Positions 1 to 64,000 of a DNA stretch of 64,000 bases are shown one piece after another. The stretch is taken from positions 3,847,501-3,911,500 of the forward strand of contig CP000699.1 of NCBI GenBank assembly GCA_000016765.1. The letters are read 5' to 3'. Below the pieces are notes generated by a model. That model saw nothing but the letters and a program-made list of their open reading frames with translations, searched no databases and was not told where the DNA came from. The DNA comes from Rhizorhabdus wittichii RW1. GTDB lineage: Bacteria; Pseudomonadota; Alphaproteobacteria; Sphingomonadales; Sphingomonadaceae. The translations under genes were made by a program, and so were the position numbers. Position 1 is the stretch's first letter. Each line of letters begins with the position of its first letter.

Positions 1-2205
<2,205 letters not shown>

Positions 2206-2299
2206 AGAGCCCCACCATCAACAACAATCCTGATGGCGGTATAAAACTCTCAGCATCAACATGCACGGTTTCTAGAATTCTCATGCACGGCCTCCATAG

Positions 2300-2414
2300 C
2301 TTGGTGGCCATAGCGTCTGTGACCCACCCGATCCCATCCCGAACTCGGCCGTGAAACCAGACTGCGCCGATGGTACTAGCGCTTAAGCGGTGGAAGAGTA
2401 GGGCGTCGCCAGGC
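2300..2414 (+). rRNA. rrf: 5S ribosomal RNA
   Basis: The segment has the conserved 5S core 'cccgatcccatcccgaactc' near 2328-2347, followed by the 'gtgaaaccag' and 'gatggtact' elements, and its ends can pair (cttggtggc with gtcgccagg). It starts about 95 nt after 23S, the normal order in an rrn operon. Length about 115 nt is typical. Ends are set by terminal-stem pairing and may be off by a few bases. Confidence 0.95.
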
Positions 2415-2452
2415 TTTGAAGGCCGTGCATCAGAATAACCCATTCACTTTGT

Positions 2453-2546
2453 TTGCCGGCCTCAGGCGCCGGCGGCAGCATCCGCTGCCTTGGCTTCCGC
2501 GGGGATACCGCGACGGCCTTTGGCCTTGCGGAGCCTTACAGGCTCC
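2453..2546 (+). repeat. Multi-hairpin repeat element, copy A (between 5S and tRNA-fMet)
   Basis: This stretch folds into successive hairpins: 2455-2473 (GCCGGC arms), 2474-2489 (GGCAGC-atcc-GCTGCC), 2515-2525 (GGCC-ttt-GGCC) and 2530-2546 (GGAGCCT-tac-AGGCTCC). A second copy begins near 63909 and runs off the window. Conserved primary blocks are 'ggcctcaggcgccggcg', 'gcatccgc', 'cttggctt' and 'ttgcggagcctt'. Stems differ between copies by compensatory changes. Because it lies inside the rrn transcript it must be transcribed here. Confidence 0.75.
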
Positions 2547-2578
2547 GGCCCTCGGCCCAACAAGGCCACAATCAGTGT

Positions 2579-2655
<77 letters not shown>

Positions 2656-2690
2656 TCTCCAACAAACCACCAACCCACCCACATACACCA

Positions 2691-2716
2691 CCCCGCAAGA
2701 CAGCAGTCTCGCGGGG
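2691..2716 (+). terminator. Hairpin after the rrn operon, possible terminator
   Basis: CCCCGC (2691-2696) pairs with GCGGGG (2711-2716) and AGAC (2698-2701) with GTCT (2706-2709), loop agca. It lies 36 nt after the tRNA 3' end. The tail is 'ctaaaatcg' rather than a T-run, so it is either a weak terminator or a processing/stabilising hairpin. Confidence 0.5.
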
Positions 2717-2717
2717 C

Positions 2718-2906
2718 TAAAATCGTTCCGGCATATTATGCCGGGCGCCTTATCGCGCACGGCGATCTCGCACCTTTGCGTACACGCAAATCGACGCGCG
2801 CTTCCCGCGCGAGATGATGGCCGCCTTCCGGCGGCTGGCCAGGTGACGAGGCGCGCGCGATCCTGCGGCTGCCATCGGCCAGGCCAGCTAGCCCATTAGG
2901 GCTTTT
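2718..2906. repeat. Gene-free stretch of consecutive palindromes
   Basis: No convincing gene is seen between the tRNA and 3190. The DNA carries a run of inverted repeats: 2728-2744 (CCGGCATA/TATGCCGG), 2775-2790 (TTTGCG-taca-CGCAAA, a member of a dispersed family described below), a GCGCG-cttcc-CGCGC hairpin near 2793-2808, a GCCGCC-ttcc-GGCGGC hairpin near 2820-2835, and AGCCC-atta-GGGCT followed by TTT near 2888-2905. It reads as a repeat cluster rather than coding sequence. Confidence 0.55.
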
Positions 2907-3189
2907 GCATCCGGTTTGAACCTGACGCCGGCAGCAGCTTGTCGGTGGCCTTTGCGGAAGCGGGATCCCCGATTTCGGACTCGAGCAACACCTCCTTCCA
3001 GCTTTGCGAGTCTGCGAAACCTCGTTGCGGCGATCGGCGCGAGGTCGGCTTTTCCGGCGGATCGACGCGCTTTTCGGATCGTGTCGGATGCCGCCGCATC
3101 GGTTTCTGTTGGACGGCGGGAACACCCCATCCGCTGCCTAAAAAGGCGCGTCGCCCTCCCTCGCGCGACGTCAATTGGGGTTAAAGATC

Positions 3190-5295
3190 ATGTCGAATTC
3201 CGCCTATCCGCGTTCCGTCAGGCGGCGCCTGCTGAGCGCGAGCGCCCTGTCGATCCTGCTTCTCACCTCCGCCTGCTCCGATGGCATCGGCTTCGATATC
3301 GGGAAGGGCGTCGGCCCGACCTCTCCCTCGGGACCGAGCGGCCCGTCGGGACCCGGCGGTCCGACGCCGCCCTCCGGGCCGAGCGGCCCGTCGGGGCCGA
3401 GCGGTCCTTCCGATCCCAGTGGCCCCGGCGGCCCCAGCGGCCCGGGTGGTCCTTCGGGGCCGAGCGGCCCTGGCGGACCCTCGGGTCCCGGCGGACCTTC
3501 CGGCCCCGGCGGCCCTTCCGGTCCCGGTGGTCCGAGCGGTCCTGGTGGCCCAAGCGGTCCTGGTGGTCCGAGCGGTCCAAGCGGCCCCGGAGGTCCTGCT
3601 GGTCCGACCGGCCCTGCCGGTCCCACGGGCCCCACAGGTCCGACCGGTCCTGCTGGCCCGACCGGCCCTGGTGGCCCGACCGGTCCCGGTGGCCCAACCG
3701 GCCCGACCGGCCCCACGGGTCCAACGGGTCCAACCGGACCGACTGGGCCAACCGATCCTACGGGGCCAGGTGGTCCGAGCGGGTCGGCACCGGGGACACC
3801 GGTGGGTGTCTCGATCGGCGGCACCTCGCCGCTCGGCCCGACTGGATCGAAGACGCTGATCGGCGCCAATATCCTGCCGGGTGGTGAGCCCTCGACCGGG
3901 ACACTGGCCACCGTCGACGTCCTGACCGGCGACGGCACCATTGCCGACGTCAAGCTGCCCACCACCACCGATGGCGTCCGCGACGGCCTTGCCCCGGTCG
4001 GGTCGCTGGTCGGCGCGATCGTCGGCAAGCCGGTCGGCGATGCCGTCACCGGGCTGACCGACCGACTCGCGCCGACGCTGAGCCCGGTCACGGGCGCGGT
4101 CGACGGCATCCTGTCGCCGGTGCTGGGCGCCGCCAACAATGCGCTCTCGCCGCTCACCGACCCGCTCGTCGGATCGGACGGCGCGCTCGCGCCGCTGACG
4201 GGGGCGGTCACCGGCCTGCTCGGCGGGGTGGTCGGCAACCTGCCCGGCACGCCGCAGAGCGACTCCTTCGCAGGGCCGCTCGCAGGGCTCGACCTGGCGG
4301 GCTCGAAGCTCAGCGGCGCATCGACCGGCGACACGCTGGTCGGGCTCAACCTGCTGCCCGGACCGGCCGGCGCCACGCCGGTCACCGGAACGCTCGCGAC
4401 GGCGAGCGTCCTGTCGGGCGGGCAGGTCGTCGGCCTCGGCCTGGCGACCACGGCGCCCGGCGTCCAGGCCGGGCTCCAGCCGGTCGTCAACCTGACCGGG
4501 GCGCTGCTCGGGCCGCAGGTCGGCGGAACGGTCGGCGAGCTGACCTCGACGCTGGCGCCGCCGGTCGCGGCGCTGACCTCGACCGTCCAGACCATCTCCA
4601 ACCCGATCGTCAGCACCGTCAACACCCTCGCGACCCCGATCGCGGGACCGCTGCTCACCCCGACCGGCCCGCTCGCGCCCGTCACCAACATCGTCCAGAC
4701 CGCGGTCTCGACGGTCACGTCGGCGCTCGCCAGCACCGGCGGCTCGCCGTCGGGCCCGGGCGACATCCTCGCCCCGGTGACAGGCATCGTCGGATCGGTG
4801 CTCGGCGGCGGTTCGGGGAGTGGCTCGCCGGTCGATCCCGGTGCGATTCTCGCGCCGGTCACGGGCGTGGTCGGCGCTCTCCTCGGCGGTGGCTCGGGGG
4901 GGGGCTCCCCGGCCGATCCGGGGGCGATCCTCGCACCGGTCACGAACATCGTGGGTTCGGTGCTCGGCGGCGGCACGGGTGGCGGTTCGCCGGTCGATCC
5001 GGGCTCCATCCTGGCGCCGGTCACGGGCGTGGTCGGGGCCGTCCTCGGTGGCGGTTCAGGCGGTTCACCGGCTGACCCGGGAGCGATCCTCGCACCGGTC
5101 ACGGGTATCGTCGGTTCGGTGCTCGGCGGAGCCTCGGGGGGCTCGCCCGCCGATCCGGGCGCGATCCTCGCGCCCGTCACCGGCCTGGTCGGCTCGGTTC
5201 TTGGTGGAGCGGGGGGAACCGCGCCGACCGGACCGGCAGGACCCCTTGCCCCGGTCACCAACCTGCTCGGTGGCCTGCTGGGCAGGGGCTCCTGA
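3190..5295 (+). CDS. Collagen-like repeat lipoprotein, copy 1
   Basis: A 701-residue protein beginning with a basic, hydrophobic signal and a lipobox-like L-T-S-A-C, so it is probably exported and lipidated at Cys 28 or so. From about residue 45 to 200 it is almost pure G-P-x triplets (GPS, GPG, then GPT), a collagen-like tract; a low-charge region of G/A/L/P/V follows, and the C-terminus carries seven copies of a 24-27 residue unit built on I-L-A-P-V-T-G-x-V-G-x-V-L-G-G. Function is unknown; a surface or stalk-like structural role is an inference. ATG 3190 is chosen over the in-frame TTG 3175 because GGGG lies about 10 nt upstream and because copy 2 starts at the matching ATG. Paired with the PilZ-like gene downstream. 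A long reverse ORF across it is an artefact of G/C-rich triplets. Confidence 0.85.
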
Positions 5296-5299
5296 CCGC

Positions 5300-5334
5300 C
5301 TCCCGGCCCGCCCTCCCCAAGGGCGGGCCGGGAG
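5300..5334 (+). other. Perfect 15-bp intercistronic hairpin, copy 1
   Basis: CTCCCGGCCCGCCCT (5300-5314) is perfectly complementary to AGGGCGGGCCGGGAG (5320-5334) with a 5-nt loop. It starts 5 nt after the stop codon and has no T-run, so it more likely protects or partly terminates the upstream message than ends transcription fully. It is identical at 8222-8256. Confidence 0.8.
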
Positions 5335-5358
5335 CAACCCGCGCGACCCGTACCAGAG

Positions 5359-5883
5359 ATGAGAGGCGTCCCCCAGATGCTCAACACCATGTCCTCGAAG
5401 CGCGACGGCGAGCTGCTCGAAAGGCGGCTGTCCTCACCGGTGCGCTTTCCGTCCTGCCGCCTTCTGTCGAGGGGCGACTGCATCGTCGACCTCCAGGACG
5501 AAGGTCCCTCCGACGAAGGCGGCAGTGACGGTCCGGCCGGCCGGCTCCATGTCGGCTCGATCGTCTGCCTCGACCTGCCGCTGATCGGCCTGCGCAACGC
5601 GCGGGTGCTGTGGATCCAGGCGGGGCAGGCCTGCTGCCGGCTGCTCGTCCCGCTCACCGAGAGTGAGCTGCGGGCGTCGGTCGGGGAGAGCCGCCCGACC
5701 CCGCCGCGCAGTTTCCGTCCGGTCGAGGACGGCACGGCCGAGCCGCTCGAGATCATGCGCATCCCCACCGGACCCGCGCTCCGGCCTGCGCCGAGCATCG
5801 CCGACCGGCTCGACCGCATGGTGCTCCTCGGCCTGACCCTGGTCCTCGCCACCTGGATCGCCCTCTACGTCCTGCCCTTCTGA
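5359..5883 (+). CDS. PilZ-like protein with C-terminal membrane anchor, copy 1
   Basis: A 174-residue protein. Residues about 20-100 resemble a PilZ fold: an R-R-x5-R segment, a strand-rich middle with '[12 protein letters not shown]', then '[15 protein letters not shown]', which matches the usual 'aeVvW..g..aGl.F' strand of PilZ proteins. The canonical D/N-x-S-x-x-G motif is not clean, so c-di-GMP binding is uncertain. The last ~20 residues form one hydrophobic helix, giving a tail-anchored topology with the domain in the cytoplasm. It follows the collagen-like gene after a hairpin. Copy 1 differs from copy 2 by a 12-nt insertion at about 5527-5538 (four residues, G/P/A/R-rich). Alternative starts at codons 7 and 11 exist. 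Confidence 0.65.
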
Positions 5884-6031
5884 TCCCCTTTCAGGGATTG
5901 CCCCAAGGAACGTTTCGGAGAGTGTTTGCTCCCGGCAAAATCTCCGGTCTGTCCGTCCACCCCAAGCGGACCTGGCGGCGTTCATTGTTCAGAAGAGCAT
6001 GATTGTTCCCGTAGCTTTGCTTACCCCCAAG

Positions 6032-6065
6032 CCGCCGCCGCTCTCTACAAGCGGCGGCGGTTTTT
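6032..6065 (+). terminator. Rho-independent terminator, copy 1
   Basis: CCGCCGCCGCT (6032-6042) pairs with AGCGGCGGCGG (6050-6060) around the loop ctctaca and is followed by TTTTT. It ends the first collagen-like/PilZ-like transcript. The matching structure in copy 2 has compensatory stem changes. Confidence 0.88.
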
Positions 6066-6372
6066 CGTTGGGGCCGGGCCGGCGGTTTCGCATCCGGTTT
6101 GAACCTGACGTTCTTCGTGCTCCCAGGCTTCTGTTTGCGGGGCCTTCGCATCGCGGTTTCGGGCTTCGATCGATCGCGATCCGGACTTTGCGAATCCGCA
6201 AAACCGTCTTGCGGCGATCGGCCAGGACCCCGTTTTTGCGGGGGATCGGAGACCCTGCGGGATCGTGCCGGATGCCGCCGCATCGGTTTCTGTTCGGCAC
6301 CGGGAATCACCATGACGCTGCCTAGAACAGATGCGTCGCCATTCGTCACGCGACGTCATTGGGGTAAAGATC

Positions 6373-8217
6373 ATGTCGAATTCCAGCCATTCGCATCCTG
6401 TCCGGCGGCGCTTGCTGAGCGCGAGCGCCCTGTCGATCCTGCTTCTCACCTCCGCCTGTTCCGACGGGGTGGGGTTCGATATCGGGAAGGGCGCCGGCCC
6501 GACCTCGCCCAGCGGCCCGTCGGGCCCCAGCGGTCCGTCGGGGCCGAGCGGTCCTTCCGGTCCCAGTGATCCTTCCGGCCCGAGCGGTCCCAGCGGCCCG
6601 TCGGGTCCGAGCGGCCCGTCCGGACCTTCCGGACCTTCCGGTCCGAGTGGTCCTTCAGGTCCGAGCGGCCCGTCGGGTCCGAGCGGTCCCAGCGGGGCAG
6701 CGCCGAGTACGCCGGTGGGCATCTCGATCGGCGGCACCTCGCCGCTCGGCCCGACCGGATCGGGGACGCTGATCGGCGCCAATATCCTGCCGGGCGATAA
6801 GCCCTCGACCGGGACGCTGGCCACCGTCGACGTCCTGACCGGCGATGGCACCGTCGCCGATGTCAAGCTGCCCACCACGACCAACGCCGTGCGTAAGGGG
6901 CTCGCCCCGGTCGGATCGCTGGTCGGTGCGGTCGCCGGCAAGCCGATCGGCAATGCCGTCACCGGTCTGACCGACCGACTCGCGCCGACGCTGAGCCCGG
7001 TCACGGGTGCGGTCGACGGCATCCTGTCGCCGGTGCTGGGCGCCGCCAACAATGCGCTCTCGCCGCTCACCGATCCGCTCGTCGGATCGGACGGCGCGCT
7101 CGCGCCACTGACGGGGGCGGTCACCGGCCTGCTCGGCGGGGTGGTCGGCAACCTGCCCGGCACGCCGCAGAGCGGCTCTTTCGCAGGGCCGCTCGCAGGG
7201 CTCGACCTGGCGGGCTCGAAGCTCAGCGGCGCATCGACCGGCGACACGCTGGTCGGGCTCAACCTGCTGCCCGGACCGGCCGGCGCCACGCCGGTCACCG
7301 GAACGCTGGCGACGGCGAGCGTCCTGTCGGGCGGGCAGGTCGTCGGCCTCGGCCTGGCGACCACGGCGCCCGGCGTCCAGGCCGGGCTCCAGCCGGTCGT
7401 CAACCTGACCGGGGCGCTGCTCGGGCCGCAGATCGGCGGAACGGTCGGCGAGCTGACCTCGACGCTGGCGCCGCCGGTCGCGGCGCTGACCTCGACCGTC
7501 CAGACCATCTCCAACCCGATCGTCAGCACCGTCAACACCCTCGCGACCCCGATCGCGGGACCGCTGCTCACCCCGACCGGCCCGCTCGCGCCCGTCACCA
7601 ACATCGTCCAGACCGCGGTCTCGACGGTCACGTCGGCGCTCGCCAGCACCGGCGGCGGCACCGGCGGCTCGCCATCGGGCCCGGGCGACATCCTCGCCCC
7701 GGTGACGGGCATCGTCGGATCGGTGCTCGGCGGCGGTTCGGGCGGCGGTTCGCCGTCGGGTCCGGGCGCGATCCTGGCGCCGGTCACGAATGTCGTCGGC
7801 GCTGTCCTGGGCGGCGGCCTGGGTGGAGCGCCGTCAGGGTCGGGCGACATCCTCGCGCCGGTGACGGGCATCGTGGGGTCGGTGCTCGGCGGCGGCACGG
7901 GCGGCGGTTCGCCGGTCGATCCGGGCTCCATCCTGGCGCCGGTCACGGGCGTGGTCGGGGCCGTCCTCGGTGGCGGTTCAGGCGGTTCGCCGGCTGACCC
8001 GGGAGCGATCCTCGCGCCGGTCACGGGTATCGTCGGTTCGGTGCTCGGCGGGGCCTCGGGGGGCTCGCCTTCCGGCGCGGGGAACATCCTCGCGCCCGTC
8101 ACCGGCCTGGTCGGCTCGGTTCTTGGTGGAGCGGGGGGAACCGCGCCGACCGGACCGGCGGGACCCCTTGCCCCGGTCACCAACCTGCTCGGTGGCCTGC
8201 TGGGCAGGGGCTCCTGA
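6373..8217 (+). CDS. Collagen-like repeat lipoprotein, copy 2
   Basis: A 614-residue paralogue of the 3190 gene with the same signal sequence and lipobox-like L-T-S-A-C. Its G-P-S tract is about half as long (roughly residues 45-115) and contains almost only GPS triplets, with none of the GPG/GPT blocks of copy 1. The central region is colinear and nearly identical from about codon 250 of this copy onward; the C-terminus again has seven ILAPVTG-type units, with different linkers in units 1, 2 and 5. ATG 6373 is preceded by GGGG and matches the start of copy 1. Function is unknown; the two copies may encode surface fibres of different length. Confidence 0.85.
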
Positions 8218-8221
8218 CCGC

Positions 8222-8256
8222 CTCCCGGCCCGCCCTCCCCAAGGGCGGGCCGGGAG
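8222..8256 (+). other. Perfect 15-bp intercistronic hairpin, copy 2
   Basis: Identical in sequence and position to the hairpin at 5300-5334: 15-bp perfect stem, 5-nt loop, 5 nt after the stop codon of the collagen-like gene and 25 nt before the PilZ-like start. Confidence 0.8.
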
Positions 8257-8280
8257 CAACCCGCGCGACCCGTACCAGAG

Positions 8281-8793
8281 ATGAGAGGCGTCCCCCAGAT
8301 GCTCAACACCATGTCCTCGAAGCGCGACGGCGAGCTGCTCGAAAGGCGCTTGTCCTCGCCGGTGCGCTTTCCGTCCTGCCGCCTTCTGTCGAGGGGCGAC
8401 TGCATCGTCGACCTCCAGGACGAAGGTTCCTCCGACGAAGGCGGCAGTGACCGGCTCCATGTCGGCTCGATCGTCTGCCTCGACCTGCCGCTGATCGGCC
8501 TGCGCAACGCGCGGGTGCTGTGGATCCAGGCGGGGCAGGCCTGCTGCCGGCTGCTCGTCCCGCTCACCGAGAGTGAGCTGCGGGCGTCGGTCGGGGAGAG
8601 CCGCCCGACCCCGCCGCGCAGTTTCCGTCCGGTCGAGGACGGCACGGCCGAGCCGCTCGAGATCATGCGCATCCCCACCGGACCCGCGCTCCGGCCCGCG
8701 CCGAGCATCGCCGACCGGCTCGACCGCATGGTGCTCCTCGGCCTGACCCTGGTCCTCGCCACCTGGATCGCGCTCTACGTCCTGCCCTTCTGA
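8281..8793 (+). CDS. PilZ-like protein with C-terminal membrane anchor, copy 2
   Basis: A 170-residue near-identical paralogue of the 5359 gene, lacking the four-residue insertion after 'EGGSD'. It keeps the PilZ-like strand pattern and the terminal hydrophobic helix. Its retention next to a second collagen-like gene argues that the two proteins work as a pair, for example with a membrane-held c-di-GMP or signal receptor controlling export or anchoring of the surface protein; this is inference. Confidence 0.65.
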
Positions 8794-8941
8794 TCCCCTT
8801 TCAGGGATTGCCCCAAGGAACGTTTCGGAGAGTGTTTGCTCCCGGCAAAATCTCCGGTCTGTCCGTCCACCCCAAGCGGACCTGGCGGCGTTCATTGTTC
8901 AGAAGAGCATGATTGTTCCCGTAGCTTTGCTTACCCCCAAG

Positions 8942-8974
8942 CCGCCGTCGCTCCCTACAAGCGACGGCGGTTTT
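8942..8974 (+). terminator. Rho-independent terminator, copy 2
   Basis: CCGCCGTCGCT (8942-8952) pairs with AGCGACGGCGG (8960-8970), then TTTT. Relative to copy 1 a C-G pair became T-A on both arms, a compensatory change that supports a working structure. It lies just before the convergent cpaA stop at 8979. Confidence 0.85.
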
Positions 8975-8978
8975 CGTT

Positions 8979-9434
8979 TCAGACGAGGAAGGGGAGTCGG
9001 CCGGCCAGCGGCACGGCGGCGGCGATCGCGATCGCCACGCCATAGGGTACCCCACGCGCGGTCGCGCGCCGGCCGAACGGCAGGATCAGCAGCGCGAGGA
9101 CAGCGCCCGTCACCGCCATGATCGCGGCTGCCTCCAGCGCTTCCTTTCCCGGCAGCCATAGCAGCAACGCGGCGCTCAGCTTGACGTCGCCGCCGCCCCA
9201 GGCGCGGATCGCGAACAGCAGCAGGAGGATGGGGAGGGCGACCGCGATCACCACCGCCTGCCCGATGACGCGGCCAAGGAGATCGGGCGCCGCGGCCAGC
9301 CAATAGGGCGCGGCGAGCAGCGCGACCAGGACGACGAGACGGTTCGGGATGGTGCGGGAGCGGAGATCGACGACGGCGCAGGCGAGCAGGATCGCCAGCA
9401 CGGCGACGACGAGCGCGGCGGCCACGCCCGGCAT
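8979..9434 (-). CDS. cpaA: Prepilin peptidase of the Tad/Flp system (A24 family)
   Basis: A 151-residue membrane protein with about five hydrophobic helices. It has the two aspartate sites of type IV prepilin peptidases: D in 'VVDLRSRTIPN' near residue 23 and the GxGD-type 'GGGDVK' near residue 82. Members of this short class (CpaA/TadV) lack the N-terminal methylase domain and cleave the Flp prepilin and TadE/F pseudopilins at the inner membrane. It lies 5 kb from the flp gene and is not in the main tad operon; it follows the 2OG oxygenase by 29 nt. Confidence 0.88.
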   Translation of the reverse strand: MPGVAAALVVAVLAILLACAVVDLRSRTIPNRLVVLVALLAAPYWLAAAPDLLGRVIGQAVVIAVALPILLLLFAIRAWGGGDVKLSAALLLWLPGKEALEAAAIMAVTGAVLALLILPFGRRATARGVPYGVAIAIAAAVPLAGRLPFLV

Positions 9435-9463
9435 CGGTGGGCTCGCCGCCCCGGACCCTGCGA

Positions 9464-10024
9464 TCAGCGCCAGCGCGGTCCCTCGACCCAGGAGACGAGG
9501 CTGCGGCGGATGCCGCCGGTCACGGGCAGCACGCGATGCTGCATCCAGGACGGGAAGATCAGCAGGCTGCCGCGCGGCGCGAACAGCGCGCCCGGATGCT
9601 GCAGCCCGAAAAATTCGAAGGCGCCGCCTTCATAATCGGCCGGGTCCGACAATTGGACGACCAGCGACAGCTTGCGGTCATAGGGGCGGGTGGATTCGAG
9701 CCACACGTCCTGATGCCAGTCATATTTGCCCTGGCTGGTGCCATGATATTCGGTGAACTGCAGGTCGAAGGGCGCGACGATGTCGACCCCGAAATTGGTG
9801 CGGTTCGACGAGACGACGAAGCTCATCAGCCGGGCGACGATCGCCTGTTCGGCCCCGGTGTCGAGCCAGCGCACCACCGAGGTGCGGTAGCCGTCGTCCT
9901 GCCGTGTGTCCTTGGCGAAGCCCACCGTCGCGGTCTGCGGCGCATAGCGCAGACCGCGCTCGATGATCTGGTCGCACTCCTCGGACGACAGCGCCGACGT
10001 CCAAACCTCCCAGACATTGTTCAT
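9464..10024 (-). CDS. 2OG-Fe(II) oxygenase (prolyl-4-hydroxylase type)
   Basis: A 186-residue single-domain dioxygenase. Iron ligands fit His104 and Asp106 in 'YDWHQDVW' and His163 in 'SWMQHRVLPV', with Arg173/174 for 2-oxoglutarate binding. A conserved 'GGAFEFFG' strand precedes the distal histidine. The family hydroxylates protein or small-molecule substrates; the substrate here is not evident. Closeness to two proline-rich collagen-like proteins is suggestive of proline hydroxylation, but cpaA lies between and no direct evidence links them. Confidence 0.82.
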   Translation of the reverse strand: MNNVWEVWTSALSSEECDQIIERGLRYAPQTATVGFAKDTRQDDGYRTSVVRWLDTGAEQAIVARLMSFVVSSNRTNFGVDIVAPFDLQFTEYHGTSQGKYDWHQDVWLESTRPYDRKLSLVVQLSDPADYEGGAFEFFGLQHPGALFAPRGSLLIFPSWMQHRVLPVTGGIRRSLVSWVEGPRWR

Positions 10025-10043
10025 CGTCGCGCCTCGCTATCGG

Positions 10044-10165
10044 TTTTGCGTATCCGCAAAACGGTCAGGGCAAGCCGCGCGCATTTGAATCGCGCGGCTT
10101 GCTCTGAACCTTTGTTGCCGCATTGCTGCTTGCGGAAAACCGGTGCCCACTTTTCCGCGCAATGC
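10044..10165. repeat. Mosaic of three palindromic repeats
   Basis: Between the 2OG oxygenase start and the TpsB stop there are three palindromes in a row: TTTTGCG-tatc-CGCAAAA (10044-10061); a 12-bp GCAAGCCGCGCG hairpin (about 10069-10104); and GCGGAAAA...TTTTCCGC (10132-10158), followed by 'aatgctctag'. The last resembles mosaic intergenic repeats known in alphaproteobacteria. The second could also serve as a terminator. Confidence 0.6.
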
Positions 10166-10166
10166 T

Positions 10167-11828
10167 CTAGAATCCATATCCGAAGCTGCCGAACAGCCGG
10201 GCCTTGCGGCTGTAGCCGGGGCCGGGGCGGTCGATCGGAACCGCGACCTCGACGCCGAGCCGCACCTTGCCGAGCTGGAGGCGGACGCCGCCGCCCGCCG
10301 ATGCCAGCGAGAATTTCTCCGCGGCGATGCCGTAGAAGGGACGCGCCTCGGTGCGCCCCAGTCCGCCGTCGACGAAGGCGAAGATCGAGGTCCCCTTGAT
10401 CCGGCTTTTCGGCAGGGGCAGCGTCCAGCTCAGCTCGGCGGTGCCGGTCGCGCCGCGATCGGCGGTCACCGTCCCGACGCGGAAGGCGCGTCCCGCGCCC
10501 GATCCGCCGAGCGCGAGCCGCTCGGTCACCGGCAGCTTGTCACGGCTATATTGCGCGTTGGTGGTCAGCTTCGCGATCAGGTTCTTGGTGATCGCGTTGA
10601 CGACCACGGTCTGGACGTTGACCTTGGTGAAGTCCTTCTCGGTGAAGCCCGTGAACGCCTTGGCGTCGAGGATGTCGAGGCCGCGGCTGACGACGGCGGT
10701 CATCGCGTAGCCGGTCTTCTCGGTCGACCGCGAGAAGCTCGCGCCGAACCGGATCGCGCGCGACCGATAGTCGCCGAAACGGGTGTCGAGATAATAGTTG
10801 CTGCTGTCGATGCCGTCGAGCGAGGCGCTGACCGACAGGTTGGTCTTGTAGGACCGGATCACCGGATAGCTGAGCGAAATCCCCGCCAGCGTCGCGCGTC
10901 CGTCGATGTCGCCGAGGGTGGCGTTGCGCGACCGCGACTTGAGCCGCGCCGCGGTGACGGTCGCGGTCATGCCGTTGCTGGCGATCGGCGTCGCATGGCT
11001 GATCGTGTAGAACTGGTAGCGATCGGGATGGAGCGGCAGATAGCTGCTGACCTTGGTGGTGTCGCCTTCGCGGAGCAGGTTGTTGGCGGTGACGGTGGCT
11101 TGCGCCTGGAAGGCGCTGGTCACGTTGCTCACGCCATTATTGTCGATCGCGATGCCGAGATGGAAGGGGCGTCGCCTGAGGGTGAGATCGAGGGCGAGCG
11201 AGCCGGCGGCGTCGAGCTGCCGCACCGATGCCTCGACGGTCTGGCCGGGCATGTCGCGCATCAGCGACAGGCTGCGTTCGAGCACGCTCTTGCGCAGCGG
11301 AGTGCTGCGCATGATCCGCGCGATGTGCGCCTTGACCAACTCGGTCGGCGCGTCGTCGGGAAGCCCCTTGATGCTGTATTGCTTGACCGCGCCCTCGACG
11401 ACCTGGACGGTCAGCACGCCTTGTTCCAGCCGCTGCGCGGGGATCGCCACCGAATAGAAGGCGATGTCGCTCCGCGCATAGACCTTGCCGACCGCCTCGA
11501 CGATCGCCTTGAGCACGTCCTGGGTGAGCGCCTGGCCGCGATAGGCGGTGGTGATCGCCTCGAGCGTTTCGAGCGGGAGCGAGCTTCCCGCGAAACGGAT
11601 CTGGGTCAGGTTCACCGCCGCGGCGGAGGCGGCGACGTTGAAGGCGGGGCGGGGGATCGACACGCGCGGCACGCCCGGCAGGGTCGGGACGACGCGATCG
11701 GTGCGATCGCGATCGATGACCGGCGCCTGCGCGCGATCGGCCTGGATATCGGCGGCGGCGGGCGCCTGGGCCGCCAGCGGTGAGGCGAGACTCAGCCCGA
11801 GCAGGGCCAAGGCTATACGCGGCTTCAT
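10167..11828 (-). CDS. TpsB-type outer-membrane transporter (ShlB/FhaC/HecB family)
   Basis: A 553-residue precursor with a clear signal peptide (MKPRIALALLGLSLASPLAAQA). A POTRA-like domain with 'VVEGAVKQY' occupies about residues 60-180, and the remainder is a 16-strand-like beta-barrel with alternating polar/hydrophobic strands, 'RLALGGSGAGRAF', an 'FVDGG' strand and a C-terminal aromatic residue (GYGF). Such proteins secrete large TpsA exoproteins (adhesins, hemolysins) in two-partner secretion. ATG 11828 is chosen over 11855 because the signal peptide begins there. No TpsA partner is seen in the window. Confidence 0.85.
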   Translation of the reverse strand: MKPRIALALLGLSLASPLAAQAPAAADIQADRAQAPVIDRDRTDRVVPTLPGVPRVSIPRPAFNVAASAAAVNLTQIRFAGSSLPLETLEAITTAYRGQALTQDVLKAIVEAVGKVYARSDIAFYSVAIPAQRLEQGVLTVQVVEGAVKQYSIKGLPDDAPTELVKAHIARIMRSTPLRKSVLERSLSLMRDMPGQTVEASVRQLDAAGSLALDLTLRRRPFHLGIAIDNNGVSNVTSAFQAQATVTANNLLREGDTTKVSSYLPLHPDRYQFYTISHATPIASNGMTATVTAARLKSRSRNATLGDIDGRATLAGISLSYPVIRSYKTNLSVSASLDGIDSSNYYLDTRFGDYRSRAIRFGASFSRSTEKTGYAMTAVVSRGLDILDAKAFTGFTEKDFTKVNVQTVVVNAITKNLIAKLTTNAQYSRDKLPVTERLALGGSGAGRAFRVGTVTADRGATGTAELSWTLPLPKSRIKGTSIFAFVDGGLGRTEARPFYGIAAEKFSLASAGGGVRLQLGKVRLGVEVAVPIDRPGPGYSRKARLFGSFGYGF

Positions 11829-12503
11829 CGCTCGAGCACTCCACGGGTTACACATACAGGGCAGACGAAGCCGCCGTTTCCCGGAGCACCCCTGCCGCTA
11901 TCGGCGGTACCCGAATCGTCGCGGCTTTCACGCGGAACAACAACCGGAGCGGATGGAATCCGGGCGACGCCCGCCCTGCCGCGCGGGCGAGCGCCGGTCC
12001 GCGCACGTCGCCCGGAAAACAAGGCGAAATCGCCGTCGCCGGAAACGGAGAGGGGCAAGGTCGCGGGCGACGGGCATGACGGGACGCGCAGGTCGGGTTT
12101 TTTCGGGCGTCATCCCTATTCCGCAAGCAGAAAACAGACCGAAATCACGGCATTGCAGTCAAGCGGTCCGATCTCGGCCGGGGCGAGCGGAGGGATATCC
12201 GATAAGAACCGATGTGGACCCTGTTGTTCTGGTAAATAAATGGTTATTTTTGAAGGATATGGTTAGCTGATCTTGTTGGGCCGGGATGATTCCCGATCGG
12301 ATCGGGTACTTCATCATTCATCGCCGATCAGGGCTGTCGGCGAATTGGGAAACCCCGCATCGGGTCCGCGCCGTCGGCATGGGTTGCGGATACGCAAAGC
12401 CGCGCCGCCAAGGAACCGGATCGGATCGATCTCGGCATTCTCCCCCCGCGACACGCGATTATGCTGTCTGGCGTATCGCGCACCAGCGTTCGGGAGGGGG
12501 GTT
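11829..12503. other. Gene-free interval between tpsB and the ParB-like gene
   Basis: No convincing coding sequence is seen in these 675 nt. An AT-rich patch at about 12219-12270 contrasts with the GC-rich surroundings and includes two TGGTTA direct repeats, so it probably carries the promoter(s). A TTGCG-gata-CGCAA palindrome lies at 12384-12397. Confidence 0.5.
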
Positions 12504-13517
12504 ATGGCCAGCTTCATGAGAGAGATTTTCGGGGATATCTCGGGCAGCGGAGCCGCGCACAAGGGGCCGGGGCCGGCGAAGGAGGGCGACGACCTCGCCC
12601 ATCTCGACGCGCGGCTCGCCGGTGCGGTGCGGAGCGGCAGCGACGGCACGGGGATCGTGATGCTCCAGCCCGCGGAATGCGTGGTGTGGGACGGCAATCC
12701 GCGCGACGTTCCGCGGCTGACGCCCGAGGGGTGCCGGAGCCTGATCGAATCGATCGCGACGGAAGGCGGCAATCGCATTCCCGTGTTGGTCCGGCGGGCG
12801 GGCGAAGGCGCCGAGATTCCCTATGAACTGCTGGTCGGAAGCCGGCGGCGCTTCGCCGTCGATTGGTTGAATCACAATGGACGCCCGGAGTTGCGGTTGA
12901 GTGCCCTGATCGTCGATGTCAGTGACGAGGAGGCTTTCCGGATCGCCGATCTGGAAAACCGCGAACGTGCCGACATCTCCGAAATCGATCGCGCCCGCAG
13001 CTATCAGGCGGCGGTCGACCGCTTCTACGGCGGCGTCCAGTCGAAGATGGCGCAGGCGCTGAGCCTTTCGAACAGCCAGCTCAGCCGGCTGCTGTCGCTG
13101 GCCCAGCTTCCCGAGGACGTGGTCGAGGCCTTTCCCGCGCGCACCGAGCTGCGCGTACGGCATTCGGAGGTGCTGACCCCGCTGCTCCGCCGCCCCGAAT
13201 TGCGCGCCGCGATCATCGATGCGGCGATCGCGATCGCCGCGCAGCAGCAGCAGCGCACCGCCAACAAGCAGCCGCTGATCGCGGCGGCGGCGGTGCTGTC
13301 GAAGCTGCGCCAGGCGGCGGTGTCGGAGCCCTCGAAGCCCGAGCCGGTGACGCTGATGGCGGGCGGCACCAAGGTCGGCGTCATGCGGCATGGCCGCGGC
13401 GGGGTGGTGGACGTCAGCCTGTCGGTCGGCGGCGACGTCGATGTCGAAAGCCTGCTGGCGGAACTGGGGCGCCGCCTCCGCGAAGCCCAGCGGGAAGGGA
13501 TGACGCGGGCGGCGTGA
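12504..13517 (+). CDS. Orphan ParB/RepB-like nuclease-domain protein
   Basis: A 337-residue protein. Residues about 50-150 form a ParB/Spo0J N-terminal domain: 'ECVVWDGNPRD', a region ending in 'YELLVGSRRRFA' (the GERRxRA-like box) and 'IADLENRERADISEIDRARSY' split over the CTP-binding fold. A helix-turn-helix KorB-like segment follows ('QALSLSNSQLSRLLSLAQLP', about 185-205). The C-terminus has short alpha and beta stretches. A strong GGAGGGGGG sits 3-14 nt before ATG 12504. No parA partner or obvious parS cluster is seen here, so it is probably a chromosomal regulator or relic of a plasmid-type partition system rather than the main ParB. Confidence 0.8.
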   Translation: MASFMREIFGDISGSGAAHKGPGPAKEGDDLAHLDARLAGAVRSGSDGTGIVMLQPAECVVWDGNPRDVPRLTPEGCRSLIESIATEGGNRIPVLVRRAGEGAEIPYELLVGSRRRFAVDWLNHNGRPELRLSALIVDVSDEEAFRIADLENRERADISEIDRARSYQAAVDRFYGGVQSKMAQALSLSNSQLSRLLSLAQLPEDVVEAFPARTELRVRHSEVLTPLLRRPELRAAIIDAAIAIAAQQQQRTANKQPLIAAAAVLSKLRQAAVSEPSKPEPVTLMAGGTKVGVMRHGRGGVVDVSLSVGGDVDVESLLAELGRRLREAQREGMTRAA

Positions 13518-13561
13518 CTAGAGCGGTTCACGATCCGATTGCATCGGATCGGCCGCTCTAG
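13518..13561 (+). terminator. Long hairpin after the ParB-like gene
   Basis: CTAGAGCGG (13518-13526) pairs with CCGCTCTAG (13553-13561) and CGATCCGAT (13531-13539) with ATCGGATCG (13543-13551). It overlaps the stop codon region and is followed by 'gctattgtttta'. The ctagagcg ends suggest it is a mobile palindromic repeat doing terminator duty. Confidence 0.6.
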
Positions 13562-13631
13562 GCTATTGTTTTATCGCGGTTTCCGAGTCGGCAGATGTTT
13601 CCATCTGCCTGGAAATCGCTCTAGCCGCGAC

Positions 13632-13730
13632 CGTCATTCCCGCGAAAGCGGGAATCCACGGAAACGGGGCGCTGTTTGACGCGAGGTGCCGCTGTCCATG
13701 GCTTCCCGCTTTCGCGGGAATGACGATGGT
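13632..13730. repeat. Inverted pair of GAAAG-core palindromic repeats
   Basis: Two copies of 'gtcattcccgcgaaagcggg' face each other: 13632-13658 and its inverse 13701-13729. Each copy is itself a hairpin (ATTCCCGC-gaaa-GCGGGAAT). The same family occurs at 35.4, 48.1 and 54.1 kb. The arrangement is typical of REP doublets. Confidence 0.8.
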
Positions 13731-13760
13731 AGCGGTGCGCCCTGGCTTCTTTTTGAGGAC

Positions 13761-14645
13761 TCAGTTCTTCCTGAGATCGGCGAGATAGGCGAGCAGCGAG
13801 GCCTCGACGTCGGGGCTCAGCCGCAGGAAGTCGCGCCGGCGGTCATGCGCGTCGGGCAGGCGTTCGAGGATCTTGTCGCCCACCAGCCGGTTGATCAGCC
13901 GCAGCGCGGTGGTGGTCGGCGCGCCCGATGCGATGCAGGCGCTGGAGACCGAAACCTCGCGCCCGTCGAGCTTGGCGGCGAGCAGGTCGAGCAGGACCGA
14001 CCATGTGCAGTCGCCGAACAGCCGGCCGTCGAGCAGGGCCCGGCGCTTGGCTTCCTTGCGGAGCATGTCCCGGACGAATTCGGCGCTCACCGTCTCGTCG
14101 GACGCCGCCGGCTCGGCGGCCGGAGCGGCCTTGCCGAACGAGGGGAGCGCTTCGTCCATCAGGTTCGACAGGCGCTGGATTTCGAGGCTCAGCGTCGTGA
14201 GCTGCGAGGCGAGCGCCTTGCGGGTCGAGCTTTCGGGCTTGATGCCGCGGACGCGCAGCAGGGCGTTGCGCAGGTCGTCGCGGGTGATCGGCTTCTGGAG
14301 GATGTCGACCACCGAGGCCCGCACCGCCGCGACGACGAGGTCGAGCGTCGCATGTTCGGCGACCAGGATGAACCGCAGCTCGCGCCCCTCGTCGGCGGTC
14401 CGGGCGGCCAGGTCCTCGGCCAGGCTGATGCCGTCGAGGCCCGGCAGGTTCTGGTCGATGATCAGGGTCGAGATCGACCGGTTGTCGATCTTGGCAAAGG
14501 CTTCGGCAGAAGATTGCGCCGCGAAGGAAGGAAATCCGAACGAATGGAGCATGAACTGACATTCATCGATCCAGTCGACATCGTTCCCGATGACGAGAAC
14601 GGCCTCAACAACCTCGTCCGCCTGTACGACGTCAAAGAGCGTCAT
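13761..14645 (-). CDS. Response-regulator receiver with C-terminal winged-helix domain
   Basis: A 294-residue protein. Residues 15-125 match a receiver domain: acidic pair near 22-24, phosphoacceptor Asp64 in 'TLIIDQNLPG', and Lys118 in 'LQKPI'. A linker with a coiled-coil-like leucine pattern (about 140-170) leads to a MarR-like winged helix at about 205-285 ('IASGAPTTTALRLINRLV...RRRDFLRLS'). It lies downstream of, and in the same direction as, the tad pilus genes, and the histidine kinase-like gene at 25206 on the far side of the operon is a plausible partner. Controlling pilus genes is an inference. Confidence 0.8.
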   Translation of the reverse strand: MTLFDVVQADEVVEAVLVIGNDVDWIDECQFMLHSFGFPSFAAQSSAEAFAKIDNRSISTLIIDQNLPGLDGISLAEDLAARTADEGRELRFILVAEHATLDLVVAAVRASVVDILQKPITRDDLRNALLRVRGIKPESSTRKALASQLTTLSLEIQRLSNLMDEALPSFGKAAPAAEPAASDETVSAEFVRDMLRKEAKRRALLDGRLFGDCTWSVLLDLLAAKLDGREVSVSSACIASGAPTTTALRLINRLVGDKILERLPDAHDRRRDFLRLSPDVEASLLAYLADLRKN

Positions 14646-14885
14646 GTTTCCCCTCTTCCTCGGATATGAACTCCGATTACCCCCTTACCCAAGAAGTCGG
14701 CCTCCGATGCCGGTTCGACTGTCGGGACTCCTTGCGTCAACCTAGACTGAGATTAGAAACGGTTCGGCCGCAACTACGGAATACTCCTTGTGACGTCGGC
14801 CCCGCTTCCGTAGCGGAAACCGCCGCCATGCCGACCGATCGACGGCGACCGGACCGGCCCGCATGATAATCCATTTGCGGGCCGA

Positions 14886-15299
14886 TCACGAATAACTTCC
14901 GTTGCCGACGATCACCGACGAGGTGATCGTCGTATTGGGCAGCGGCAGGAGCGCGCCGTAGCGCATGATCGGGCTGCCGCTGATGTCGTAGCTGATCTTG
15001 ACCTCGAAGCTGCCCGACGCGCCGACGCCGGCCCGGATGTCGGGCTGGCTGCCGGCCGAGAGCATCAGGCCATATTGGTCGAGGACCTGCTGCGCCCGCG
15101 CGGTCGCGAGCGTGGTCCGTTCGCTGGTGCTGAGGCCGGCAAGCGCCGCGCGAGCGCCCTCGGCGGCGGCTTGCCGTACCCCGATATAGGTCGCGAAATA
15201 GGTCGAATAGACCAGGATCGCGAACATCAGCATGATGAGCGCCGGGGCGATCAATGCGAATTCGATCGCCGCGGCGCCCTTGTTTCCCAGACGAACCAA
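14886..15299 (-). CDS. tadE: TadE-like pseudopilin
   Basis: About 137 residues. The N-terminus has the TadE/TadG pattern 'GNKGAAAIEFALIAPALIMLM', that is a short basic leader, a G-A cleavage/insert site and glutamate, then one transmembrane helix; the rest is periplasmic. TTG 15299 is preferred because GGGGAGG lies 8 nt upstream; the GTG at 15308 overlaps that Shine-Dalgarno sequence. It follows flp by 18 nt. In Tad systems TadE is processed by the prepilin peptidase and is needed for fibre assembly. Confidence 0.85.
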   Translation of the reverse strand: MVRLGNKGAAAIEFALIAPALIMLMFAILVYSTYFATYIGVRQAAAEGARAALAGLSTSERTTLATARAQQVLDQYGLMLSAGSQPDIRAGVGASGSFEVKISYDISGSPIMRYGALLPLPNTTITSSVIVGNGSYS

Positions 15300-15317
15300 G
15301 TTGGTCACCTCCCCGGA

Positions 15318-15509
15318 TCAGGAATCGCCGGGGAAGGTGATGACGTTGAGCATGCCCGACAGCTTGTTGGACAGGCCGTTGCCGAAGTTGGTGGCGCCGG
15401 CGGACAGCGCGATTCCGATGGCGCCCACCAGGATCGCATATTCCACGGCCGAAGCTCCCTTCTCCTCGCGGGAGAGGCGCTTCATCGTCGATCGAACGCA
15501 CTTCAACAT
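15318..15509 (-). CDS. flp: Flp-type major pilin
   Basis: A 63-residue prepilin with the leader ending in '...REEKG', cleavage before A-S-A-V-E-Y, the conserved Glu5/Tyr6-like pair, and a hydrophobic segment 'AILVGAIGIAL'. This is diagnostic of Flp/PilA pilins. AGAGGAG lies 7 nt upstream of ATG 15509. The gene sits downstream of tadG rather than at the start of the operon, and the 77-nt gap before it is the first real gap in the cluster, so it may be expressed separately. Confidence 0.92.
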   Translation of the reverse strand: MLKCVRSTMKRLSREEKGASAVEYAILVGAIGIALSAGATNFGNGLSNKLSGMLNVITFPGDS

Positions 15510-15586
15510 GTTCAGTCTCCTCTATTCCCCTCCAAAACCCCTACGCGACAGTTCCCGGCTGGAGGGTGCCGGCTGCCATTCCTTGA

Positions 15587-17308
15587 TCAGACCAGCACGG
15601 GCACCCCGCAGCGTACGCCGGTGGTCCAGATGTTCGCATAGCCTGCCTGAACCCCCAGCGTGGCGAGCAGGCTGGTCACCAGCGGGTCCACGGTTGCGCT
15701 CAGCACGCCGGCGACCGTCGTCTTGATGAGGGGGAGGTTCAGCAGGCCGTTGAGAAGGCTTACTCCGCCAAGGTTGACCTGCAGATTGGTTCCAAGCGAT
15801 GCCACGAGCGAACCGAGCTGCGATCCGCTGACCACCCTGACGGACGCGCCGGCAATGCCCGGCTTGCTGGCGGAGGCGGGCCTGCCGATGGTTCCGTTCG
15901 CGCGGCTGAAGGTGACGGGCTGGGCGGCGGCGATGGGATCCTCGACCACGGACTTCAGCTTGATCAAGCCCAGCAATATGTAGGCGTCATCGAAATCGGC
16001 GCCGCTCAGCGGCTTGAACGGCAATGCCAGAGGGTCGGTACGGGGTATCCCGATATAGGCCTTTAGCAGGCTGGCCCGCGCGTTGACGGTGACGACGGAA
16101 TCGGTGTCGGCCTCGGACGTGCACTGGATGTTAGCGACACTCGCGGAACCGGAGCCGATTTCGATGAGGACGGGAACCTTGACGATCGATCCGGCGCCGA
16201 TGAGCGAGAGGACGGTGCCGAGAATGCCCAGATCGACGTCGACGTCGAGGCGCAGTCGCGTCACGGCGGTGTAGGCGCTTGTCTCGTTGGCCGGGCCATA
16301 GCCGAAGCGCGGATTGGACAGGACGTCGGTCGTCATGCCCGCCAGCCGCACCGCCGGGGTCAGCGACAGCGATGGCGGCTGGCCGCCGGCGAGCAGCGCA
16401 TAGTTGAGCAGCTGGAAGGCGTTGATCCCGGCGCGCAGCGAGGTCTGGGCCTGGGCGTTGCCGACCGGCATCTTCTCCCAGACGCCGAGATCGGCGAGGC
16501 CGGTCAGCTTGACCTTGTAGGCGCTGCCGACCTGCGCCGACAGGTTGAGCAGCAGCGTGCTGGTCGGGGTGGAACCGGCGACCGCGGCGGCGTCGCCGGC
16601 CGCGCCGAGCACGTCGGAGAAGGCGATCGGGCTGCTCAGCAGCTCGGCATAGGTCCCGGTCCGGCCGGCGCGGGCCGCCAGCTTGTCCATGAACAGGCCC
16701 ATGTCGATGTCGCTGCCCATCAGCGTCGTGATCTGGGCGCCGGTGAGCGCGATGTTGCGGCCGGTCAGCAGGGTGAGGAGCTGGTTGACCACGCCGTTGC
16801 TGAGGCCGAGCACGCCCGACGACACCTGCACCCCGGCCTCGTCGATCTTGGCGGCGGTGGCGGTCGCGGCGAGGTTGGGAATGGGGGAGGCGTTGCCGAG
16901 CAGCGCCAGCATATATTGGCTGCTGGGCTGGCTGGTCTTCAGCCGCACGGCGTTGGTCTGGCCGTTGCCGGGGCAGGGGCTCGCGGCGGCGCTGGCGAAG
17001 AAGCGGCCGGTCGGCGCGAGGCTCTTGTCGGGGCAGTAGCGCCCCGCCTGGATCGACTGGATGACGCTCGACGGATAGCCGTTGCGCTGGAGATAGTCCT
17101 GCGCCCGCGACAGCGCGTTGGCGGGGTTGCCCGCGGCATAGAGCGCGGCGGCCTCGGTCGCGGCCTTGAGCCGCTTGCTGCCCGAATAGAAGGCGCCCAC
17201 GTCGAGCGCGATCCCGGCCGTGCAGACCAGGCTCGCGCCGAGCACGGCGACGATCGGCGCGACGGCGGCCGACCGGTCGGACCAGAGGGAGCCGAGCCGC
17301 GCGATCAT
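15587..17308 (-). CDS. tadG: TadG-like pilus assembly protein
   Basis: A 573-residue membrane-anchored protein. The N-terminal ~45 residues have 'DRSAAVAPIVAVLGASLVCTAGIALDVG', the single-helix TadG/TadE-like segment, followed by 'KRLKAATEAAALYAA'. The long remainder is periplasmic, rich in A/G/L/S/T, with a few cysteines near the C-terminus. TadG proteins are thought to bridge the inner membrane and pilus machinery. ATG 17308 overlaps the stop codon of the upstream small ORF (ATGA), showing translational coupling; the upstream open frame to 17692 is non-coding. Confidence 0.85.
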   Translation of the reverse strand: MIARLGSLWSDRSAAVAPIVAVLGASLVCTAGIALDVGAFYSGSKRLKAATEAAALYAAGNPANALSRAQDYLQRNGYPSSVIQSIQAGRYCPDKSLAPTGRFFASAAASPCPGNGQTNAVRLKTSQPSSQYMLALLGNASPIPNLAATATAAKIDEAGVQVSSGVLGLSNGVVNQLLTLLTGRNIALTGAQITTLMGSDIDMGLFMDKLAARAGRTGTYAELLSSPIAFSDVLGAAGDAAAVAGSTPTSTLLLNLSAQVGSAYKVKLTGLADLGVWEKMPVGNAQAQTSLRAGINAFQLLNYALLAGGQPPSLSLTPAVRLAGMTTDVLSNPRFGYGPANETSAYTAVTRLRLDVDVDLGILGTVLSLIGAGSIVKVPVLIEIGSGSASVANIQCTSEADTDSVVTVNARASLLKAYIGIPRTDPLALPFKPLSGADFDDAYILLGLIKLKSVVEDPIAAAQPVTFSRANGTIGRPASASKPGIAGASVRVVSGSQLGSLVASLGTNLQVNLGGVSLLNGLLNLPLIKTTVAGVLSATVDPLVTSLLATLGVQAGYANIWTTGVRCGVPVLV

Positions 17309-17544
17309 CGCGGGCCGTTCCCCTGGTCGGGGGCGATCGTCTGGCCGATCGAGCCGATATAGCGGCGATAGACCGCATCCGCCTCGTCGGGATCGAGGCC
17401 GGCGTCGGCGCTGGTGCGCGGCGGCGTCGCGAGCTGGCTCTCCATCACGCTGCGCGCCTCGCCGCGATGGAGGGCGGGCAGCGGCGCGGGCGGCGGCGGG
17501 CTCGCCGCGACGGTCGCGGCGGCCGCGATCAGGATCGCCATCAT
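17305..17544 (-). CDS. Small exported protein embedded in the tad operon
   Basis: A 79-residue protein starting 'MMAILIAAAATVAASPPPPAP', a probable signal peptide or anchor with a proline-rich exit, followed by a hydrophilic segment with 'DEADAVYRRYIGSIGQ'. It is coupled at both ends: its ATG overlaps the tadD stop (ATGA, 17541-17544) and its stop overlaps the tadG start (ATGA, 17305-17308). That makes it a real gene despite its size. I do not recognise the family; placement suggests a periplasmic accessory of the Tad machine, perhaps in the position of a pilotin or RcpB-like part. Confidence 0.72.
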   Translation of the reverse strand: MMAILIAAAATVAASPPPPAPLPALHRGEARSVMESQLATPPRTSADAGLDPDEADAVYRRYIGSIGQTIAPDQGNGPR

Positions 17545-18236
17545 CGTCCGTTTTCCTTTCCCGGCAGGGCCGGCTCGCGGGCGATGCGCTTCGCCTCGGT
17601 GGTGATGGTGCGCAGCAATTCGGCCTGCGCCTTGCGGTTGCCGGTCGTGCGGATGCCGGCGGACAGCTCCTGCTTGCGGCCGGTGACGGCATAGGCGAGC
17701 AGCAGGTTGTTGCGGATCACCGTCTCGCCGGGGGCGAGGTCGCAGGCGCCGCGCAGCTCCTCGATCGCGCTGTCGCCTTCGCCGGCGCGGAGCTGGGCAT
17801 AGCCGAGCGCGTTGCGCAGCAGCGGATCGGCGGGGCTGGCCGCCACCGCGGCCTGGTAACGCTCGCTCGCCTCGCGCCAATGGCCGCGCGCCGCCAGCGC
17901 ATGGCCGCGCACCGCGTCGACCGTGGCATTGCCCTGGACCTTGGCGAGGGCCGCCACGATCCGCTCGGCCTCGTCCACCTGGCCCAGGTCGAGCAGGCTG
18001 TTCACCCGCAGCACCTGCGCGCCGACGTCGCCGGGAAAGCGCTTGTCGAAATCGTCGAGATAGGCGAGCGCCGCGCGCGGCCGGCCGTCGCTGCGCGCCT
18101 GGCCGATCAGCTGGAGATAGAGGCCGCGCGTCTGCGGCGCGGACGACTTGGCCGGCGGCGCGGCGCGTGCGGCGGAGGGCGCGACGACGGGGGGCGCGAC
18201 CGCGAGCAGGAACAGGATCAGGGGCCGGATGGTCAT
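17541..18236 (-). CDS. tadD: TadD-like TPR protein
   Basis: A 231-residue exported protein with a signal sequence (MTIRPLILFLLAVAPPVVAPSAA) and at least three TPR-like helices: 'YLDDFDKRFPGDVGAQVLRVNSLLDLGQVDEAERIV', split here at natural turns, 'ARGHWREASERYQAAVAASPADPLLRNALGYAQLRAGE' and 'AIEELRGACDLAPGETVIRNNLLLAY' in shorter form. TadD is the usual lipoprotein/TPR factor that helps localise the secretin; this copy lacks an obvious lipobox. It overlaps tadC by 4 nt and the small ORF by 4 nt. Confidence 0.85.
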   Translation of the reverse strand: MTIRPLILFLLAVAPPVVAPSAARAAPPAKSSAPQTRGLYLQLIGQARSDGRPRAALAYLDDFDKRFPGDVGAQVLRVNSLLDLGQVDEAERIVAALAKVQGNATVDAVRGHALAARGHWREASERYQAAVAASPADPLLRNALGYAQLRAGEGDSAIEELRGACDLAPGETVIRNNLLLAYAVTGRKQELSAGIRTTGNRKAQAELLRTITTEAKRIAREPALPGKENGR

Positions 18237-19126
18237 CGCGCTTCCGATCGGATCATGTCGAACAGGCTCGCCACGGGCGGACCGCCCACGACGATGAAGA
18301 TGGCGGGCAGGAAGCAGGCGATCAGCACCAGCACCATCTGGACCGAGATGCGGCCGATGCTCTCGCGGGCATGGGCGATGCGGCGCTCGGTGAACTCGCG
18401 GGTGAAGGTGCGCAGCGCCGGGGCCAGCTCGGTCCCCTGGAGCAGCGCCTGCTGGAACAGCGACGCCAGTTCCTTCGCGCCGCCGACCGCGGTGCGCTCG
18501 GCCCAGCGGCCGAGGGCGGCGTCGTAGCTCATGCCGCGATCGAGGTCGAACACCAGCCGGCGGACGGTGGCGGCCAGCCTGGGGGTCGCCTCATTCTCCT
18601 CGGTGGCGATCGAGCGGAAGCACTGGTCGAGGCTCAGGCCACTTTCGAGCATCATCTGCAGCAGATCGAGCAGGAAGGGGAATTCGGCGGTGATCGCGCG
18701 CTGCCGCACGCCCTTGAGGAAATGGAGCAGCCGCTTCGACAGCAGATAGGCGCCCGCGCCGGCGAGGATGACCGGCACCGGGCGCGACAGCGGCGCGCCG
18801 GTCGCGACCAGATTGGCGATCGCGGCGAGGCCGCAGGCGACGGCGGTCGCGCCGAGGCGCAGCCACAGGAAATATTCGATCGCGCGCGGATGGTGGATGC
18901 CGGCCTCGCGCAGCTCGCGAGCGATCTCGCTGCCGTCGCGGCCGCGCGGGGCGAGGAAGGCGGGGAGCTTGAGACCGCCCCAGAGGGGCCGCGCCGCCTG
19001 CGCCGACACGGTCCGCGCGATGCGCGCCTCGACCCTCTGCATCGCGGCGAGCAGCACCATGCCCCGCGCCATCGTCGCGACCGCGACGATCGCCAGCAGG
19101 AACCAGAGGAAGGCCAGCGCGTCCAT
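18233..19126 (-). CDS. tadC: TadC inner-membrane platform protein
   Basis: A 297-residue type II secretion F-domain protein. It has an N-terminal helix, two helices near 90-130, the cytoplasmic F-domain with 'FPFLLDLLQMMLESGLSLDQ' in the conserved place, and a C-terminal membrane helix ('MVLVLIACFLPAIFIVVGGP'). It forms the inner-membrane platform with TadB. Start and stop overlap the neighbours (1 nt with tadB, 4 nt with tadD). Confidence 0.92.
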   Translation of the reverse strand: MDALAFLWFLLAIVAVATMARGMVLLAAMQRVEARIARTVSAQAARPLWGGLKLPAFLAPRGRDGSEIARELREAGIHHPRAIEYFLWLRLGATAVACGLAAIANLVATGAPLSRPVPVILAGAGAYLLSKRLLHFLKGVRQRAITAEFPFLLDLLQMMLESGLSLDQCFRSIATEENEATPRLAATVRRLVFDLDRGMSYDAALGRWAERTAVGGAKELASLFQQALLQGTELAPALRTFTREFTERRIAHARESIGRISVQMVLVLIACFLPAIFIVVGGPPVASLFDMIRSEAR

Positions 19127-20034
19127 CAGAAGTCCAGCCGCTGGATGCGCGCCATCGCGGCCGCGCCGATGAGCTGGAGCGCCACCGCGACCAGGGCGAG
19201 GGTGCGGCCGCGCTGCGGATCGAGGAAGAAGTCGAGATAGGCGTGGTTCGACAGCAGGAAGAAGGCCGCCAGGATCAGCGGCATCACCGCGAGCAGCTTC
19301 GCGCTCACCCGCATCTCGGCGGTGGCGGCGGCGATCTCGCGCGCGACCCGGCCGCGCTCGCGGATCAGCGCGGCGATGTTCGAGAGGATGTGGGTGAGCG
19401 GGCCGCCATAGCGGATGTTGACCCGGATCGCCGACGCCAGCATCGAGATCTCGGTGAGGTGGAGCCGGGTGGCGACCTGTTGCAGCGCCTCCCCGAGCGG
19501 GGCGCCGAGCTCGATCCGCCGGATCGCCGGGCCGAGATAGGCATGGACCGCGGGCGAGGAAGCGGGCAGCGCGCGGGCGAGCGCCTGGGGCAGCGAATTG
19601 CCGACCGCGATCAGCTGCCGGACCGCGTCGATGAAGAAGGGCAGGTCCTCGATGAGCTGTTCGGTGCGGCGGCGCGCGCGGCGGCGCAGGTAGAAGAGCA
19701 GCGCGGCGGGCAGCGCGATCGCGACGACCAGCGCGGCGAAGGTCCCGAACGCCAGCAGCGCGCCGATCACGGCCAGCGCGAGCGCGCCGCTGACCGAGAG
19801 CAGCAGCCGGCTGGTCAGCAGGATCTGGGCGCGGGCCAGCAGCGGCGCGAGGATGTCGGGCACCGGGATGGTGTGCTGCGCCGTCGGCAGCGCGCCGGGA
19901 GCGACGCCGCGCAGATGGGCGGCCAGCCGCCGGTCGAGATGGGCGAAGGCCTGCGAGCGGGCGAGCATCACCTCATAGCCGGCGGTCAGCAGCAGCACGG
20001 CCGCGAGCAGCAGGAAGGCGATCCCCGTCACCAC
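19126..20034 (-). CDS. tadB: TadB inner-membrane platform protein
   Basis: A 302-residue type II secretion F-domain protein, paralogue and partner of TadC. It has an N-terminal helix, paired helices at about 75-115, then 'RTEQLIEDLPFFIDAVRQLI' with 'AVGNSLPQAL', and two C-terminal helices. GTG 20034 overlaps the tadA stop by 7 nt, so translation is coupled. Confidence 0.92.
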   Translation of the reverse strand: MVTGIAFLLLAAVLLLTAGYEVMLARSQAFAHLDRRLAAHLRGVAPGALPTAQHTIPVPDILAPLLARAQILLTSRLLLSVSGALALAVIGALLAFGTFAALVVAIALPAALLFYLRRRARRRTEQLIEDLPFFIDAVRQLIAVGNSLPQALARALPASSPAVHAYLGPAIRRIELGAPLGEALQQVATRLHLTEISMLASAIRVNIRYGGPLTHILSNIAALIRERGRVAREIAAATAEMRVSAKLLAVMPLILAAFFLLSNHAYLDFFLDPQRGRTLALVAVALQLIGAAAMARIQRLDF

Positions 20035-21377
20035 AGCCGCTGGTCCTTCCGCTCGTCGCGATAATTGCCGATGCGGTCAGCGAAATGCGGACGGTAGGAG
20101 GAGGTGCGGAACTCGCCGAGCCCGGACATGGGCGGCTGCTCCTCGAACGAGAACAGTTCGTTGAGCGAATAGGCCTCGCCCTCGATGCCGGTCACCTCGG
20201 TCACCGACATGATCCGGCGGCTGCCGTTGGTCAGCCGCTGGACATGGACGAGCAGGTGGACGCTGCTGGCGATGAAGCGGCGGGTGGCGCGGATGTCGTT
20301 CTGCAGCCCGGCGAAGCCGAGCAGCATCTCCAGCCGGGAGAAGGCGTCGCGCGGCGAATTGCCGTGGATCGTCGCCATCGACCCGTCATGGCCGGTGCTC
20401 ATCGCCTGGAGCATCTCGACCGCCTCGACGCCGCGCACCTCGCCCAGGATGATCCGGTCGGGCCGCATCCGCAGCGCGTTGCGCAGCAGCTCGCGCGAAC
20501 CGACCTCGCGGCTGCCCTCGACATTGCCGGGCCGGGTCTCGAGCCGGACGACGTGGCTCTGCCGCAATTGCAGCTCGGCGGCGTCCTCGATGGTGATCAG
20601 CCGCTGGCTCTCGTCGATGAAGCTCGACAGCATGTTGAGCAACGTGGTCTTGCCCGCGCCGGTGCCGCCGCAGACCAGGACGTTGAGCCGGCCGCGCACG
20701 GCGGCGGCCAGGAAATCGGCCATGTCGGCGCTCATCGACTGGCGCTCGACGAAGTCGGCGATCGACATCGTCTGCATCCGGAACTTGCGGATCGACACCA
20801 TCGGTCCGTCGATCGCGACCGGCGGGATGACGATGTTGACGCGCGAGCCGTCGGACAGCCGGGCGTCGACATAGGGGTTCGCCTCGTCGACCCGCCGGCC
20901 GATCTGGCCGACGATCCGGTGGATGATGTTCATCAGGTGGACATCGTCCTGGAAGCGCGTCTCGACGCGGGTCAGCTTGCCGGTCCGCTCGACATAGACG
21001 CGGTGCGGCCCGTTGACGATGATGTCGTCGACGGTCGGGTCGCGCAGCAGCGGGGCGAGCGGGCCGAAGCCGCTCACCTCGTCCTCGATGTCCTCGATCA
21101 GCAGCAGCCTTTCGGCGCTGTTGAGCGCGAGCTGGCCACGCCGGCTGCGGCTGGTGATCGCGATCTCGATCTCCTCGCGCAGCGGGCGGCTGGCCGGACC
21201 GTCGGCCGCGTTGCCGCGCGCTTCGAGCTGCTCGATCACCTGGGCGTAGGTCTGCGCCTTGGCGAGCTGATAGGCGTCGCTCATCCGCTGGCTGACCGGC
21301 GAGGCGACGACCGCTCCGCCCGGTTCCGGCGCGACCGCGCGGGCGGGTTGCGCGAAATCGTCGAGCAGCAGGCTCAT
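20028..21377 (-). CDS. tadA: TadA/CpaF secretion ATPase
   Basis: A 449-residue hexameric motor ATPase (VirB11/CpaF family). Walker A is 'GGTGAGKTTLLN' near residue 235; the Asp box 'ITIEDAAELQL', Walker B/His-box region 'RPDRIILGEVRGVEA' and 'GHDGSMATIHGNS' follow in order. It powers pilus assembly on the cytoplasmic face of the TadB/TadC platform. ATG 21377 overlaps the tadZ stop (ATGA). Confidence 0.95.
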   Translation of the reverse strand: MSLLLDDFAQPARAVAPEPGGAVVASPVSQRMSDAYQLAKAQTYAQVIEQLEARGNAADGPASRPLREEIEIAITSRSRRGQLALNSAERLLLIEDIEDEVSGFGPLAPLLRDPTVDDIIVNGPHRVYVERTGKLTRVETRFQDDVHLMNIIHRIVGQIGRRVDEANPYVDARLSDGSRVNIVIPPVAIDGPMVSIRKFRMQTMSIADFVERQSMSADMADFLAAAVRGRLNVLVCGGTGAGKTTLLNMLSSFIDESQRLITIEDAAELQLRQSHVVRLETRPGNVEGSREVGSRELLRNALRMRPDRIILGEVRGVEAVEMLQAMSTGHDGSMATIHGNSPRDAFSRLEMLLGFAGLQNDIRATRRFIASSVHLLVHVQRLTNGSRRIMSVTEVTGIEGEAYSLNELFSFEEQPPMSGLGEFRTSSYRPHFADRIGNYRDERKDQRLW

Positions 21378-22540
21378 CGGCCGATCCCGATCCGGCCGGC
21401 GAACGCCTTGAGGCGATCGACCTGGAGCTCGACCGGCGAGCGCTGGGCCGGCGGCAGGCCGGCGACCCGGCGGACCGCGTCGACATAGGGGGTGGCGCCG
21501 GCGGCCGACAGCGGGGTGCCGGCGTTGAGCGCGTTGCGCAGGCGGACATGGTCGACCGGAACCGCCATCGACCGGGTCAGGCCCAGCGCCTGGGCGACCC
21601 GCTGGCCGTCGAGCAGGACGCGGGGGTCATGGTCCCACACCAGCAGGCGGATACGCTCCGACATGGTCGCGTCGAGCTCGAGCTTCTCGAGCAGCCGGCG
21701 GGCGAGGCCGAGCTCGCGGATCGACTGCGAGCAGAGCAGCTCGATCCGGTCGGCCGAGCGGATCAGCTCGCGCAGCAGGCCCTGGTGGCGCAGGCTGCCC
21801 GCGCACAGCGTGACCTCGTCGAAATTGGCGCGCAGCAGCCGGACCAGCCGGGTGACGTCGTTGGCGGCGATCCCGGCGGGTTCCTGGCCGGTGCCGCCGT
21901 CGAGGGTCAGCAGCATCAGCCCGGTGCCTTCGTGCCGGGCGAGCGAGTTGGTGAGCAGCGTCCCGTCGAGCCGGTCGATGTCGGCGATCGCGGTGGCGAT
22001 GCCGTAGCCGACCTGCACGTCGAGATAGGATTCGGCGATGCTGGTCGGCATGGTGCAGTCGACCAGCAGATGGTTGCCGCCCGCCTGCGACCGCTGGATC
22101 GCGAGGTCGGTGGCGAGCACGGCGGTCGCCTCGACGTCCGATCCGAGCAGGATGGTGAACGGCGCGGCGCGGCCGCGTTCGACCAGCGCGCCGTTGAGCA
22201 GCCGCGACAGCGTCTCGGCCGCCTCGGCCTCGTTGATCGAGCGGGCGAGGACGTCGCTCGCCCCGGCGCGGATCGCCTGCAGGACGATCTCGGTGCTGCG
22301 CTCCTCGCTGGCCAGGACGATCGGCCGGCCGCCGGCCTGCGCGGCGACGGTGGTGATCGCGCTGCCCAGCGAGCGTTCGGGCGGCAGCGCGGAGCGGTCG
22401 AGCACGATGACGGTCGGCGTAGCGATGATCTCGGGCTCGAGCGCCTGGACCATGTTGACGGGCACGCGGCCTTCGAGCGCCGAGGACAGCCGCTCGGCGA
22501 GGTCGCGGTCGACCGAGAGAAGAGTGATCGTGCTCATCAA
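21374..22540 (-). CDS. tadZ: TadZ/CpaE-like localisation protein, atypical nucleotide site
   Basis: A 388-residue protein with an N-terminal receiver-like domain (about 1-125, 'VIVLDRSALPPE') and a C-terminal MinD/ParA-like domain ('LLVDCTMPTSIAESYLDV', 'DIDRLDGTLLTN'). TadZ places the pilus machine at the cell pole. Where MinD-like proteins have a deviant Walker A lysine loop, this one reads 'LLGSDVEATAVLATDLA', without K-G-G-x-G-K-S/T, so nucleotide binding may be lost or altered. Overlaps rcpA and tadA by 4 nt each. Confidence 0.88.
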   Translation of the reverse strand: MMSTITLLSVDRDLAERLSSALEGRVPVNMVQALEPEIIATPTVIVLDRSALPPERSLGSAITTVAAQAGGRPIVLASEERSTEIVLQAIRAGASDVLARSINEAEAAETLSRLLNGALVERGRAAPFTILLGSDVEATAVLATDLAIQRSQAGGNHLLVDCTMPTSIAESYLDVQVGYGIATAIADIDRLDGTLLTNSLARHEGTGLMLLTLDGGTGQEPAGIAANDVTRLVRLLRANFDEVTLCAGSLRHQGLLRELIRSADRIELLCSQSIRELGLARRLLEKLELDATMSERIRLLVWDHDPRVLLDGQRVAQALGLTRSMAVPVDHVRLRNALNAGTPLSAAGATPYVDAVRRVAGLPPAQRSPVELQVDRLKAFAGRIGIGR

Positions 22541-23832
22541 CGCCTCACCACGCCGAACGGCGCCCTGCTCTGTTCGAGGCCGTCGGTGCCGACGATCATG
22601 TCGCCGATCGTCGGGTCGACCTCGTTGGTGGTGCCGGGCAACGGCGGTATCCGGCTCGGGTCCATCGGGCCGACCAGCCGCGGCGTCGCGACGATGATCA
22701 GCTCCTGGCTCTCGCGCTGGTTCTGCTGGCGCTTGAACAGCGCGCCGAGCACCGGGAGATCGCCGAGGAAGGGCGTCTTCTCCTTGCTCACCACCGAATT
22801 GCTGTAGGTGAGGCCGGCGATCACGAAGCTCTGGCCGCTGCCGAGCTGCACGGTCGTCTCGGTCGAGCGGCGGCGCAGGCCCGGGACCACATAGCCTTGC
22901 AGCCGCACCCCGTTGGTATAGTCGAGTTCGCTGACCTCGGGCGCGATCTTCAGGACGATGCGGTCCTTGCTCAGCACGAAGGGCGTCACCTTCAGCCGGA
23001 CGCCGAACTCCTTGTACTCGATGCCGATCCCGTTGCCGTTGCCGTTGTTCTGCGGGACGGGGATCGGGACCTCGCCGCCGGCCAGGAAGCTCGCCTGCTC
23101 GCCCGAGCGGACCAGCAGGGTCGGCTGGGCGAGGAGCTGCGACAGGCCGTTGCTCGACAGCGCGCTCAGCACCGCGGTGATCCCGCGATTGGGCGCGGAG
23201 AGGAACAGGTTGAAGGCGTTCTGCAACGGCGCGGTGGTGTCGAGCGTCAGGCCGGTCGAGGTGCTGGAGAAATTGCCCAGCGTCGCCGGCGAGACGATCG
23301 CGCCCTGGAGGTCGCCGCTCAGCTTGGAGAAGTTGAAGCCCAGCGCGCGCAAGGTCGACGAGGAGACCGCCGCGAACTGGACGTCGACGGCGACGACCTG
23401 CTCGCCGTTCACCGAGAGGCTGTTGGCCGCGCCCCGGTCGGCGGAGCTCCGCTGGAGCGCGGCGCGCGCGGCGAGGCCGTCGACCGTGCCGGACAGCGAT
23501 CCGTCATCCTCGTCGGCGCGGACGTCGCCGGTTGCGCCGCCCGGCAGCCCGACCGAGATCGCCGTCCGGCCGATCAGCGAGCCGTCGGCGGCGAACACCG
23601 ACAGCGTCGCGAGGCCGGTGCCGATCGCGGTGACGCCGAGCGAGCGGCGGCTCGGCGCGCGCACCGCGATCACGCCCTCGCGGTCGACCTGGATGCGCGC
23701 GATCGGCTTGGGATAGTCGAGGACGCGCTTCACCCTGAGCTGGAGCGACAGACTGTCCTCGGCGGCCGTCGCGGCGGCCGGCCCGATCAGGGCGACGGCG
23801 GCGACGAGCGCGGTTGAAAGAAGCCGGGTCAA
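22537..23832 (-). CDS. rcpA: RcpA/CpaC outer-membrane secretin
   Basis: A 431-residue secretin. A signal peptide (TRLLSTALVAAVALIGPAAATAA) is followed by a BON-like/pilus secretin N domain ('IQVDREGVIAVRAPSRRSLG'), then the secretin core with 'LLAQPTLLVRSGEQASFLAGGEVPIP' in shortened form and 'RSTETTVQLGSGQSFVIAGL' as the signature near 370-390. It forms the pilus exit channel. The start is a TTG at 23832 that shares bases with the rcpC stop (TTGA); the long open frame upstream to 24816 is a shadow of rcpC. Confidence 0.9.
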   Translation of the reverse strand: MTRLLSTALVAAVALIGPAAATAAEDSLSLQLRVKRVLDYPKPIARIQVDREGVIAVRAPSRRSLGVTAIGTGLATLSVFAADGSLIGRTAISVGLPGGATGDVRADEDDGSLSGTVDGLAARAALQRSSADRGAANSLSVNGEQVVAVDVQFAAVSSSTLRALGFNFSKLSGDLQGAIVSPATLGNFSSTSTGLTLDTTAPLQNAFNLFLSAPNRGITAVLSALSSNGLSQLLAQPTLLVRSGEQASFLAGGEVPIPVPQNNGNGNGIGIEYKEFGVRLKVTPFVLSKDRIVLKIAPEVSELDYTNGVRLQGYVVPGLRRRSTETTVQLGSGQSFVIAGLTYSNSVVSKEKTPFLGDLPVLGALFKRQQNQRESQELIIVATPRLVGPMDPSRIPPLPGTTNEVDPTIGDMIVGTDGLEQSRAPFGVVRR

Positions 23833-24710
23833 TTGCTTGCGCTCCCGCCTGAGTAGATGATCTGGCGCCGGTCGCCCACGACCAGCTCGATCTGCTGGCC
23901 TTCCGCCTTCGGCCGCCGCGCGGCGCGGGGGGCGGGCTTGGGCTGGGCCTTCTGGGGTGCCGCCGCCGCGACCGGCCGGCCGACCAGTTCGCGATCGGCC
24001 GGATTGCGCAGCGACAGGTAGATCGCGCCGCGCGCCTTGGCGAGCGACAGGGTCGAGACGTCGGCCGGCGTCAGCGCCAGCGTGACGTTGCGGGCCTGGG
24101 GCGGCTGCGATTCGAACGACGAGACGCTCTTGTCCTCGTTCGCCGGGCCGCTGCCGATCACGACCTGCCCGACGGCGAGCACCTCGACCATCTGGAGCAG
24201 GGTGGCGGCCTGGCTGCCGCCCGGCCCGCGCAGCCCCGCGATCGCGTCGGTGCCCGGATAGACGACCTGGATGTCGACGCGGTCGCCGGGACGGACCAGG
24301 CCGGCCACCGCGATCTCGGACGTCGTGTCGATGCTGATCGCGCGCATCCCGACGGGCACGCGCAGCGCCAGCTTGTCCTCGGCGGCGATCGCGGCGCGGG
24401 GGATGGCGGCGCCGGCGGCGATCGGCTGCGTCGCGACCTTGCCGACGGCTTCGGCCGGCGAGGCGGTGGCGGCCTGCAGCGCCTTGGGAGCGGGACCGTT
24501 GCGGACGAGGTCGGGCGAGAGGGTCTCGCCGGTCTCGATCCTGCGGGCGGCGATCGCGAAGGCGGCTGGGGGGCCGCTCTCCACGATCGCCGCCACCGGA
24601 AGCGGGCGTGAGGGGGAGGGACGCCCAAGCTCCCGGAAGCCAAGGATGACGAACAACAGCGCGAACAGCAGTCCAGCCACCACGGTGATCTTGGCCCTGG
24701 TCCCAACCAT
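23829..24710 (-). CDS. rcpC: RcpC/CpaB pilus assembly protein
   Basis: A 293-residue protein with one N-terminal membrane helix (VVAGLLFALLFVILGF), then an SAF/AFP-like domain ('AIAARRIETGETLSPDLV...KVATQPIAAGAAIPRAAI') and the CpaB core 'RAISIDTTSEIAVAGLVRPGDRVDI', given here in pieces. ATG 24710 is preferred to 24755 and 24728: a G-rich stretch lies upstream and the helix then begins at a normal distance. First gene of the leftward operon; the promoter is in the 495-nt region shared with the histidine kinase-like gene. Confidence 0.88.
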   Translation of the reverse strand: MVGTRAKITVVAGLLFALLFVILGFRELGRPSPSRPLPVAAIVESGPPAAFAIAARRIETGETLSPDLVRNGPAPKALQAATASPAEAVGKVATQPIAAGAAIPRAAIAAEDKLALRVPVGMRAISIDTTSEIAVAGLVRPGDRVDIQVVYPGTDAIAGLRGPGGSQAATLLQMVEVLAVGQVVIGSGPANEDKSVSSFESQPPQARNVTLALTPADVSTLSLAKARGAIYLSLRNPADRELVGRPVAAAAPQKAQPKPAPRAARRPKAEGQQIELVVGDRRQIIYSGGSASN

Positions 24711-25205
24711 CGATACGCAACCCCCCATGTCCGATACGCAATTGCGACTTCGCAAAACGCGGTTTCCGGCCGTTTTCGGGCCGGCATCGGGTTCGGAGGG
24801 ACAATATCGCCTTCACCGTGCCTTGGGTGGCTGAGAAGAAACCGGTCCGGTTTTAATTTTCTTGGTGAACGGCCTTCGAAGCGCGGGCGAAAATGCGAGG
24901 AAGCCCGCAGCCGGAACATGCTTAACGTGGTTTCAAAACCGATCTGAATATAATTCCCTCCAAAAGGGATAGGACCGCTGTGGCAGCATTTGGGGCTTTA
25001 ACTTAGATTTAACTCGGCGCAGCGCAGTGCGAATCGCAGGCGCGCGCGGGGAAGCCAATCCGCGGGCGTCGATCCCCGACACCCTCGTCCTGATCGCGAC
25101 CGAGTCGGATCGCGCTGGAAAAGGGTGTGGTTTGGAGATAGCATCCCCGCTCGGGTGGCGCCGGCGGACGCTCGCTCTCCCCATGGCGAACGGCGGAGAG
25201 GTTGA
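24711..25205. promoter_or_regulatory. Divergent control region of the tad operon and a sensor-kinase gene
   Basis: These 495 nt contain no convincing gene. Seen are: a TTGCG-actt-CGCAA palindrome at 24742-24755; an AT-richer patch at about 24840-25015; and a perfect TTAA-N7-TTAA at 24998-25012. The arrangement is that of a shared regulatory region for the leftward pilus operon and the rightward kinase gene. Confidence 0.6.
24998..25012. promoter_or_regulatory. CtrA-type box TTAA-N7-TTAA
   Basis: TTAA (24998-25001), seven bases (cttagat), TTAA (25009-25012), followed by C, which is the full consensus bound by the cell-cycle regulator CtrA in alphaproteobacteria. It lies 288 nt from the rcpC start and 194 nt from the kinase start. 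In Caulobacter, CtrA activates pilA and cpa genes; the same control here is inferred. Confidence 0.65.
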
Positions 25206-26357
25206 TTGCATCGACGGCCCGGTCTCATCTATTCCGTTGCCTTGGGATTGGCCGCGCTGGTCATCGCCGCCAAGGGCGATACCTCCCTCAGCTCCCATCT
25301 GCTGGTCGCCGCCGCTTCGGGGGCGCTGATCGGCCTCGGCAGCCGGCTGTGGATGGTGACGCTCGGCGTGGCGATGCTCGCCTGGCTCGCGACCCATCTC
25401 GCCACGTCCGGCCCGGCGCTGTGGCTCGTCGCGGTGACCCTGGTCCTGGGCGCGATACCCCGGCCGCGCCCGTTGCCGCGCTTGCCCGGCCCGGTGCTGG
25501 CGGCCGCGCCGGTGCTGATCGCGCTCGCCCTGCTGCTGGTCGCGCAGGGGCTGGCGGGCTGGCCGGCGTCGCTTCTCGCCCTCGCCTGCGTCGCGGCGAC
25601 GCTCTACGGCGCCGCGCTGGTCGCGGCGGCGATCGTCGACCGCGGCGGCCCGGCGGCCTTGCCGGTGCGGTCCGACCGCGTCGGCGCGATCGCCCGCCAT
25701 TTCCTGCTCGGCCGGATCGCGCCGGGCCTGTCGCACGATCTCGGCCAGTCGCTGAACGTCATCATCATGGCGAACAGCAACATCGCCTATATCGTCGACC
25801 AGCTCGACCTGTCGGCCGAGGAGCGTTCCCAGCTCACCGCGCGGATCGCCCGGATCGGCACCCATTCGGACATGGCGGCGGGCATCCTCGGCCTGCTCCG
25901 CTGGTTCGGGCGCGACGATGCGCGCGACAAGGGGGCGATGACGGTGGGCAGCGCGCTCGAACGCGCGATCGCGGCGGTGCGGCCGCAGGCCCGCGCGGCG
26001 CGCATGGCGATCGAGCTGCGCGGCGACGCGCTCGATTTCCCGGCGGCGGCGCGGCAGGGCGCGATCGAGATGATCGGCGTCGCAGCCCTGCTCGACCTGC
26101 TGGCGACGACCGGCGAGGAGGATGGGGAAGCGTCCCGGCGCATCGTCCTCGACGCCTCGCACGACGGCGGCGAGGTCGCGGTCCGCCTGCTCAGCGAGCA
26201 TATGCCGCCCGAGGAGATGCGACGCTCGCCGGTCGACCAGGTGACGCTCGACCTCGCCAGCGACTTCGCCGGCCAGTGCGGCGGCGAGGTCCGTCAGGTC
26301 CGCCGCCGCAACGATCCCGTGCAGATGGTGATACGGCTGAAGCTGGCCGCGATCTGA
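25206..26357 (+). CDS. Membrane histidine kinase-like protein
   Basis: A 383-residue protein with six or so hydrophobic helices in residues 1-145, then a cytoplasmic part. The segment 'IAPGLSHDLGQSLNVIIMAN' (about 175-195) matches a HisKA dimerisation helix with His at 'SHDLGQ' as the likely phosphate acceptor. The C-terminal part (240-383) is in the position of the ATPase domain but lacks clear N, G1 and G2 boxes ('DFAGQCGGEVR'), so it may be a degenerate kinase or a phosphotransferase. TTG 25206 is chosen because GGAGAGG lies 4 nt upstream. It diverges from the tad operon. Confidence 0.65.
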   Translation: MHRRPGLIYSVALGLAALVIAAKGDTSLSSHLLVAAASGALIGLGSRLWMVTLGVAMLAWLATHLATSGPALWLVAVTLVLGAIPRPRPLPRLPGPVLAAAPVLIALALLLVAQGLAGWPASLLALACVAATLYGAALVAAAIVDRGGPAALPVRSDRVGAIARHFLLGRIAPGLSHDLGQSLNVIIMANSNIAYIVDQLDLSAEERSQLTARIARIGTHSDMAAGILGLLRWFGRDDARDKGAMTVGSALERAIAAVRPQARAARMAIELRGDALDFPAAARQGAIEMIGVAALLDLLATTGEEDGEASRRIVLDASHDGGEVAVRLLSEHMPPEEMRRSPVDQVTLDLASDFAGQCGGEVRQVRRRNDPVQMVIRLKLAAI

Positions 26358-26447
26358 ACAGCGGCCCACAAGAAAATCGGATGGGCTATCGCCTTACCCA
26401 CCCGGCGGTGCTTTAATCGCCCCGGCAGGTGGGCAGGGACGTTCTTC

Positions 26448-26729
26448 ATGATGCAGCGCTTCTTCGTTTTCGTCCGGGCCGATCCCGGAAAGACGCACGA
26501 TCTGGGCCTCGCCCTCGCGCAGAGCGGGATCGAGCATATCCGCGACATCAGCTCGATCAGCGGCAAATGGGACCTGCTGCTGCGGGTCGAGATCGACAAT
26601 CGCCGGGACATTTCCGAGGACGTGATCGCGAAACTGTTCAAGCTGCCGCACATCCGCAAGACCAAGACGATCGTCGCCTATAAGGTCTACGACCCGGCCG
26701 ACTACACGCTCGACGACGACTTCGGCTGA
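26448..26729 (+). CDS. Stand-alone Lrp/AsnC ligand-binding (RAM) domain protein
   Basis: A 93-residue protein that is only the alpha-beta RAM/dimeric ferredoxin-like fold: 'RFFVFVRADPGKTHDLGLAL', 'ISGKWDLLLRVEI' (the G-x-(Y/W)-D-x-x-(A/L) turn) and 'VIAKLFKLPHIRKTKT'. There is no DNA-binding domain. Such proteins modulate full-length Lrp/AsnC regulators or sense amino acids. Its 3' end overlaps the convergent LysR gene by 28 nt. Confidence 0.85.
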   Translation: MMQRFFVFVRADPGKTHDLGLALAQSGIEHIRDISSISGKWDLLLRVEIDNRRDISEDVIAKLFKLPHIRKTKTIVAYKVYDPADYTLDDDFG

Positions 26730-27667
26730 TCGTCGGCCCCGTCGGGATAGAGTTCGGCGGCGGTGGCGCGCAGCTCGGCCGCCACGGCCTCGGCGGCGGG
26801 GGAGAGCAGCGTGCCCTTGCGGCGTGAAATGCCGATCGTCCCGACCGGGAAGGTCGCCGCCGGCAGGATGATGGCCAGCCCGTCGCGATCGGGGCCATGA
26901 TCGATCACCGGCCGGGGCCAGACGCCGAGCATGTCGCTGTCGAGAAGCAGCCGGTGGTTGGTCAGGAAGGAGATCGATTCGATCGCCGCCGGCGGCGAAT
27001 TGAGCCCGGCGTCGTGGAACAGCGCCTCGAACTGCCGGCGCAGCGTCGTTTCGGGCGGCGGCAATATCCAGTCGAAGCCGAGCAGCTCGTGCAGCGGCAC
27101 GCCCGCGCGGCCGGCGAGCTTATGCCCCCGGCGGGAGATCACCGCGAAGACGTCCCTGAGCAGCGGTTCCTGGTCGACGTCGTTGCGATGGCGGATCTGC
27201 GACAGCCGGCCGAGCACCAGGTCGAGCTCGCCCGACAGCAGGCGCGGCATCAGATGGTCGTTGGTGCCCTCGACGATGCGCAGGCTGATGTTCGGCCGGG
27301 TGCGGCGGAGCCGGAGCAGCGTCGTCGGGAGGAGGTGGCTCGACGCGGCGAGCAGCGTGCCCAGCGCCACCGTGCCGCTGGCGCCGGTCGACAGCGCCTG
27401 CAGCGCCATCGAGGTCTGGCCGAGCTGGGCGAGGATGACGCGCGCGTGGCGGACGAACTCGCGGCCGAGCTCGGTGGGCTCGACGCCGCGGTTGCCGCGG
27501 AAGAACAGCGGCGCGTGGAGGCTGTCCTCGAGATCCTGGAGCAGCTTGCTCGCGGTCGGCTGCGACAGGCCGAGCGCGCCCGCCGCGCGCAGGATGCTGC
27601 CATTCTCGGCAATCGCGACGGCGAGCTGGAAGTGCCGCAGCCTTGCCCATTGTTCGAACGATGCCAT
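26702..27667 (-). CDS. LysR-family regulator divergent from the 3-hydroxyanthranilate operon
   Basis: A 321-residue LysR-type transcription factor. The HTH is at about residues 10-70 ('FQLAVAIAENGSILRAAGAL', 'SQPTASKLLQDLE'); the rest is a periplasmic-binding-protein-like effector domain of normal length. It diverges from the catabolic operon with an 82-nt gap that holds a T-N11-A palindrome, so it is the likely activator responding to an aromatic intermediate. ATG 27667 is the first start giving the full HTH. Confidence 0.9.
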   Translation of the reverse strand: MASFEQWARLRHFQLAVAIAENGSILRAAGALGLSQPTASKLLQDLEDSLHAPLFFRGNRGVEPTELGREFVRHARVILAQLGQTSMALQALSTGASGTVALGTLLAASSHLLPTTLLRLRRTRPNISLRIVEGTNDHLMPRLLSGELDLVLGRLSQIRHRNDVDQEPLLRDVFAVISRRGHKLAGRAGVPLHELLGFDWILPPPETTLRRQFEALFHDAGLNSPPAAIESISFLTNHRLLLDSDMLGVWPRPVIDHGPDRDGLAIILPAATFPVGTIGISRRKGTLLSPAAEAVAAELRATAAELYPDGADDQPKSSSSV

Positions 27668-27675
27668 GGGGTTCT

Positions 27676-27696
27676 GATATCGGAAAATGGAATATC
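27676..27696. promoter_or_regulatory. Candidate LysR operator GATAT-N11-ATATC
   Basis: GATAT (27676-27680) and ATATC (27692-27696) form an inverted repeat with the T-N11-A spacing recognised by LysR-type regulators. It lies 9 nt from the regulator's start codon and 54 nt before the operon's first ATG, the usual site for divergent control and autoregulation. Confidence 0.6.
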
Positions 27697-27749
27697 ACGG
27701 TAAGAATTATATCAATAGTCTGATTTCTGGCCGATCCTATAGTCGGGCC

Positions 27750-29240
27750 ATGGAGACGAGACTCAAGGCCATCCTCGGCACCCGGCCGCCGCGCAGCCTG
27801 TCCTGCTACGTCAACGGCGCCTGGCGTCCGGGCGTATCGCGTTTCACCAAATATTCGCCGATCGACGGATCGCCGGTCGCCGAGGTCGAGGAGGCGGGCG
27901 CCGCGCTCGTCGACGAGGCGGTGGCGGCGGCGCGGGCGGCCAGCCGCCGCTGGCGCGAGACCCCGCTGTCGGAGCGCCACCGGCTGCTGCACCGCATCGC
28001 CGACGAGATCGAGCGCCGTTTCGACGCGTTCGTCGAGGCCGAGGTGTTGGACACCGGGCGCCCCGAGAGCCAGGCGCGCACCCTGGACATCCCGCGCGGC
28101 GCGGCCAATTTCCGGACCTTCGCCGATCTCGTCGGCGCGGAATCGGGCGAGGTCTTCGAGACCGAGACCCCCGATGGCGCCGGCGCGATCAACTATACGA
28201 TCCGCAAGCCGCACGGCGTGGTGGCGATCGTGTCGCCGTGGAACCTGCCCTTCCTGCTGCTGACCTGGAAGGTCGCGCCGGCCCTGGCGCTGGGCAATTG
28301 CGTAGTCGCAAAACCGTCGGAGGAGACGCCCGCCACCGCGACGCTGCTGGCCGAGGTGATGCACGCGGTCGGCCTTCCCGAGGGCGTGTTCAACCTGGTC
28401 CACGGCCATGGGCCCGAGGCGACCGGCGAATTCCTGACCCGCCATCCCGGCGTCGACGCGATCACCTTCACCGGGGAGACGCGGACCGGGGCGGCGATCA
28501 TGCGCGCCGCCGCCGAGGGCGTCCGGCCGATCTCGTTCGAACTGGGCGGCAAGAACGCCGCGATCATATTCGCCGACTGCGACCTCGAAAAGACGCTCGA
28601 CGGCGTCGCGCGCTCGACCTTCCTCAACTGCGGGCAGGTCTGCCTGTGCACCGAGCGGATCTATGTCGAGCGACCGATCTTCGACCGCTTCGTGCAGGGC
28701 CTGAAGGAGCGGGCCGAGCGGCTGGCGCCGGGGATGCCCGACGATCCGGCGACCACGCTGGGGCCGCTGATCTCGCGCGAGCATCGCGACAAGGTGCTGT
28801 CCTATTATGCGCTGGCGCGCGACGAGGGCGCGGTCGTCGTGACCGGCGGCGGCGTGCCGTCGCTGGGGGACGGGCTCGACGGCGGCTGCTGGGTCGAGCC
28901 GACGATCCTGACCGGCTTGCCGCAGACGGCCCGGTTGCTCCAGGAAGAGGTGTTCGGGCCGATCGCCCATATCGCCCCGTTCGACACCGAGGAGGAGGCG
29001 ATCATGCTCGCCAACGATACGCGCTACGGACTGGCGGCGGCGATCTGGACCGAGAATCTGTCGCGCGGGCATCGCGTCGCCCGCGCGATGGAAACCGGCA
29101 TCGCCTGGGTCAACAGCTGGTTCCTGCGCGACCTGCGCACGCCGTTCGGCGGGGTTCGCCTGTCCGGCCTCGGCCGCGAAGGGGGCGCCCATTCGCTCGC
29201 CTTCTACGGCGAGCCGATGAACATCTGCGTGAAGCTGTGA
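27750..29240 (+). CDS. nbaE: 2-aminomuconate-6-semialdehyde dehydrogenase
   Basis: A 496-residue NAD-dependent aldehyde dehydrogenase oxidising 2-aminomuconate 6-semialdehyde to 2-aminomuconate. The catalytic set is present: Asn165 in 'SPWNLP', Glu264 in 'FELGGKN' and Cys298 in 'NCGQVC'. Arg116 and Arg460 fall exactly four residues before the two substrate-binding arginines known in the Pseudomonas fluorescens enzyme (Arg120, Arg464), with the same offset as the catalytic residues; this supports the assignment over a hydroxymuconic semialdehyde dehydrogenase. ATG 27750 is chosen over the extended frame from 27687, which would run into the operator region. First gene of the operon. Confidence 0.88.
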
Positions 29241-30028
29241 GCGCGCCCGTCGAACAGGTGGCAGCGCTGCTGCGCGACGCCGCGGCAAGCGGCCGGCCAT
29301 GCCCGCCGGTCCGCGACCGGATCGCCGACGCCGATATCGCCACCGCCTATGCGGTCCAGAAGCGCAACGTGGAGATCGCGACGGCCTCCGGCGGGCGGAT
29401 CGTCGGCCGCAAGATCGGGCTGACCAGCCCGGCGGTGCAGAAGCAGCTCGGCGTCGACCAGCCCGATTTCGGGACGCTGCTCGCCGCCATGGCGATCCCC
29501 GACGGGGCCGAGATCCCGGTCGGCATGGTCCTCCAGCCCCGCGTCGAGGCCGAGATCGCCTTCGTCCTCGACCGCGACGTCACGGAAACCGGGCTGACCG
29601 TCGCCGACATCGTCCGGTCGATCGCCTTCGCGCTGCCGGCGATCGAGGTGGTGGGAAGCCGCATCGCCGACTGGGACATCGGCATCGTCGACACGATCGC
29701 CGACAATGCGTCGGCGGGGGCGTTCGTGCTGGGCGGGTCGCCGCGCCTGCTGCGCGACCTCGACCTGCGCGGCTGCGGGATGCGGCTCGACCATCGCGGC
29801 GAGCCGGTCTCGACCGGGGCCGGCGCCGCCTGCCTGGGCCATCCGCTCAACGCCGTGCTGTGGCTGGCGGAGGCGCTGATCCGGCAGGGAGAAGGCCTGC
29901 GCGCGGGCGACATCGTGCTGTCGGGCGCGCTCGGCCCGATGGTCGCGGCGACGCCGGGCGAGGTCTATGAGGCGAGGATATCCGGCCTGGGATCGGTCCG
30001 CGCCGTTTTCGGGGAGGCGAGGGCATGA
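29237..30028 (+). CDS. nbaH: 2-oxopent-4-enoate hydratase (MhpD family)
   Basis: A 263-residue hydratase that adds water to 2-oxopent-4-enoate (2-hydroxypenta-2,4-dienoate) to give 4-hydroxy-2-oxovalerate. Family features: '[20 protein letters not shown]', '[11 protein letters not shown]' with the metal-binding acidic pair, '[22 protein letters not shown]', and '[11 protein letters not shown]'. GTG 29237 overlaps the stop of the dehydrogenase gene (GTGA). It is a paralogue of the next gene; the two typically form a complex in meta-cleavage pathways. Confidence 0.88.
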
Positions 30029-30798
30029 CCGGCATCGACCGCGCGATGCTGCTCGAACAGGCGAGGCTCGACCGGCAGGCGATCCCGCAGTTCGACCCCG
30101 GCATCGACATCGACGAGGCCTATCGGGTGCAGACCCGGCTGGTCGAGCAGCGGCTGGCCGGGGGCGACCGCGTGATCGGCATGAAGATGGGCTTCACCAG
30201 CCGGGCCAAGATGGTCCAGATGGGCGTCTCCGACATGATCTGGGGGCGGCTGACCCGCGACATGCAGGTCGACGACGGCGACCGGGTCGACGTCTCGCGC
30301 TTCATCCACCCGCGCGCCGAGCCCGAGATCGCCTTCCTGCTGCGCAAGCCGCTGGCCGGCCGGGTGACGGCGATCGAGGCGCTCGATGCGGTGGCGGCGG
30401 TCGCCCCGGCGATCGAGATCATCGACAGCCGCTTCCGCAGCTTCCGCTTCTCGCTGACCGACGTGGTCGCCGACAATTGCTCGAGCGCGGCGTTCGTGAT
30501 CGGACCCTGGGCGCCGCCGTCGATCGACCTGTCCAACCTCGGCATGATCTTCAGCGTCGACGGGCGGCCCAGCCATTGCGCGTCGAGCGCGGCGCTGCTC
30601 GGCCATCCGGCGCGGTCGCTGGTCGCGGCGGCGCGGCTGGTCGAGAGCCATGGCGCGCTCGGCGGCGAGCTCGCCGCCGGATCGGTCGTGCTCGCCGGGG
30701 CGGCGACGGCGGCGGTCGCGCTCGTCCCCGGCCAGGACATCTCGCTCGAAGTGGAACGGCTCGGCATGGTCTCGTTCAGCGTCGGGGGCGGGGCATGA
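30025..30798 (+). CDS. nbaG: 4-oxalocrotonate (2-oxo-3-hexenedioate) decarboxylase
   Basis: A 257-residue member of the hydratase/decarboxylase family that decarboxylates 4-oxalocrotonate to 2-oxopent-4-enoate. Visible are '[17 protein letters not shown]', '[12 protein letters not shown]' (metal-binding glutamates) and '[20 protein letters not shown]', which differ from the hydratase paralogue in the way decarboxylases do. ATG 30025 overlaps the upstream stop (ATGA). Confidence 0.87.
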
Positions 30799-31226
30799 GC
30801 GGGCCGGGGCTGGTCGCCGGCGCCGCGCAGCCGCGCGGCCGCTTCCCGCATTTCCGCCGCGCGGGCGACTTCGTGTTCCTGTCGGGGACGAGCAGCCGCC
30901 GGCCCGACAACAGCTTCGCGGGCGCGGAGGCCGACGCGATGGGGGTGACGCGGGTCGACATCGCCGAGCAGACCCGCGCGGTGATCCTAAACATAGAGCG
31001 GATATTGCAGGAGGCCGGCGGAACGCTGGCCGACATCGTCGACATCACCGCCTTCCTCGTCAACATGCACGACTTCGGCGGGTACAACGCCGTCTATGGC
31101 GAATATTTCTCGGAGAGCGGGCCGACCCGGACCACCGTCGCGGTGCACCAGCTGCCCCATCCGCTGCTGCTGATCGAGATGAAGGCGGTCGCCTATATTC
31201 CGGACCATCGGGGAGCCAGGTCATGA
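30795..31226 (+). CDS. nbaF: 2-aminomuconate deaminase (RidA family)
   Basis: A 143-residue RidA/YjgF-fold protein. It has '[14 protein letters not shown]', '[19 protein letters not shown]' and the C-terminal '[20 protein letters not shown]', which matches the deaminases of 2-aminophenol and 3-hydroxyanthranilate pathways rather than housekeeping RidA. It hydrolyses 2-aminomuconate to 4-oxalocrotonate and ammonia. ATG 30795 overlaps the previous stop (ATGA); the longer open frame upstream is a shadow. Confidence 0.88.
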
Positions 31227-31774
31227 ACGAAAAAGCGGTCGCGCCCTTCCGGCTGGACCAGTGGATCGCCGACAACCGGCACCTGCTCCAGCCGCCCGTG
31301 TCGAACAAGCTGCTGTTCGAGGACAAGTCGGGGATGATCGTCCAGATCATCGGCGGCGGAAACCGGCGGACCGACTTCCACGACGATCCCGTCCAGGAAT
31401 TCTTCTACCAGCTCAAGGGCGACATGATCCTCAAGGTCCATGAGGACGGCGCGGTGCGCGACGTCCGGATCGGCGAGGGCGAGGTCTACCTGCTGCCGCC
31501 GCGCGTCCCTCATTCGCCGCAGCGGCCCGACCCGGACTCGATCGGGCTGGTGCTGGAGGGCGAGCGGCGGCCGGGGATGCTCGACGGCTTCGTCTGGTAT
31601 TGCTTCGGCTGCGGCGCGCAGGTCGACCGGGTCGAGGTCGCGCTCCAGGACATCGTCGCGGACCTGCCGCCGCTGTTCGACGCCTTCTACGCCAGCGAGG
31701 CGCGGCGGACCTGCCGCGCCTGCGGCGAGGTGCATCCCGGCAAGGCGCCGCCAGCCGGCTGGGTGACGCTCTGA
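31223..31774 (+). CDS. nbaC: 3-hydroxyanthranilate 3,4-dioxygenase
   Basis: A 183-residue cupin dioxygenase opening the ring of 3-hydroxyanthranilate. Iron ligands are His53, Glu59 and His97; Arg49 and Arg101 fit the substrate-binding arginines. Cys127, Cys130, Cys164 and Cys167 form the second, rubredoxin-like metal site of the bacterial enzymes. All are two residues later than in the Cupriavidus metallidurans enzyme. ATG 31223 overlaps the previous stop (ATGA). Confidence 0.95.
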
Positions 31775-32802
31775 TGGCGGCGCCGCGACTGATCGACATC
31801 CATTCGCATTTCTTCCCGCACAGCTGGCCCGACCTGTCGGCCCGCTTCGGCGGCGACTGGCCGTGGATGCGGCACGAGGGCGCCCGGCGCGCGACGGTGA
31901 TGATCGGCGATCGTCCGTTCCGGCCGGTCTATGACGCCTGCTGGGACATGGCGGTCCGGCTGGAGGAGATGGACCGCCACGGCGTCGACCACCAGATCAT
32001 GTGCGCGACGCCGGTGCTGTTCGCCTATGACCGTCCGGTCGACCAGGCGGCCGAGGTCGCGCGCATCTTCAACGACGCCGCGATCGAGCTGCGCGAGCAG
32101 GGGCGGGGGCGGATCGACGTGCTCTGCCAGGTGCCGCTCCAGGACGGCGACGCCGCCTGCCGCGAGCTCGAACGGGCGATGGCCGCCGGCCATGTCGGCG
32201 TGCAGATCGGCAATCATGTCGGCGACCGCGACCTCGATGACGAGAGCATCCTCGTCTTCCTGCAGCATTGCGCGAGCCTCGGCGCGGCGGTGCTGGTCCA
32301 TCCGTGGGACATGATCGGCACCGGCTCGCCGCGGATGCGCGACTATATGCTGCCATGGCTCGTCGGGATGCCCGCCGAGACGCAGCTCTCGATCCTGCGC
32401 CTGATCCTGTCGGGGGCGTTCGAGCGGCTGCCGAGGGACTTGAGGATCTGCTTCGCCCATGGCGGGGGGAGTTTCCCCTATCTGCTCGGCCGGGCCGAGA
32501 ATGCGTGGCGCGAGCGCGACATCGTCCGCAAGGACTGCCCGCACCCGCCCTCGCACTATCTCGACCGCTTCCATGTCGATGCGGCGGTGTTCGACGCGGG
32601 CGCGCTGAAGCTGCTGGTCGACGTGATGGGCGAGGACCGGGTGCTGTTCGGCACCGACTATCCCTTCCCGCTCGGCGAGAAGGAGATGGGGGCGCTGGTG
32701 CTCGGGTCGACCCTCGACGATGCGGTCAAGGCGAAGATCCTCGCCGGCAATGCGAGCCGCTTCTTCGGGTTGGAGGAGCGGCGCGTCCTGGTCGGGGCCT
32801 AG
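31774..32802 (+). CDS. nbaD: 2-amino-3-carboxymuconate-6-semialdehyde decarboxylase (ACMSD)
   Basis: A 342-residue amidohydrolase-fold decarboxylase. Zinc ligands fit His10 and His12 ('DIHSHFFP'), His176 ('VLVHPWD') and Asp295 ('FGTDYPFP'), with catalytic His229 ('FAHGGG'); positions agree within one residue with the P. fluorescens enzyme. It turns the ring-opened product into 2-aminomuconate semialdehyde, preventing spontaneous closure to quinolinate. Its ATG shares one base with the dioxygenase stop (TGATG). Last gene of the tightly coupled block. Confidence 0.95.
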   Translation: MAAPRLIDIHSHFFPHSWPDLSARFGGDWPWMRHEGARRATVMIGDRPFRPVYDACWDMAVRLEEMDRHGVDHQIMCATPVLFAYDRPVDQAAEVARIFNDAAIELREQGRGRIDVLCQVPLQDGDAACRELERAMAAGHVGVQIGNHVGDRDLDDESILVFLQHCASLGAAVLVHPWDMIGTGSPRMRDYMLPWLVGMPAETQLSILRLILSGAFERLPRDLRICFAHGGGSFPYLLGRAENAWRERDIVRKDCPHPPSHYLDRFHVDAAVFDAGALKLLVDVMGEDRVLFGTDYPFPLGEKEMGALVLGSTLDDAVKAKILAGNASRFFGLEERRVLVGA

Positions 32803-32834
32803 GCGGAGGCGGGCAATCGGCGCATAGGGGGTGC

Positions 32835-33560
32835 ATGTTGTCCCAGACCGACGCGCCGCCCGCCTTCGACCCGACCTCGCTTCGCCGCGACGGCTTCGCG
32901 ATCGTCGAGGCGGCGGAGATGTGCGCGCTGCTGCCGGCGGCGGCGGCCGAGGATTTCGCGGGCTTCGCGGGAAGCTGGGAACGGCTCGGCGACGATCGCT
33001 TCATGGCCGACGGGGGGCGCTACCGGCGGCGGCGGCACGCGGTCTTCGCGGTCGGGCGGGACGTCGTGCGCAAGCCGCACCAGCCGCATTACCAGAGCCG
33101 CGACTACAATATCCTCAACGGCGGGATCGAACGCTGGTTCGAGCCGGTCGAGCCGGACATCGCCGCCGGCCCGACCCTGCGGGGCGTGATCGGCTTCGCG
33201 GATGGCGTCTTCACGGCGTCGTCGTCCCGCCCCGAAACGGGATGGCATGTCGAGGTCCACCAGTTCCGGATCGAGGCCGCCGCCGACATGGCCGGGCTGC
33301 CGACGCCGGAGGGGCTCCACCGCGACGGCGTCGACTGGGTGCTGGTGATGCTGGTCGCGCGCCACAATGTCGAGGAGGGCGTGACCAAGATCCACGGGCC
33401 CGACCGGCGCGAGATCGGCTCCTTCTGCCTCGTCGAGCCGTTCGACGCGGTGCTGATCGACGATCACCGCATCTATCATGCGGTCACCCCGATCGTGCCG
33501 ATCGATCCCGAGCGGCCCGCCTATCGCGACGTGCTCGTCGTCACTTTCCGGGCGGCGTAG
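32835..33560 (+). CDS. 2OG-Fe dioxygenase of the IDO/BsmA type
   Basis: A 241-residue protein resembling the 2OG-Fe dioxygenase family that includes L-isoleucine 4-hydroxylase and BsmA. Putative iron ligands are His162 and Asp164 ('EGLHRDG') and His215 ('IYHAV'), with Arg231 near the C-terminus for 2-oxoglutarate. 'HVEVHQFRI' and 'GPTLRGVIGFADGV' are also in the family pattern. It follows the ACMSD gene by 32 nt in the same direction and may be cotranscribed. The substrate may be a free amino acid; a link to tryptophan/kynurenine breakdown is inferred from position only. Confidence 0.75.
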   Translation: MLSQTDAPPAFDPTSLRRDGFAIVEAAEMCALLPAAAAEDFAGFAGSWERLGDDRFMADGGRYRRRRHAVFAVGRDVVRKPHQPHYQSRDYNILNGGIERWFEPVEPDIAAGPTLRGVIGFADGVFTASSSRPETGWHVEVHQFRIEAAADMAGLPTPEGLHRDGVDWVLVMLVARHNVEEGVTKIHGPDRREIGSFCLVEPFDAVLIDDHRIYHAVTPIVPIDPERPAYRDVLVVTFRAA

Positions 33561-35301
33561 CGACCAGGTCGAGGACGCGGCCGGGGTCGGCGGCGTCGTT
33601 GCACAGCAGCAGGCAGAGCTGCGCGAGCGTGTCGGCCGCCGCGTCGCCGCCGTCGGGCAGGCTCGCGCTGATCGCCGCGTACATCCGTTCGAGCGGGGTG
33701 TCGTTGCGCACGACCGGTGGCGCGCCGGCCGTGTCGCGCGGCGTCCGCCCGGTCGCGACGTCCATCGCCACCGCGATCGCGGCCGGATCGGCCGAGGCGA
33801 GCCGCGCCGCGACATGCTCGTCGGGGCGGACGAGATAGACCGGATGGCGATCGGCGGCGAAGGCCCGCGCGAGGGCATCGTCGCCGCGGATCGTCACGAC
33901 GGCGAGGTCGTCGGTCGGGGCAGGCACGGCCCCGGCGGGGAGATGGTCCGCGAACAGCAGCAGGGTGAAGCGCGTCGCGGCGAGCGCGTCGTGGAGATGG
34001 ACGGCGCGGCCGTCGATCGTGACCGGCAAGTTGGGCAGGACCGCGCCGGGGCGGACGCCCGCGGGGTCGTCGTCGCCGGCGATCGCCGGCGAGGCGTCGT
34101 AGACATGGGCGGTCGACTGGCGCGGGTTGAGCAACTCGCTCGCCCAGCGATGCCGGCCCGACAGCGACAGCACCGCGTCGCGCATCCGCTGGAAGCCTTC
34201 GCTCGGCGGCGACATGAACCAGGTGCTCTTGGTCGCGGCGGCCAGATTCTCGCGGGTCGCGCGCACTCGCTCGGCCGAATAGCTGTCGAGCAGCGCGGGC
34301 GGGGCCTTGCCGGCGGCGACCAGCGCCAGCTTCCAGGCGAGGTTATGGGCGTCGTCGATCCCCGAATTGAGGCCGCGCACGCCGAAGATCGGCACGAGGT
34401 GCGCGGCGTCGCCGGCCAGCATCACCCGCCCGTGGCGGTAGCTGTCGAGGGTCAGCGCATGGGCGCGGTAGATGCTCTTCCAGACGAGCGTCCAGTTCGC
34501 GGTCACGCCCATCATGTCGAGCTGCGCCTGGAGCAGCGGCAGCAGGCGCTCCTCCTCCAGCATCTCGTCGCCGTCCTCGTCGCGAAGCTGGATGTCGATG
34601 CGCCAGATGCCGTCGGGCTGGACGTGGAGGATGACGGTCGATCCCGGATTGGACGGCGGATCGAACCAGACGTGGCGCTCGACCGGCCGCTCGATTCCCG
34701 CCACCTCGATGTCGGCGATCAGGTAGCGGCCCTCGTAGGAATCGCCCTGGAGCTTGAGGCCGAGCGCCTGGCGGACCACCGATCGCGCACCGTCGGCGGC
34801 GACCACCCAGCCGGCCTTCACCCGCTGGACGCCCTCGGGGCCCTCGACCTCGACCATGACATGGTCGGGGCCGGGCTCGACCGCGCGGACGAGATGGTTC
34901 CAGCGCACCACGCCGGGGCCGGCGGCGCTCCGGGCGGCGTCGAGCAGGAACTGCTCGCTATAATATTGCTGGAGGTTGATGAACGGCGCGTGCCGGTCCT
35001 CGGGCGCGAACGGCATCTCCAGCTCGAAGGCGAGGCGGTCGCGATAGAAGGTCTTGCCGCGCGACCAGGGCAGGCCCTTGGCGGCGAAGGCCGGGCCGGC
35101 GCCGATCCGGTCGAAAATCTCCTGGCTGCGGCGCGACAGGCAGATCGCCCGGCTGCTCCAGCTGATCTCGCTCTTGCCGTCGATCACCACCGGCCGCCGC
35201 CCGTGCCGGGCGAGGTCGGCCGCCAGCGCCAGGCCCACCGGCCCCGCGCCCACGATCAGGATGTCGGTTTCGTCGCCGGTCTCGTGCAGGATATCGCTCA
35301 T
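33541..35301 (-). CDS. FAD-dependent aromatic hydroxylase (PHBH/MhpA-like)
   Basis: A 586-residue group A flavin monooxygenase. Motifs: 'ILIVGAGPVGLALA' (GxGxxG) near residue 15, 'VVAADGARSVVR' (DG motif) near 170, and 'RVMLAGDAAHLVPIFGVRGLNSGIDDAHNLAWKL', cited here in parts, with the GD motif near 295. The C-terminal ~140 residues resemble the thioredoxin-like tail of phenol-hydroxylase relatives. ATG 35301 is chosen so that the FAD motif sits at a normal distance. Its stop overlaps the convergent dioxygenase gene by 20 nt. It could supply a hydroxylated substrate to the neighbouring pathway, but this is unproven. Confidence 0.85.
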   Translation of the reverse strand: MSDILHETGDETDILIVGAGPVGLALAADLARHGRRPVVIDGKSEISWSSRAICLSRRSQEIFDRIGAGPAFAAKGLPWSRGKTFYRDRLAFELEMPFAPEDRHAPFINLQQYYSEQFLLDAARSAAGPGVVRWNHLVRAVEPGPDHVMVEVEGPEGVQRVKAGWVVAADGARSVVRQALGLKLQGDSYEGRYLIADIEVAGIERPVERHVWFDPPSNPGSTVILHVQPDGIWRIDIQLRDEDGDEMLEEERLLPLLQAQLDMMGVTANWTLVWKSIYRAHALTLDSYRHGRVMLAGDAAHLVPIFGVRGLNSGIDDAHNLAWKLALVAAGKAPPALLDSYSAERVRATRENLAAATKSTWFMSPPSEGFQRMRDAVLSLSGRHRWASELLNPRQSTAHVYDASPAIAGDDDPAGVRPGAVLPNLPVTIDGRAVHLHDALAATRFTLLLFADHLPAGAVPAPTDDLAVVTIRGDDALARAFAADRHPVYLVRPDEHVAARLASADPAAIAVAMDVATGRTPRDTAGAPPVVRNDTPLERMYAAISASLPDGGDAAADTLAQLCLLLCNDAADPGRVLDLVATPPGK

Positions 35302-35357
35302 GGCCGACGTCCCTACGACAGCCATGGCGCCAAGCCAATCCGCTGGCCTCCCGCTTT

Positions 35358-35459
35358 CGTCATCCCGGCGAAAGCCGGGATCTCCCTGCCTTTCCTCGTC
35401 TCGGGATGGAGGGCGAAAAGGAAGAAAAGGGAGATCCCAGCTTTCGCTGGGATGACGGG
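35358..35459. repeat. Inverted pair of GAAAG-core palindromic repeats
   Basis: 'cgtcatcccggcgaaagccgggatctcc' (35358-35385, long hairpin) faces 'ggagatcccagctttcgctgggatgacgg' (35430-35458). Same family as at 13.6, 48.1 and 54.1 kb, with stems CCGGC/GCCGG and CCAGC/GCTGG in place of CCCGC/GCGGG. It separates the hydroxylase promoter side from the rsh stop. Confidence 0.8.
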
Positions 35460-35467
35460 AAAGGGAT

Positions 35468-37573
35468 TCAGCCCGCCGGGGTGCGTTCCGCCTGCGAGAC
35501 CGCGTCGGCGGCGCGCAGGGCGGCGATGATCTTCATCAGGTGCTGGACGTCGTGGACCTCGATCGTCACGTCATAGGTGTGGAACGCCGCGTCGCGGTGC
35601 GACAGCGACAGGTTGACGATGTTGGCGTGGTGCGCGCCGAGGATGCCCGACATGATGCCGAGCGCGCCCGGCTCGTTCTTGACGATCACGGTCAGCCGCG
35701 CGGTGCCGCCGTCCGATCCGTCGCCCCAGGCGAGGTCGACCCAGTCGGCATCCTGCTGCTCGGCCAGCCTGCTGCAGTCGATCGTGTGGACCTCGACCGG
35801 ATGGTCGGGCCGGCGCACGCCGATGATGCGGTCGCCGGGCACCGGGTTGCAGCATTCGGCGAGCTGGAAGGCGACGCCGGGGGTCAGCCCCTTCATCGAG
35901 ATCGCCTCGCGCTGCCCGGTCTCGCGCCGCTTGACGCCGGCCTTCTCGGCGCTGCCCGGCATCAGCGCGTCCATCACCGTGGCGTCGTCGATCAGCTTGC
36001 GCGCGATCGACTCCATCAGCGCTTCCTCGTCGGGAAGCTTGAGCCGCTTGAGCGCCTCGGGCAGCGCCTCGGGGCCGAGCGGCGCGGGGATGCGGCGGAC
36101 GATCTCGTCGTAGAATTTGCGGCCGAGCGCGATCGTCTCCTCGCGCTCCTTGTGGCGGACGAAGCGGCGGATCGCGGCGCGCGCCTTGCCGGTGAAGGCG
36201 AAGGTCAGCCACTCGACCTGCGGCTCCTGCGCCTTCGAGCGGAGGATCTGCACCTGGTCGCCATTCTCGATCAGGGTGCGCAGCGGCACCACCCGGCCGT
36301 TGATCTTGGCGCCGACCGTGGTGTCGCCGACATCGGTGTGAACGGCATAGGCGAAGTCGATCGCGGTCGATCCCTTGGGGAGCTGGATCAGCTCGCCGGT
36401 CGGGCTGAAGGCGAAGATCCGGTCCTGGTACATCGCCATCCGGGTATGCTCGAGCAGCTCCTCCGGATTGTCGGCATGTTCGAGGATGTCGACCAGGTCG
36501 CGAATCCAGCTGTGGTTGCCCTGCTCGCCGGCCGGCTTGCCCTGCTTGTACGCCCAGTGCGCGGCCAGGCCATATTCGGCCTCGGCGTGCATCTCCTCGG
36601 TGCGGATCTGCACCTCGATGCGCATCTTCTCCGAATGGATGATCGAGGTGTGGAGCGAGCGGTAGCCGTTGCGCTTCGGGGTCGAGATATAGTCCTTGAA
36701 GCGGCCCGGCACCATCGGCCAGCGGCGGTGGAGCACGCCCAGCGCCTTGTAGCATTCGTCGATGTCGGCGACGATCACGCGGAACGCCATCACGTCGGAG
36801 AGCTGCTCGAAGCTGATGTGCCGTTCGGCCATCTTCTTCCAGATCGAATAGGGGTGCTTCTCGCGCCCCTGGATCTCGGCCTGGACGCCGGCGCGGCCGA
36901 GCTGGAGGCGCAGGCCCGAGCTGATCCGCGAGATCAGGTCGCCGCCGCCCTCGTTGAGCTGCTTGAGCCGCTTGGTGATCGACGCATAGGCGTCGGGTTC
37001 GAGCTGCTGGAAGGCGAGCGTCTGCATCTCGCGCATGAACTCGTACATGCCGATCCGCTCGGCGAGCGGGGCGTAGATGTCCATCGTCTCGCGCGCGATG
37101 CGGCGGCGCTTCTGCTCCGACGGGATGTGATGGAGCGTGCGCATGTTGTGCAGCCGGTCGGCCAGCTTGACCAGCAGCACGCGGATGTCGCTCGACATGG
37201 CGAGCAGGAATTTGCGCAGATTCTCGGCGGCGCGCTCATTCTCGGTCTGCGCCTCGATCTTCGACAGCTTGGTGACGCCGTCGACCAGCCGCGCGACCGA
37301 GGGGCCGAAGCTCTTCTCGATCTGCTCGGGCGTGGCGACCGTGTCCTCGATCGTGTCGTGGAGGATCGCGGTGGCGATCGTCTCGTCGTCGAGCTGGAGG
37401 TCGGTCAGGATGCCCGCCACCTCGATCGGGTGGCTGAAATAGGGATCGCCGCTGGCGCGCTTCTGGCTGCCATGCGCCTGCATCGAAAACACATAGGCGC
37501 GGTTGAGCAGGGCCTCATCCGCGTCCGGATCGTAGCTCAACACCCGATCGACGAGTTCATATTGTCTCAGCAC
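35468..37573 (-). CDS. rsh: Bifunctional (p)ppGpp synthetase/hydrolase
   Basis: A 701-residue RelA/SpoT homologue, the single long RSH of alphaproteobacteria. Domains in order: HD hydrolase (about 20-190, with His-Asp in 'ILHDTIEDT' near 72), synthetase (about 240-370, 'RFKDYISTPKRNGYRSLHT'), TGS (about 395-455, 'FSPTGELIQLPKGSTAIDFA'), a helical/zinc-finger-like region with 'ECCNPVPGD', and C-terminal ACT (about 625-695). Intact motifs argue that both activities are present. GTG 37573 (reading M-L-R-Q-Y-E-L) is chosen because this N-terminus is the family norm; ATG at 37609 would add 12 atypical residues. Confidence 0.93.
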   Translation of the reverse strand: MLRQYELVDRVLSYDPDADEALLNRAYVFSMQAHGSQKRASGDPYFSHPIEVAGILTDLQLDDETIATAILHDTIEDTVATPEQIEKSFGPSVARLVDGVTKLSKIEAQTENERAAENLRKFLLAMSSDIRVLLVKLADRLHNMRTLHHIPSEQKRRRIARETMDIYAPLAERIGMYEFMREMQTLAFQQLEPDAYASITKRLKQLNEGGGDLISRISSGLRLQLGRAGVQAEIQGREKHPYSIWKKMAERHISFEQLSDVMAFRVIVADIDECYKALGVLHRRWPMVPGRFKDYISTPKRNGYRSLHTSIIHSEKMRIEVQIRTEEMHAEAEYGLAAHWAYKQGKPAGEQGNHSWIRDLVDILEHADNPEELLEHTRMAMYQDRIFAFSPTGELIQLPKGSTAIDFAYAVHTDVGDTTVGAKINGRVVPLRTLIENGDQVQILRSKAQEPQVEWLTFAFTGKARAAIRRFVRHKEREETIALGRKFYDEIVRRIPAPLGPEALPEALKRLKLPDEEALMESIARKLIDDATVMDALMPGSAEKAGVKRRETGQREAISMKGLTPGVAFQLAECCNPVPGDRIIGVRRPDHPVEVHTIDCSRLAEQQDADWVDLAWGDGSDGGTARLTVIVKNEPGALGIMSGILGAHHANIVNLSLSHRDAAFHTYDVTIEVHDVQHLMKIIAALRAADAVSQAERTPAG

Positions 37574-37625
37574 GCTATCATGATGGGGTTTCGGCCCACG
37601 CCGATGCAACTGGCAAAAGCGGAAA

Positions 37626-37647
37626 TTTGTGGCCGTTCAGCCACAAA
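37626..37647 (-). promoter_or_regulatory. A/T-flanked hairpin in the rsh leader
   Basis: TTTGTGGC (37626-37633) pairs perfectly with GCCACAAA (37640-37647), loop cgttca, about 55-75 nt upstream of the rsh start. With T- and A-rich flanks it could be a bidirectional terminator or an attenuator in the rsh leader. Confidence 0.5.
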
Positions 37648-37674
37648 ATGGGACCTAAATGCATCAGATACGGA

Positions 37675-37705
37675 ACGACCCGCCGGCCGGGGGCTGGCGG
37701 GTCGT
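37675..37705 (-). terminator. Hairpin after rpoZ
   Basis: ACGACCCGCC (37675-37684) pairs with GGCGGGTCGT (37696-37705), 10 bp, beginning about 35 nt past the rpoZ stop on the minus strand. No long T-run follows, so termination strength is unclear. Confidence 0.6.
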
Positions 37706-37738
37706 CACGAAAGGTCCGTCGCTAAAGGACGAAGCGGC

Positions 37739-38080
37739 TTATTCGTAGTCGCCGCCGATATTCTGGTTGCGCGGCGGAGCGGCGGCGGTGAGGCGCAGCG
37801 CCTCGGCCGACGCGGCCAGCGAGCCGATCTCGTCCGGCGCATCGTCGTCGTCGACGCGGACGCGCTGCAGCGTCGAGACGACCGCCTCGTGCAGCTCCTC
37901 CGGCGTGACGGTCTGCTCGGCGATCTCGCGCAGGGCGACGACCGGATTCTTGTCGCGGTCGCGATCGATCGTCAGTTCGGCCCCGCCCGAGATCTGGCGC
38001 GCCCGCTGGGCAGCCATCAGCACCAGGTCGAACCGGTTGGAAATCTTGTCGACGCAATCCTCGACGGTGACGCGCGCCAT
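37739..38080 (-). CDS. rpoZ: RNA polymerase omega subunit
   Basis: A 113-residue omega subunit. The N-terminal ~65 residues carry the family signature: '[20 protein letters not shown]', 'AAQRARQI', then '[19 protein letters not shown]'. A charged, variable C-terminal tail follows as in other alphaproteobacteria. It aids polymerase assembly. It precedes rsh in the same direction, the common rpoZ-spoT order. Confidence 0.95.
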
Positions 38081-38178
38081 GAAACGCTCCGCTGTAACTG
38101 GGAAATCGGAAAGAGGGCGCGGCTATCAGGCCGGGGGCCGAATGTAAAGGAAAATGGGCGGCGATGCCCGGAAAGCGC

Positions 38179-38811
38179 CTATTCCCCGGCCGCCTTGTGG
38201 GCCCAGAACAGGCCGCAGGGGGGAATGTTCCACCATTCGAGGTCGCGGTCGATCGACTCGAACAGCGGTTCGAGCAGCGACAGCACATAGGCCGAATATT
38301 GATAGACCAGGAACGAGCCGCCCGGCGCCAGCACCCGGTGGGTCGCCTCGGCGATCGCGGGGCCCATGCCGCCGGGGAGCGTCGAGAAGGGCAGGCCGGA
38401 GAGGACATAGTCGGCCTTGTCGAAGCCGTGCGCGGCGACGATCTCGTTGACGTCGGCGGCCGATCCGTGGACCGCGACGAAGCGGCTGTCGGAGAATTTG
38501 CGGCGCAGGAAGTCGATGAAGACCGGATTGGTGTCGATCACCAGCAGGGTCGCGTCGGCGGGCAGCCGTTCGAGGATGGTGCCGCAGAAGGTGCCGACCC
38601 CGGGGCCATATTCGACGAACAATTTCGTCCGGCTCCAGTCGACCGGCGCCAGCATCGCATCGATCGTCCGCCGCGACGACGGGATGATCGAGCCGATCAT
38701 CACCGGATGGCGCAGGAATTCCCGGAAGAACAGGGCGAAGGGGTTGATCGAGGCGGAGGGCCTGTTGGCGTCAACGCTGCTGCCAAGCGCCCGATCGACC
38801 ATTAAACTCAC
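38179..38811 (-). CDS. Class I SAM-dependent methyltransferase, phospholipid N-methyltransferase-like
   Basis: A 210-residue protein with 'FFREFLRHPVMIGSIIPSS', typical of the PmtA/rRNA-dimethylase-like family, then motif I 'LFVEYGPGVGTFCGTIL' (G-x-G-x-G near residue 70), 'LLVIDTNPVFIDFLRRKF' and 'DYVLSGLPFSTLPG' (motif IV). In Rhodobacter-type PmtA this architecture methylates phosphatidylethanolamine. Membrane lipid methylation is likely but not certain; an rRNA or quinone target is possible. An alternative start is codon 4. Confidence 0.75.
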   Translation of the reverse strand: MSLMVDRALGSSVDANRPSASINPFALFFREFLRHPVMIGSIIPSSRRTIDAMLAPVDWSRTKLFVEYGPGVGTFCGTILERLPADATLLVIDTNPVFIDFLRRKFSDSRFVAVHGSAADVNEIVAAHGFDKADYVLSGLPFSTLPGGMGPAIAEATHRVLAPGGSFLVYQYSAYVLSLLEPLFESIDRDLEWWNIPPCGLFWAHKAAGE

Positions 38812-39191
38812 CCATAGCTGGCCCGGACGGGCTGTGATCCTCTACCATCCTCCGTTCGCAAATGCCGCGGCCAAAGGCAAGCGTCGGCCGTTACGGATAC
38901 GACAGGACGATCCCTCAACCGCCCGAGCCGCCCCGCGGTTGCGTGGCGGGCAAAAAAAAGGCCGATCCCGAAGGACCGGCCGTAAAGTTTTTAGGAGAGG
39001 ATGCCTGAAAGGCCCGTTCTTTTTGCGTTGCGGCATCAATTTTAGCAAATGCGCAGTTGGTTTGGATGATTGCACTATTTGCAACCTTGAATTCCCGATA
39101 ATCCGTTGTTTATAAGAGGGCGGTCGCCGGCCCGGGAAGGGCCTTGCGTCATTTTGCATTGCAACGTGAATCCGCCCGGATGGAGGCATGC
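38812..39191. other. Gene-free interval before the second LysR gene
   Basis: No convincing gene is seen. It contains a strong hairpin at 38960-38982 with an A-run on its left, and an AT-rich patch at about 39025-39120 that probably carries the promoters for the flanking divergent genes. Confidence 0.5.
38952..38990 (-). terminator. Bidirectional terminator-like hairpin
   Basis: GGCCGaTCC (38960-38968) pairs with GGAcCGGCC (38973-38981 region) around 'cgaa'. On the minus strand it is followed by eight T; on the plus strand by 'gtaaagttttt'. The stem core 'gatcccgaaggacc' is shared with the carD terminator at 48.15 kb. No annotated minus-strand gene ends here, so an unannotated short transcript is possible. 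Confidence 0.6.
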
Positions 39192-40067
39192 ATGCGAAGA
39201 CTGCCCCCGCTGACTGCGATCGAGGCCTTCGTCCAGGTCGCCCGGCTCGGCTCGGTCAAGGCCGCCGCCGAGGAACTGGCGCTGTCCTCCCCGGCGCTCA
39301 GCCGCCGCGTCCAGGCGCTCGAGCGCTTCATGGGGCGCAACCTGTTCGAGCGCCGCCACCAGGCGATGATCCTGTCGACCGAGGGCGAGAAGCTGCTGTC
39401 GCGGATCGCCCCCGCGCTCGACCAGCTCACCCTGGCGATCGACGCCACCTCGGGCGAGAGCGAGCTGCTGCGGCTGCGGCTCGGGGTGATGCCGCTGTTC
39501 GCCTCGCAGCGGCTGATGGGCCGGTTGCCCGAACTGCGCGGGCTCCATCCCGAACTGCATATCGACATCGACACCGCCAGCCATGCGCTGGCCCGGCTGG
39601 GCGAGGGGGTCGACGCCGCGATCGTGCTGGCGCGCGACATTGATTCGAGCCTCTATTCGCGGCGGATCGACCGCGACACCGCGGTCGCGATCGTCAACCG
39701 ATCGCTGCTGACCGGCCGCTATCCGGTCAGCAAGCTCGACGATATCGGCCGGCTGACCATCTTCCTCCACCGCGACATGCCCGAGCTGTTCAACATGTGG
39801 CGCGAGGCGCTCGGCCGGCCCGACATCGAGCCGGCGGCGGTCGACCTGTTCGATTCGGGCCAGCTCATGCTCGACGCGGCGGCGCAGGGGCTGGGGGTGG
39901 CGTTCATGCTCAAGAGCCATCTCGACGACGCGCATGACGACCGGCTGGCCAGCCTGTTCGACGACAGCGTCGAGAGTCCCTACGGCTATTGGTTCGCCTG
40001 CCGCCGCCCGGCGCTGTCGACCCGCGCGGTGCGGCTGTTCCACGACTGGCTGTTCGCGGCGGCGTAG
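39192..40067 (+). CDS. LysR-family transcriptional regulator
   Basis: A 291-residue LysR regulator: HTH at residues 1-60 ('TAIEAFVQVARLGSVKAAAEELALSSPALSRRV' cited in part as 'GSVKAAAEEL' and 'SSPALSRRVQ') and a normal effector-binding domain. ATG 39192 is selected because GGAGG lies 5 nt upstream. 'PPLTAIEAF' at the start is typical of the GcvA/TrpI subgroup. No divergent target gene is adjacent (the left neighbour starts 380 nt away), so its regulon is unknown. Confidence 0.88.
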   Translation: MRRLPPLTAIEAFVQVARLGSVKAAAEELALSSPALSRRVQALERFMGRNLFERRHQAMILSTEGEKLLSRIAPALDQLTLAIDATSGESELLRLRLGVMPLFASQRLMGRLPELRGLHPELHIDIDTASHALARLGEGVDAAIVLARDIDSSLYSRRIDRDTAVAIVNRSLLTGRYPVSKLDDIGRLTIFLHRDMPELFNMWREALGRPDIEPAAVDLFDSGQLMLDAAAQGLGVAFMLKSHLDDAHDDRLASLFDDSVESPYGYWFACRRPALSTRAVRLFHDWLFAAA

Positions 40068-40071
40068 TGCT

Positions 40072-40218
40072 GCCTCCCCTCCCTTCAAGGGAGGGGATGG
40101 GGGTGAGTCGCGAGCGGAGCGAGCGTCCCCGGGCCAGGCGCAGAACTCCACCAAGGGGCGTCGAGCCCCTTGGTTCCGTCACCCACCCCTGGCCCCTCCC
40201 TTGCAGGGAGGGGGAGGT
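40072..40218. repeat. Purine/pyrimidine-rich palindromic repeat cluster
   Basis: Three hairpins: CCCCTCCC-ttcaa-GGGAGGGG near 40076-40096, CCAAGGGG-cgtcgag-CCCCTTGG (40151-40173) and CCCCTCCC-ttgca-GGGAGGGG (40193-40213). The outer two, with flanking 'gatgggggtgagt' and 'acccacccctgg', form an inverted pair. A non-coding repeat doublet. Confidence 0.7.
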
Positions 40219-40221
40219 CGC

Positions 40222-40254
40222 AAAGAAAAAGGCGGGAGCATCGCCCCCGCCTTT
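40222..40254 (-). terminator. Terminator of the cyclophilin gene
   Basis: AAAGGCGGG (40228-40236) pairs with CCCGCCTTT (40246-40254). Read on the minus strand the hairpin is followed by a T-rich tract (complement of aaagaaaaa). It lies 25 nt past the stop of the minus-strand peptidyl-prolyl isomerase gene. Confidence 0.85.
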
Positions 40255-40278
40255 GCCTTTTCGCGATGTCCGGCCTTC

Positions 40279-40749
40279 TCAGGCGTCGGCGGCGATGCGC
40301 GCCTTGACGATCTTGCCCGGCGCGCGCGGCGGCTCGCCCTTGGGGAGCGCGTCGACATGCTCCATGCCCGATTCGACCACGCCCCAGACTGTGTACTGGC
40401 CGTCGAGGAAGCGGGCGTCGTCGAAGCAGATGAAGAACTGGCTGTTGGCGCTGTTCGGGTTCGAGCTGCGCGCCATCGAGCAGACGCCGCGGATGTGCGG
40501 CTCGCGGCTGAACTCGGCCTTCAGGTTCGGCTTTTCCGAACCGCCCATGCCGGTGCCGGTCGGGTCGCCGCCCTGCGCCATGAAGCCGTCGATCACGCGG
40601 TGGAACACCACGCCGTCGTAGAAGCCCTCGCGGGCCAGGGTCTTGATCTGATCGACATGGCCGGGGGCGAGGTCGGGACGCAGGGCGATGACGACGTCGC
40701 CGCCGTCCAGCGTCAGGATCAGGGTGTTTTCGGGATCGGCGGCCATCAT
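40279..40749 (-). CDS. Cyclophilin-type peptidyl-prolyl cis-trans isomerase
   Basis: A 156-residue cytoplasmic cyclophilin (no signal peptide). Signature elements: 'FYDGVVFHRVIDGFMAQGGD' with the catalytic Arg, 'SMARSSNPNSANSQFFIC' and 'LDGQYTVWGVV'. The motif 'A-R-S-S-N-P-N-S-A-N-S-Q-F-F' is the usual active-site strand. Two ATGs are adjacent (40749 and 40746). Confidence 0.93.
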   Translation of the reverse strand: MMAADPENTLILTLDGGDVVIALRPDLAPGHVDQIKTLAREGFYDGVVFHRVIDGFMAQGGDPTGTGMGGSEKPNLKAEFSREPHIRGVCSMARSSNPNSANSQFFICFDDARFLDGQYTVWGVVESGMEHVDALPKGEPPRAPGKIVKARIAADA

Positions 40750-40880
40750 CTTCTCCTGTCGGCAAGCGAATCTCGGCCCGTCCCTATCGGGAACTTTCCT
40801 ACAAGGCGAGCGATGATTGCCGGGCGGGCGCCGGGTCGTGCCGGCTTCCGCCGGAACCCGTCCGGCGATACACGGGGCCG

Positions 40881-42449
40881 GTGACGGAGTCGGAAACCAA
40901 CCAGCAACACGACGTGGCGGTCGTTCCGATCGCCCCCCTCCCGAAGATGATCGTGACCACGGCGATCATGGCCGCGACGATCCTCGTCGTGCTCGACCAG
41001 ACGATCGCGACCGTGGCGCTGCCGCACATGCAGGCGGCGCTGGGCGCGACGCCCGACACGGTCACCTGGGTGCTGACCTCCTACATCATGGCGACGGCGG
41101 TCGGTACGCCGCTCACCGCCTGGCTGACGGGGCGCTTCGGCCGCCGCCAGGTGTTCCTGGTCTGCGTCCTCGGCTTCACGATCAGCTCGATGCTGTGCGG
41201 CGCCGCGACCTCGCTGCCGATGATGGTCGCCTGCCGGCTGGCGCAGGGCTTCTTCGGCGCCTTCCTGATGCCGATGTCGCAGGCCTTCCTCTACGACATG
41301 AATCCGCCCTCGCTGCAGGTCCGCGCGATCACCATGTGGGGGATCGGCGCGATGGTCGGGCCGATCGTCGGGCCGGTGCTGGGCGGCTATCTGACCGACG
41401 CCTTCGACTGGCGCTGGGTGTTCTTCGTCAACGTGCCGGTCGGCATCGTCGCGCTGGCCGGCGTCTTCTTCGGATTGCCCGAATTCCCGTCGGCACGGCG
41501 GTCGTTCGACCATGTCGGCTTCATCATGATCGCGGTCGCGCTCTGTTCGCTCCAGCTCGCGCTCGATCGCGGCACCCAGCAGGACTGGCTCGATTCGCCC
41601 GAGATCATCGCCGAGTTCGGCCTCAGCATCGCCGCCTTCTGGATGCTGATCTTCCATCTCCGCCGCTCGCGCCATCCGATCATCTCGCCGGGGTTGTTCG
41701 CCAATCCCAGCTTCTCCGGCGCGATGGTGCTCGCCTTCGTGCTGATGCCGACGATCATCGCCAGCAACGCGCTGCTGCCGCAGCTCTTCGTCCAGCTGCT
41801 CGGCTATCCGGTCGCGACCGCGGGGGAGATGATGCTGCCGCGCGGCATCGCCATGACGATCGGCATCTTCCTCGGCGGACAGTTCACCCGCTGGATGGAC
41901 GGCCGGCTCCAGGTCGCGCTGGGGGTCTGCATCGTCATCGCCTCGCTCTACGTCCAGACCGGCTTCAACATGGAGATGGACCAGCATCTGATCATCTGGG
42001 CGGGGGTGCTGCAGGGCTTCGGCACCGGCCTGTCGATGACGGTGCTCAACTTCACCGCCATGTCGAGCGCGCCGCTCTCGCACCGGACCGAGGCGGCGGC
42101 GCTCTATTCGCTGTCGCGCAACACCGGCTCGTCGATCATGCTGGCGATCTTCTCGGGACTGCTGGCGCACGACGTCCAGGTCAACCATGCCGAGCTCGGC
42201 GCGCGGATATCGTCGGGCGGCGGGATGTCGCTGCACCTGTCGCGGATCTGGGCCGGCAACAGCCTCGACGCGCCGATCGCCGCGATGGCCGAGGTCGAGG
42301 TCAACCGCCAGGCGATGATGATCGCCTATATCAACGATTTCTGGGTGATGATGTGGCTGGTGGCCGCGATGCTGCCCCTGGTGCTGCTGTTGCGGCCCGG
42401 GAAGGCGCCGAAGGGCAGCGGCGAGAGCCTCGCCGCGCTGGCCGATTAG
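40881..42449 (+). CDS. DHA2-family MFS drug exporter (EmrB/QacA type)
   Basis: A 522-residue protein with about 14 hydrophobic helices. Motif 'LDQTIATVALPHM' in helix 1, 'WVLTSYIMATAVGTPLTAWL' in helix 2 and 'GRFGRRQVFL' (motif A) are typical of EmrB-like proton/drug antiporters. The start is GTG 40881. No emrA-like adaptor or TetR/MarR regulator is adjacent, so it may work alone or with a remote adaptor. Substrate unknown. Confidence 0.9.
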   Translation: MTESETNQQHDVAVVPIAPLPKMIVTTAIMAATILVVLDQTIATVALPHMQAALGATPDTVTWVLTSYIMATAVGTPLTAWLTGRFGRRQVFLVCVLGFTISSMLCGAATSLPMMVACRLAQGFFGAFLMPMSQAFLYDMNPPSLQVRAITMWGIGAMVGPIVGPVLGGYLTDAFDWRWVFFVNVPVGIVALAGVFFGLPEFPSARRSFDHVGFIMIAVALCSLQLALDRGTQQDWLDSPEIIAEFGLSIAAFWMLIFHLRRSRHPIISPGLFANPSFSGAMVLAFVLMPTIIASNALLPQLFVQLLGYPVATAGEMMLPRGIAMTIGIFLGGQFTRWMDGRLQVALGVCIVIASLYVQTGFNMEMDQHLIIWAGVLQGFGTGLSMTVLNFTAMSSAPLSHRTEAAALYSLSRNTGSSIMLAIFSGLLAHDVQVNHAELGARISSGGGMSLHLSRIWAGNSLDAPIAAMAEVEVNRQAMMIAYINDFWVMMWLVAAMLPLVLLLRPGKAPKGSGESLAALAD

Positions 42450-42450
42450 C

Positions 42451-42473
42451 GGCCGGATTCCGGCCGTTTCCGC
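42451..42473 (+). terminator. Short hairpin after the exporter gene
   Basis: CGGCCGGA-tt-CCGGCCG followed by TTTCC directly after the exporter stop. A weak intrinsic terminator is likely. Confidence 0.5.
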
Positions 42474-42534
42474 ATTGCCGTTTCCGCCCGCGGCGCCTAG
42501 ACGAGCCGCTGCGGCTCGAAAGGCGGAGGACGGC

Positions 42535-43950
42535 ATGAGCGAAACCGAACCCGAAACCGTCGACGCCCCGGCTCCCGCCCCCGCCCAGACCCTGCATGAC
42601 GAGGACGACCGGCTGAAGTCGACCTTCGTCGACGCGGTCATCGCCTGCGTCGAGGAGGGCGACGTCGAGGGTGCCCGCGCGCTCGTCCGCCCGCTCCACC
42701 CCGCCGACGTCGCCGACCTGTTCGAGCTGGCGCCGCAGGACATGCGCCGCCCGCTCGCCACCGCGCTCGCCGAGATGCTCGACGGCGATGTGCTGGCCGA
42801 GATGAACGAATGGGTGCGCGACGAGCTGATCGACGCGCTCGCCCCGCACGAGGTGGCCGAGATCGCCACCCAGCTCGACACCGACGACGCGGTCGCGATC
42901 ATCGAGGAGCTGGAGGAGGAGGAGCAGCGCGCGGTGCTGCGCGCGATGGAGCCCGACGATCGCGCCGCGATCGAGGAGGCGCTGTCCTATCCGGAGGAAT
43001 CCGCCGGCCGCCTGATGCAGCGCGACCTGATCGCGGTGCCCGAGCATTGGACGGTCGGCGACGTGCTCGACTATCTGCGCAGCAACGAGGACCTGACCAC
43101 CGATTTCTGGGAGGTGTTCGTCGTCGACACCGGGCATCACCCGATCGGCACCTGCAAGCTGAGCTGGCTGATGCGCACCCCGCGCCGGATCGCGATCGGC
43201 GACGTGATGCAGCGCGAGCAGACGCTGATCCCGGTCGACATGGACCAGGAGGAGGTCGCCCTCCGCTTCCAGAAATATGCGCTGATCTCCGCCGCGGTGG
43301 TCGATCCCGCCGGCCGGCTGGTCGGCATGATCACCGTCGACGACATCGTCCACATCATCCAGGAAGAGGCCGGCGAGGACATCCTCAAGCTGTCCGGCGC
43401 GGGCGACGGCGACATCAACGAGCCGATCCTCCAGACGGTCAGGGTCCGCCTGACCTGGCTGATCGTCAACCTCGGCACGGCGGTGATCGCGGCATCGGTG
43501 GTCGGCCTGTTCCAGGGCACGATCGCCAAGCTCGTCGTGCTCGCGGTGCTGATGCCGATCGTCTCGGGCATGGGCGGCAATGCCGGAACCCAGACGATGG
43601 CGGTCGCGGTCCGCGCGCTCGCGCTCAACCAGCTCACCTCGTCGAACACCGCGCGCATGATCCTGCGCGAGTTCCGCATCGCCATCACCAACGGCCTGTG
43701 CATCGGCGGCCTGCTCGGGATTTCGGTCTACCTGATCTACGGCAATGCCGACCTCGGCATCGTCATCTGCCTGGCGATGATCATCAACAACATCACCGCC
43801 GGGCTGGCCGGCATCCTCGTGCCCGTCGGCCTCGACAAGGCGGGCGCCGACCCGGCGGTCTCCTCGGCGGTGTTCGTCACCACCGCGACCGACGTGATGG
43901 GCTTCTTCTCCTTCCTGGGCCTCGCCGCGCTGTGGGGGCTGCACGGTTGA
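42535..43950 (+). CDS. mgtE: MgtE-type magnesium transporter
   Basis: A 471-residue MgtE. Domains in order: acidic N domain (about 25-155, 'LRPLHPADVADLFELAP'-like repeats), two CBS domains (about 160-280, 'GDVLDYLRSNEDLTTDFWEV' and 'RLVGMITVDDIVHII'), and five C-terminal membrane helices with 'GMGGNAGTQTMAV' lining the Mg2+ pore. Residues for Mg2+ sensing are abundant Asp/Glu. ATG 42535 has AGGCGGAGGA 4-14 nt upstream. No magnesium riboswitch is apparent in the 85-nt leader. Confidence 0.95.
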   Translation: MSETEPETVDAPAPAPAQTLHDEDDRLKSTFVDAVIACVEEGDVEGARALVRPLHPADVADLFELAPQDMRRPLATALAEMLDGDVLAEMNEWVRDELIDALAPHEVAEIATQLDTDDAVAIIEELEEEEQRAVLRAMEPDDRAAIEEALSYPEESAGRLMQRDLIAVPEHWTVGDVLDYLRSNEDLTTDFWEVFVVDTGHHPIGTCKLSWLMRTPRRIAIGDVMQREQTLIPVDMDQEEVALRFQKYALISAAVVDPAGRLVGMITVDDIVHIIQEEAGEDILKLSGAGDGDINEPILQTVRVRLTWLIVNLGTAVIAASVVGLFQGTIAKLVVLAVLMPIVSGMGGNAGTQTMAVAVRALALNQLTSSNTARMILREFRIAITNGLCIGGLLGISVYLIYGNADLGIVICLAMIINNITAGLAGILVPVGLDKAGADPAVSSAVFVTTATDVMGFFSFLGLAALWGLHG

Positions 43951-43972
43951 TCGCGGCGCCGATCGCCCCGAT

Positions 43973-44389
43973 ATGAAGGGGATGAGCGCGCTCAGCATCA
44001 CCAAGATCGCCTATGGCTGCGACGGCTTCGACGAACTGCGCGCGCGGCTGGCGGCGCGGATCGAGCGGGGCGAGCAGATCGTCCTCACCACCCGCTACAT
44101 GCCCAAGCGCGCCGACGAGATGGCCGGCGGGTCGCTCTACTGGATATCGCAGCACCGCTTCGGCCTGCGCCAGCCGCTGGTCGGCTTCACCGAGCTGGAG
44201 GGCGGGCGCTGCGGCATCGTGTTGGCGCCGGTGCTGATCCCCGTCGAGCCTCGCCCGCGCCGCGCCCATCAGGGCTGGCGCTACCTGAGCGCCGAGGACG
44301 CGCCGAAGGACCTGCCCGAAGGCGGGGAGGCGGGGGACCAGATCCCCGTCGCGCTCCACGCCGAGTTGGCGGCGATGGGGCTGATCTGA
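43973..44389 (+). CDS. DUF1489 family protein
   Basis: A 138-residue protein of the DUF1489 family found mainly in alphaproteobacteria ('KIAYGCDGFDELRARL', 'TRYMPKRADEMAGGSLYWIS', 'GWRYLSAEDAP'). Function unknown; cytoplasmic, no membrane segment. It follows mgtE by 22 nt in the same direction and is probably cotranscribed. ATG 43982 is an alternative start. Its stop nearly touches the convergent CHAT gene. Confidence 0.85.
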   Translation: MKGMSALSITKIAYGCDGFDELRARLAARIERGEQIVLTTRYMPKRADEMAGGSLYWISQHRFGLRQPLVGFTELEGGRCGIVLAPVLIPVEPRPRRAHQGWRYLSAEDAPKDLPEGGEAGDQIPVALHAELAAMGLI

Positions 44390-44395
44390 CGGCCG

Positions 44396-47200
44396 CTACC
44401 GGCTGACCAGGGTGAACGGCGCCCAGGTCTCGGGCCGATCCGCGCCCGCCATGCGACGATCACGGCGGATATCCAGTATCGCGCGGCGCAGCCTTTCTTC
44501 CGGCGCGGCCCGTCCGTCGCGCGCCACCGCGACGGTGATGCGGGCGGCGATGTCGTCCCGCACGGGCCAGTGGCTGACGAGCAGCGACCGGGCGCCCGCG
44601 TAGAAGAAGGCGCGCGCCAGCCCGGACAGCGCCGGCGCATCCCGGGAATCGCCGGCCGCCGTGTCGCAGGCGGACAGCACCACCAGCGCGGCGTCGGTGG
44701 TGAGCTGCGCGATCTCCGAGGCGGTGAGGAGGCCGTCGTCGTCGGCGTCGCCCTGCGCCGCCGGGGTCAGCACCAGCGCGGGTTCGAGCAGGCCGGTGAC
44801 GTCGCCCGCGACCAGGCCGTGTGTCGCGAAGGTGAGAACCCTGACATCGGTCAGGCGGGTGCCGCGCACCGCCGCTTCGGTCGCGTCGGCGCCGAGCAGG
44901 ACCACGCTGTCCGGGCCGCCGATCTTCGCGCGCATCGCCGCCAGCTCATGCGCCGCGCCGGGAAGCGGGGCGAGGGCGGCGATGTCCCGCACCACGCCCC
45001 CGGCATCGCGATAGGTGCGTGCGCCGCCCGTGGCGCTCCCCTTCAGCAGCGGCGCGCCGATGCCGACGAACCGTCCCGATCCCGGCGACGCGCCGTCGGG
45101 CGAGGAGCCGCCGGCGGCGAGGAGGATCGCATGATCGTCGATCACCCAGCGCGGCGCGCGTCCGGCCGCCGGTCGCTGGGTGACCAGCGCGGCGAAGGGC
45201 ACCGCCAGCAGCGACCCGCTCGTCGCGATGCGCCAGCGTGGGTTGTGTTCGGCGATCCGCCGGGGCGCTCCGTGGAGCAGCAGGTCGTACAGCCGGGCGG
45301 CGGCATCGCCGTCATAGGTTGGGGCCTCACCGCCGTCGGCGATCGCGCCGCGGGCTTGCTGGCCGGTATCGATCGAACCGCGCAGGCCGGCGACGAGGCC
45401 GTGAAGCGCGCGGTCGCCGATCGCGCTGTCCCCGAAGGCGACATGGTCGCGGTCGACGGCGAGCGACAACAGCCGATCGTCGAGCTGCACGAAATAGAGC
45501 TGGGCCTGTCCGCGATCGAGCGTGCCGCGCAGGCCGTCCATATCGACGATCATGTCCCGCGTCGCTTCGGTCTGGCCGGTCATTGCGGCATCGATCTTCG
45601 CGATTTCGGCCAGCGCGGCTTCGTAGCCGGCGGAATCGCGGCCATAGCGTTCGAGGGCGACGCGGCTGAGCGCCGCGCGGCGGGCCGTGGCGTCCTGGCG
45701 GGCGCGGACGCGCTGGGCCTGCTCGCTCCGTCCGCGGGCGAGCGCCGCGGTGATAGCGCGGCCGCTGTCGCCGATCACCAGCCGCTGGGCGACGTCGAGC
45801 GCCAGCGGCTGGTCCTGCGTCAGCCAGGCGAGCCGGGCCATCGTCTCGAAGGCGCCGCGGAAGACCAGGTCGCGGCTGATCTCGGTCTGGTTGGCGTTGG
45901 CGATCGCGGCGAGCCGGCGATAGGCCGGCAGCGCGCGGGCGAGGCCGGCCGTCCCGTCGCCCGCGCGCGCCAGAAGATGGCCCGCCGCGATCTCGCCGCC
46001 CAGCAGCGCGGGATGATCGGGGGCCAGCGTGGCGTGGCGGATCGCCTGCGCCTGTTCGATCTCGGCCCGCGCGGCCGCCATGTCGCCCAGCGCGGCGAGG
46101 TCGCCCGACAGCCCCTCCTGTAGCGAAGCGAGCCGGAAATGCCGGGGGAAGTCGACCCTGAACGCCGCGATCGCCTGGCGGCGCAGGGCGACCGCGTCGG
46201 CCAGGCGGCCGAGGTCGCGATAATCGTCGGCGAGATTCTCGCGGAACTGATTGAGCCGGGGATCGCTGGCGCCCAGCTTGCGTTCGGCGACGCGCACCGA
46301 TTCCTCGAGCAGGGGCAGGGCTTCCTCCGGGCGCGCGGACAGGCGCAGCGCCCGGCCGAAATTCGATTCGGTGATGGCGGTGCTGATCGCCTCCTTGCCG
46401 AGCTTGGCGATGCGCAGCGGAAGCAGCCGCCGATAGAGCGGCTCGGATTCGCGCCAGCGTCCCTGGGTGTCGAGCACGGCGGCATAGTTGGACAGGGTGA
46501 TCATCGTCAGCGGATGATCCTGCGGCAGGCCGCGCGCGGCCATCGCCAGCGCATCGCGCGCGACATCCTCCGCCTTCGCCAGCAGGCCCGCCTGGGTGTA
46601 GATCGAGCTCAGGCTGGTGGCCGTGCCGACCGTGACCTCGGCATCCGGCGGCGACAGGCGGCGGTGCAGCGCCAGGGCTTCCTCCACCCGTTCGGCGGCG
46701 GTGGAGAGATGCCCCGCCTGCTGTTCGACCGATCCGATGTTGAACAATGTCTCGGCCAGCGCGGTGCTGCCGCCCGGCGCAGCGGCGCGCTGGATCGCCG
46801 CCACCTCCTCCAGCATGGCGACGGCCTCGGCGGTCCGGCCGGCGGACGCGCGGCCCAGCGCCAGCGCTATCGCACCGGTGAGCCGCGCCGGATCGTCCGG
46901 CGGCAGCACGGCCAGCAACGGGGCGGCTTCCTCGAGCAGGGGCAGCGCTTCCTTGTCGCGGCCGACGCCGATCAGCGCCGAGCCGTAGCGCACCAGCACC
47001 TGGCCCAGCTCCGCCGGCGTCGCGCGGAAGCGCGCGCGGGCGGCGGGCAGGGCCGCCTGCCAGGCCGCTACCGCGCCGGCGGGGTCGGCCTCGATGTCGA
47101 TCGACCGGGCGACCGCGATCGGATCCTGCGTTGCCGCCATCCCTTGGGCGGCCGGCGCCATCGATAGCGCCGTCGCCAGAATCATCGCTCGCATGACCAT
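44396..47200 (-). CDS. Exported TPR-CHAT protein
   Basis: A 934-residue protein with an N-terminal signal peptide (MRAMILATALSMAPAAQGMA). Residues about 60-480 are TPR-like helical repeats; about 640-934 form a CHAT caspase-like domain with the dyad His794 ('LTFATHGLVAG') and Cys845 ('VLSACDTAAG'), so it is probably an active cysteine peptidase. Most CHAT proteins are cytoplasmic; here the leader points to the periplasm. Neighbours are unrelated housekeeping genes and an exported GIN-like protein in the same direction. Substrate and partner are unknown. Confidence 0.88.
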   Translation of the reverse strand: MVMRAMILATALSMAPAAQGMAATQDPIAVARSIDIEADPAGAVAAWQAALPAARARFRATPAELGQVLVRYGSALIGVGRDKEALPLLEEAAPLLAVLPPDDPARLTGAIALALGRASAGRTAEAVAMLEEVAAIQRAAAPGGSTALAETLFNIGSVEQQAGHLSTAAERVEEALALHRRLSPPDAEVTVGTATSLSSIYTQAGLLAKAEDVARDALAMAARGLPQDHPLTMITLSNYAAVLDTQGRWRESEPLYRRLLPLRIAKLGKEAISTAITESNFGRALRLSARPEEALPLLEESVRVAERKLGASDPRLNQFRENLADDYRDLGRLADAVALRRQAIAAFRVDFPRHFRLASLQEGLSGDLAALGDMAAARAEIEQAQAIRHATLAPDHPALLGGEIAAGHLLARAGDGTAGLARALPAYRRLAAIANANQTEISRDLVFRGAFETMARLAWLTQDQPLALDVAQRLVIGDSGRAITAALARGRSEQAQRVRARQDATARRAALSRVALERYGRDSAGYEAALAEIAKIDAAMTGQTEATRDMIVDMDGLRGTLDRGQAQLYFVQLDDRLLSLAVDRDHVAFGDSAIGDRALHGLVAGLRGSIDTGQQARGAIADGGEAPTYDGDAAARLYDLLLHGAPRRIAEHNPRWRIATSGSLLAVPFAALVTQRPAAGRAPRWVIDDHAILLAAGGSSPDGASPGSGRFVGIGAPLLKGSATGGARTYRDAGGVVRDIAALAPLPGAAHELAAMRAKIGGPDSVVLLGADATEAAVRGTRLTDVRVLTFATHGLVAGDVTGLLEPALVLTPAAQGDADDDGLLTASEIAQLTTDAALVVLSACDTAAGDSRDAPALSGLARAFFYAGARSLLVSHWPVRDDIAARITVAVARDGRAAPEERLRRAILDIRRDRRMAGADRPETWAPFTLVSR

Positions 47201-47293
47201 ATGTCCCCCCGACCACGCCTTTGCGCCATTGCGGGGCGGAGAGGAAGGGCTCCTATCCGTTCGAAACCGGTTCGGGCCGTCGGCGGCGCGTGA

Positions 47294-47998
47294 TCAGCCG
47301 CCGCACTTGATGCTGCCGGGCCCCGTCTTCTTCACCGTGCAGCTCGGCCGGCCGGCGATGCGGATGTCGCCGGGGCCGGTCAGGGTGGCGCGGGCGACGC
47401 GGGTCGGGCCGATGGTCATCGTGCCGGGGCCGGTCAGCGTCGCGGTCAGCAGGTCGACCGCGAGGCCGGCTGCGCGGATGTCGCCGGGGCCAGTCAGCGA
47501 CGCCTCGGCGCGGCCGGTCTTGCCGGTGATCGTCAGATCGCCGGGACCGGTCAGCGACGCGCTCAGCCGGCTGGTGTCGAGCCGCCCCACCGTCAGGTCG
47601 CCAGGGCCGGAGAGCGCCGCCGAGAAGGCGGTGGTGCGGATCCGGTCGATCGTCAGGTCGCCGGGGCCCGTCAGCTCGGCCGCCTCGAGCATCGGCACGG
47701 TGACGTCGACCACGATCTTGCCGCTGTTCCAGTGCAGCGGGTTCCAGTTCCAGCCCTTCTCCGACGTCACCACCAGCATCTGCCCGCGCGGCTCGACGAC
47801 GAGCCGGTCGATCCCGTTCGCCGGACCGCTGGCGCGGACCGACACCTGGGCGCCGGTGCGGACCCGCACCGTATAGGGACCCTCGACCCTGATCTTGACG
47901 AAGCCGGGAACCGGGAAGGACCGGGTGGCGGCCCCGGCCGGCAGCGCGACGGCGGCGGCGAGGGACAGGCCGAGCAGGGCCGTGATCGATCTGTGCAT
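47294..47998 (-). CDS. Exported GIN-like (DUF2807) beta-solenoid protein
   Basis: A 234-residue exported protein with a signal peptide (MHRSITALLGLSLAAAVALPAGAA). The body is DUF2807-like: 'FVKIRVEGPYTVRVRTGAQ' followed by about six repeats of a strand ending in 'LTGPGDLTI', which fits a right-handed beta-helix. Two cysteines near the C-terminus (C-T-V-K...K-C) may form a disulfide. ATG 47998 is preferred over 48010 because GGAG lies 8 nt upstream. It precedes the CHAT gene by 94 nt in the same direction. Confidence 0.82.
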   Translation of the reverse strand: MHRSITALLGLSLAAAVALPAGAATRSFPVPGFVKIRVEGPYTVRVRTGAQVSVRASGPANGIDRLVVEPRGQMLVVTSEKGWNWNPLHWNSGKIVVDVTVPMLEAAELTGPGDLTIDRIRTTAFSAALSGPGDLTVGRLDTSRLSASLTGPGDLTITGKTGRAEASLTGPGDIRAAGLAVDLLTATLTGPGTMTIGPTRVARATLTGPGDIRIAGRPSCTVKKTGPGSIKCGG

Positions 47999-48090
47999 CG
48001 GGCTCTCCATGAAGCTGTATTATCACAATAATACGGCTTCGCGGCGCTCGCCGCAAGCCGGTCGCGACGAACCGAGCGGCCCAGCCTCCT

Positions 48091-48120
48091 TCGTCATTCC
48101 CGCGAAAGCGGGAATGACGG
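48091..48120. repeat. Single GAAAG-core palindromic repeat
   Basis: 'cgtcattcccgcgaaagcgg' and its complement form one hairpin (48091-48120). Unlike the other three loci it is a single copy, placed just outside the carD terminator. Confidence 0.8.
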
Positions 48121-48143
48121 ACAGAGAAGCGCTGACTCGAAAG

Positions 48144-48175
48144 AAAAAGGGGCGATCCCGAAGGACCGCCCCTTT
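48144..48175 (-). terminator. Terminator of carD
   Basis: GGGGCG (48149-48154) pairs with CGCCCC (48167-48172), and the flanking AAA/TTT extends the stem. On the minus strand a T-rich tract follows. It lies 25 nt past the carD stop. Confidence 0.85.
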
Positions 48176-48199
48176 CCGCCTCTTCCGGAGGAAGGACGC

Positions 48200-48718
48200 T
48201 TATTTGTTGTGGATCGCAGCCGCCTTGCGGAGGATGTCGAGGATCTTCTCCTGCGCGGTCGGCTCGTCGACCGCTTCCATCGCCGCGAGCTCGCGGGCGA
48301 GGCGGCTGGTCGCCGCTTCGAAGATCTGGCGCTCGGAATAGCTCTGCTCGGGCTGGTCGTCGGCCCGGAACAGGTCGCGCACGACCTCCGAGATCGAGAC
48401 GAGGTCGCCCGAGTTGATCTTCGCTTCATATTCCTGGGCGCGGCGCGACCACATGGTGCGCTTGATCTTCGGCTTGCCCTTCAGCGTGGTGAGGGCTTCG
48501 CCCATCGTCACGCTCGACGACAGCTTGCGCATGCCGACGGCTTCGGCCTTGTTGGTGGGGACGCGCAGCGTCATCCGCTCCTTCTCGAAACGGAGGACGT
48601 AGAGTTCGAGCTTGGCCCCGGCGATTTCCTGGCTTTGCAGTTCGACCACGCGGCCGACACCATGCTTGGGATAAACGACATAATCGCCGACGACGAAGCT
48701 CAGCGCCTTGGCAGCCAT
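48200..48718 (-). CDS. carD: CarD-family transcription regulator
   Basis: A 172-residue CarD/CdnL protein. The N-terminal RNA-polymerase-interacting Tudor-like domain is 'FVVGDYVVYPKHGVGRVVEL' with 'MTLRVPTNKAEAVGMR'; the C-terminal helical domain contains 'MWSRRAQEYEAKINSGDLV', typical of the family. It stabilises open complexes at rRNA and other promoters. It precedes the fdxA-S4-helicase block reading in the same direction, an arrangement seen in related genomes. Confidence 0.95.
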   Translation of the reverse strand: MAAKALSFVVGDYVVYPKHGVGRVVELQSQEIAGAKLELYVLRFEKERMTLRVPTNKAEAVGMRKLSSSVTMGEALTTLKGKPKIKRTMWSRRAQEYEAKINSGDLVSISEVVRDLFRADDQPEQSYSERQIFEAATSRLARELAAMEAVDEPTAQEKILDILRKAAAIHNK

Positions 48719-48945
48719 TTAGCAGACCTTTCTTTGGGGTGCCGCACAGGTCCCGTCTGATCCGCCCTCCCCCAGCGGCCGACAGGCAATCCGATACGAC
48801 GAGTCACAGGTTCCTTGTTGCAGGCGCGTTGGATCGCGCCCGGACACGAATCTTGTAACACATCGGTAAGCGAAAAGCCAGCATCCCGGCCTTTTCGCCG
48901 GGGCTGGCCCCGTTTTTCAGGCTATTTCGCAGGTGCGGAAGGGAC

Positions 48946-49284
48946 TCAGTCCCCCTGGCCGGGCTCCGGCGAGAAATGCTTCTCGTACTTGCCCTCGACA
49001 TTCTTCCACTCGTCGGCGTCGGCCGGGGCCTCCCGCTTGCGGGTAATGTTGGGCCATTGCGCCGCGAAGGTGTTGTTCAGCTCCAGCCACTGCTCGAGCC
49101 CCGACTCGGTGTCGGGCAGGATCGCCTCGGCGGGGCATTCGGGTTCGCACACGCCGCAATCGATGCACTCGCTCGGATTGATGACGAGCATGTTGTCGCC
49201 CTCGTAGAAGCAGTCGACCGGGCACACTTCGACACAATCCATATACTTGCAGCGGATGCAGGCATCGGTGACGACGTAGGTCAT
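48946..49284 (-). CDS. fdxA: Seven-iron ferredoxin
   Basis: A 112-residue FdxA. Cysteine patterns for a [3Fe-4S] and a [4Fe-4S] cluster are seen: '[21 protein letters not shown]' as separate C-x-x-C and C-x3-C-P elements, then '[12 protein letters not shown]'. The long helical tail is typical of the alphaproteobacterial form. ATG 49284 has GGGAG upstream. It acts as an electron carrier, partners unknown. Confidence 0.95.
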
Positions 49285-49385
49285 TGCAACTCCCTTGAGC
49301 CCGGCTGTCCATGCGGCGGGCCCGCCCAATCAACACCGCGATACCCCGTCCGGACCGGATCGGGGTTCTGGCGAACGGGCCCCCG

Positions 49386-49667
49386 TTAGGTCGCGGCTCG
49401 CCCCTCGTCAACAGGCGGGGGCGACAGATCGGTGTAGCAGGCCTGCGCCTCGGGCGCGGCGCCGCGCCGCGCGGGCAGCGCCTCGATCCGGATAACCCGC
49501 ACCCGGCCGTGCAGCGGGAAGCTCAGCACATTGCCGATCCGCACGGCAGCATGGGCGCGATCGACCACCCGTCCGTCGATCCGCATATGGCCCGCCTCGG
49601 CGATCTCCTGGGCGAGCGTCCGGGTCTTCGCCAGCCGCACGAACCAGAGGAATTTATCGAGCCGCAT
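49386..49667 (-). CDS. S4-domain RNA-binding protein (Hsp15-like)
   Basis: A 93-residue protein with an S4 domain: 'MRLDKFLWFVRLAKTRTLAQ', 'GHMRIDGRVVDRAHAAVRIG', then a short tail. Hsp15 proteins bind stalled 50S subunits carrying nascent chains. The start overlaps the helicase 3' end by 14 nt, so the two are coupled, an RNA-centred pair. Confidence 0.9.
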   Translation of the reverse strand: MRLDKFLWFVRLAKTRTLAQEIAEAGHMRIDGRVVDRAHAAVRIGNVLSFPLHGRVRVIRIEALPARRGAAPEAQACYTDLSPPPVDEGRAAT

Positions 49668-52251
49668 TGCGCGACGGCGTTCCCGGATAGAGATCGGCGA
49701 GCGCGCCGAAGGCGTTGCCGGGCCGGGCCGCGCGCTCCTGGCGCGGCTCGCGCTTGCCCTTCCACACCCAGGCCTCGGCCGCGATCTCTCCCCTGGCGGG
49801 CGACGCGGCGCGGAAGCCGAGCGCCAGCATGAGCTGCGCGAAGCTGGCATGGCGCAGGCCGAGCGAGGTGGCGAGGCCGGGATCGGGGGTGAAGGGCGCG
49901 CGGCCGCTGCGCGAATCATGGGCGATCCGGGCGAGCCGCTCGGCCAGGTCGACGCGCAGCATCTGGGCGCCGAGCGCGCGATAGCCGGCGCGGACCATCG
50001 CCTCGCAGGCGGCGGCGTCGGCCGGGGTCGTCATCGACACCGCGCCCGGCACGGGCAGCTCGGGCATCATCTGTCCCTCGGCCGCCGCGAACAGGGCGAT
50101 CCGCCAGCGGGTCGGCTCGGGCTTGAGCAGGGTCGGCGAATAGACGTCGATCGTGCCGAGCTTGACGTCGAGCCGCTCGGCGCGCGAGCGGTCCTCCCGG
50201 TCGAGATGCTCGATCGCCGAGGCGATGCCGGCGCGCGCGATGATCCCGCCGGCCTCGGCCAGCGGCGCCAGCAGCGCGCGCAGCGACGGCGGGCAGGCCG
50301 GGTCGCGCGCCGCCTCGAAATAGCGGGCGAGCGGCTTCAGCTCGCGCTGGATGCGCCCTTCGAGCCAGGTCGCCAGCCGCTGCTCGACGCCGGTGCGGTC
50401 GGCCGGGCTCAGCGAGTCGAGCGCGCGATGGAGGCGGATGCGCGGGGTGAGCAGGGTGCGGCCCTTCTCCAGCCGCGCCACCACGTCGCCGCGCCAGAAG
50501 ATCGCGACCGGCCGGCCCGCGTCGGTCGCCAGCGAGAAATGGCCGTCCTCGTCGGCGGCGAGTTGCCGGGCGCGCGACGCCAGCTCGGTGCCCAGCCGCC
50601 GCTCGGCCGCCGCCATCAGCCGCTTCATGTCGCCATGGCGGGCGAGATGGTCGGGCTTGAAGCGGAAGCCGATCAGCCGGCCGATCGCCTCGCCGTCGAC
50701 GGTGACGATGCCCTCCTCGTCGACCTTGACCGGCAGCGCCAGGTCGCCGCCCTTCGCGCCCAGGTCGCGCATCAGCACCGAGGTTCGCCGGTCGACGAAG
50801 CGCTGGGTCAGCCGCTGGTGGAGCGCGTCGGACAGCTTCTCCTCGAGCGTGCGGGTGCGCTCGGCCCAGTGGTCGGCGTCGGCGAGCCAGTCGGCGCGAT
50901 GGGCGATATAGGCCCAGGTCCGCACTCCGGCGATGCGATCGGCCAGCGTCTCGACATCGCCCTGGACGCTGTCGAGCCGGGCCAGCTCCTCGGCGAACCA
51001 GCTCTTCGGCAGATGGCCGTCGCCCTCGCTCAGGTGGCGGAAGATGCGCGAGACGAGGCGGCTGTGCGGCTCGGGGCCGGTCTTGCGGAAATCGGGCAGG
51101 CCGCAGGCGGCCCAGAGCCGGGCGATCATCGGCCTGCCGCGCGCCCGCTCGCGCACCCAGTCCTCCTCGGCGAGGCGCTTGAGCACCGACAGGTCGATCG
51201 CCTGCGGCGCGGCGCGCAGCACCGGCCGGTCGGGCCGCCGCTCCAGATCGGCGATCAGCGCGTCGAGCGAGGCGAGCGACGGCGCGCCCTCGCGCCAGTA
51301 GAGATGGTCGATCGGCGGGAAGTGGTGCGCTTCGATCGCGTCGACCTCCTCGTCCTCGAAGCGCGCGCCGCTGCCGCCTTCGAGCGCGAGCGTGCCGAAG
51401 GTGCCGTCGCGCTGGTGCCGCCCGGCGCGCCCGGCGATCTGCGCCATTTCGGCAATGGTCAGGCGCCGCGCCCGGCGCCCGTCGAACTTGCGGAGCGAGG
51501 CGAAGGCGACGTGCGCCACGTCCATGTTCAGGCCCATGCCGATCGCGTCGGTGGCGACCAGATAGTCGACCTCGCCCGCCTGGAACATCCCGACCTGGGC
51601 GTTGCGGGTGCGCGGGCTGAGCGCCCCCATCACCACCGCCGCGCCGCCGCGCAGCCGGCGCAGCATCTCCGCCACCGCATAGACCTCCTCGGCCGAGAAG
51701 GCGACGATGGCCGATCGCGGCGGCAGGCGCGACAGCTTGGTGGCGCCGGCATAGGTCAGGGTCGAGAAGCGCGGCCGGCCGATGATCTCGGCATCGGGCA
51801 CCAGCGCGCGGATCATCGGGCGCAGCGCCTCCGACCCCAGGATCATCGTCTCCTCGCGGCCCCGCGCGCGCAGCAGCCGGTCGGTGAAGACATGGCCGCG
51901 CTCGGGATCGGCGCCGAGCTGCGCCTCGTCGAGCGCGACGAAGGCATAGTCTCTATCACCTTGTTTGTCGCCACCGGCCAACAGGCCGGGGCTTATCGGC
52001 ATCGATTCCGCCGTGGTCAGGAAATATTGCGCGTTGGGCGGGATCAGCTTCTCCTCGCCGGTGATCAGCGCGACCCGTTCCTTGCCCTTGATCGCGACCA
52101 CCCGGTCGTAGACCTCGCGCGCCAGCAGGCGCAGCGGGAAGCCGATCATCCCGCTCGAATGACCGCACATCCGCTCGATCGCGAGATGCGTCTTGCCGGT
52201 GTTGGTCGGGCCCAGCACGGCGACCACCGGCTGGGCGCTGAAGCTGGCCAT
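49654..52251 (-). CDS. SUV3-like DExH RNA helicase
   Basis: An 865-residue superfamily 2 helicase related to mitochondrial SUV3. Motifs: Walker A 'GPTNTGKTH' near residue 15, 'ALDEAQLGADPERGHVF' (DExH-like, D-E-A-Q), 'VATDAIGMGLNMDV' and 'QIAGRAGRHQRDG' (motif VI). The long C-terminal extension (about 400-865) ends in a charged tail. Family members act in RNA turnover. It overlaps the S4 gene and opens the leftward RNA-processing block. Confidence 0.9.
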   Translation of the reverse strand: MASFSAQPVVAVLGPTNTGKTHLAIERMCGHSSGMIGFPLRLLAREVYDRVVAIKGKERVALITGEEKLIPPNAQYFLTTAESMPISPGLLAGGDKQGDRDYAFVALDEAQLGADPERGHVFTDRLLRARGREETMILGSEALRPMIRALVPDAEIIGRPRFSTLTYAGATKLSRLPPRSAIVAFSAEEVYAVAEMLRRLRGGAAVVMGALSPRTRNAQVGMFQAGEVDYLVATDAIGMGLNMDVAHVAFASLRKFDGRRARRLTIAEMAQIAGRAGRHQRDGTFGTLALEGGSGARFEDEEVDAIEAHHFPPIDHLYWREGAPSLASLDALIADLERRPDRPVLRAAPQAIDLSVLKRLAEEDWVRERARGRPMIARLWAACGLPDFRKTGPEPHSRLVSRIFRHLSEGDGHLPKSWFAEELARLDSVQGDVETLADRIAGVRTWAYIAHRADWLADADHWAERTRTLEEKLSDALHQRLTQRFVDRRTSVLMRDLGAKGGDLALPVKVDEEGIVTVDGEAIGRLIGFRFKPDHLARHGDMKRLMAAAERRLGTELASRARQLAADEDGHFSLATDAGRPVAIFWRGDVVARLEKGRTLLTPRIRLHRALDSLSPADRTGVEQRLATWLEGRIQRELKPLARYFEAARDPACPPSLRALLAPLAEAGGIIARAGIASAIEHLDREDRSRAERLDVKLGTIDVYSPTLLKPEPTRWRIALFAAAEGQMMPELPVPGAVSMTTPADAAACEAMVRAGYRALGAQMLRVDLAERLARIAHDSRSGRAPFTPDPGLATSLGLRHASFAQLMLALGFRAASPARGEIAAEAWVWKGKREPRQERAARPGNAFGALADLYPGTPSRNAAR

Positions 52252-52468
52252 GCCGACTAGATTGGCTCTCCCTGTGACGAACGCAAGCGCGAAACGGGGC
52301 GACGACTCGACTCACGGCCGAAATGACTCGATTCGTCGCATAAGCCGCCGATAAGCCGTGGGATTAGTTTGACTTTAACCATGGTCGGGCAGACTGATTC
52401 CCGCCTGACCCGAAAATTGTCTCGTCAGGGCAAATAGATAGGCGATTCTCGAAAAGGGGCGGGGGACA

Positions 52469-54052
52469 TTGTTCCGCAGCGACGGCCAGGATCTTTCGGC
52501 ACAGGGCTACGCGGGCGGCGCTAGCCGGGGCGCGCTCGTCGTCGCCCGGACGAACCGCTTCCCCGCGATCGGCCGGCTGATCGACAGCCCGATCGGCGAT
52601 GCGGTCGACCGGCTCGCCGGCGCCGACCTCGTCGTCGACCTCGGCGCGCGGATCGGATCGCGCGAATGGTTCCGCGGCCTGCTCACCTGCCTGGGGCTCT
52701 GCACCGCCGCGGGGATGATGGCGCCCGATTTCAAGCCGATCGGCTTCGTCGCCGAACCGCCGATGAGCGCCGCGCACCAGCAACAGGTCCGCACGCTCGG
52801 CATCGCGCCGCTCGGCCTGGGTGGCGATACCGGCCAGCGCATCGCGGCGACCAGCGCGGTCGAGCCGCTCACCGACACGCCCGAGCGGCCGCGCGTCGAG
52901 CTGGCGGCGACGATCGGGCAGGGCGACGGCTTCGCCCGCGTCCTCGAACGCGCGGGCGTCTCGCGCGACGAGGCGGGCAAGGTCGCGTCGATGGTCTCCG
53001 ACGCCGTGCCGCTCGACGATCTTCGCGCGGGCACCCGGATGGACCTGGTGCTCGGCCGCCGCGAGGTGAAGAGCGACCCACGCCCGCTCGAGACGCTCGA
53101 CTTCCGCGCCCGCTTCGACCTCAAGCTCGCGGTCGAGCGGGTCGACGGCGCGCTCCGCCTCAAGCGCATCCCGATCGCGGTCGACCATACGCCGCTGCGC
53201 ATCCAGGGCCGGGTCGGCTCCAGCCTCTACCGTTCGGCGCGCGCCGCCGGCGTCCCCGCCGACGCGATCGAGGCCTTCATCAAGGCGATCTCGCAGAAGC
53301 TGTCGATGCGCAGCATCGGCTCCGACGCGCGCTTCGACGCGATCATCGAGCATGCCCGCGCCGAGACCGGCGAGGTCAAGGTCGGCGACCTGCTGTTCGC
53401 GGGCGTCACCGAGGGCGGCAAGAAGGTCCAGATGGTCAAATGGACGACCGGCAACCGCGCGCAGTGGTACGAGGCGTCGGGCGTCGGCGAGACCAAGGGC
53501 GTGATGCGCAAGCCGGTGCTGGGCCACCTCACCTCCAGCTTCGGGATGCGCTTCCACCCGATCCTCGGCTTCTCGCGGATGCACCAGGGCGTCGACTTCG
53601 GCGCGCCGATGGGTTCCCCGATCGTCGCCGCGAGCGACGGCGTCGTCACCTTCGCCGGGCGGCATGGCGGCCATGGCAATTATGTCCGCCTCAACCATGC
53701 CGGCGGCATCGCCACCGGCTATGCGCATATGAGCCGGATCATCGCCAAGGCCGGCCAGCATGTCCGCCAGGGCGAGCTGATCGGCTATGTCGGCTCGACC
53801 GGCCTGTCGACCGGCCCGCACCTCCATTACGAGATGTATCGCAACGGCAAGGCGATCAACCCGACCTCGATGAAGTTCACGACGGTCCAGCAGCTCGCCG
53901 GCCGCGACCTCGCCAATTTCAAGGCGAAGCTCAACGGCCTGCTGTCGGTGCGCGTCGCCCATGGCGCCGGCGCCGAGCCCAAGGCCGAGAAGAGCGCCGA
54001 GACCGACGGCAAGGACGACGGCAAGGGCAGGGGCAAGGCGAAGAAGGGCTGA
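52469..54052 (+). CDS. M23-family peptidoglycan endopeptidase
   Basis: A 527-residue protein with one membrane helix at about residues 68-88 and a periplasmic LytM-like domain. Zinc ligands fit His372 and Asp376 ('MHQGVDFG') and His453 in 'HLHYEMY'. The middle (about 130-360) resembles the M23 N-terminal region of Csd3/MepM-like proteins. The last ~35 residues are Lys/Asp/Gly-rich. TTG 52469 is used, with a G-rich stretch just upstream. Role: cell wall remodelling. Confidence 0.88.
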   Translation: MFRSDGQDLSAQGYAGGASRGALVVARTNRFPAIGRLIDSPIGDAVDRLAGADLVVDLGARIGSREWFRGLLTCLGLCTAAGMMAPDFKPIGFVAEPPMSAAHQQQVRTLGIAPLGLGGDTGQRIAATSAVEPLTDTPERPRVELAATIGQGDGFARVLERAGVSRDEAGKVASMVSDAVPLDDLRAGTRMDLVLGRREVKSDPRPLETLDFRARFDLKLAVERVDGALRLKRIPIAVDHTPLRIQGRVGSSLYRSARAAGVPADAIEAFIKAISQKLSMRSIGSDARFDAIIEHARAETGEVKVGDLLFAGVTEGGKKVQMVKWTTGNRAQWYEASGVGETKGVMRKPVLGHLTSSFGMRFHPILGFSRMHQGVDFGAPMGSPIVAASDGVVTFAGRHGGHGNYVRLNHAGGIATGYAHMSRIIAKAGQHVRQGELIGYVGSTGLSTGPHLHYEMYRNGKAINPTSMKFTTVQQLAGRDLANFKAKLNGLLSVRVAHGAGAEPKAEKSAETDGKDDGKGRGKAKKG

Positions 54053-54070
54053 GCGCCCTGACTTTACCGA

Positions 54071-54172
54071 TCGTCATCCTGACGAAAGTCAGGATCTCCT
54101 TTTTCTTCAAGATGCTGCTCGTGATCGAGCGAAAAAGGGCAGGGAGATTCCGGCTTTCGCCGGAATGACGGC
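54071..54172. repeat. Inverted pair of GAAAG-core palindromic repeats
   Basis: 'gtcatcctgacgaaagtcag' (from 54071) faces 'ggctttcgccggaatgacgg' (to 54172). Stems are CTGAC/GTCAG and CCGGC/GCCGG; the core gaaag/ctttc and outer gtcat/atgac are kept. Fourth locus of the family. Confidence 0.78.
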
Positions 54173-54263
54173 GACGGAGCTCGGCGCATCGATGGATAGT
54201 TTACTTCCGCCAGCCCCCGAGCGGCGCTAATCTACGATCTCAACGGTGTAGTGGAGATCGTGT

Positions 54264-55895
54264 ATGATCGATGAGCAGGGCATCTTCCTCGGCGCGAGCC
54301 CGAACCCGTCGGGATTGCTGCCCCAGCATCTCAATCTCCGCCGCGCCAACCGCCACGGCCTGATCGCCGGCGCGACCGGCACCGGCAAGACCGTCACCCT
54401 GCAAGGCATCGCCGAGAATTTCTCGGCGGCCGGCGTTCCGGTGTTCCTGGCCGACGTGAAGGGTGATCTTTCGGGCATCTCGATGGCCGGGTCGCCGACC
54501 GCGAAGAATGCCGACAAGCTGGTCGCGCGCGCCGCCGAGATCGGCCTGCAGAACTATAGCTGGGGCGACAACCCGGCGATCTTCTGGGATCTCTATGGCG
54601 AGCAGGGCCACCCGATCCGCACCACCATATCGGAAATGGGGCCGCTGCTGCTCGCCCGGCTGATGAACCTCAACGAGGTCCAGGAAGGCGTGCTCAACAT
54701 CGCCTTCCGCTATGCCGACGAGCAGAGCCTGTTGCTGCTCGACCTCGGCGACCTGCAGGCGATGCTCGCCCATTGCGCCGAGCATGCCGACGAGCTGTCG
54801 ACCAAGTACGGCAACGTCACCAAGGCGAGCGTCGGGTCGATCCAGCGCCAGCTCCTCCAGCTCGACAGCCAGGGCGGCGCGCATTTCTTCGGCGAGCCGG
54901 CGCTCGACATCCACGACTTCCTCGGCGTCGACGACCAGGGGCGCGGCTATGTCAACGTGCTGGCGGCCGACAAGCTGATGCAGAGCCCGAAGCTCTACGC
55001 CACCTTCCTGCTGTGGCTGCTGAGCGAGCTGTTCGAGAATCTTCCCGAGGTCGGCGATCCCGACAAGCCCAAGCTGGTCTTCTTCTTCGACGAGGCGCAC
55101 CTGCTGTTCGAGGATGCGCCCAAGGCGCTGACCGACAAGATCGAGCAGGTCGTTCGCCTGATCCGGTCGAAGGGCGTCGGCGTCTATTTCGTCACCCAGA
55201 ACCCGATCGACGTGCCCGAGGACGTCGCCGCCCAGCTCGGCAACCGCGTCCAGCACGCGCTACGCGCCTTCACCCCGCGCGACCAGAAGGCGATCTCGGC
55301 CGCCGCCGACACCTTCCGGATCAACCCCGACCTCGACGTCGCCAAGGCGATCATCGAGCTGAAGGTGGGCGAGGCGCTCGTCTCGGTGCTGCAGGACGAC
55401 GGCTCGCCGAGCATCGTCCAGCGCACCCTGATCGCGCCGCCGCGCTCGCGGCTGGGGCCGGTCGACGCGAAGGAGCGCGCCGTGATCCAGTCGATCTCTC
55501 CGGTCGCCGGCAAATATGACACGGTGATCGACCGCGAATCGGCCGAGGAACTGCTCGCCGCCAAGGCCGACGCCGCGGTCGCCGCCGCGCAGGCCGCCCA
55601 GGCGCAGGCCGAGGCCGACAAGACCGCCGCCATCCAGGCGAAGATGGAGGCGAAGCAGCGCGAGGCCGCGCTCAAGGAACAGGCGCGGCAGGATGCGATC
55701 GCGGCGCGCGAGGCGGCGAAGCCGAGCGGCCTCGACCGCGCGCTCCAGTCGGCGACCCGCGCGGCGGCTTCCTCGGTCGGACGCCAGGTCGCCAACGAGC
55801 TCGGCCGCGCCGTGTTCGGCGGCAGCAGCCGGCGCAGCTCGGGCGGGATCGCGGGCCAGCTGGTGCGCGGCATCCTCGGCGGCCTCTTCAAGTGA
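54264..55895 (+). CDS. DUF853-type helicase-like ATPase
   Basis: A 543-residue P-loop ATPase of the HerA/FtsK class (DUF853). Walker A '[12 protein letters not shown]' at about 36-47, Walker B '[17 protein letters not shown]' near 275, sensor '[15 protein letters not shown]' and an arginine-containing 'FTPRDQKAI'. A coiled-coil, Ala/Glu/Lys-rich stretch at about 430-490 is followed by a Gly/Ser/Arg-rich tail. Its stop overlaps the start of the next gene (GTGA), so it is coupled to an ATP-grasp-like gene. Confidence 0.9.
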
Positions 55896-56881
55896 GTTCG
55901 ACGGGTGGGGCCCTTGGACTGCTATTCGGTTCGGATATCCATCATGGCAGGGCGCACGCCGGCGAAGCGGTGCCCGCCGGGATCGGAACGACCGACGTGC
56001 GTCTGCTCCAGTCGGGGGATCGCGACAGCTTCATCCGCCTGCATATCCCCGTCAATTTCCAGCGACTGAAATTCAAGCCGTCGCTCGCCAATGTCGGGAC
56101 GGTGCTCAACCTCGTCACCGATCCCGACCTCAATCCCGTTGTGCTCGGTCATGCCGACAAATTCCTGAAATCCTTCAAGGGCAGGATCATCAACCAGCCC
56201 GCGGCGGTACTGGGCAGTACGCGGGACAAGGTCGCCACACTGTTGGCGGGGATCGACGGATTGGTCGTGCCATCCATCGCGCGCTTCCGGGGACGGCCGG
56301 CCCTGGCCGCCGCGGCGATCGCGAAGGCCGGGATCCGCTTCCCCGCCATCCTGCGCCGGACCGGCCATCATGACGGCCGGATCGAAGGGCTGATGGCCGA
56401 TGCCGATGCGGTGATGGCCGTGATCGATCCGTCGATCAGCTATTATCTCACCGAGTTCGTCGACGGCCGCTCGGCCGAAGGCCTGTTCCACAAGATCCGC
56501 ATCTTCTTCTTCGGCGATCAGGGGGTGGTCCGGCACCGGTTGGTCTCCGACCATTGGAACGTCCACGCGCCGGACCGGAAGAGGGTCCTCGTCCAGCATC
56601 CCGAGCATATCGAGACCGAGTGCCGCTATGTCGAAGGCGGCATCGCGGCGATGCCGCCCGAGGTGCAGCGCGTGCTGGCGGAGGTCCGGGTGCGGATGCC
56701 GCTCGATTATTTCGGCATCGATTTCTCGATCATGCCGGACGGGCGGCTGCTCCTGTTCGAGGCCAATGCGACGATGATGTTCTTTCCTGTCGTGGCCGAA
56801 CCGCCCTTCGGCTATAGCGCTGCGGTGCTGACCCAGGGCACCGCTGCCTTCGACGCGATGCTGGTCGGTGGGGGGATGTAA
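55892..56881 (+). CDS. ATP-grasp-like protein of unknown function
   Basis: A 329-residue protein. The C-terminal two thirds look like an ATP-grasp ligase: a lysine/arginine-bearing strand near '[14 protein letters not shown]', hinge strand '[12 protein letters not shown]', then '[24 protein letters not shown]', cited in part, with the Mg2+-binding D/E/N set (Asp, Glu, Asn) near residues 265-280. No signal or membrane segment. GTG 55892 overlaps the DUF853 stop (GTGA) and a methyltransferase gene follows by 6 nt. Specific substrate unknown; peptide ligase-like or RimK-like tailing activity is possible. Confidence 0.7.
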
Positions 56882-56887
56882 GGGGGA

Positions 56888-57631
56888 ATGCTGGACAGCT
56901 ACGCGGCCATCTTCGCGCGCCGGGCGGACGGCTACTGCCGCGCGATGGCGCATCATCCGCAGGCCCGTGATGCCGAGTTCGGCGCGGTGGTCGATCCGCT
57001 CGATCCGGCCGCCCGGACCGTGATCGACATGCCGGCCGGCGGCGGCTGGCTGCGTCGCTACCTGCGCGCCGGGGTCCATTATGTCGCGGTCGAGCCTGCC
57101 GAGCTGTTCTTCGACCTCTGCCCGCAGGACGAAAGCGCCGATCGCGTGCGCGCGGCGGTCGAGGCGGTGCCGCTGCCCGATGCGGCGGCGGACGCGATCG
57201 TCTCGCTCGCGGGCCTCCATCACGCCCCCGATCTCGGGGCGATCTTCGCCGAGGCATATCGGCTGCTGCGGCCCGGCGGTCAGCTCGTCATCGCCGACGT
57301 CGCGGCCGGGAGCCGGGAGGACCAGTTCCTCAATCGCTATGTCCACGCCCATAACCCGATGGGGCATGAGGGCGTCTTCCTCGACGATGGAACCGCCGGC
57401 CTGCTGCGCCGCGCCGGCTTCGAGGTGCTGGCGGAGGAGCAGGCGCCCACGCCATGGCGGCTGGGCAGCGCCGAGCAGGCGGGCGCCTATTGCGCCGACC
57501 TGTTCGGGATCGAGGGGCAGACACCGGCCCAGGTGGCGGCGGCGCTGAAGGACATCGTCGGCGCGACCGACGGCGGGGACGGCTTCGTGCTCGGCTGGAG
57601 CCTGCGGCGGCTGATCTGCCGCAAGCACTGA
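56888..57631 (+). CDS. Class I SAM-dependent methyltransferase
   Basis: A 247-residue methyltransferase. Motif I is diverged but present ('TVIDMPAGGGWLRRYL'), followed by 'VAVEPAELFFDLCPQ', 'VPLPDAAADAIVSLAGLHH' and 'YRLLRPGGQLVIADV', as in the UbiE/type 11 class. It lies 6 nt after the ATP-grasp-like gene. Target unknown: pairing with an ATP-grasp gene suggests stepwise modification of one molecule, but no precursor gene is seen. Confidence 0.8.
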   Translation: MLDSYAAIFARRADGYCRAMAHHPQARDAEFGAVVDPLDPAARTVIDMPAGGGWLRRYLRAGVHYVAVEPAELFFDLCPQDESADRVRAAVEAVPLPDAAADAIVSLAGLHHAPDLGAIFAEAYRLLRPGGQLVIADVAAGSREDQFLNRYVHAHNPMGHEGVFLDDGTAGLLRRAGFEVLAEEQAPTPWRLGSAEQAGAYCADLFGIEGQTPAQVAAALKDIVGATDGGDGFVLGWSLRRLICRKH

Positions 57632-57644
57632 ATTCGAGACGGCC

Positions 57645-59291
57645 TTACCGCCCCTGGTTGCGCCAGCGGCCGATGACATGTTCGACGAGGGCGTCCTCGT
57701 CGCCGCTGCGGCGCCATAGTTCGGAGAAGACCGGATCGTTCGACGCGGGGCGCAGGTCCTCGTCGAGGTCGTCGAAGGCGACGCGGATCGGGATCGGCAC
57801 GCCTTCGCCGCAGATGATCGCCTCGCGGTTGCGCAGCGCCGGGATGGTGTCGAGGAAGCCGCGCGCGCCTTCGGGCATCGCCGCCCGGACGAAGGCCTGG
57901 TCGCGTTCGTTGTTCAGGCGCATCGCGATGATCGTGCCGCATTGCGACAGCACGCCTTCGGCGAGGTCCGACGGCCGCTGGGTGACGAGGCCCAGCGACA
58001 CGCCATATTTGCGGCCTTCCTTGGCGATCCGTTCGAGGATGCGGCGGACCGGGCCGGTGTTGGCGGTGCGATCGGACGGGACGTAGCGATGCGCCTCCTC
58101 GCAGACGAGGAGGACGGGATGCTGCGCCTGGCCGCGCGCCCAGATCGCATAGTCGAACACGCAGCGCGCGAGCACCGACACCACGACCGATGTGATCTCC
58201 GACGGCACCCCCGACACGTCGATCACCGAGATCGGCTTGCCTTCGCCCGGCAGGCGGAAGATGCGCTTGACGAAGCTCTTCATGCTGTCGCCGACCAGCA
58301 TGCCCGAGAACATGAAATGATAGCGCGGGTCCGACCGTATCTCGTCGATCTTCTGCTTGAGGCGGAGATAGGGCGCGCTGTTCGACGCCTTGTCGAGCTT
58401 GCCCATCTCGGTCTGGATGATCGTCGTCAGGTCCGACAGCACATAGGGGATGGGGCTGTCGACGGTGATGCGGGCAACGGTTTCGGCGGCGCGGTTCTTC
58501 TGGCGCGCGGCGAGCAGGCATTTGGCGAGGATGTCGGCGTCGGTCTGCCGCTCGGCCCCCGTCGTGGTGAGCAGCACCTCGCAATGCTCCTCGAAGTTCA
58601 TCAGCCAATAGGGCATGGCGAGGTTCGACACGCCGTAGGAGGCGCCGACCTCGGCGAAGGCGGCCTCATATTCGCCGTGCGGGTCGATCATCACGATATG
58701 GCCGGCCGGCGCCATCCGGCAGATGCGGTGCAGGATCAGCGCGGTCGCGGTCGACTTGCCGGTGCCGGTCGAGCCGAGCAGCGCGAAATGCTTGCCGAGC
58801 ATCGCGTCGACCAGCAATGCGGCGCGGGTCGAGGCGGTCGGGTGGACCGTGCCGATCTCGACATGCGCCATGTCGCCCGCGCTGAAGATCGCGCCCATGT
58901 CGGCGGTGGAGACGGCGTGGACCGGCGTGCCGGGCAGCGGATAGCGGGTCACGCCGCGGCGGAAGGCGGTCAGCCGGCCGGCCGCGTCGGCGACGCCCTC
59001 GCCCAGGAAGGCGATGCGCGCGGCGATCATCTCCCCGGCGCTGCCCAGCTCGTGGATCGCGGCGACGACGCAGCGGCCCGCGACGGTCATGCGGATCATC
59101 GCGCCGATCTCGCCCGCCATCGCGAGCGCGGCGTCCTCGTCGCCCGCCAGCAGCTCGATCATGCCGCGATCGAGGCGGATGTCGGCCCCGCCGCCCGCGA
59201 CCGCCTCGACCCGCCCGATCGCGCCGGCCTCCAGTCGCAGGGCCGTTCCGAAGGCCTGTCCGCCGACGATGTCGTTCATCCTGTCCATCAC
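57645..59291 (-). CDS. HerA-like hexameric ATPase (DUF87)
   Basis: A 548-residue HerA/FtsK-type ATPase. N-terminal HAS-barrel-like part (about 15-110), Walker A 'GSTGTGKSTATAL' near 173, 'VMIDPHGEYEAAF' (HerA signature), Walker B 'PVLLVCEEAHRYVP' near 400 and 'SLGLVTQRPSDLAEGVLSQC'. HerA translocates DNA together with NurA nuclease in archaea and with partner effectors in bacterial defence systems; no NurA or Sir2-like partner is adjacent. It converges on the DUF853/ATP-grasp/methyltransferase cassette. Starts at 59288 and 59279 are possible. Confidence 0.88.
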   Translation of the reverse strand: MMDRMNDIVGGQAFGTALRLEAGAIGRVEAVAGGGADIRLDRGMIELLAGDEDAALAMAGEIGAMIRMTVAGRCVVAAIHELGSAGEMIAARIAFLGEGVADAAGRLTAFRRGVTRYPLPGTPVHAVSTADMGAIFSAGDMAHVEIGTVHPTASTRAALLVDAMLGKHFALLGSTGTGKSTATALILHRICRMAPAGHIVMIDPHGEYEAAFAEVGASYGVSNLAMPYWLMNFEEHCEVLLTTTGAERQTDADILAKCLLAARQKNRAAETVARITVDSPIPYVLSDLTTIIQTEMGKLDKASNSAPYLRLKQKIDEIRSDPRYHFMFSGMLVGDSMKSFVKRIFRLPGEGKPISVIDVSGVPSEITSVVVSVLARCVFDYAIWARGQAQHPVLLVCEEAHRYVPSDRTANTGPVRRILERIAKEGRKYGVSLGLVTQRPSDLAEGVLSQCGTIIAMRLNNERDQAFVRAAMPEGARGFLDTIPALRNREAIICGEGVPIPIRVAFDDLDEDLRPASNDPVFSELWRRSGDEDALVEHVIGRWRNQGR

Positions 59292-59352
59292 TTTCCGTTG
59301 GGATCGGCGATGGTCTAGCGGACGGCGGTTAATGCCGGGTTCCCGGGCTGGC

Positions 59353-60114
59353 TCAGTCGCGCAGCCGCTTGAAGGCGGTGCTCGCCGCCCAGCCGAGCGC
59401 GAGCGACAGCAGCACCGCGGTCAGGCCGTAGACGAAGCTGTGGCGATCGGCGGCGCGGGCGACGAACGCCTCCATGCCCGACTTGTGGATCTCGATGTCG
59501 CGGGTGGCGGCGGCGATCACGCGGCCCTTCTCGATCAGGAAGGTCTCGGCGGTGTAATGCCCGACCGGCACCCGCGCCGGGATGGCGATGCGCGCGCGGT
59601 AGAGCACGCCTTCGCTGATCTCGACGCCGCTGTCGGTCTCCGAATAATAGCTGCCGCGCCGCTTGAGGTCGATCAGCCCCTGCTCGAAATGCCGGTCGGC
59701 GGCGGGGTCGCCGCCGCTGGCGGGGGAGAGCTGGAGATTGTCGATCCCCAGTTCGTAGATCACCGCGGTCCGGCCATCGACGATCTTGTCGATCGGCTTC
59801 GACGAGGCGAGCGCGTAGAAGGACGGCACCGAGCGGAAATCGGCGCTGTCGGCGTTGATCCACATGCCGGCGATCTTGCGCTTCTCGCGCACCAGCACCG
59901 GTTCGGACGGGCCCTTCACCACCACCGCGATCTGCGCGTCGTCGCTGGGCGCGCGGCCGCCGGGATAGAGGATCGCGCCGAACAGCAGCAGCTCGGCGCC
60001 GGTGAAGCTGTAGATGATCTCGATCTTGCGCTGCGACACGTCGGGAACGAGCCTGGGGCTTTCCGCCGAGATCAGCAGCGGGGCGAGGAGAAGGAGGAGA
60101 AGGGATTTTCTCAC
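59353..60114 (-). CDS. TIGR02186 family exported/membrane protein
   Basis: A 253-residue protein with an N-terminal signal segment (RKSLLLLLLAPLLISAESP), a beta-rich periplasmic body ('QRKIEIIYSFTGAELLLFGAI', 'REKRKIAGMWINADSADF') and one C-terminal membrane helix. This matches an alphaproteobacterial family regularly found beside TauE-type permeases. GTG 60114 overlaps the permease stop (GTGA). Function unknown, probably an accessory of the permease. Confidence 0.85.
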   Translation of the reverse strand: MRKSLLLLLLAPLLISAESPRLVPDVSQRKIEIIYSFTGAELLLFGAILYPGGRAPSDDAQIAVVVKGPSEPVLVREKRKIAGMWINADSADFRSVPSFYALASSKPIDKIVDGRTAVIYELGIDNLQLSPASGGDPAADRHFEQGLIDLKRRGSYYSETDSGVEISEGVLYRARIAIPARVPVGHYTAETFLIEKGRVIAAATRDIEIHKSGMEAFVARAADRHSFVYGLTAVLLSLALGWAASTAFKRLRD

Positions 60115-61025
60115 AGCGCCTGCACCGTGAAGATCTCGGGCGGGCGCCAGGTCAGGCCCAGCAGCATGCGGATCGCCACCACCAGCACGATGAAGGCCAG
60201 CGCCAGCCGCAGATATTCGGGCTTCATCTTGAGCGCCAGCCGCGCGCCGAGCTGCGCGCCGGTGACGCTGCCGATCAGCAGCAGCCCGGTCAGCACCAGG
60301 TCGACCGCGCGGGTCGTCATCGCGTGGACCATCGTCGTCGCGGCGGTGACGAACAGGATCTGGAACAGCGAGGTGCCGACCACGACCCGCGCCGACATGC
60401 CGAGGATGTAGATCATCGCCGGCACCAGGATGAAGCCGCCGCCGACGCCCATCAGCACCGTCATCACGCCGGTCAGGAAGCCGAGCAGGAAGGGCGCGAG
60501 CGGGGAGATGTAGAGGCCCGACCGGTAGAAGCGCCAGCGGAACGGCAGCATCGCGATCAGCGGATGGTGCCGCCGCCCGCTGCCGGGCGGCGATTCGCCG
60601 CGCCATTCGGCCAGGATCGCGCCGATCGCGTCGCGCGCCATGACCGCGCCGATGCCGCCGAGCATGACCACGTACATCACCGTCACGACCGTATCGATCT
60701 GGCCGGCCTCCTGGAGCAGGCGGAACAGGAAGCCGCCGGCGAGCGACCCGATCGCGCCGCCCGCGACCAGCACCGCGCCCATATGATAGTCGACCCCGTC
60801 GCGGCTGCCATGGGCGAGCACGCCCGAGACGCTGGCGCCGGTGATCTGCGGCGCCGAGGAGGCGACTGCGACGGCTGGCGGGATGCCGTAGAAGATCATC
60901 AGCGGCGTCGTCAGGAAGCCGCCGCCCACGCCGAACATCCCCGACAGCACGCCGACCAGCCCGCCCAGGCCGATGATCACCAGCATGTTCACCGAAAGGC
61001 CGGCGATGGGCAGGTACAGATCCAT
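60111..61025 (-). CDS. TauE/SafE-family anion permease
   Basis: A 304-residue membrane protein with eight hydrophobic helices and the duplicated TauE signature 'GGLVGVLSGMFGVGGGFLTT' and 'GVMTVLMGVGGGFILVPAM'. Family members export or import sulfite, sulfoacetate or related organosulfur anions. Coupled by GTGA to the TIGR02186 gene. Substrate not predictable. Confidence 0.9.
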   Translation of the reverse strand: MDLYLPIAGLSVNMLVIIGLGGLVGVLSGMFGVGGGFLTTPLMIFYGIPPAVAVASSAPQITGASVSGVLAHGSRDGVDYHMGAVLVAGGAIGSLAGGFLFRLLQEAGQIDTVVTVMYVVMLGGIGAVMARDAIGAILAEWRGESPPGSGRRHHPLIAMLPFRWRFYRSGLYISPLAPFLLGFLTGVMTVLMGVGGGFILVPAMIYILGMSARVVVGTSLFQILFVTAATTMVHAMTTRAVDLVLTGLLLIGSVTGAQLGARLALKMKPEYLRLALAFIVLVVAIRMLLGLTWRPPEIFTVQAL

Positions 61026-61157
61026 GGCGCAGGGCTAGAGCATTTTGGGGTGTGGGGGAAAGGGCGCAGCGGGAAATATCCCCTTTCGCCGTGGTCGCGG
61101 AGAGCGGTGCGAAGGAGAATCCTTGCCCATCGCCCGTCATGCGATATATCCGGGCCT

Positions 61158-61820
61158 ATGGTTCCCTTTTCGTTCTGTTCCGTCGACATGTGCGCATTGC
61201 CGGAGGGCGGACTGTTCCACCCCGGCTCGGCCAGCCTGCTGCTCGCCGACCTGCATCTCGAAAAGGCGAGCAGCTACGCGGCGCGCGGCCAGATGCTGCC
61301 GCCCTATGATTCGATCGAGACGCTGCGCCGGGTCGCGGCGCTGGCCGGACGGACCGGGGCGCGGGCGCTCTACTGCCTCGGCGACAGCTTCCACGATCGC
61401 GGGGGCATCGCCCGGCTGGGGGAGGAGGCGCGCGGGCTGCTCGGCGAGCTGACCGCGCGGCTGCGCTGGACCTGGATCGTCGGCAACCATGACCGCGCCT
61501 TCGACGATCCGCTCGGCGGCCATGTCGTCGCGGAGGCCGAGCTGGCGGGACTGTGGCTGCGCCACGAAGCCGACCCGGCCGATCCCCGCCCGGAGATCTC
61601 CGGTCATTACCATCCCAAATACAAGGTCACGCTGCGCGGCCGCCGGGTGTCGCGCCCCTGTTTCGTCGCCGGGCGGAGCAAGCTGATCCTGCCGTCCTTC
61701 GGGGTGCTGACCGGGGGGATGGACGCCGCCGATCCAGCGATCCTGCGCGCGGTCGGCCGCGACGCCCGCGCGCTGATCCCGATCCGGGAGAAGTTGCTGG
61801 GCTTCCCGCTCGCGGCCTGA
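61158..61820 (+). CDS. pdeM: PdeM-type metallophosphoesterase
   Basis: A 220-residue calcineurin-like phosphoesterase: 'LLADLHLEKASSYA' (D-x-H), 'CLGDSFHDRGG' (GDxxD), 'IVGNHDRAF' (GNHD) and 'ISGHYHPKYKV' (GHxH). These match the ligase-associated DNA repair endonuclease PdeM. ATG 61158 fits the family N-terminus. The usual partners (LigC/Lhr helicase) are not seen in the window, although two HerA-like ATPases and a PDE are within a few kilobases. Confidence 0.82.
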   Translation: MVPFSFCSVDMCALPEGGLFHPGSASLLLADLHLEKASSYAARGQMLPPYDSIETLRRVAALAGRTGARALYCLGDSFHDRGGIARLGEEARGLLGELTARLRWTWIVGNHDRAFDDPLGGHVVAEAELAGLWLRHEADPADPRPEISGHYHPKYKVTLRGRRVSRPCFVAGRSKLILPSFGVLTGGMDAADPAILRAVGRDARALIPIREKLLGFPLAA

Positions 61821-61884
61821 CGGGGCCAGATAGAGGTTGCCTGACCGGCCCGACCGCCTATCCTTGGGCGAGCTGTAGGATTTC

Positions 61885-63111
61885 GTGCGAGCCATGCGTT
61901 ACCAGCTTAGCCCCGTGACCGCGCAGTTCCGCGATGCGGGAACCGAACGGGCGTTCCGGGCCTCGATCCTGCCCAAGGTGCAGGAGGACAGCTGGCTGAC
62001 GCTGATCGTCGCCGCGGCGGGCATGGCGATGTTCAGCATCTCCGATTACGGCTTCCTCGGCCTGTCGCCGGAATTCTACCTGCTGCTCGGAATCCGGGCG
62101 ACGCTGATCGTGACCTGCCTGGTCCTCGCGTTCGTGCTGCGGTCGTCGGACGCGTTGCTGACGCGGCCCTGGCTGCTCAGCGTCGCGCCGGTGATGATCG
62201 CCACCGGATCGCTGTCGATGATCGTGCTGCGGCCGCATACCCTGACGACGCAGTTCATCGCCGTGGTGATCATCGTCATGGCCTTCTATCTCTTCTCGCC
62301 GGTCCTGCTGTGGGGGATGATCGGCGCGAGCCTCTATCTCGGGATCGGCTTCCTCGCCGGCGCCTGGTATTGGGGCAGCCTGCCGTGGGACACGGTGCGC
62401 GCCTATGGCCTGTTGCTGATCATGGCGAACGTCGTGGGCTATGTCGTCGCCCGGCGCCTCGCCCGCCTCCAGCGCCAGCAGTTCGAGGCGCTGAGCGAGG
62501 AGCGGCTGTCGAAGCAGCGCCTGATGGAGGAGGTCGCGCGCCGCGAGGCGCTGGAGACGCGGCTGCGGATCATGGCCGATACCGACGAGCTGACCGGCCT
62601 CGCCAATCGGCGCTGCTTCCTCGAACGGGCGCGGACGGCGTTCGGCACGGCGCGGAGCCGCGAGCGCCCGTTCAGCCTCTGCATGATCGACGTCGACAAT
62701 TTCAAGGCGATCAACGACGGCTGGGGCCATGACTGCGGCGACGCGGTGCTGCGCGAGGTCGCCGCGGCCTGCCTGCGGACTTTCCGCGAGGGGGATGCGG
62801 TCGGCCGTTTCGGCGGGGAGGAGTTCGTCGCGGCGCTGCCCGGCGCCGACATGGCCGACGCCCGCCGGATCGCCGAACGGCTGCGCGAGACGATCGCGGG
62901 CCTGCGGCTCGAAGCGCCGCTCGCCGATCTGCGGGTGACCGTGACGATCGGCCTTGCCGAGGTGGAGCCGCTGGAAACCTCGCTCGCACCCGCCCTCAAG
63001 CGCGCCGACGCGGCCCTCTATCAGGGCAAGCGCAGCGGGCGGAACATGGTCCTGGACATGGATGCCGGCGGCAGCGGGCCTGGCGAGGCCGGAGCTCAGC
63101 CGACCGGGTAG
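61885..63111 (+). CDS. Membrane-bound diguanylate cyclase
   Basis: A 408-residue protein with about six membrane helices (residues 38-195), a short coiled coil, and a GGDEF domain. The active site is GGEEF at residues 310-314, and the inhibitory I-site R-E-G-D lies five residues upstream (301-304), so it should make c-di-GMP under product inhibition. 'DELTGLANRR' starts the domain. GTG 61885 is favoured because AGGA lies 4 nt upstream; ATG 61894 is possible. Its 3' end overlaps msrA by 16 nt. It is a candidate supplier of signal for the PilZ-like proteins at 5.4 and 8.3 kb. Confidence 0.92.
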   Translation: MRAMRYQLSPVTAQFRDAGTERAFRASILPKVQEDSWLTLIVAAAGMAMFSISDYGFLGLSPEFYLLLGIRATLIVTCLVLAFVLRSSDALLTRPWLLSVAPVMIATGSLSMIVLRPHTLTTQFIAVVIIVMAFYLFSPVLLWGMIGASLYLGIGFLAGAWYWGSLPWDTVRAYGLLLIMANVVGYVVARRLARLQRQQFEALSEERLSKQRLMEEVARREALETRLRIMADTDELTGLANRRCFLERARTAFGTARSRERPFSLCMIDVDNFKAINDGWGHDCGDAVLREVAAACLRTFREGDAVGRFGGEEFVAALPGADMADARRIAERLRETIAGLRLEAPLADLRVTVTIGLAEVEPLETSLAPALKRADAALYQGKRSGRNMVLDMDAGGSGPGEAGAQPTG

Positions 63112-63833
63112 ACCGTCACCGCCTGCTTGCGGAAATGGGTGGGGAAGGCGACCTTGAGCGCCTCGACCTTCGGCAGGTCGTTGTAGACGATATAGGGATA
63201 GTCCGGCTTCCGGGTCAGGAAGTCCTGGTGGTATTTCTCGGCGGGGAAGAAGCCGCGATAGAGCTCCACCTTGGTGACGATCGGCGTCTTCCACAGCTTC
63301 GCCGTGCCGAGCTGCGCGACATAGGCCTGGGCCACAGCCTGCTGCTGCTTCGTCGTCGGGAAGATCGCGGTGCGATATTGGGGACCGCGATCGGGACCCT
63401 GGCGGTTGAGCGTGGTCGGATCGGCCACCACCGCGAAATAGATGCGCAGCAAGGTGCCGTAGCTGATCCGCCGCGGATCATAGGTGATCTTGACCGCCTC
63501 GGCATGGCCGGTGGTGCCGGTGCCGACCGTCTCGTAATCGGCGGTCTGCGCGACCCCGCCCGAATAGCCCGACACCGCCGACGACACGCCGTCGACATGC
63601 TGGAACACGCCCTGGACGCCCCAGAAGCAGCCGCCCGCCAGCACGGCGGTTGCGGTCGCGCCCTGTTCCGCCGGATCGACGGCGGGCGCCGGAACCCGGA
63701 CGATCGGACCGGGATCGACCCGCGGAGCCGGCGCGACGGCCGGGCTGCGGGTCGCCATCGTTCCGGCGGCGACGAGCAGCAGCACACCGGCGGAAATCCC
63801 GGCGATCAGCGGCCGGTTAGGACTGTCCGTCAA
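63096..63833 (-). CDS. msrA: Peptide methionine sulfoxide reductase A, membrane-anchored
   Basis: A 245-residue MsrA with an N-terminal hydrophobic segment (about residues 8-27), so it probably faces the periplasm. Catalytic Cys69 lies in 'GGCFWG'; 'GYSGG', 'GTGTTGHAEAVKITYDP', 'GPQYRTAIF' and the C-terminal 'EKYHQDFL' follow as in the family. No MsrB domain. It reduces methionine-S-sulfoxide in exported proteins. Convergent with the cyclase gene. Confidence 0.93.
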   Translation of the reverse strand: MTDSPNRPLIAGISAGVLLLVAAGTMATRSPAVAPAPRVDPGPIVRVPAPAVDPAEQGATATAVLAGGCFWGVQGVFQHVDGVSSAVSGYSGGVAQTADYETVGTGTTGHAEAVKITYDPRRISYGTLLRIYFAVVADPTTLNRQGPDRGPQYRTAIFPTTKQQQAVAQAYVAQLGTAKLWKTPIVTKVELYRGFFPAEKYHQDFLTRKPDYPYIVYNDLPKVEALKVAFPTHFRKQAVTVYPVG

Positions 63834-63908
63834 AAGGGCATCCTTTTTTCCATTCTGTGTCCATTATGTCACAGTTATGGGGAGCCGCAAAATGTTTATC
63901 AACTTTTT

Positions 63909-64000
63909 GCGGGCCTCAGGCGCCGGCGCGGGCATCCGCCCGCTTGGCTTTCCTCGCATAAGCTCGGGCGCGCATTCGCGCTTGCGGAGCCTTGCAGGCT
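63909..64000. repeat. Multi-hairpin repeat element, copy B (runs off the window)
   Basis: The second copy of the element at 2453-2546, same orientation. Hairpins: 63928-63943 (GCGGGC-atcc-GCCCGC), 63968-63981 (GCGCG-catt-CGCGC) and 63986-64000 (GGAGCCT-tgc-AGGCT, truncated by the window edge). The conserved blocks are the same as in copy A. It lies in the intergenic region upstream of msrA. Confidence 0.72.

Follow-up and report, generated by a model that had tools for sequence, protein, structure and literature searches.

The window analysed here, a stretch of 64,000 nucleotides from the soil bacterium Rhizorhabdus wittichii RW1, contains two head-to-tail copies of one module (2907-6089 and 6090-8974), in each of which genes for a collagen-like lipoprotein and a PilZ-like protein are separated by a strong hairpin and followed by a terminator. 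Both the tandem duplication and this order of parts had been proposed in a preliminary description of the same DNA, and both are borne out. In the first copy, on the forward strand, a leader (2903-3189) is followed by col1 (3190-5295), a hairpin with a 15-bp stem (5300-5334), the PilZ-like gene (5377-5883) and an intrinsic terminator (6029-6064); the corresponding parts of the second copy, on the same strand, are found at 6086-6372, 6373-8217 (col2, with its start corrected to 6373), 8222-8256, 8299-8793 and 8939-8974. The shared unit opens with the same 25 bases (2903-2927 and 6086-6110, 96% identical), the leaders are 74% alike over 142 nt, and from about position 4076 to the terminator the copies are near-identical, except for a 12-base gap inside the PilZ-like gene and for a repeat stretch at 4733-5204, in which matches between the copies drop to 43-51 per window of 60. 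The two PilZ-like genes differ at 6 of their 164 shared codons (dS 0.039). For the hairpin between the two genes the folding energy is -37.9 kcal/mol (z -5.6), and a strong hairpin 3' of the collagen gene is present also in locus L053 and in pNIN1; the terminators have z-scores of -7.1 and -6.6, and one of their stem pairs is altered on both sides between the copies. R. histidinilytica has a single copy of the module. In Sphingomonas sp. Y57 the flanks are the same, and the contig stops in the hairpin preceding the PilZ-like gene.

The duplicated pair lies at one end of a locus that spans about 24 kb (2.77-26.4 kb) and comprises, besides the collagen-like lipoprotein, a 2OG-Fe(II) oxygenase, an orphan TpsB, a prepilin peptidase, a ParB-like protein, a response regulator and a Tad operon. 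The part at 8.98-26.4 kb lay outside the earlier finding. It begins, on the reverse strand, with a CpaA-type A24 prepilin peptidase (8979-9434; Pfam Peptidase_A24, 8.1e-14), the oxygenase (9464-10024, 186 aa; Pfam 2OG-FeII_Oxy_3, 6.9e-14) and a TpsB outer membrane pore of the ShlB/FhaC family with POTRA (10167-11828; Pfam ShlB, 3.5e-24, and POTRA_2, 1.2e-9). The ParB-like gene (12504-13517) is on the forward strand; then come, again on the reverse strand, the response regulator (13761-14645), a TadE-like protein (14886-15308; Pfam TadE), a Flp pilin (15318-15509; Pfam Flp_Fap) and the Tad operon (15587-24755 as a whole), in which a Tad_C/TadG-like protein (15587-17692), a CpaF-type ATPase (20028-21377), a protein at the CpaE position with no Pfam match (21374-22540), secretin CpaC (22537-23850) and RcpC/CpaB (23829-24755) are accompanied by a TPR protein and two T2SSF proteins. 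A conserved forward-strand protein of unassigned function and with no Pfam match (25206-26357) is homologous to L084 22911-24206 and to counterparts in other loci. The component set of a Tad pilus, i.e., Flp pilin, TadE, CpaF, TadB/C, secretin, CpaB and CpaA, is present. The cpa locus of Caulobacter is a Tad/Flp pilus locus, and the window resembles it in having Flp pilin, TadE, CpaB, secretin, CpaF-type ATPase, two T2SSF proteins and the A24 peptidase; it differs in that collagen-like, oxygenase, TpsB and ParB-like genes stand alongside.

Counterparts of the locus are found in Sphingobium and Novosphingobium. Three Rhizorhabdus assemblies carry the same gene set, and another 13 loci have all or some of it; these counts are not independent, because some of the loci are close kin. 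Among 298 genomes of the family, strong matches to the collagen-like C-terminal domain, the oxygenase (E <= 1e-40) and the ParB-like protein (E < 1e-90, a cut-off chosen once the gap to 1e-66 was known) fall in the same five genomes, and co-occurrence of the collagen domain with the oxygenase has a Fisher p of 3e-10, not corrected for kinship. No Tad genes were seen in the stretch read for 5 of the 13 loci, and neither TpsB nor oxygenase was found in the 41 kb read around the collagen genes of Novosphingobium PP1Y; in G097 and G173 a distance of about 15 kb separates them from the collagen gene. Searches of the open-licence PMC literature found no account of the locus as a whole in titles and beginnings of abstracts among the matches listed, and no paper that treats a Sphingomonas collagen-like protein together with a Tad pilus; the two papers that mention both R. 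wittichii RW1 and collagen are unrelated.

The col1 product (701 aa) consists of a Gly-Pro-X tract (residues 47-197), two domains that look alike by eye, and LAPVTG repeats, whereas in the col2 product (614 aa) the tract spans residues 47-107. The earlier label of lipoprotein is right by sequence, because the sole cysteine, C29, comes after LLTSA. Of 18 distinct collagen-like genes, 15 have a lipobox, recognized by pattern in 13 and by eye in the two window genes; in the frame shown for the other three none was seen. A long Gly-X-Y tract on an exported protein, here tract plus lipobox, is what characterizes bacterial collagen-like proteins, and the likeness to the Scl, Lcl, Bcl and Bucl proteins lies in this feature. 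The window proteins differ from these in their lipobox, in a tract that is almost only Gly-Pro-X, in C-terminal domains with no Pfam match, and in their recurrent neighbours, including the oxygenase and, in some loci, Tad genes. The Pfam Collagen model matches col2 below cut-off (E 0.0038) and does not match col1, and the tract's matches to the NCBIfam models SclB and Lcl score far below the model cut-offs. The tract may form a triple-helical fibre. Outside the window genome, the collagen domain is absent from a sample of 398 genomes of the phylum and has no match in phages, while matches are more numerous in the family sample and occur in 19 records of the plasmid collection. A weak match in G012 (E 2e-4) was dropped, as it has three internal stops and no locus genes within 12 kb (L070).

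In the oxygenase, the H, D, H and R columns, which we take to be iron and 2OG ligands, are kept in 17 of 17 aligned sequences, and dN/dS is 0.05; no signal peptide is seen by eye. There is a substantial, though less than even, chance that this enzyme acts on another target and that the collagen-like protein is an unmodified adhesin: among solved structures in PDB the enzyme's nearest relatives are PKHD hydroxylases of the PiuC type, with prolyl 4-hydroxylases reaching no better than E 0.03-0.18, and further oxygenase genes (69% and 41% identical) lie away from collagen genes in G097 and G136, but all five genomes with a strong match to the collagen domain have the oxygenase. If, as we prefer, the enzyme belongs with the collagen-like protein, it would hydroxylate residues of the Gly-Pro-X tract, most likely prolines, before export. 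The closest precedent is the Bacillus prolyl 4-hydroxylase, a bacterial 2OG oxygenase acting on collagen-like peptides according to a review (PMC8968730); the present enzyme is likewise a bacterial 2OG oxygenase proposed for a collagen-like substrate and differs in the linkage of its gene to the collagen gene and in its PiuC-type nearest solved relatives.

TpsB pores are known to take substrates with a TPS domain. No TpsA partner with such a domain lies beside the TpsB of the locus, Pfam finds none in the collagen protein, and the genome has a single PF05860 (TPS-domain) place, next to its one other TpsB at a distance of about 350 kb. The orphan TpsB would be the likely pore by which the collagen-like protein is placed outside the outer membrane.

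RxxxR and [D/N]xSxxG are the c-di-GMP motifs of the PilZ domain. The PilZ-like protein had been described as a sensor of 174 residues; starts at 5377 and 8299, giving 168 and 164 aa, are more likely, because the upstream ATG is missing in R. histidinilytica. That ATG is kept in Y57. The identity of the protein as a PilZ relative stands as regards homology to accepted PilZ proteins (hhalign against PilZ paralogues, probability 98.3%, E 2.5e-14, over residues 6-105), but not as regards a match of its own to PF07238, since Pfam gives no family at E <= 1 for either copy. For this comparison, 20 paralogue places in the genus were extracted and 10 scanned and aligned, the rest being dropped for strand, stops or short overlap; eight of the ten match PF07238 above cut-off. 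The PDB profile search with the PilZ set gave only a chance match (E 0.14), and tblastn found no match in the plasmid collection (E <= 0.01). The predicted C-terminal membrane helix holds up as a hydrophobic helix at residues 148-166 (KD19 2.38), and a similar helix is present in four genus paralogues, picked because the helix was visible, the others of the ten being without it. In these two respects the protein resembles PF07238 proteins; it differs from them in lacking RxxxR, which is replaced by R9xxxL13 in all four PilZ-like sequences. DxSxxG is complete only in L053 (one of the four); its S and G are kept in all four, and its D is lost in both window copies. Binding of c-di-GMP is doubtful because of these losses, and with it the role of a sensor.

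The pairing of collagen-like and PilZ-like genes is kept in R. histidinilytica, but full-length PilZ-like matches are found in only 3 of 14 genomes of the genus, and the slot behind the collagen gene is occupied elsewhere by EAL, kinase or autotransporter genes. A degenerate EAL protein holds it in 9 of the 13 loci outside Rhizorhabdus; in PP1Y the collagen and EAL pair is itself in tandem, with the second EAL gene split between frames in the record. In each of the 11 rows, which include one locus twice, both DDFG aspartates and the metal-site asparagine, catalytic residues of EAL phosphodiesterases, have given way to other residues; several rows retain the E of EAL, and Pfam EAL still matches. 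Judged by these residues, the EAL partner would not qualify as an active phosphodiesterase.

The ParB-like protein has a SopB-type HTH, matches Noc, Spo0J and ParB in PDB, and shows kinship to pNIN1's partition ParB (E 8e-62); with ParB proteins as its relatives and no ParA among the neighbouring genes scanned, it is of the orphan ParB type. A putative operator, the exact palindrome TTTGCGTACACGCAAA (2775-2790), lies about 400 bp upstream of col1. Similar palindromes are seen upstream of col2 (6187-6202, two mismatches), 21 bp upstream of the oxygenase gene (10045-10060, one mismatch) and upstream of the ParB-like gene (12383-12398, two mismatches). With at most one mismatch, TTTGCGTNNACGCAAA occurs at two places in the 5.9-Mb genome, window positions 2775 and 10045. 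The exact palindrome is present in 4 of 298 family genomes, three of which are locus genomes with the site within the locus; the fourth, G230, is counted as background, because no locus protein matched in the surrounding 19.9 kb. Of the 17 oxygenase genes seen, 14 have the palindrome ahead of them, at 12-82 bp from the start, and exact sites are present in 9 of the 10 plasmid loci that were read. In G173 the locus is present but the palindrome is not, the stretch read in PP1Y has none within two mismatches, and that in G305 has no exact site and just one with two mismatches.

The Shigella VirB paper (PMC10770331) describes VirB as an orphan ParB-type regulator and notes in its discussion how very few orphan ParB homologues have so far been studied. 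The likeness lies in a ParB-like protein whose gene is not part of a parABS operon and which has a specific site ahead of target genes; the site differs, is putative as an operator, and its near-exact genomic occurrences here are all within one locus.

Two other readings of the locus appear improbable. One, that these are passengers on mobile replicons, with the ParB-like protein and palindrome serving DNA partition and the surface genes merely travelling, is in keeping with the plasmid records and the kinship to the pNIN1 ParB, but the locus is on contigs of 5.4 Mb (window genome) and 3.5 Mb (G097), pNIN1 has, in addition to the locus ParB, an AAA ATPase-ParB-RepA set of its own, near which no palindrome lies within two mismatches, and the lack of a ParA among the neighbouring genes scanned and the position of palindromes before oxygenase genes also speak against it. 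Equally unlikely is the dedicated unit of the preliminary description, with the two proteins sufficient by themselves, a c-di-GMP sensor controlling or anchoring the fibre, and the neighbours unrelated, since adjacency, joint duplication, retention in R. histidinilytica and PilZ homology are offset by the few genus genomes with the PilZ-like protein, the varying slot, the degenerate motif and the co-occurrence of oxygenase and ParB-like genes with the collagen gene.

The genes of the locus recur together and share an operator-like palindrome. We give an even chance to the reading that the whole of 2.77-26.4 kb is one co-inherited locus for surface attachment, with the duplicated pair as its effector end. 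Under this reading, the collagen-like protein, lipidated at C29 and forming triple-helical fibres through its tract, would act with the neighbouring Tad pilus in attachment. The PilZ-like protein, held in place by its C-terminal helix, or in relatives the degenerate EAL protein, would be an adaptor that sets the output through protein contacts and not through canonical binding of c-di-GMP; we propose that the strong hairpin between the genes keeps its level below that of the collagen protein. The orphan ParB-like protein would load at TTTGCGTNNACGCAAA sites and switch the transcription units together, as VirB does at virS. More tentative, and on balance doubtful, is the full version, a dedicated collagen production line run together with the Tad pilus, with a cytoplasmic hydroxylase, a TpsB that exposes a collagen lipoprotein without a TPS domain, a slot for degenerate c-di-GMP proteins and a ParB-type CTP clamp with a private operator.

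If this is true, degenerate PilZ and degenerate EAL proteins would occupy the same slot in different genera, the collagen-like protein may be a TpsB substrate without a TPS domain, and an orphan ParB-like protein with a predicted operator would have a handful of target genes in one locus. A natural bacterial collagen linked to a candidate hydroxylase would make native bacterial collagen hydroxylation directly testable.

The tandem, head-to-tail duplication seen in the preliminary description is borne out. Both units contain, in the same order, a leader, a collagen-like lipoprotein gene (3190-5295, col1, and 6373-8217, col2), a hairpin with a 15-bp stem, a PilZ-like gene (5377-5883 and 8299-8793) and an intrinsic terminator (6029-6064 and 8939-8974), and they are nearly identical from about position 4076 onward, except for the LAPVTG repeat stretch at 4733-5204 and a 12-base gap in the PilZ-like gene, for which dS between the copies is 0.039. 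The leaders are 74% similar over 142 nt, and the collagen tracts are of unequal length. The terminators differ by a single base pair, C-G to U-A, with both arms altered, as if the stem had been preserved. Directly upstream of the duplicated unit lies the end of an rRNA operon (1-2652; 23S rRNA, cut, then 5S and tRNA). R. histidinilytica (NZ_FUYM01000002.1) has a single copy of the unit, immediately 3' of the matching tRNA; in Sphingomonas sp. Y57 the contig stops within the hairpin, so that it covers only the part of the unit from the hairpin onward.

The collagen-like protein has its sole cysteine, C29, within the lipobox. Its tract reads Gly-Pro-Ser/Thr/Gly nearly throughout and is followed by two domains that look alike by eye and then by the LAPVTG repeats; a Pfam scan of this protein gave no family above the cut-off. 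The two collagen-like genes of Novosphingobium PP1Y (L083, 19290-21392 and 23668-25401) both lack a clean tract of at least 6 triplets in a stop-free frame, and in the one inspected the tract region mostly reads in another frame, possibly a sequencing artefact or the result of slippage at the repeat. The second protein of the pair likewise has no match in a Pfam scan, and its suggested relationship to PilZ is upheld by profile comparison: its profile matches that of its genus paralogues, 8/10 of which have a Pfam PilZ match, with 98.3% probability. A hydrophobic helix ends the protein, as it does four paralogues chosen for having that helix. RxxxR is absent from all four PilZ-like sequences, and DxSxxG is complete in one. 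The dN/dS of the gene is 0.30 against R. histidinilytica and 0.37 against Y57.

Beyond the duplicated pair, the minus strand encodes a prepilin peptidase, a 2OG-Fe(II) oxygenase and a TpsB pore; next come a plus-strand ParB-like gene, a response regulator gene and the Tad pilus operon. The locus TpsB is an orphan, since a genome-wide search found two TpsB places and the sole TPS domain adjoins the other (C1:3501604-3503462, apart from the locus). A search of the plasmid collection found the collagen domain in 19 records from Sphingobium, Novosphingobium and Sphingomonas. Locus genes recur, partly or wholly, across 13 comparison loci (the neighbourhoods of 10 of these records and of three further genomes), several of which are closely related, so that they do not amount to 13 independent events. 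The Sphingobium order is TpsB-oxygenase-(prepilin peptidase)-collagen-(EAL)-(autotransporter)-ParB; elsewhere the genes are arranged differently. Tad genes adjoin the locus in JS3065 pNIN1, RL4, PP1Y, pSA1, G097 and G173, and were not seen in five loci within 6 to 20 kb on each side; the G305 locus lies at a contig end, and MEA3-1 is covered only up to the response regulator.

Among 298 family genomes, strong matches to the collagen domain (leaving out a weak one in G012), the oxygenase (E ≤ 1e-40) and the ParB-like protein (below 1e-90; four weaker matches at 1e-60 to 1e-66 were set aside as belonging to different ParBs) coincide in five genomes, which represent four genera; a sixth oxygenase genome, G136, is at 41% identity and without the locus. 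For collagen and oxygenase, Fisher p = 3e-10, uncorrected for kinship. Relatives of the oxygenase are also located apart from collagen genes, in G097 and G136; the second G097 enzyme (L076, ~9734-10354) is 69% identical to that of the window and distant from any collagen gene, with no TpsB or palindrome within the stretch inspected.

The palindrome TTTGCGTNNACGCAAA was derived from a listing of perfect palindromes in ten loci, the window among them, so its occurrence there is no test and the remaining genome is. Allowing at most one mismatch, the 5.9 Mb genome has two matches to it, at window positions 2775 and 10045, and none to its reversed control. Relaxing the limit to two mismatches adds window sites ahead of col2 (6187) and ahead of the ParB-like gene (12383) and a third at 28297, and yields no site in 20 Markov-resampled windows. 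The copy at 28297-28312, outside the locus, is possibly due to chance. Exact TTTGCGTNNACGCAAA is found in 4/298 genomes (reversed control, 1/298), three of which carry the locus with the site inside it (Fisher p 9e-6); in the fourth, G230, no locus genes lie near the site. A site with 0-2 mismatches precedes the start by 12-82 bp in 14 of 17 aligned oxygenase genes and is absent before that of G173 and two outside collagen loci. Proteins of the ParB class use 16-bp palindromes of this kind, and the ParB-like protein is present in all 13 loci but that of G305, where the contig ends; it is therefore the likely binder of this putative operator.

Directly behind the collagen gene, 9 of the 13 loci, all outside Rhizorhabdus, encode an EAL protein. 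All 11 aligned EAL rows, in which one locus is represented twice, carry substitutions at the metal-site asparagine and at both aspartates of DDFG; the E of EAL is retained in several. PP1Y carries two collagen-EAL pairs in tandem, the second EAL gene being broken across frames, and RL4 has two collagen genes ahead of the EAL gene and a PilZ-HTH protein behind it. The slot holds an autotransporter gene in L060 and response regulator and kinase genes in L084 and L068; the L067 sequence ends there. From the EAL slots, the PP1Y tandem and the RL4 arrangement, the recurrent theme is a c-di-GMP-type protein 3' of the collagen gene, of which the PilZ-like protein is the Rhizorhabdus form. The Novosphingobium RL4 protein (L082, 22674-23540), in which a Cro/C1-type HTH comes after the PilZ domain, is a candidate c-di-GMP-linked DNA-binding protein.

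Every part has known relatives, i.e., collagen-like adhesins, PilZ, Tad, TpsB and orphan ParB proteins such as VirB (PMC10770331); a Bacillus prolyl 4-hydroxylase has been assayed on collagen-like peptides, according to a review (PMC8968730). An account of the whole gene assembly was not found in searches of open-licence PMC papers, among the titles and abstract openings listed. The analysis establishes the anatomy and synteny of the locus, the co-occurrence of its genes and the distribution of the sites. In the mechanism we propose, the oxygenase would hydroxylate the collagen-like protein, which would be exported through the TpsB pore; the PilZ-like protein, or the degenerate EAL protein, may act as an adaptor, and the ParB-like protein would switch transcription of the locus.
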